A stretch of DNA of 21,229 nucleotides from an uncultured Muribaculaceae bacterium (GTDB taxonomy: Bacteria; Bacteroidota; Bacteroidia; Bacteroidales; Muribaculaceae). Below the pieces are notes generated by a model, which worked only from the letters and a program-made list of their open reading frames with translations, made no database searches and was not told the DNA's origin. The stretch spans positions 1 through 21,229 of the forward strand of contig CAMWUM010000002.1 of NCBI GenBank assembly GCA_947177435.1, written 5' to 3'. Position numbers and translations under genes: made by a program. Below are positions 1-21,229 of this stretch, piece after piece. The number at the start of each line of letters is the position of its first letter. Position 1 is the stretch's first letter.

Positions 1-95
1 AATAAATTTTTGCTGATTAATCAAATTTTATTGAAAAATGCTGTGCTTTTTGCACTCTATATTGAAACAATCGGTGCACGCGATTTGTTTGCGGA

Positions 96-2120
96 TCAGT
101 CGATAACGATGCTTAATGGGTGGGTGCGGAGGTCTCGGACCGGCTTTTCGCGTAGGCCGCGGCGCAGTTTCTTGGCTCGGGCAGGGCTAAACGCACGCGT
201 AAACAGTATCGTATCTGCGTTGTTTAGGTCGTCGGCTTTTCCCGTAAATCCTTTGCCCACGATTAAATAGTTGACGTGGATGGCCGGGAGGTGAGCTGTG
301 GCGATCCCGATGGTCTTGTCTCCTGCCACGAGGACGCCATTGTTGTAGTAAAACGGCCCAAGCGTCTCATCGTCAGCCATGAACTGTGGCTTATCATCGC
401 ATCCTCGGCTGAGCAGAAACAGAGAGAACCTGTCAGCATACTCCTCAGCCACGGAGGCGCTGTCGATGCCGTCGTCCATAGCCACCAACCGAGCCTGTCC
501 TCCGGATTGCACGATGATGGCACCCTTGCGCCCATCCGGGATGTACAGTTCGGCGCGGGGCGGAGTGTCACGCCATGCCACGACGATGATTGCCGAGGCC
601 GCAAGCATTCCCGCCGAAGCCATCCAAAGCGCACGGCGTTTGTATCTCAGCGCCACGCCGGCCAGGAGGAGCGCCAGCAGGAAGGCCGGAATGGCCCATG
701 GGCTGAAAAAGATGCCGCGGCTTTGGGCGCCGAGCGAGGCCAGCCACCCGGCCCAGTCCGACATCATACGGCAAAGGCCATCGGCCACATAGCCGAGCCA
801 TCCAATAGACAACCCGCAGAGCGTGAGCAGCATGAGTAGGACTCCGATGGCGAGTAATATAGGCAGGCAGATGCCGGCAAGCACGTTGGCCGGAATGAAC
901 AGCCACGGCATAGCGTGGAAATAGTAGGCGCTGATCAGGCCGGTGCCGAGCATGGCGGCGACGGGCACGGCGAACAGTCCGACCGCGAAGCGCAAAATCG
1001 GCATGTGCCTCAGCCATTGCGGCTCGATGCGGCAGAAAAGCAGGATTGACAGCACGGCCGCGAATGACAGCTGAAAGCCGGGCGTGAATATTGAGTACGG
1101 ATTTATTGCCATCACCACCACGGCCGCCACACAGAGCGAGTTGAACGGCGCGGAGTCCCGCTGCAGCAGCCTGGCTAAAATGAAAACGCTGAGCATGACT
1201 GCGGCGCGCGTCACCGATGGCCCCATGCCCACGAGCAGGGCGTAAGCCCACACCAGCAGTCCGGTCATTGCAGGCCTGAGATAAAAGCCCATGCGGAAAA
1301 ATCGGGTGGGGAAGAGCAGAAAAGACAGGAGCCCGGCAATCACGCCAACGTGCAGACCACTGAGCGCCAAGGCGTGGGAAAGGCCAACGGCGCTGAACGC
1401 ATCCTTGACACCGGCATCGAGGTATGTATCCTCACCGAGAATCAAGGCAAGCAGCAGGGCCGCGGTCTCGCCGTCGACGGGAGAATCGACAATCGCCTCG
1501 GCCAAAGCCGACCGCGCCGTGTAAACCGCATTGCGCCAGCCCGCAGCCGTCTCGGTCACTGAGATGCATTGGCCAGGCTCCAACGCTTCGCACCCCTTGG
1601 ACACAGGCAGCAGCCAAGCGCGGCAGGCGATGCCGTCATATTTCAGATATTTCTGATAGTCAGCCTCGTATGGCAGAAGATTTTGCGTGGAGGGATCAAT
1701 CAGTTTGGCGTTGATTTCCACCCGTGCACCCGGTTCGAGCCCGGGCGTGAAGTGCCTTACGCTTGCCGCGCACTTGATCGGTTCGATTGCTTGGCCTCGG
1801 CACGAGTCAAGACGAATGACGCATTGTGTGGAGTTGGAGCCGGGTGTGGCGGAGAGCACGCGGCCTGAGAAGGTCATCGCATTGCCGCATATCTCTTCGG
1901 GCACGCCCAGGGGAGCGCGCACCCAGGCAAGCGAGGCACCGCAAGCCAGCATAAGGGCGAAGTAGGCTAAGTGGCGGCGCCCCAAGAACATAAGCGCTGC
2001 AAAAGCCAATGCGCCAATGGCGATTGCCCACACCCCAGCGCCCGCGTTTACGCTGATGATGCCGATGGCCATGCCCACGGCGCACGGCAGGGCGGGCAGC
2101 AACGACAGTGAAGGCTTCAC
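96..2120 (-). CDS. comEC: ComEC/Rec2-family inner-membrane DNA channel protein
   Basis: Polytopic membrane protein of 674 residues. ComEC/Rec2 proteins form the inner-membrane channel for single-stranded DNA during natural transformation. An N-terminal pair of membrane segments (about 10-65) leads into a DUF4131-like soluble region (about 75-190). The Competence domain (about 215-515) follows, with signature stretches HALALSGLHVG (249-259), GPSVTRAAVM (300-309) and PGFQLSFAAV (347-356). The last ~155 residues (519-674) sit where many homologues carry a metallo-beta-lactamase domain, but no HxHxDH metal motif is visible. Short Bacteroidota homologues commonly look like this. The start is GTG at 2120, overlapping the aroE stop as GTGA, and the N-terminus MKPSLSLLPALP fits the family. 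It is last in its run. Family call is secure; a role in actual DNA uptake is inferred. Confidence 0.93.
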   Translation of the reverse strand: MKPSLSLLPALPCAVGMAIGIISVNAGAGVWAIAIGALAFAALMFLGRRHLAYFALMLACGASLAWVRAPLGVPEEICGNAMTFSGRVLSATPGSNSTQCVIRLDSCRGQAIEPIKCAASVRHFTPGLEPGARVEINAKLIDPSTQNLLPYEADYQKYLKYDGIACRAWLLPVSKGCEALEPGQCISVTETAAGWRNAVYTARSALAEAIVDSPVDGETAALLLALILGEDTYLDAGVKDAFSAVGLSHALALSGLHVGVIAGLLSFLLFPTRFFRMGFYLRPAMTGLLVWAYALLVGMGPSVTRAAVMLSVFILARLLQRDSAPFNSLCVAAVVVMAINPYSIFTPGFQLSFAAVLSILLFCRIEPQWLRHMPILRFAVGLFAVPVAAMLGTGLISAYYFHAMPWLFIPANVLAGICLPILLAIGVLLMLLTLCGLSIGWLGYVADGLCRMMSDWAGWLASLGAQSRGIFFSPWAIPAFLLALLLAGVALRYKRRALWMASAGMLAASAIIVVAWRDTPPRAELYIPDGRKGAIIVQSGGQARLVAMDDGIDSASVAEEYADRFSLFLLSRGCDDKPQFMADDETLGPFYYNNGVLVAGDKTIGIATAHLPAIHVNYLIVGKGFTGKADDLNNADTILFTRAFSPARAKKLRRGLREKPVRDLRTHPLSIVID

Positions 2121-2884
2121 CGCTTAGAGTGCCAGATGTTCCAGGCGGCAAAGGCCTGCATCAGCAGCATCTCGAGGCCGTTTTTGGTGACGGCGCCGTG
2201 CTCGGCGCTCTTGCGCATGAAGAGGGTTACGTCGGGGTTGTAGAGCAAATCATAGCACAGATGCTCGGGCGTAAGGCTGCCGTAGGGAATGTCGGGGCAC
2301 TCGTCGATGTGTGGGTACATGCCCAGCGGCGTGGTGTTGACCACCACTTTGTGCTCGGCCATTATCTCGGGGGTGAGTTGGGCATAGGTGAGCCTGTCGT
2401 CTCCGGCTGTGCGGGAAACATAAACGGGTTCAATCCCCAAATTGATAAACGCCTGGCGCACAGCCTTGGCGGCGCCGCCGGTGCCGAGTACAAGCGCCTT
2501 CTTGTGATAAGGCTTGAGGAAGGCGCGTATCGAGTCGGTGAACCCGATGATGTCGGAGTTGTAGCCCTTGAGGCTGGCGATGTCGCCGCGGTCGTTGCGC
2601 ATAACCTTGATGACGTTGACGGCGCCGATGGCTGCAGCCTCCGGGTCGAGTTCGTCGAGGTAGGGAATCACCTTTTCCTTGTACGGGATGGTGACGTTTA
2701 GGCCCGCGAGCACGGGGTTGCGAGCCACCACCGAGATGAAATCCTCGATGGTAGGAATTTCAAAGTTGACATAACGAGCGTTGATGTCCTCGGCCTCAAA
2801 CTTTTGGTTGAAAAAGTCCTGCGAGAACGAGTGGCCGAGCGGATAGCCGATAAGGCCGTAGATTTGTTGAAATTCCTGCAACAT
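2117..2884 (-). CDS. aroE: Shikimate dehydrogenase (NADP+)
   Basis: Cytoplasmic enzyme of the shikimate pathway that reduces 3-dehydroshikimate to shikimate with NADPH, on the way to aromatic amino acids. The 255-residue length is close to the family norm. Visible motifs include the shikimate-binding loop GYPLGHSFS near the N-terminus, the catalytic lysine region NVTIPYKEK, a GYNSDIIGF segment corresponding to the usual NTDxxGF (Ser in place of Thr), the dinucleotide-binding loop LGTGGAAKAV, a basic SRT after the second strand that suits NADP, NTTPLGMYP, and the C-terminal NGLEMLLMQA. The frame is open further upstream to 2932, but that would overlap the transporter gene. The ATG at 2884 puts MLQEFQQIYGLIG at the family-typical start and leaves a 16 nt gap. 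It overlaps comEC by 4 nt. Confidence 0.96.
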   Translation of the reverse strand: MLQEFQQIYGLIGYPLGHSFSQDFFNQKFEAEDINARYVNFEIPTIEDFISVVARNPVLAGLNVTIPYKEKVIPYLDELDPEAAAIGAVNVIKVMRNDRGDIASLKGYNSDIIGFTDSIRAFLKPYHKKALVLGTGGAAKAVRQAFINLGIEPVYVSRTAGDDRLTYAQLTPEIMAEHKVVVNTTPLGMYPHIDECPDIPYGSLTPEHLCYDLLYNPDVTLFMRKSAEHGAVTKNGLEMLLMQAFAAWNIWHSKR

Positions 2885-2900
2885 ATGCGAAAGTTGGATG

Positions 2901-4346
2901 TTATAATTCGATTTTCTTATAGCGTGGCACAAGGAGTTTCATCACTACCCAGGCCATCAGGTAGCTGACGGCGCACACGCTGAACACGATCATATAAGCC
3001 GCTGGAGTGCCTGAGAATGAGAAGAAATGCACCGCACCGGTATTCTCACCTGCGTAGGTGAAGAACATGCCCGCGCCCTTGTTGATGGCAAACGAACTGA
3101 CGCCGCCGGCCATCGTGCCGATGCCCACGATCGAGGCGACGGTCGACTTGGGGAACATATCGCCGATGGTAGAGTAGAGGTTGGCGCTCCAAGCCTGGTG
3201 TGCGGCTCCCGTCAGGCCGATGATAATGGCGGGCCACCAAACGGAGACGGCGCCGAGCGGCTGGGCGAAGAGGGCAAGAATGGGTATGAACGCGAAGATG
3301 AGCATGGCGCGCATGCGGCCCGCGTAGGGATTCATGCCGCGCTTGTCGACAAATATTTTTGGCAGATAACCGCCGAATATCGATACGACGGTGACGATGA
3401 GGTAAAGCGTGAAAATCAGAGCCTGGCCCATGGCGGAGTATGCTTCGTAGCCATACTCATCCTTGAAATATACGGGTGCCCAGAACAATAGGAACCACCA
3501 CACGCCGTCGGTGAAGAACTTGCCGGCTGCGAAGGCCCACGTCTGGCGATACTTGAAGCAGTGCCAGAAGGGGATTGTCTTTGTCTCCTCCTCTTTTACC
3601 TCTGCGGCCGATTCGCCCTTGTTGTCCTGCTCGATGTAGTCGAGTTCGGCGCGGTTGACATGCTTCGACTTCTGCGGGGCGGTGTAGGCGTAGAGCCACA
3701 GGCCCATCCACACGAAGCCCAGGGCGCCGATAATGACAAACGCTGCTTCCCAGCCCAGGTTCTTGGCCAGAGTGGGGATTGTAAGCGGAGCCACGAGCGC
3801 GCCTACCGAGGCACCGGCATTGAATACCGATGTGGCGAAGGCGCGGTCTTTCTTGGGGAAGTACTGGGCCGTAACCTTAATGGCGGCGGGGAAATTGCCC
3901 GACTCGCCGATGGCCAGCAGAGCGCGGCATCCGAGGAAGAGCCATACGCCCACCGAGGCGATGGCCAGCGCTGCGGCCGATCCCTGCTCGACGCTCTTGA
4001 GGGCGGCGATTGACTCCATGCCGGTGATGTGCATTGCCGCCCAGCCGCATCCGGCGTGGAGGCAAGCGGCTGCCGACCAGAAGAATATGGCCCAGAGGTA
4101 GCCTTTCTTGGCGCCCATCCAGTCGATGAACTTGCCGGCGAAGAGGCTGACGAAGGCGTAGAACAGCGAGAAGAAACCGGTGATGGTGCCGTAGTCGTTG
4201 TGGCCCATGTGGAACTCCGGGGCGATAAAGTCGGCCCAAGTGAGCGAAAGTACCTGGCGGTCAAGGTAGTTGATGGTCGTGGCCAGGAACAGTAGCGAGC
4301 AGATGACCCACCGCCAGTCAGTTTTCTTGGTATTAGTATTTGTCAT
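2901..4346 (-). CDS. MFS transporter, anion:cation symporter family, probably hexuronate (ExuT-like)
   Basis: Integral inner-membrane protein of 481 residues with about 12 hydrophobic segments. The N-terminal INYLDRQVLS motif is characteristic of the ACS family (ExuT, GudP, GarP relatives). A motif-A-like GKFIDWMGAKKGYLW lies between the second and third membrane segments. A long charged central loop (around residues 225-260, rich in Glu and Lys) separates the two six-helix halves. Substrate is inferred from the neighbour: mannonate dehydratase lies 34 nt upstream, so uptake of glucuronate, galacturonate or a related aldonate or uronate is likely, driven by a cation gradient. The start is ATG at 4346, directly after a short run of GTTTA repeats. 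Family is secure; exact substrate is uncertain. Confidence 0.9.
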   Translation of the reverse strand: MTNTNTKKTDWRWVICSLLFLATTINYLDRQVLSLTWADFIAPEFHMGHNDYGTITGFFSLFYAFVSLFAGKFIDWMGAKKGYLWAIFFWSAAACLHAGCGWAAMHITGMESIAALKSVEQGSAAALAIASVGVWLFLGCRALLAIGESGNFPAAIKVTAQYFPKKDRAFATSVFNAGASVGALVAPLTIPTLAKNLGWEAAFVIIGALGFVWMGLWLYAYTAPQKSKHVNRAELDYIEQDNKGESAAEVKEEETKTIPFWHCFKYRQTWAFAAGKFFTDGVWWFLLFWAPVYFKDEYGYEAYSAMGQALIFTLYLIVTVVSIFGGYLPKIFVDKRGMNPYAGRMRAMLIFAFIPILALFAQPLGAVSVWWPAIIIGLTGAAHQAWSANLYSTIGDMFPKSTVASIVGIGTMAGGVSSFAINKGAGMFFTYAGENTGAVHFFSFSGTPAAYMIVFSVCAVSYLMAWVVMKLLVPRYKKIEL

Positions 4347-4349
4347 AGC

Positions 4350-4379
4350 CTAAACTTCTAAACCTTTAAACATCTAAAC
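4350..4379 (-). repeat. Four tandem 8-nt GTTTA-type repeats upstream of the transporter gene
   Basis: On the minus strand the 34 nt gap between uxuA and the transporter gene reads as GTTTAGAT, GTTTAAAG, GTTTAGAA, GTTTAGGC. These are four imperfect copies at an exact 8 nt period, ending just before the start codon at 4346. Function is unknown. It could be a translation-enhancing AU-rich leader, a protein-binding site, or chance drift. Confidence 0.55.
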
Positions 4380-4380
4380 C

Positions 4381-5553
4381 TCAGCAATCGCTCTGCGAAT
4401 GCTGAATGGCGGCCATCATGCCGGAAACCATGCCCAGGGCGAGCATGCGGCCGTGGAATGAATAGCCGGCGTTGTAGCCCATCTTCTCGTCGCCGAGCAT
4501 CAGGGGCGCGTGGTCTACTCGCATAGGCACGCCCGGGCGCTCCTTCTCAAACGTGCGCACTACTTCGATCAGCCTGGGGTCGAGGTGGGATGCCTCCTTG
4601 AAGTCGCCGTTGGGCTTGGGGGCGCAGATGCGGGCGTGCACGAAGTGGGTGCGTCCGGCGTACTTCTTGGCCAGGGCCGGCACGTCGTTGGCGGCGTTGC
4701 TGCTGAGCGAACCGGCACAGAACGTCAGGCCGTTGTGCGGGTTGGGCACGGCGTCGAGAAATGCCTGGATGTCGGCGTCGCACGTGACGATGCGCGGCAG
4801 GCCGAGGATCTGCATGGCGGGGTCGTCGGGGTGGACGCACATGTTGATGTCCCACTCGTCACACACGGGCATGATTGCCCGCAGGAAGTAGGCCATGTTC
4901 TCGCGAAGCTTCTCGGCATCAATGCCTTTGTAGAGATCGAGCAGAGAGCGGAACTTCTCGACGGGGTTGAGGTCTTGCTCCGAGATATTGCCGTTGACAA
5001 ATCCCTGGGTCTTAACGATGATAGTATCGACTAAGCGAGCCTCGGCCTCTGCATCCATTCGCGGGGCCACCTCCTCGGCCACGCGGCGCAGCGTTTCAGC
5101 ATCGTAAGATGCTTCGGCTCCGGGGCGCTTGAGTATGTGGATGTCAAAATAGGCGAACTCGGCCAGGTTGAAGTACAGGTTGGACGTGCCGTCAGGGTTG
5201 GGGTATTCAAGGTCGGTGCGGGCCCAGTCGAGCACGGGCATGAAGTTGTAGCACACGGTCTTGACGCCCGCGCGGCCGAGGTTGGCGAGGCTCTCTTTGT
5301 AATTCTCGATCAGCTGGTCGCGCTCGGGGCCTGCGTACTTGATGGCCTCGCACACAGGCAGGCTCTCGACCACCGACCAGCGTAGGCCGTGGCTCTCGAT
5401 CAGGTCCTTCATCTTGTTTACTTCCTCGGCAGTCCACACCTCGCCGTTGGGGATGTGGTGGAGGGCGGTGACGATGCCTTCGACGCCTATCTGGCGCAGC
5501 ATGTCGAGTGTTATCTTATCGTTGGGGCCAAACCAGCGCCAAGTCTTTTCCAT
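4381..5553 (-). CDS. uxuA: Mannonate dehydratase
   Basis: Cytoplasmic enzyme that dehydrates D-mannonate to 2-keto-3-deoxy-D-gluconate in the glucuronate branch of hexuronate catabolism. At 390 residues it matches the usual UxuA length (about 390-400). Recognisable family stretches are the N-terminal MEKTWRWFGPNDKITLDMLRQ, GVEGIVTALHHIPNGEVW, the metal-site region MCVHPDDPAMQILGLPRIV, TFCAGSLSSN, HFVHARICAPKPNGDF, and the C-terminal RVDHAPLMLGDE followed by NAGYSFHGRMLALG. The His, Cys and Asp residues expected to bind the divalent metal are present. The start is ATG at 5553, 12 nt after the glsB stop. The paired transporter supports a uronate role. Mannonate oxidoreductase (uxuB), uronate isomerase (uxaC) and KDG kinase are not in the window and must be elsewhere if the pathway is complete. 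Confidence 0.97.
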   Translation of the reverse strand: MEKTWRWFGPNDKITLDMLRQIGVEGIVTALHHIPNGEVWTAEEVNKMKDLIESHGLRWSVVESLPVCEAIKYAGPERDQLIENYKESLANLGRAGVKTVCYNFMPVLDWARTDLEYPNPDGTSNLYFNLAEFAYFDIHILKRPGAEASYDAETLRRVAEEVAPRMDAEAEARLVDTIIVKTQGFVNGNISEQDLNPVEKFRSLLDLYKGIDAEKLRENMAYFLRAIMPVCDEWDINMCVHPDDPAMQILGLPRIVTCDADIQAFLDAVPNPHNGLTFCAGSLSSNAANDVPALAKKYAGRTHFVHARICAPKPNGDFKEASHLDPRLIEVVRTFEKERPGVPMRVDHAPLMLGDEKMGYNAGYSFHGRMLALGMVSGMMAAIQHSQSDC

Positions 5554-5565
5554 AACTTTTGATTA

Positions 5566-6495
5566 TTAGTTTTCAGGGTGATAGGTCGATATGTGCCGGC
5601 GCTTTTTCTCTTCGAAGATGTCGTCGATGGCGATGAGGATGCCGGTCTCCTCGACGTCGCCAAACTCGTCGTTGATGGCTGTGCCAAACATCTTCATCGT
5701 GGGCGACAGGCTCATGTAGGCGTTGACCAGCGGCGGGATGCTGATGCCGTGCTTGCGAATCTCGGCATTTAGTGTCTTGTAGTTGTCGCGGAAGTTGTCA
5801 TGCACGAACAGGCGCTCCATCGCCTCGCAGTCGATGCCCGTGTCGAGGGCGCGCTTGGGCGTGACGAGGCTCTCGGTGTCGGGGAAGTGGCGCTGCATGA
5901 AGTACAGGATGAGGTTGCGGCACTCGCGAATGTAGCTTGGGTACATCGTCACCTTGCCAAAGAGGTACTTCACCTGCGGATACACCACAGTCAGCGCGCC
6001 GAGGCCGTCCCAAAGGTTGTCGAGGGCGAATAGCGCCTTGGCTCCGGCCTTCGATGATTGGTACTCCGGTCTTACGAACGAGCGGCCAAGCTCGATGGAG
6101 TGGGGCAGATAGTCGGAAACGAACCGGTCGGAGAAGTCGAAAATGTGGCTGGTGGCGATGCGCGGGTTGCCGTTGGCGTCGAGCCGCACGTCGGAGCCGA
6201 CGATGAAGCGGTAGCCGCCCAGCATCATGCGCGCGTCTGGATCCCAGACCACCAGCTGGCGGCAGGGAGGGTCCATCGTGTCGTAAAGGTCGATGTCACA
6301 CTCCAAGCCCGTGCCGCCTCCGGCCGAGCGGAACGTGAGCTCGCGCAGGCGCCCGAGCTCGCGCATAGCCATCGGCTTTTCGCGGCCGTCGAACACGTAT
6401 ATCAGGTTGCCCCCCTTATTGGAGGGGCGCAGCAGGCAGTCTGCCAGTTCTTGCTCAATCGCTGTTGGATCTATGGGATCGATTAGAGGCTTCAT
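5566..6495 (-). CDS. glsB: GNAT-fold N-acyltransferase, probable glycine N-acyltransferase GlsB
   Basis: A 309-residue protein of the Acetyltransf_5 / OlsB-like branch of the GNAT superfamily (sometimes annotated hemolysin-like). The core runs from about residue 45 to 160: LRELTFRSAGGGTGLECDID, then LVVWDPDARMMLGGYRF, then IELGRSFVRPEYQ and ALFALDNLW. In Bacteroides thetaiotaomicron GlsB N-acylates glycine with a 3-hydroxy fatty acid, and the adjacent GlsA then O-acylates the product to give glycine lipid (and related serine-containing lipids). Here the PlsC-type gene lies 6 nt upstream, which supports the pairing. No membrane segment is obvious, so it is probably cytoplasmic or peripheral. 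An ornithine lipid role (OlsB) is the main alternative; the pair in Bacteroidales favours glycine. Confidence 0.82.
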   Translation of the reverse strand: MKPLIDPIDPTAIEQELADCLLRPSNKGGNLIYVFDGREKPMAMRELGRLRELTFRSAGGGTGLECDIDLYDTMDPPCRQLVVWDPDARMMLGGYRFIVGSDVRLDANGNPRIATSHIFDFSDRFVSDYLPHSIELGRSFVRPEYQSSKAGAKALFALDNLWDGLGALTVVYPQVKYLFGKVTMYPSYIRECRNLILYFMQRHFPDTESLVTPKRALDTGIDCEAMERLFVHDNFRDNYKTLNAEIRKHGISIPPLVNAYMSLSPTMKMFGTAINDEFGDVEETGILIAIDDIFEEKKRRHISTYHPEN

Positions 6496-6501
6496 GGTGG
6501 G

Positions 6502-7332
6502 TCAATTGATCGCGTATGCCATCTCCTTCACCCGCTGGGCCATCTCGCCGGCAGGCGCGCCCTGCAGGCTTTGCCACGGCAGGCGCTCGCCTATGCGTAT
6601 CTCGTAGGTTTTGCCACGGCATCCCAGCATCTCCTGGGGGAGGTATAGCATCTCAATGTTGAACTTGATGCCCAGGCGCTTGCGCCACTGGGCACGCTTA
6701 TAGAATGCCGGCGTGTTCTCGCCGGAAAAGAATAAGGGCACCACATCGCGGTGGTGCTGCAAGGCCTTGGTCACAAACATCTTGTGCCACTCCAAGTCCT
6801 TGATTAGCCCGCCCGGGCCGCGGCGCGACACCAGGCCGGCGGGGAAGATTACGATAGGGTCGGGGCCGTCCATCGCGCGGTTGATGTCCTCGATGCTCTC
6901 GCGGCTCTGGCGGCCGTGCTTGTTGATGGGCAAGAACGCCTCGCGGATAGGCTCCACGGCCATCAGCAGGTCGTTGACTATGAACCGCACGCCCTTGCCG
7001 TAGCGACGGCAGAACTGCGAGATGAGTACGATGCCGTCGAATCCGCCCAGCGGATGGTTGCTCACAAAAATCACCCTCGCATCGGGTCCCGGCTCAGGCA
7101 GCCGCTCGGCGTGCGCCAAGGTAATCTTCGCGTTGAAATCGCGTACCATGGCATCGCAGAAGTCTGCCCCCGTGTTGGGGAAATAGCGGCGCAGCAGCTC
7201 GTTGAGCTCATCCACGCGCACAGTACGGCGGAGCCAGTCAACAGCCCAGCGAGGAACCCAGCCGGCCTTTCGGCCCAACTTGCTCCTCAGCACAGCGTCC
7301 AAATCAATCTGTATAGGCTCGCTCCTTTTCAT
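6502..7332 (-). CDS. glsA: PlsC/LPLAT-family O-acyltransferase, probable glycine lipid O-acyltransferase GlsA
   Basis: A 276-residue lysophospholipid-acyltransferase-like protein. The acyltransferase core has SNHPLGGFDG (91-100), where His93 and Asp99 are five residues apart rather than the four of the classical HX4D box, a spacing I associate with this OlsA/GlsA-like branch. FPAG (163-166) takes the place of the usual FPEG. IRIGERLPW near 245 is another family stretch. GlsA transfers an acyl group to the hydroxyl of N-acyl-3-hydroxy-acyl glycine made by GlsB. The frame opens with GTG at 7341, but the ATG at 7332 (MKRSEPIQIDL) is the better start. It is the first gene of the six-gene run going left. 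PlsC (phosphatidic acid synthesis) is the alternative, made less likely by the linked GNAT gene. Confidence 0.82.
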   Translation of the reverse strand: MKRSEPIQIDLDAVLRSKLGRKAGWVPRWAVDWLRRTVRVDELNELLRRYFPNTGADFCDAMVRDFNAKITLAHAERLPEPGPDARVIFVSNHPLGGFDGIVLISQFCRRYGKGVRFIVNDLLMAVEPIREAFLPINKHGRQSRESIEDINRAMDGPDPIVIFPAGLVSRRGPGGLIKDLEWHKMFVTKALQHHRDVVPLFFSGENTPAFYKRAQWRKRLGIKFNIEMLYLPQEMLGCRGKTYEIRIGERLPWQSLQGAPAGEMAQRVKEMAYAIN

Positions 7333-7361
7333 GTCAAACACTATTTAAGTGCAAATTTATT

Positions 7362-7369
7362 AAATTTCC
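7362..7369 (-). promoter_or_regulatory. Candidate -7 element for the glsA run
   Basis: The minus strand reads TAAATTTG here, matching the Bacteroidales -7 consensus TAnnTTTG. It ends 29 nt before the glsA ATG. A TTTG lies upstream but only 12 nt away, and nothing convincing sits at the usual 19-21 nt, so the -33 element is weak. Confidence 0.5.
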
Positions 7370-7436
7370 GTCAAAATCACGCTAAAAATCAGGAAAAATC
7401 CATCAGTTTTTCTAAAATAACTATAAATCAAAGTGA

Positions 7437-7467
7437 ACGGGGCCGCCCACCGAGTGGACGGCCCCGT
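7437..7467 (-). terminator. GC-rich hairpin after the three-gene envelope module
   Basis: A 9 bp perfect stem (ACGGGGCCG at 7437-7445 pairs with CGGCCCCGT at 7459-7467) continues after one mismatch as CCAC/GTGG around a 3 nt loop. It starts 28 nt beyond the stop codon at 7495 and precedes the glsA promoter region. The following bases on the minus strand are only moderately T-rich, so it may be an atypical terminator or an mRNA 3'-end stabiliser. It could also act on read-through from the other strand. Confidence 0.72.
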
Positions 7468-7494
7468 TTAGGGGTTGAATGATGGATTGTGCGA

Positions 7495-9810
7495 TTAGAA
7501 CTTGTAGGATGCGCCTACCATTACCTTGCCGGCGGCTACGAAGTGCTCGGTGTTGGGGAGCAGCAGACATACGCGAGGCTGCCATGCGGTGATACGCGGT
7601 TCGATGAGGAGATCGATATTCTTCGATACATCCCACTTGAACTGCACGCCGCCCTGAGCCACGAGGCCGATTGAGCTGTAGGGGTAGTTGCTCCAGCCGA
7701 AGCCAATGCCAACGAGAGCGTTGATGTGGAACTTGCGGGCGGGATTATGCTCCCAGAGGTTGACTACGTCGAGCACGTAGTCGGCGTGGATATTGCCGAT
7801 GCCGACCTGCGGGACGTTGGCGATCTTCGGGAAGTCATAGCCGAAACCGGCCTGAAGAGCGGATGTGCTTGAGAACCGATGTCCGTAGACCATGTCAAAG
7901 CCACCGCAGAGATAATCTACGCCTGGGAGTCTGCCGCCCTTGCTGAGAATGCCGGGACCGCCGGTGACTGTCACATAGTTTGCAAATGCCGGGCTATTAA
8001 CGCGGATAGAATCGTTGTCTGCTGAGCCGTACATAAGATCGGTCTTATTCTTGCGCTTGTCAAACTTGTAGCTTATGCCGACCTGCATGCGGATGCTCTT
8101 GTCGAGCTTGCGGGAGTAACCCTTGGCGTAAGTGGGCTTGATCTGGGGCTCGATGAAAAGGTCAACACGGTTCGACACGTTAAAGCGAGCCTGGAGGCCA
8201 CCTTGGAAGCCCGCCACGGGTTGGAACTTGCCGTTGTAGCGTGCGGCACCGCCGTGTATACCGCCGATGAGAAGAACGTCAAACACACGATCGCGGTTGT
8301 ATCCGGCGAACATTGAGCCGAGGCTCAGCATATAGTCGGCATTGATCGTCACGTCGGCAAATTTGGGCAGGGTGCGGAAATATTCAGCACTGCCAGAGAT
8401 ACGCCATGCAGAAACGGGGGAGAACCATCGGCCGATACCGACCCATGCGGTGAGATTGTCGGTCCACGATGAGTCGCGGTAGATTGAGCCTGCGGCTGCG
8501 CTCAGGAAGAATTTCCTGGAGGCCAGGTAGTCTTCGGTAGCGGCGGCGAAATCGTAGTTGCTAAAGTTGTCCTTGAATCGGCCAATGCGGTACTGGAAAC
8601 CGATGTTAAACGAACCGATGATATTGCGACTGCGTCCCGAGTTGGCGAACTCGCGATTGAATAACAATGCCTTGGGCTCTATTACCATCTGGAGGTTGGA
8701 AGTAAGGTCGATTACGCCCTGAATGCCCACGGCTGCGCCGAGATGGAGCGATGAGGATGTGCGGCTTGTGACTCCGAGTGCCGGACCGAGGATGATATTG
8801 GTATTGAAGCGGCGGTCGGGATTGAAGCCGTTAAACACTGAGTTTACATTGAGCAAGTAATCAATTTCGGCAGTTGCAAACTTGGCGTGGCCCTGGCCCT
8901 TGAGTCCGAATAATCCGGCTGTCCCCATTAAGCGCCAGCCAGAAATGGTCGAAGCCCATGTGCCGATATACATCGACGCGTTGGCGCCAGTGATATCTTT
9001 GATTGCCTTGAAGTTCGGATCAGCAAACAAGTTGCCGCCGAAGCCGAAGCCATAGAAGGTGTTGTCGAGCGCATACTGGTTGTCGAGTTTGGCGCGGAAT
9101 CGGTTAGCGATCGGCGAGAGGCTATAGCCCATACCCACCATCAGTGATGCCTCCAAGTCGTACTTCTGCCAATTGGTGCGGGTGTTGACACCGTCAGAGA
9201 AAAGGCTGGCGCGGGGTTCAACATAGATGTATGTTGACGGGTTGAAATTGTAACGGAACTGCAGTCCGAGATGACCGCCAAATACATTGGCTGCCGAAGG
9301 CTTGACGCGTCGTTGATACTCCAATCCGGCGACGCCCACGATGTCGAACTTGCGATACGGATTATAGCCGTGCGCGAGTGACGACAGGTTCATCAGGTAA
9401 TCTAAGGTCGCGCCTACAAACATGTTTTTCGGAGCGTTCAGTTCTTTACGTCCTCCAAGATTCACGCCGAGTTTCAGGCCATGTACCGGCGTCAGCCAGT
9501 CGCCGACAGAGATGCCTAATCGGCCGCCAATGTCAGGACGGCCAATCATTTGGCCATAAGAGCGGTGAGTGAGTGTCGGGGCCGCCTCGATGTTGATGAA
9601 CAGATGGTCACCGAAACGCTTGTTGTCGAATTTCACGTTAGGCAGAGGACGCTGAAGACGATAGTCGAGAGCATTGAAGCCCTGGAGAACTGTTCCGCCA
9701 CTGGTGTTGGTCTGCGCAGAGACAGACAAGGGGGCAACTGCAGAGAAAAGTACTGCTAATGCAACACTGCAGAATGTCGTGATTTTGCGTATATGTGTCA
9801 TTGCAATCAT
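7495..9810 (-). CDS. Outer-membrane protein of four tandem beta-barrel-like repeats
   Basis: I do not recognise a named family. A Sec signal peptide (KITTFCSVALAVLFSAVAP, probable cleavage at VSA-Q) is followed by about 740 residues built from four diverged copies of a ~160-residue beta-rich unit. Numbering from an in-frame ATG at 9864, the units lie at about 87-250, 270-428, 450-601 and 628-789. Each holds a DYLxNLxSL-GYNPxRxFD-like turn (at 155, 335, 510, 695) and, about 60 residues later, an IEPR-like motif (215, 395, 571, 755). Units 3 and 4 both end in SYKF, the latter being the protein's C-terminus, as expected for BAM-inserted strands. The linkers are hydrophilic. The start is uncertain: ATGs at 9864, 9840, 9810 and 9801 are all in frame, and 9810 avoids overlap with the upstream gene. 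It is last in the three-gene module. The substrate or role is unknown. Confidence 0.85.
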   Translation of the reverse strand: MIAMTHIRKITTFCSVALAVLFSAVAPLSVSAQTNTSGGTVLQGFNALDYRLQRPLPNVKFDNKRFGDHLFINIEAAPTLTHRSYGQMIGRPDIGGRLGISVGDWLTPVHGLKLGVNLGGRKELNAPKNMFVGATLDYLMNLSSLAHGYNPYRKFDIVGVAGLEYQRRVKPSAANVFGGHLGLQFRYNFNPSTYIYVEPRASLFSDGVNTRTNWQKYDLEASLMVGMGYSLSPIANRFRAKLDNQYALDNTFYGFGFGGNLFADPNFKAIKDITGANASMYIGTWASTISGWRLMGTAGLFGLKGQGHAKFATAEIDYLLNVNSVFNGFNPDRRFNTNIILGPALGVTSRTSSSLHLGAAVGIQGVIDLTSNLQMVIEPKALLFNREFANSGRSRNIIGSFNIGFQYRIGRFKDNFSNYDFAAATEDYLASRKFFLSAAAGSIYRDSSWTDNLTAWVGIGRWFSPVSAWRISGSAEYFRTLPKFADVTINADYMLSLGSMFAGYNRDRVFDVLLIGGIHGGAARYNGKFQPVAGFQGGLQARFNVSNRVDLFIEPQIKPTYAKGYSRKLDKSIRMQVGISYKFDKRKNKTDLMYGSADNDSIRVNSPAFANYVTVTGGPGILSKGGRLPGVDYLCGGFDMVYGHRFSSTSALQAGFGYDFPKIANVPQVGIGNIHADYVLDVVNLWEHNPARKFHINALVGIGFGWSNYPYSSIGLVAQGGVQFKWDVSKNIDLLIEPRITAWQPRVCLLLPNTEHFVAAGKVMVGASYKF
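7498..9606 (-). repeat. Four diverged protein-level repeat units inside the large outer-membrane protein
   Basis: Approximate DNA spans are 9606-9115, 9057-8581, 8517-8062 and 7983-7498. The period is 175-185 codons, judged from the spacing of the DYL-type motif (180, 175, 185) and of the IEPR-type motif (180, 176, 184). Similarity is clear at the protein level around these anchors and weak elsewhere, so the duplications are old rather than recent. Confidence 0.8.
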
Positions 9811-9826
9811 TGAGGTCGGGTGGGGA

Positions 9827-11875
9827 TTATTCTTTTTCATCTTCTTGCTGATTGTCGCCATCAAGAAGTTCCATTACGTCGCCGTCGACTTTGGCTATCT
9901 CTCTGAGTTCGGGATCAAGTCGCAAAGCTTTCTCGATGTGGTCTATTGCCTCCATGTAGTAGTCCATGCGGTTGGCGCAAATAGCCTTGACGTATTCTTC
10001 TTTAGCCGAATTGCCAAGCTGTTTGGATTTCTCCCAAGCTTCGTCATTGGCTTTAACGGCCAGCAGCAGGAGCACTTCGTTGAATCGTGACTCATTAGCA
10101 AGTTCCTGCATTACTTCGAGATATTTGCCGTTTAGGGCTTTGGCGTAGACAGTCGTCTTGTGGTAGCGCGGATCGTTGGGCAGAAGCTCAGCCAGCGAGT
10201 CAGCCTCTAAGAAGTTGCTTTCGTGCAGGTATGCGGCAGCCAGGGTGGCGCGGGCTTCGTTGGGCACTCGGTTGCCGGCTTTTTGGACCAGAGGAGCGAG
10301 GTACTCTGACGTCGGCTCGCCTTTCTGGATTAGCAAAGCCGTGAGGTCGTTTGCGGCAACGAGGAAGTTGGGGTGGATTTCAAGCGCGCGGCGCATGATT
10401 GTCTCTTTTTCTTCCGGTGTTTCGGCGAGGGTGTATAGGCGCCAGAATTCGTAGCGGTTCAGCTTTCGGCTATCGGTGCGGTAGAGCTCGGCGATTTCTT
10501 CGTCAGTGAGGTAGCGGTATCGCGACGACACATACTGGTAGCTCACGCGACGAAGCTTAGGCAGATATATCTCCTTGATTTTGTCATAGCCGGGCAGGCG
10601 TGAGATGGCGTATGACTGGCGCAGGTTTTGGTTAGGGTAACGGTCTATGATATTTTCAACCGCTTCAGCTTCGGCTATGAGGCTATCGGCGCGCAGCAGG
10701 TCGACTACTGCCATCCAACTCTCGACGCTGGCCTCCGACTCAAAGGTGGCGTTGCGGCGCGTCGACTCGTCGAGGTTCTCATATATAATATCCATGGCCG
10801 ACTTCAGACGGTCGGTGGCCAATTTCAAGTTATGCTCGTATTGGCCCTCGGGCGATGCCGTGCCAAATATCGCGAAACTTTTCAGAGTAGAGTTGGGATC
10901 TTGTTCGATTTCGTGAATCTGGGCCAGCAGGCTATCCATCTCAGCGCGGTTGTCGCCAAGGTTGAGGTCGAGTTTAGTCTGGTTGACTTTGAACGTCAGA
11001 TTGACATCGCCCTGAGTGTCGCGCAACTGCAAGTCAGGCGTAGGCAGAAAGTCATTGTCAGTTACAAATAAGCCGGAGGCTTTCAGGTCGAGGAATCGGA
11101 GGGGGTTTATGACACCGCGGGCAATGGTGGTGGTGTCGCCATACATTATATGGTTATAGTCCTCGAGCGACAGCATTACGTCACAGCGGAAGTCATCCTT
11201 GGGATTCTCGACGTAGATGGAATCGTTGATGGAGATTATGTTGTCTTTTCTTCCCGATGTCTCTTTAATCTGTACGTATTCTGAAAGCGGATCCTTGCTG
11301 CGGTCGAAATCATACATGCGCTCCTGCGTATCGTTATAACGCCATCCGTCATAGACTATTGGCTGCATGTAATTGATTTCCTTCCTGGTCACGTTGTAGA
11401 CCATCGGTTGTATGATCAGGCGGGCGCTGGTGTTGAACATCTCGTGGGGCATCCTCACTCGAGTCTTGATGTGGAGATAGTTGCCTACGACATCCATATC
11501 CGTGGGCTCGGCCAGGATGACATTGTTGCGGCGCTTTGCCTGTACGACGAGCTCAGTCAGGGCCAGGGCCTCACGTTCGAGCTCGACGTCAATGTTAAGA
11601 CGCCCGTTGACGGGAATTGTCTGGTTCTGGTGGCCGAGAATGCAGAATTCGATGACGTCGGCATCGTCGACTGTTACCAGATATTTGCCTTCATCGTTTG
11701 TAGCGCCGAGCAGGTGGTGGTTTTTGGAGTCGAAGATGCTGACACCTTGTATCGGCTCGCCGTTATCTTGAGATGTCACCACGCCGTGTACGTTGATTTT
11801 GCGAGCATCAGCACCCGATACTGCCGCTGCAATAAATACAAGCGTCAGCAGAATATGCTTGATAGTTTTTTCCAT
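9827..11875 (-). CDS. CarboxypepD_reg-like / OmpA-like / TPR-like envelope protein
   Basis: Secreted or outer-membrane-associated protein of 682 residues with no named family that I recognise. A signal peptide (1-24, ending at ADA-R) is followed by a carboxypeptidase regulatory-like domain (about 26-105: VHGVVTSQDNGEPIQGVSIF, then GATNDEGKYLVTV), the fold also found at the N-terminus of SusC-type proteins. Residues 120-300 are beta-rich and unassigned. An OmpA-C-like stretch follows (about 330-365) with GTASPEGQYEHN at 338-349 and a conserved Arg at 356. The usual GHTD aspartate is Ser here, as in the GYASPEG variant common in Bacteroidota. The C-terminal half (about 470-675) is helical and TPR-like. 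The tail is very acidic. It lies 8 nt after the DUF3575 gene and 16 nt before the four-repeat barrel. Anchoring the barrels to peptidoglycan or scaffolding them is an inference. Confidence 0.85.
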   Translation of the reverse strand: MEKTIKHILLTLVFIAAAVSGADARKINVHGVVTSQDNGEPIQGVSIFDSKNHHLLGATNDEGKYLVTVDDADVIEFCILGHQNQTIPVNGRLNIDVELEREALALTELVVQAKRRNNVILAEPTDMDVVGNYLHIKTRVRMPHEMFNTSARLIIQPMVYNVTRKEINYMQPIVYDGWRYNDTQERMYDFDRSKDPLSEYVQIKETSGRKDNIISINDSIYVENPKDDFRCDVMLSLEDYNHIMYGDTTTIARGVINPLRFLDLKASGLFVTDNDFLPTPDLQLRDTQGDVNLTFKVNQTKLDLNLGDNRAEMDSLLAQIHEIEQDPNSTLKSFAIFGTASPEGQYEHNLKLATDRLKSAMDIIYENLDESTRRNATFESEASVESWMAVVDLLRADSLIAEAEAVENIIDRYPNQNLRQSYAISRLPGYDKIKEIYLPKLRRVSYQYVSSRYRYLTDEEIAELYRTDSRKLNRYEFWRLYTLAETPEEKETIMRRALEIHPNFLVAANDLTALLIQKGEPTSEYLAPLVQKAGNRVPNEARATLAAAYLHESNFLEADSLAELLPNDPRYHKTTVYAKALNGKYLEVMQELANESRFNEVLLLLAVKANDEAWEKSKQLGNSAKEEYVKAICANRMDYYMEAIDHIEKALRLDPELREIAKVDGDVMELLDGDNQQEDEKE

Positions 11876-11883
11876 CTGCAGAC

Positions 11884-12432
11884 TTATTTAAAGATATAAG
11901 TAAATGATACGCCGATGTTCATCGGGATAACCATAAGCTTGTTCACGTTAGGGGAGGATGGCTTGCGCTCGGACTGCGAATAGTCGAAGTAGCGGGCATA
12001 ACCCAGGCCGGCGCCGGCAGTGAATTCGACATTCCAATGGCGGCCTAATACGAGAGCGTAGCCATAGGTGAGGCCGCCGCCGAATATGTCGCCTTCCTTC
12101 CTGGTGTCTTTGTGCACCAGGTCGAAGCTTGAGGCCAGTAAGGCAACGCCCGCATAGTGCTTGGCCATGGGGCGGTTGAACCAGTACCTCAGCTCAGGCA
12201 TGAAACGAAAACTATTGAAGCGTGTGTCACGAACTGTTACCTTGATTGGATTACCGGCCAATCCGAATCCTAATGTGAATCGTTGGCTAAGACGAGCCTC
12301 AAGCGTGAAGTTCGGCGTAAGCGTGGCCCAATCGAGAGTGTTTGTCCTTAAAGCTACGCGCTGGCCTAACGCACTTTGGCAGGCAATCACAAGCATTCCA
12401 ACAAATAGTACTGTTTGAAGAAGTTTTTTCAT
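11884..12432 (-). CDS. DUF3575-family small outer-membrane beta-barrel protein
   Basis: A 182-residue protein with a cleavable signal peptide (LLQTVLFVGMLVIACQSALG, cleavage near residues 22-24) followed by RVALRTNTLDWATLTPNFTL, the N-terminal hallmark of DUF3575 proteins. Alternating strands rich in aromatics and glycine run to the end, which closes with VSFTYIFK. The size fits an 8-stranded barrel. In Bacteroidales DUF3575 genes often sit next to OmpA-like or DUF3868 genes in fimbria-type clusters; here the neighbour is an OmpA-like/TPR protein and no fimbrillin is seen. First gene of the module, preceded by a strong promoter match. The biochemical function of DUF3575 is not known to me. 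Confidence 0.85.
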   Translation of the reverse strand: MKKLLQTVLFVGMLVIACQSALGQRVALRTNTLDWATLTPNFTLEARLSQRFTLGFGLAGNPIKVTVRDTRFNSFRFMPELRYWFNRPMAKHYAGVALLASSFDLVHKDTRKEGDIFGGGLTYGYALVLGRHWNVEFTAGAGLGYARYFDYSQSERKPSSPNVNKLMVIPMNIGVSFTYIFK

Positions 12433-12532
12433 CGCAGAAATACGTTGTTTAGCAGATGTAATGGGTGTGATGTATGTATGACATTTTTTGTGAGATAATC
12501 AAGATAGAGACATTTTTCTCAAAAAAGACCTG

Positions 12533-12564
12533 CAAAATTACAAAAAAAAACAATAGCGACCAAA
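12533..12564 (-). promoter_or_regulatory. Promoter of the three-gene envelope module
   Basis: On the minus strand a -33 TTTG (12564-12561) is followed after 20 nt by TAATTTTG (12540-12533), a full match to the Bacteroidales consensus. It lies about 100 nt before the DUF3575 start. The spacer contains nine consecutive T on the minus strand (A9 at 12542-12550), so its length could vary by slippage. The remaining leader to 12433 holds no clear structure. Confidence 0.75.
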
Positions 12565-12604
12565 TAATGTTGTACGGATTTTCTGCGGAGCCTTGTCAAG
12601 GAGG

Positions 12605-13855
12605 TTATTCGAAGCGGAGCGTGGAGGCGGGACTTACGCTGGCGGCCAGGCGTGAGGGGAGGACGAGGATGAGCCAGGCTGCGGCGGCGGTGGCGAGGTT
12701 GAGGAGGATGATATCGGCGGGGGTGATGCTGACGGGGACGGATTTGAGGTAGTACATGTCGGGGTCGAGGCGGAGGAATTGCCACCGCTGCTGAGCCAGG
12801 AGCAGGCCGAGGCCAAGGACGTTGCCGATGATTATGCCCAAGCCGACGGTCTTCATGGCCATGGTGACGAAGATGAGGCGTATCTGCCGGCGGGTGGCGC
12901 CGAGCGAACGGAGCAGGCCGATGGCGGGGATGCGGTCGAGGATGAGGATGAACATGCTGGAAATGAGCGTGAATCCGGCCACGCACGCCATGAGGATGAA
13001 GATGACCACGACGTTGGTGTCGAGCAGGTCGAGCCAGTTGAAGAAGGCGGCGCCGGTGTGCCTTACGTTGTCGACGGGGTAGAGGTCGTCGAGTTGGCCG
13101 TACTGGTATAGGTCGATCAGGCGGTCTTGCAGGCGGGCAGCTTGCTCGGGGATGGCTTGGCGGTCGGCGATGTTGATATTGATGGCCGAGCCAGAGAGGG
13201 AGTCAATGTGGGCCACGCGCTGGAGGGTGGCGAGGGGTGCGAAGGCGATGGTCTTGTCGTAGTCTGAAAATCCGGTCTCGTATATTGCGGCGATTTCGAA
13301 CCGACGGGTGCGCACGGCCTCGTCGGCGAAGAAGCAGGCGTTGACCTTATCGCCGAGTTCGAGTCCGAGGCTGAGGGCGGTGGAGCGTGAGATGGCGATT
13401 TTGTTGGCATCGTCGGGCGAGGAGAAGTCGGGGAGTTGGCCCTCAATGATGCTTTGGCGCTCAAAGGCGTAGTCGTGGTTCGTGTCATAGCCCACGAAGT
13501 AGATGCCGGCAAAGTCGGAGTCAGTCTTCAGCAGGCCAGGTTGGTTGAGTTTCAGGCTGATCTCTGTGGCGGGGACGCTCTCGATGATATGAGCGCGAAT
13601 GTCGGGGTCGAGGCGCACGTAGGCTGCCGACGAGTCTGCTCCGGGGTCGTAAGCGGGCAGTATGGAGATATTGCCGTCGAAGCCCATGATGCGGTCGGTG
13701 ATTTGCTCTTTAAATCCGCGAGCCACGCCGAGGGTGCATAGCATGATGATGATGGCCAGGGCTACGCCTGTCACGGCAATGGCCACGCCCGTGGCGTTGG
13801 CCTTGCTTTTGCCGGTGAGCTTGAGCCGCCCAGATAGCCAAAGGATAAACCTCAT
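12605..13855 (-). CDS. ABC transporter permease, LolC/LolE-like (FtsX-type)
   Basis: Inner-membrane permease of about 416 residues with the MacB-PCD/FtsX layout of LolC/LolE. One membrane segment lies near the N-terminus (ATGVAIAVTGVALAIIIMLC). A ~210-residue periplasmic domain follows. Three C-terminal membrane segments begin at VVVIFILMACVAG, MKTVGLGIIIGNVLG and ILLNLATAAAAWLIL. The terminal PASTLRFE resembles the LolE ending. LolCDE extracts lipoproteins from the inner membrane for delivery to the outer membrane. No ATPase (LolD) is encoded nearby, so it would use one encoded elsewhere. The frame also opens at TTG 13885, overlapping the previous stop as TTGA, but the ATG at 13855 gives the family-like N-terminus MRFILWLSGRL. 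Last gene of run A. Lipoprotein specificity is inferred. Confidence 0.85.
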   Translation of the reverse strand: MRFILWLSGRLKLTGKSKANATGVAIAVTGVALAIIIMLCTLGVARGFKEQITDRIMGFDGNISILPAYDPGADSSAAYVRLDPDIRAHIIESVPATEISLKLNQPGLLKTDSDFAGIYFVGYDTNHDYAFERQSIIEGQLPDFSSPDDANKIAISRSTALSLGLELGDKVNACFFADEAVRTRRFEIAAIYETGFSDYDKTIAFAPLATLQRVAHIDSLSGSAININIADRQAIPEQAARLQDRLIDLYQYGQLDDLYPVDNVRHTGAAFFNWLDLLDTNVVVIFILMACVAGFTLISSMFILILDRIPAIGLLRSLGATRRQIRLIFVTMAMKTVGLGIIIGNVLGLGLLLAQQRWQFLRLDPDMYYLKSVPVSITPADIILLNLATAAAAWLILVLPSRLAASVSPASTLRFE

Positions 13856-13881
13856 AAGGAATAGGATTTTTTTGACAATTG

Positions 13882-14748
13882 TCAAATAGACAAATTGTCA
13901 ATTTTTGAGAAGTTGCGTCGGGCGATGATGATGCCGAGGACGGTGAGGGCTACGGAGACGCATACGATGATGATGTCGGAGAGGCTGACGGTGGTGCCGA
14001 GCGCGTCGAGGGCGGACTCTTCCTCGCCATTGGCGAACCACTGGGCCACGACGTAGATCGCGTTGTTGAATGCGTGCAGGATTATGGGCGCCCACAGGCT
14101 TCGGCTCCACCAGAGCATGTAGCCGAAGAAGGCGCCGAGCAGCATGCGGGGTATCAGGCCGTAAAATTGCAGGTGCATCAGGCTGAACACGGCAGCGGTA
14201 ATCCAGATGGCGGTGTGGGTGTTAAGGCCGCCGGTGCTGAGGATGCGCTGTAGGGCGCCGCGGAAGAGAATTTCCTCACTCAAGCCGGCGAGGATGGCCA
14301 CTATCAGCATGCCCATAACAAGGCTGCCGACGGTGTGGCCTGCGTAGAGCGTCTCGATAGTGCCCGCGGCGGTGTCTTCCATCTGGCGTAGCACTTGCTC
14401 GATAGGCTCGGGCAGGGGTATGCTCTCGTTGAGGTGGATTATCAGGTTCATGGCCGGGATGGCTGCCACCATCACGCAGAGGCCCATGATGAGGCCGGGC
14501 CAGAATGGCCGGCGGTCAAGCAGCATCAGTTCTGCCGGTTGGCGCGTGATGATTACGGCGGTGAGCACGGCCGGGGCGATGAACATGAACAGGTCTTGCA
14601 TGACCATCAGGATGCGGAGGCCTGGCACGCTCTCCGGTCCGGCGATTTTCTGTATGATAAAGGCTATGACGGCCACGAGCACGTAGCCGATGATGAACGT
14701 GAACAGAAGCATGAGCAGCCTCTTGGGCAGGGTGACGGTGAAACGCAT
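13882..14748 (-). CDS. CPBP-family intramembrane metalloprotease (CAAX protease-like)
   Basis: A 288-residue polytopic membrane protein with all three CPBP motifs. SEEILFRG (157-164) gives the Glu-Glu and Arg of EExxxR. FSLMH (188-192) is the FxxxH motif. HAFNN (225-229) is the HxxxN motif. These are the residues of the glutamate/histidine intramembrane protease fold of Rce1 relatives. Hydrophobic segments flank and contain the motifs. Bacterial members act in bacteriocin self-immunity, in processing of secreted peptides, or have unknown roles; no bacteriocin gene is seen here. It starts 2 nt after the trmN6 stop, indicating co-transcription. The specific substrate is unknown. Confidence 0.92.
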   Translation of the reverse strand: MRFTVTLPKRLLMLLFTFIIGYVLVAVIAFIIQKIAGPESVPGLRILMVMQDLFMFIAPAVLTAVIITRQPAELMLLDRRPFWPGLIMGLCVMVAAIPAMNLIIHLNESIPLPEPIEQVLRQMEDTAAGTIETLYAGHTVGSLVMGMLIVAILAGLSEEILFRGALQRILSTGGLNTHTAIWITAAVFSLMHLQFYGLIPRMLLGAFFGYMLWWSRSLWAPIILHAFNNAIYVVAQWFANGEEESALDALGTTVSLSDIIIVCVSVALTVLGIIIARRNFSKIDNLSI

Positions 14749-14750
14749 AT

Positions 14751-15437
14751 TTAGAGTTTTAAGTAGAAGTCTTTGACGAGGGATATGTATTCGGGCGAGC
14801 CGATGAGCAATTCTGATTCTATCTGCGGGCCGTCGAGGCGCGAGAATTGCCAGAGGATGCGCGTTGCGGGCTTGCCGGCACGGGTGGATACGCGGCAGAT
14901 GCTGCGCAGCCTCATTCTCAGCATTTCGGCCTCGAACACGAGTTGCTGCCAGCCGTCGGCCGGGGTGACCATGGCCAGCGTGCCGTCGGTGGAGAGGTGG
15001 GAGGAGGCGAAGCGCAAGGCGCCGACGGCGTCGAAGCCTGCGCCGTGGCGGGCGGTGGCTCGCTGAGCATCGGGAGAGACGAGTGTGCTGTCGAAATATG
15101 GGGGATTGCAGATTACAGCGTCGGGGTCACGTGTCGGTTGATAGGCCATTGCGTCAGCGCACACAACCTCAATGCGCGGGCCGAACGGAGAGGCGTCGGC
15201 ATTGGCGCGGGCGTCGGCGCAGGCCGCCGGGTCAATCTCAACGGCTATGATAGAGGCTTGCGGGCAGCGCTGGGCGGCCATGAGCGAAAGCAGTCCGCTG
15301 CCAGCGCCGAGGTCGAGGATGTGGGCAGGACCCGAGGGCAGATCAGCCCAGGCGCCGAGCAGGACGCTATCGGTGCCGACCTTCATGCCGCAATGCTCGT
15401 CGGCCACAGAGAACTGCTTGAAATCAAATCGGCCCAT
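14751..15437 (-). CDS. trmN6: tRNA1(Val) (adenine(37)-N6)-methyltransferase
   Basis: Cytoplasmic SAM-dependent methyltransferase (TrmN6/YfiC family, 228 residues) that methylates N6 of A37 next to the anticodon of tRNA-Val. The N-terminus FDFKQFSVADEHCGMKVGTD followed by LLGAW is the family signature. Motif I DLGAGSG (42-48) binds SAM, and NPPYF (111-115) is the catalytic motif of N6-adenine methyltransferases. Its ATG shares one base with the preceding PAP2 stop (TGATG). It looks like a housekeeping passenger in an envelope operon. Substrate is inferred from family membership. Confidence 0.94.
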   Translation of the reverse strand: MGRFDFKQFSVADEHCGMKVGTDSVLLGAWADLPSGPAHILDLGAGSGLLSLMAAQRCPQASIIAVEIDPAACADARANADASPFGPRIEVVCADAMAYQPTRDPDAVICNPPYFDSTLVSPDAQRATARHGAGFDAVGALRFASSHLSTDGTLAMVTPADGWQQLVFEAEMLRMRLRSICRVSTRAGKPATRILWQFSRLDGPQIESELLIGSPEYISLVKDFYLKL

Positions 15438-16441
15438 CAGAACAGCGCACGCGTTAAGAATCCGACGTATATGGTTGACACTCCGCGGCTGCAGTCGCCC
15501 AGGCGAAGCGTAGAAAATTCGTATCCGGCTTCAGCTCCGACCGACAGTTTGCGCGTGAGCATGATGGTGCCCTGTGCTCCGGCATTGAGTACCAGTGCGT
15601 TGCGGCCGAAGTCGATGTCCTCGCATTTTATGTTGCGTCGGTATCCGCCCATGGCGTAGGCCGACAGGCCGTAAGGGCCGTTGTGCCAGTGGCCTGTGCC
15701 ACCGGCCATCACGGATGCCGAAGTGAGCGGTGCGCGGCGGTCGCCGTCCTTGACCATGCCGCTCAGCAACTGCGCGCCGGCGCACAGGCCGTAGGTGGAG
15801 CCGAGCGGGAAGGTGGCCCGCAGGTTGGAGGCCAGGGCCGAGCCGAGCCGATAGGCGCCAAATCGGCGCTGCAACGGCATTGATATGCAGGTGGATATGG
15901 TCATTCCTCCGGCAAACGGATTGGGATTGCGGTACCAATAGGGGAAGGACAGGTCTTTGCCAAAGATCCAGTTGGCGATGGTGCCCGACAGCATGTTGAT
16001 GCCCACGCCGATGCAGGCACCTGCCATGACATCGCTGGGCCAGTGGCGGGCGGCCATCACTCGCTGGAAGCCTACGCCGTTGGCCACAGCGTGGGCGCCG
16101 TAGAGCCACCAGGGCGAGTACTGGCCCATGAAGTTGCCAATCGTATAGCTTAGGCTGAAAGCTGTAGAGGCGTGGCGCGACGGGAAGGAGTTGAAGTCGC
16201 TATGGTCGGGCCTTTCCTCTTTGATCCAAGCTTTTATGCCTGCGCCGAGGCTGTAATTGATGACCTGGCCAACGCCCACGGAGGTGCACTGGCGAGGCCA
16301 GTCGACGCTTCGCAGGAATGATATGATCGAGCGGGGCAGCGAGTCGGGCTCCTCGGTGGAGAGCGAGTCGGCGTACTGCGCGCGGCCCGAAAAGGCGGCA
16401 CACATCAGCAGGGGCAATATGAGGATCAGGCGCTTAATCAT
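15437..16441 (-). CDS. PAP2-family phosphatase with C-terminal beta-barrel-like region
   Basis: A 334-residue exported protein with a signal peptide (1-21, ending GRAQ). The PAP2 phosphatase triad is complete: KAWIKEERP (70-78, KX6RP), FPSRH (86-90, Arg in place of the usual Gly of PSGH), and RVMAARHWPSD (127-137, the R-x5-H-x3-D motif, preceded by Gln rather than Ser). PAP2 enzymes dephosphorylate lipid phosphates such as phosphatidic acid, undecaprenyl pyrophosphate or lipid A phosphates. After about residue 185 the sequence changes to alternating Gly/aromatic-rich strands ending in TRALF, like an outer-membrane barrel. If real, the enzyme is tethered to the outer membrane. It overlaps the GH3 gene by 8 nt. 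The natural substrate is unknown. Confidence 0.88.
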   Translation of the reverse strand: MIKRLILILPLLMCAAFSGRAQYADSLSTEEPDSLPRSIISFLRSVDWPRQCTSVGVGQVINYSLGAGIKAWIKEERPDHSDFNSFPSRHASTAFSLSYTIGNFMGQYSPWWLYGAHAVANGVGFQRVMAARHWPSDVMAGACIGVGINMLSGTIANWIFGKDLSFPYWYRNPNPFAGGMTISTCISMPLQRRFGAYRLGSALASNLRATFPLGSTYGLCAGAQLLSGMVKDGDRRAPLTSASVMAGGTGHWHNGPYGLSAYAMGGYRRNIKCEDIDFGRNALVLNAGAQGTIMLTRKLSVGAEAGYEFSTLRLGDCSRGVSTIYVGFLTRALF

Positions 16442-19400
16442 CGAGTGAGTGGTAGATCATGCGCATTATATCGCCGCGCCACGACGATTGGCGGAAGGCG
16501 CGGTTGTTGCGTGTGGGGTCGACGCGGTTGCAGAGGAAGATAAATACGAGTTGGTTGTCGGGGTCTACCCAGTAAGCCGTGCCGGTATAGCCGGTGTGGC
16601 CGTAGACTGAGCCGGGGCACTCGTCGATTGTGGGCGAGTTGTCGGGGTTGGTCGTGTCGGGCTTGTCGAAGCCCAGACCACGGCGAGAGTTGGGGCTCTT
16701 CTCCGTGGTGAAGAGAGCGTTGGTCTCAGGCGAGAACACCTCGGCGTCGCCGTAGCTGCCGCCGTTGAGCCATGTCTGGCAGAGTTTGGCGATGTCGTAG
16801 GCGGTGCCGAACACTCCGGCGTTGCCCTGCACGCCGCCTGAGAATGCGGCGAGTTCGTCGTGGACGTGGCCGTTGAGATGCTGGCGGCGCAGGTAATTGT
16901 CTTGCTCAGTGTATGCTATGCGGTCGTGTCCGTACTTTTCGTAGGGACGGTAGCAGAACGTGTAGGCGCCGATTGGAGCCCATACGCTGTCGGTCACCCA
17001 CTGCTGGTGGGGCTGGCCGGTGAGGCGCTGCTCGAGGTCCATCAGCAGGCAGAAGTTGAGGCATGAATAGCGGTAGGCGCGCGTGGCGCGAGGCTCGATG
17101 TCGTAGATGCGCTGCATGATGGTGTCGTAGGCGCCCTGGCCGACGTAGATGCCCTCGGCGGCCTGATGCTCAAAGCCGGGGCCCTGGCTCTTGGCCGTTA
17201 TGTCGGAGCGCATGCGGGCCGTGGAGTGTCCCCATACGCCGTCCTCGACCTTGATGGTGTGCTTGGCGTCACGCTTGCCCACGGTGATTTTGCCGTCGTA
17301 GGTGTCTGGATCCATCATCGTGGTGAACATGTTGAGCGACGGCGGCATGCCCGTTTCGTGGTAAAGCAGCATACGGGGCGTGATGTCGCTCTTGCCGGGC
17401 ACGTTAAGGCCCGGGATGTGGGCTGAGGCTGGAGCGTCGAGGTCGAACATCTGCAGGTCGTAGGCCTTCATTACGCCGGGGAGCGTGCCGACGGTCTTTG
17501 ATACCGAGGCAAGATCGTATAGGGTGGAATTTGTTACTTTTTTGCCGCCATTGGTGTTGTGGCCGTAGGCACCGTCGATGATTACGAGGCCGTCCTTGAC
17601 CACCAGCACCTGTGCGCCGGGGAAGGCTCCGGAGGCCATAGCCGAGTTGACGATTGAGTCGATGCGGCCCACTATGGCATCGTCAAGGCCTACGGCTGAT
17701 GGCATGGCGAAGCCAAGGCGAGTCTTAGCGATGTCTACGCCGTCGCCCATCTTGGCCACGCCCTCGACATTGACGGGGAAGCGGCCCGTGACGTCGATGC
17801 CGCCGAAAAGGGCCTTTGCGGCGCTTTGTCGGGCGAATGGGAGGTCCTCGTAAGCGGCCACGAGCGCCTGCTCATTGCCGAGCAAGGACTTGAATTCGGC
17901 CATCTTGTAGGGATTGAGCAACATAACTGTTACCAGGCCGGGCATGTCTTTCAGTGTGGCAAGGGCGGCTTTGGATGCTTGGTTGTCTTTGAAGACTGCT
18001 GCAATCACGGTGTTGCACTTGTGGAGTTCGGCCAGGTCGTCACTGCTGAGCGAGAGGCCGTCGTAGGTCTTGGCCGGAGCGTAGCGCAGGCACATTTCCT
18101 CAAACTCGTTGCCCTTGGGCGCGCCGATGCTGACGATGGCTATTTTGTTGTGGGCCAAGTCGGCGAGGGGGAGAATGCCACCTCGGTTGTGCACGGCGGT
18201 GATCATAGCGTCGCACAGGGCTCGGTTGACCGCCTCAGCCGAGGGAGCGTTGATTTCGTCCTTAACAGCCGGGTAGTTGACCTTGTCGAGGTCTGCCAGG
18301 CCGAGCGCGTATTTGTAGGCGAGGATTTTCTTGACTCTCGCCTCCACGTCGGCGGCTTTGATCTGGCCTGAGGCCACGGCTTTGAGGATTGCGTCAATAT
18401 CGGTTTTGAGGGCGCGGGGGCTGAGGAGCACGTCGGCGCCGGCCTTGAAAGCCTCTACGGCCGTATTGCCGTAACCGTCAGCGCCTTTCATACCGAGGGC
18501 ATCAGTGAATATAAGGCCGTCGAAGCCCATCTGCTCGCGCAGCAGGCCGGTGGTGATGGGGCGGGAGAGGGAGGCCGGGCGGCCCGATGCGTCGAGGGCG
18601 GGCACCGACAAGTGGCCCACCATCACGCCGCCCATGCCGGCGGCGATGTACTGCCTGAAGGGTACCAAGTCTACCTCATCGAGCGTTTGCTGTGAGTGGT
18701 GGACGGTGGGAAGGGCCTTGTGCGAGTCGGTGTCTGTGTCGCCATGGCCGGGGAAGTGCTTGGCCACTGATAGCACTCCGCCATCCTCGAGGCCGAGGGA
18801 GTAGGCTGTGCCGAGCGAGCCTACGCGGGCGGGATCCTCGCCGAATGAGCGAGTGCCAATTACGGGATTGTCGGGGTTGGAGTTGACGTCAACGTCGGGT
18901 GCGAAATTGACTTGGATGCCAAGCGCTTGGCATTCGCGGGCCATCTCCATGCCGTAATCGTAGAGCAACGCGTCGTCGGTGATTGCGCCAAGAGCCATGT
19001 TGCGGGGGAACTGCGGGGTGCCGGGCACGCGCATTGAGATGCCCCACTCGCCGTCGAGAGTAATCATCAGCGGCACGCGGGCGATGCTTTGAGCGTAGTT
19101 GTTCATCTCGGCGTAGCTTTGCAGGCTGCCCTTGGTGTAGAGCAGACCGCCCACGCCGGCGTCGACGGCAAACTTGATATTGGCCTTTCCGGCCTGCCCG
19201 GCGTCGGGGTTGACGTGCGATACGAACAGTTGGGCTACGCGTTGGCGTTCGGTCAGCGAGTTGTACACCGAGTCGGCCCACGCCTGGGCCTGTGGACTGC
19301 GGGCGATGGCGCTGATGCCGGATGGCTGGGCTGGCGACGGTGTGGAGGCCTGGGCGCCTGACGCACGACCGTTAACGCAGTCGGCGTGGAATAGGCAGAT

Positions 19401-19463
19401 GGCCAGCGCCAACAGCGCACACTTCAATATATTGCTCATAATCAATTCGTTTTTAGTCATCAT
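16434..19463 (-). CDS. GH3 beta-N-acetylhexosaminidase fused to a beta-lactamase-fold serine hydrolase
   Basis: An exported protein of 1009 residues. The signal segment is ILKCALLALAICLF. The GH3 domain (about 60-385) is NagZ-like: KHFPGHG (235-241), then the Asp246-Ser-His248 dyad expected to serve as acid/base, and the probable nucleophile Asp321 in FTDALGM. A GH3 C-terminal-like domain covers about 415-580. A class C beta-lactamase/PBP-like domain (about 595-1005) has SVSK (Ser653, Lys656) and HTG (956-958). At the second active-site box it reads YSC (799-801) rather than YSN. The likely role is trimming of peptidoglycan GlcNAc residues outside the cytoplasm, with the second domain perhaps a D-alanyl esterase or peptidase. 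The start is ATG at 19463, overlapping the nucleotidase stop as ATGA. An ATG at 19439 is an alternative giving a cleaner signal peptide. Confidence 0.92.
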   Translation of the reverse strand: MMTKNELIMSNILKCALLALAICLFHADCVNGRASGAQASTPSPAQPSGISAIARSPQAQAWADSVYNSLTERQRVAQLFVSHVNPDAGQAGKANIKFAVDAGVGGLLYTKGSLQSYAEMNNYAQSIARVPLMITLDGEWGISMRVPGTPQFPRNMALGAITDDALLYDYGMEMARECQALGIQVNFAPDVDVNSNPDNPVIGTRSFGEDPARVGSLGTAYSLGLEDGGVLSVAKHFPGHGDTDTDSHKALPTVHHSQQTLDEVDLVPFRQYIAAGMGGVMVGHLSVPALDASGRPASLSRPITTGLLREQMGFDGLIFTDALGMKGADGYGNTAVEAFKAGADVLLSPRALKTDIDAILKAVASGQIKAADVEARVKKILAYKYALGLADLDKVNYPAVKDEINAPSAEAVNRALCDAMITAVHNRGGILPLADLAHNKIAIVSIGAPKGNEFEEMCLRYAPAKTYDGLSLSSDDLAELHKCNTVIAAVFKDNQASKAALATLKDMPGLVTVMLLNPYKMAEFKSLLGNEQALVAAYEDLPFARQSAAKALFGGIDVTGRFPVNVEGVAKMGDGVDIAKTRLGFAMPSAVGLDDAIVGRIDSIVNSAMASGAFPGAQVLVVKDGLVIIDGAYGHNTNGGKKVTNSTLYDLASVSKTVGTLPGVMKAYDLQMFDLDAPASAHIPGLNVPGKSDITPRMLLYHETGMPPSLNMFTTMMDPDTYDGKITVGKRDAKHTIKVEDGVWGHSTARMRSDITAKSQGPGFEHQAAEGIYVGQGAYDTIMQRIYDIEPRATRAYRYSCLNFCLLMDLEQRLTGQPHQQWVTDSVWAPIGAYTFCYRPYEKYGHDRIAYTEQDNYLRRQHLNGHVHDELAAFSGGVQGNAGVFGTAYDIAKLCQTWLNGGSYGDAEVFSPETNALFTTEKSPNSRRGLGFDKPDTTNPDNSPTIDECPGSVYGHTGYTGTAYWVDPDNQLVFIFLCNRVDPTRNNRAFRQSSWRGDIMRMIYHSLDD

Positions 19464-20968
19464 TTGCTCACGGGGGCCATCCTGGCCTTGCCCGACGATT
19501 TCACGGCCTTGCCTTTGCCGGGGCCGGAAAGGAAGTAGGTGGCAATGTCCTCAAACATATAGGTCGGGCTTTCGGCCACGAGCGTGTGGTCAACGAGCGG
19601 TTGCATGTAGTCGCCGCCCTCGGCCAGATAGTCGATGGTGGCCAGGCGGTAGGTCTTGTTGGGATCGATTTGTTGGCCTGAGATGGTGATTTCCACGCAT
19701 TTGTTGGTTGCGGGGTCGAAGATGGCCTGCACGTTGCCGCTCACGCCGTTGCCGCCCGCTGCGGCCATCACGTCGAAGGCCTTAATCAGCTGGCTGCCGG
19801 GCAGCTCAATCACCTGTATTTTGTTGAAGAAGGGCAACATAGTTATCAACTGGCCCTGCGCCACCTTACCCTTGGGCAGCGAGTTGCGGATGCCGCCCTT
19901 GTTCACTATGGCCAAATCAACGCCCTCGGTGAGCTGGCGGCCGCGCCAGTCCACGAAGTCGGCCACGAAGTTGAGCAGTTCGTGGCTGTCCTTTGGCATC
20001 GCGGCGGCGGTGCGGGCTATGTAATTAGAGTTGAGCGCGTCAACCTCAGCGCGGTAGGGCGCAATAATCTCCTCTATCACAGGGTTTATGCGGTCGTCAA
20101 GGCGGCTATCAATCGGGATGAGCCTCGACTGCGGCAGCGCGTCGAGGTTGTCAATGTCAATTACCACCTCGCCCACGTACAGGCCCTTGCGGCCGGCCTG
20201 CGCCACCACCACGTCGCGTCCCTCGGCATTCTTCACCACGTGTGGCACCGATTTCGGATTGGCCGGGTCGATGAGCGTATGGCTGTGGCCGCCGAGCAGC
20301 AGGTCGATGTCGGTGGAGCGGTGTATGAGAGCCGTGTCCGCCGCATAGCCTATATGCGTGAGAGCCACCACGTAATCGAAATTCTCGATGTTCTTGAGGT
20401 ACCAGGCCATATTGTTGGCGGCCTCCACGGCGTCGGCGTATCCCATGCCCTCGACGTTGCGCGCCGAAATCATGCCCTTAGGCTGGAGATTGATGGGCAT
20501 GAAGGCTATCTTCTTGCCGCCGTAGTGGACAGCCCAGGGGATAAACACCCCCTCGAGCGGCGTGTCCACGGTGTTGTAATTGGCGCACAGGCGCAAAGCC
20601 TCTGCCTCGGCCAGATTGTCGGCCAAAGCCTGCATGCCGTTGTCAAACTCGTGGTTGCCAAGGATGCGGAGGTCGTAGCCAAGAGCGTTCATCAACTTCT
20701 CCTCCACCTCGCCTCGGTAGAGATTAAAGAAAAGCGAACCCTGCACCACGTCGCCCAGGTCAATGATCAGCGTCTCGTCAGGGTGCTCGGCGCGAACGCT
20801 GTCAATCACCACCTGACGGCGAGCCACGCCGCCCAAGCCCGTCTCAGCGTCCGGGTCGATTTGCGAGTGCGTGTCGTTTGTATGCAAAATCACCAGCTTC
20901 TCAGCCTGGCAGCAAAGTCCGGCAGCAGCCACCGTCGCCGCCAACATAAATTTATATAAAGTGCGCAT
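19460..20968 (-). CDS. Secreted 5'-nucleotidase / UshA-like metallophosphatase
   Basis: A 502-residue exported enzyme of the UshA/5'-nucleotidase family, which releases phosphate from extracellular nucleotides. A signal peptide (1-22, FMLAATVAAAGLCCQA) precedes the calcineurin-like metallophosphatase domain (about 24-290). Metal-site motifs are NDTH (31-34), GDVVQG (72-77), GNHE (104-107), LTHIG (203-207) and GGHSH (226-230). The nucleotide-binding 5'-nucleotidase C-terminal domain spans about 315-475, with NKGGIR (356-361) and GGDYM (451-455), where many relatives have GGDGF/Y. Both domains are in one chain. It is the first gene of run A, with a consensus promoter about 30 nt upstream. Exact substrate preference (5'-nucleotidase, 2',3'-cyclic phosphodiesterase or UDP-sugar hydrolase) cannot be read from sequence. 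Confidence 0.93.
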   Translation of the reverse strand: MRTLYKFMLAATVAAAGLCCQAEKLVILHTNDTHSQIDPDAETGLGGVARRQVVIDSVRAEHPDETLIIDLGDVVQGSLFFNLYRGEVEEKLMNALGYDLRILGNHEFDNGMQALADNLAEAEALRLCANYNTVDTPLEGVFIPWAVHYGGKKIAFMPINLQPKGMISARNVEGMGYADAVEAANNMAWYLKNIENFDYVVALTHIGYAADTALIHRSTDIDLLLGGHSHTLIDPANPKSVPHVVKNAEGRDVVVAQAGRKGLYVGEVVIDIDNLDALPQSRLIPIDSRLDDRINPVIEEIIAPYRAEVDALNSNYIARTAAAMPKDSHELLNFVADFVDWRGRQLTEGVDLAIVNKGGIRNSLPKGKVAQGQLITMLPFFNKIQVIELPGSQLIKAFDVMAAAGGNGVSGNVQAIFDPATNKCVEITISGQQIDPNKTYRLATIDYLAEGGDYMQPLVDHTLVAESPTYMFEDIATYFLSGPGKGKAVKSSGKARMAPVSK

Positions 20969-20998
20969 AAAAATTCAGTCTATCAAAAACATTTCCCG

Positions 20999-21029
20999 CA
21001 AAAGTAGCGCTTTCAACTGAAATTTCAAA
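20999..21029 (-). promoter_or_regulatory. Promoter of the nucleotidase-GH3-PAP2-trmN6-CPBP-permease run
   Basis: The minus strand has TTTG at 21029-21026, a spacer of 19 nt, then TACTTTTG at 21006-20999. Both elements and the spacing match the Bacteroidales consensus. It would give a short leader of about 25 nt before the ATG at 20968. Confidence 0.78.
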
Positions 21030-21038
21030 AATAATTCG

Positions 21039-21046
21039 TAACTTTG
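21039..21046 (+). promoter_or_regulatory. Probable rightward -7 element
   Basis: The plus strand reads TAACTTTG followed by TACC, a good -7 match with a typical downstream context. The -33 position has no TTTG. It points to the right, toward a gene beyond the window, and lies back to back with the minus-strand promoter at 20999-21029, whose -33 element it nearly abuts. Confidence 0.5.
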
Positions 21047-21116
21047 TACCAATCCAGCTACAATAAGTGTAATCTGGATCATTTTCGTAAGTTCTATTTG
21101 TTGTTCAAGGATTTGT

Positions 21117-21144
21117 AGATTGTGAACGAACTCGTTCACAATCT
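21117..21144. repeat. Perfect 13-bp inverted repeat with 2-nt centre
   Basis: AGATTGTGAACGA (21117-21129) and TCGTTCACAATCT (21132-21144) are exact reverse complements around AC. No T-run follows on either strand, so it is more like an operator for a dimeric regulator or an RNA hairpin in a leader than a classical terminator. Confidence 0.8.
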
Positions 21145-21157
21145 GACGTGGATATCA

Positions 21158-21178
21158 AAGGTCAAAATTTTTGACCTT
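21158..21178. repeat. Perfect 10-bp inverted repeat with 1-nt centre
   Basis: AAGGTCAAAA (21158-21167) and TTTTGACCTT (21169-21178) are exact reverse complements around a single T. It lies 13 nt after the longer inverted repeat and does not share its sequence. As RNA the centre would open into an AU-rich loop. Confidence 0.75.
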
Positions 21179-21229
21179 AGAACCCAAAACTCCGGCATAG
21201 TCTTTAATAAAGAAGATAGATTTTAAAAG

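Follow-up and report, generated by a model that had tools for sequence, protein, structure and literature searches.

The window analyzed here, a 21,229-nucleotide stretch of DNA from an uncultured Muribaculaceae bacterium, carries a three-gene module, A-B-C, whose first two genes are, on profile comparison, related to the DUF3575-DUF3868/OmpA pair known from type V-like fimbrial loci in Bacteroidales. In the module this pair is joined to a predicted chain of barrels, encoded by C, whose number varies between species. Conservation of the three genes as a set hints at an uncharacterized outer-membrane scaffold.

Organization of the module

The three open reading frames are closely spaced, with 8 nt between A and B and 16 nt from B to the start codon of C (ATG at 9810), and A, B and C alike begin with a signal-peptide-like stretch as judged by eye, all of which agrees with a preliminary description of this DNA. 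No inner-membrane part is apparent by eye in any of the three sequences.

12533..12564, minus strand: promoter-like TTTG-N20-TAATTTTG, matching the Bacteroidota-type consensus
11884-12432, minus strand: gene A, encoding a small DUF3575 barrel of 182 aa, signal peptide by eye
9827-11875, minus strand: gene B, 682 aa, CarbopepD_reg, DUF3868-like, OmpA-like and TPR-like parts, signal peptide and no lipobox by eye
11543..11791, minus strand: CarbopepD_reg_2 domain of B, residues 29-111 (Pfam, 31.0 bits)
10175..11560, minus strand: residues 106-567 of B, homologous to the DUF3868/OmpA/TPR proteins of fimbrial loci (hhalign)
10721..11008, minus strand: OmpA-like part of B, roughly residues 290-385, with the motif GTASPEG; Ser stands in for the Asp and Arg356 is retained
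7495-9810, minus strand: gene C, 771 aa counted from its ATG at 9810 (the reading frame is open from 9864), four predicted OmpA-type barrel units
9115..9621, minus strand: C unit 1 (unit profile)
8578..9075, minus strand: C unit 2 (unit profile)
8056..8526, minus strand: C unit 3 (unit profile)
7498..7977, minus strand: C unit 4 (unit profile), ending ...ASYKF
7436..7468, minus strand: hairpin 3' of C, 15-bp stem, probable terminator

The promoter described ahead of the module corresponds to the Bacteroidota-type match at 12564-12533, a pattern that occurs three times in the window against 0.11 expected from shuffles; a sigma-70-type scan of 7300-12700 gave chance numbers (4 matches, 4.4 expected). 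The strong hairpin reported after C is likewise present (-31.3 kcal/mol, z -5.7, no clean T run), although terminator-like sites occur at chance level by count (6 against 5.5 expected).

Genes A and B

Gene A belongs to DUF3575 (PF12099, E 1.4e-46), as had been proposed; a PDB search with it returned one hit, at E 0.079. The domains first assigned to B fared less evenly. Its CarbopepD_reg_2 match falls just below the cut-off of 32.2 bits, and against PDB profiles the same N-terminal domain matched that of SusC homologs (E 3e-14). The overlap with SusC is confined to this CarboxypepD_reg domain (positions 1-85 of 981), and the module lacks the combination of a TonB-dependent barrel and a SusD lipoprotein that would mark a SusC/SusD system. 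Pfam gave a weak TPR match, and the B-family profile aligned with that of the fimbrial DUF3868/OmpA/TPR proteins at 99.9% over 437 columns (hhalign, E 3.1e-32). Neither OmpA nor PF12984 was matched by B in Pfam at E 0.1, and its direct matches to OmpA structures are weak (E 0.017).

In canonical PF00691-type domains an Asp and an Arg contact peptidoglycan. When the OmpA-like domain of B is aligned with canonical Bacteroidales OmpA, Ser replaces the Asp and the Arg is retained; Ser341 occupies this place in all 21 B proteins that were aligned, and Arg356 is invariant. Of 95 B proteins, 44 fit a narrow motif pattern and each of these has both Ser and Arg; the other 51 fall outside the pattern. 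The Ser makes ordinary peptidoglycan binding by B doubtful, and with it the earlier picture of a peptidoglycan-linked scaffold, even with the Arg retained.

The type IX secretion protein PorE has the architecture TPR-WD40-CRD-OmpA; like B, it is a periplasmic protein that combines an OmpA-like part with TPR and a CarboxypepD_reg-type part. In B, however, the parts stand in a different order and WD40, the sole type IX secretion part examined, gave no Pfam match at E up to 0.1.

Relation to fimbrial loci

Type V pilus loci of Bacteroidales, such as P. gingivalis fimX-pgmA-fimA-fimB..., likewise have a DUF3575 gene and then a DUF3868/OmpA/TPR gene upstream of the surface genes, FimX presumably being the DUF3575 and PgmA the DUF3868 protein to judge by gene order and size. 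A and B follow this arrangement, B with an additional N-terminal CarboxypepD_reg domain, whereas in the window block no fimbrillin or Mfa2 anchor was found and C stands in their place. Fimbrillins (Fimbrillin_C, FimA, Mfa_like_1) were not detected in the block, C having no Pfam match, and the five neighbors at 12605-13885, 6502-7341, 5566-6495, 4381-5553 and 2901-4346 belong to non-fimbrial Pfam families; an Mfa2/FimB-type anchor (PF08842) was matched neither by A, B and C nor by these five. Genes in 13882-20968, scanned with NCBIfam but not Pfam, gave non-fimbrial matches, all those shown being below curated cut-offs; 96-2120 and 2117-2932 lay outside the scans.

The DUF3575-DUF3868 pair commonly heads Bacteroidales fimbrial loci. 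In a census of 48 of 103 DUF3575 places, mostly the better-scoring ones and with A-B-C loci left out, the third gene matched Fimbrillin_C in 19 and FimA in 7 of 41 loci, and the gene after it matched the Mfa2 anchor in 26 of 34. Five of these 41 third genes (L214, L219, L233, L234, L239) follow DUF3575 with no recognized B-type gene between, and three follow an A-B fusion. Seven loci are outside the count, owing to contig ends (L203, L236, L241), no called A (L038, L221, L222) or, in L231, nothing but short ORFs adjacent. Some DUF3575 genes have no adjoining fimbrial gene, as in L044, where a tRNA-synthetase gene follows. A-type and B-type parts are fused in one ORF in 5 of the 48 loci.

A different contig of the same genome carries a fimbrial locus (C12, L007), where an OmpA-like::DUF3575 fusion precedes DUF5119 and Mfa_like_1 genes. 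This fusion joins both domain kinds carried by A and B, but it is a single protein of a fimbrial locus without a barrel chain. In nine named loci, all from one clade, a C unit and DUF3575 share one chain. A sister clade, that of L114, links the fimbrial and window forms: its C' consists of one C unit with DUF3575 as second domain, and in L114 and L121 A-B-C' is directly followed by DUF5119 and fimbrillin-like (Mfa_like_1) genes. The earlier statement that nothing in the module points to fimbriae is therefore wrong, since A and B are related to the fimbrial-locus pair and the sister clade keeps DUF5119 and fimbrillin-like genes. The locus is of an already described type only by half, two of its three genes fitting a known type.

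Gene C encodes a predicted chain of barrels

No Pfam family matched C, and its profile had no hits in the PDB. Its four units are mutually homologous (hhalign 99.5-99.8%), in line with the four barrel-like units first described, each of which would close as a barrel. Their match in OmpA proteins, which bear PF00691 at the C-terminus, spans about residues 50-245, and their amphipathic pattern is compatible with eight strands, a soft count in that nine stretches were called, or seven blocks if overlaps are merged. A G..Y.F signature closes the last unit and recurs in blurred form in the internal ones. The spacers of the window measure 13, 17 and 26 residues, those of other loci about 11-32, and relatives have 2-8 units, counts that take in chains cut by contig ends and come from a profile that in one OmpA protein (L198) scored a single barrel as two hits. 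The idea that the units are DUF3575 barrels was rejected (hhalign at most 10%). C would consist of several separate barrels in one chain and would form a complex with A and B, both points being inferred from sequence comparison.

Compared with Bacteroidales OmpA (an eight-stranded barrel plus PF00691), whose N-terminal barrel the C units resemble and whose OmpA-like domain has a counterpart in B, the module splits barrel and periplasmic domain over two chains, repeats the barrel and has Ser for Asp in B. Multi-barrel outer-membrane proteins, among which eight-stranded barrels and lineage-specific amplification reportedly prevail, have several predicted barrel domains per chain, like C; C differs in belonging to a conserved block of three genes, two of them a fimbrial-type pair. 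Multi-barrel proteins are the subject of Solan et al. (2021, PNAS) as cited in PMC8592465, which treats a related point and was the one paper that literature searches on chains of several barrels brought up.

Conservation of the block

Among 81 loci, comprising the window and 80 named loci (the best 80 of 88 confirmed, with two B. fragilis strains counted twice each), the order is A-B-C in 73 and B-C-A in 2, so that the three genes lie side by side in 75; 4 are cut by a contig end with the remaining neighbor in place, and 2, B. fragilis L116 and L117, have A and B without C. Because the loci were picked by gene B alone, this adjacency is far beyond chance, and the genes are anything but rarely adjacent in relatives. 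Fourteen further loci from the same family, all A-B-C, are on contigs equal in length to those of 14 named loci and hence are not independent, and several of the order-level sample likewise overlap named loci. The cultivable commensals Duncaniella muris DSM 103720 and Bacteroides xylanisolvens XB1A also carry the module. Distances of A and C track those of B (Spearman 0.80 for A, 0.78 and 0.61 for the first and last units of C, uncorrected for shared species history). Around window-type modules in 11 loci the genes, judged by eye on ORF starts, are mostly housekeeping-like, and no fimbrillin was recognized among them. The block is kept while its gene neighborhoods vary, as befits the self-contained outer-envelope unit originally proposed.

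Distribution and base composition

The module has a G+C content of 0.530 against 0.608 for its flanks, confirming the dip noted at the outset. Of the two causes offered for it, the composition of surface proteins is ruled out as sufficient: among 65 measurable loci, window included, modules of this type are lower than their own flanks in 17 and not lower in 48, averaging 1.9 points higher, and the four fimbrial genes of the same genome have GC3 values of 0.67-0.76 against 0.59-0.67 for A-B-C. Counting against this rejection, the genome has further low-G+C genes, among them an oxidase-like gene beside the fimbrial locus (L007:13233-13955) with a G+C of 0.456.

The module is present in 5 of 49 genomes of the genus, and this together with the low G+C suggests horizontal gain or repeated loss. 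In a B tree built by a quick method the window falls inside a mainly Muribaculaceae and Barnesiella clade (29 rows, support 100), so the tree points to no outside donor; its end branch is 0.54 and its exact place is supported only at 85-94. Among 395 genomes of the class, a profile search with an E limit of 1e-60 picked up B in 3, each of them belonging to the same taxonomic order as the window, a weak test of spread beyond that order with at most two first-look candidates scored per genome. The two genes flanking the module are near-universal in the genus (45 and 46 of 49 genomes). Simple insertion between them was rejected, since in the three genomes compared (G297, G351 and G359) they either sit on separate contigs or have about 11 kb between them.

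Discussion

The module may be an outer-membrane scaffold, derived from a fimbrial locus, that clusters barrels, a function read from the sequences to which we give an even chance. B would be a soluble periplasmic protein docking beneath the barrels through its OmpA-like/DUF3868 part, with its TPR part holding further partners, so that the barrel and periplasmic domain of OmpA would in effect be supplied in trans. The outcome would be a patch of at least four clustered barrels in place of a pilus base with its Mfa2-anchored fiber, and gain or loss of C units would set the patch size. The fusions, the locus census, the homology of B, the conservation of the block, the distances of A and C that follow B and the C unit data support such a scaffold; the soft strand count, the Ser at the Asp place, L116 and L117 without C, the DUF3575 genes without fimbrial neighbors, the lack of detectable DUF3575 kinship in the C units and the P. 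gingivalis fimX and pgmA results given below count against it. More tentatively, the module might be a trans-split OmpA machine in which B, as a pilus-base hub, organizes a raft of concatenated C barrels (two to eight per chain) and A into one large patch sized by the repeat number, the pilus having been lost and the base now being an independent membrane-organizing device.

A-B-C could instead serve as an accessory base to fimbriae that have their subunit genes at another place in the genome, with C adding barrels to the pilus base, given that the A-B pair is frequent in fimbrial loci, that A-B-C' directly precedes DUF5119 and Mfa_like_1 genes in L114 and L121, and that this genome has a fimbrial locus on a separate contig. 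That locus already has its own OmpA-like::DUF3575 protein, however, window-type modules have no recognized fimbrillin around them, and fimX and pgmA are dispensable for FimA polymerization in P. gingivalis according to PMC3436787. We regard an accessory base as unlikely. It is improbable that C forms one very large barrel, a pore or translocon with A and B as partners and B feeding or gating it. Giant outer-membrane barrels do occur in Bacteroidota (SprA of type IX secretion), each unit would add a multiple of eight strands if it has eight, and the TPR-like part of B could receive cargo; yet every C unit has its match in the barrel portion of OmpA, spacers separate the units, the G..Y.F signature that ends the last one appears blurred in the internal ones, the sister clade pairs one C unit with one DUF3575 barrel, and the unit number is variable. 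The chances are slim that the module is an envelope sensor regulating genes for surface proteins, a role reported for fimX and pgmA in P. gingivalis. Mutation of these two genes lowered fimA transcription in work cited in PMC3436787, a result also in keeping with a regulatory role, and BT4233-36 of B. thetaiotaomicron (DUF3868, DUF3575 and a response regulator) are jointly listed among iron-responsive genes in PMC10434189. Against a sensor, no regulator gene was noticed in the conserved block on a non-systematic look at the neighbors, and A, B and C have no apparent inner-membrane part.

DUF3575 and DUF3868 are common in Bacteroidales, yet in the literature searched they are nearly absent and appear as table entries. 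Their link to fimbrial loci, and to a widespread variant that has a barrel chain and no fimbriae, places both families in a framework open to testing, for which we propose an outer-membrane platform whose third part can be exchanged. The chains of 2-8 units would offer a natural series for studying multi-barrel insertion and the effects of barrel clustering on the outer membrane of gut Bacteroidales.

Organization and conservation of the A-B-C module

The preliminary description of three minus-strand genes separated by gaps of 8 and 16 nt, with a promoter-like site on one side and a strong hairpin on the other, was borne out in the window, which is contig C2 of a genome ("own genome") of 2.0 Mb that is 79% complete.

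Features of the A-B-C module in the window
12564-12533, minus strand: promoter-like site TTTG-N20-TAATTTTG, by pattern match
11884-12432, minus strand: gene A, open reading frame
9827-11875, minus strand: gene B, open reading frame, 8-nt gap to A
7495-9810, minus strand: gene C, open reading frame, 16-nt gap to B
7468-7436, minus strand: strong hairpin beyond C

The Bacteroidota promoter-like pattern is matched exactly at two further places, 20999-21029 (minus strand), just upstream of a 5'-nucleotidase-like gene (19460-20968), and 19088-19121 (plus strand). A 1009-residue protein encoded at 16434-19463 combines a GH3-type beta-N-acetylhexosaminidase part with a serine hydrolase part of the PBP4B/beta-lactamase-like kind; its NCBIfam matches fall short of the curated cut-offs.

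Named genomes were scanned with the B alignment, and the best 80 of the 88 confirmed loci were taken. With the window added, 73 of the 81 loci have A-B-C on one strand, two have the order B-C-A (L102, L107), four are interrupted by a contig end (L092, L108, L112, L125) and two, both from B. fragilis, have A and B without C (L116, L117). Near full-length B was found in 8 of 198 genomes of the order Bacteroidales, and 16 of 149 Muribaculaceae genomes match B at E 1e-50. In the genus, B is present in 5 of 49 genomes, in one of which it is split over two contigs; all three counts include the own genome. All 14 full-length Muribaculaceae loci fetched are A-B-C, on contigs already within the named loci and hence not additional to the 73, while a further locus of the family, L197, has A and a shorter B. 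Near 11 of the 80 loci, the beginnings of the surrounding open reading frames look by eye like those of assorted housekeeping genes, so the module seems to be an independent block. The B proteins of L048, L057, L059 and L104, whose records are titled as Bacteroides, Clostridium, Lachnoclostridium and Alistipes MAGs, fall among Muribaculaceae rows of the tree, and these titles are probably wrong.

The G+C content of the module is 0.530, compared with 0.608 for its flanks; GC3 lies at 0.59–0.67 in the module and at 0.72–0.83 in the other window genes. Such a dip is not a built-in feature of the module, which has lower G+C than its flanks in only 17 of 65 measurable loci, although the own genome has other low-G+C genes too, such as L007:13233-13955. 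Taken with the presence of B in so few genomes of the genus, the dip suggests that the module was gained horizontally or lost repeatedly. The B tree showed no donor lineage.

Proteins A and B and their fimbrial counterparts

Protein A matches DUF3575 in Pfam with E 1.4e-46. B begins with a CarboxypepD_reg-type domain (31.0 bits, cut-off 32.2), to which the N-terminal domain of SusC is related, and a long part after it aligns with the DUF3868/OmpA/TPR proteins of fimbrial loci over 437 profile columns (99.9%, E 3e-32). The OmpA-like part was assigned because of this homology, direct matches being weak: Pfam gave no OmpA match at E 0.1, and OmpA structures matched at E 0.017–0.042. Within this part R356 and S341 are invariant in 21 sequences; aligned with canonical domains, B retains the Arg of the OmpA motif and has Ser in place of Asp. 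No membrane anchor was seen in B.

Among the loci reached through weaker B matches, L036 and L043 present the row DUF3575, DUF3868/OmpA/TPR gene, Fimbrillin_C gene and Mfa2 anchor gene; in L045 the first two parts of the same row are fused, and L047 has the row as far as Fimbrillin_C. A DUF3575 census found 103 places in 36 of the 198 genomes, of which 48 were taken with A-B-C loci left out. The third genes (41 scanned, one protein sometimes matching several families) matched Fimbrillin_C in 19 cases, P_gingi_FimA in 7 and Mfa2 in 5, others being unrelated, e.g. tRNA synthetase or fumarase; 26 of 34 fourth genes matched Mfa2, and 5 of the 48 loci have the A part and the B part in a single open reading frame. 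Contig C12 of the own genome itself carries an OmpA-like::DUF3575 fusion (L007:5175-6503), after which come DUF5119 and two Mfa_like_1 genes.

A clade of nine rows in the B tree (support 100) connects the fimbrial form with the form in the window. Its loci read A-B-C', with C' joining one C unit and one DUF3575 domain in a single chain (E 2.7e-30 for the latter in L032, which is the same contig as L114). DUF5119 follows in all three loci scanned (L114, L121, L124), and Mfa_like_1 follows DUF5119 in L114 and L121.

In B. fragilis Q1F2 (L126:115-2950) and B. faecalis (L109:449-3331), the strand opposite A-B-C bears another DUF3575-DUF3868 pair at a distance of about 4 kb. The third gene of the former matches the clostripain family (Peptidase_C11), and this pair may therefore serve yet another partner.

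The barrel-like units of C

C has no Pfam match and consists of four mutually homologous units (99.5–99.8%). By the unit profile its relatives have 2, 3, 4, 5, 6 or 8. Among 69 deduplicated loci, in a tally that includes some chains ended by contig ends, there are two units in three, three in eight, four in 26, five in 16, six in five and eight in two, and nine have the single unit of C'. C is divided into two open reading frames of 116 and 819 residues in B. reticulotermitis (L071:10004-12813), possibly by a frameshift or sequencing error.

Searched against the 198 genomes, the C profile had matches in 37 at E 1e-5 or better; apart from true C proteins, most of these are open frames some 400 residues long (E 1e-5 to 1e-18). 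In the three frames read, L198 (from the own genome), L199 and L200, the match falls within residues 49–245. PF00691 is C-terminal in L198, L199 and L118:3381-4586, and its motif is recognizable by eye at the C-terminus of L200. In sequence, the C units thus resemble OmpA barrels. Nine amphipathic stretches were called in the unit consensus (289 units, 65 proteins), of which the first two overlap, as do two others, and the unit may be read as eight strands, or seven blocks if every overlap is merged. The consensus ends in AGLTYRF; last units have G, Y and F at three places of this motif in 80%, 63% and 76%, and internal units have it in blurred form. We infer that each unit would close as a separate barrel; the rival reading is that C forms one giant pore. 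Multi-barrel outer-membrane proteins were proposed as a class by Solan et al. 2021, as cited in a passage of PMC8592465.

Possible role of the module

DUF3868 and DUF3575 are each named in two of the papers searched, in the passages seen as table entries. According to PMC3436787, the P. gingivalis fim cluster comprises fimX, pgmA and fimA-E, and PgmA is located in the outer membrane. Gene order leads us to infer that A and B are the counterparts of FimX and PgmA. The same paper states that FimA polymerisation requires neither fimX nor pgmA, and that reduced fimA transcript was reported in fimX/pgmA mutants. Alongside these observations stand two rival readings: that the module is a sensor, and that it is a base for fimbriae encoded elsewhere, the own genome having its DUF5119 and Mfa_like_1 genes on contig C12.

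Because B has no visible membrane anchor, A and C probably hold it at the outer membrane. Given the Ser for Asp replacement, its OmpA-like domain, rather than binding peptidoglycan in the usual manner, may bind something else, for example the barrels. The module is best read as a base lacking a pilus, in which a periplasmic hub lies beneath a patch of barrels.
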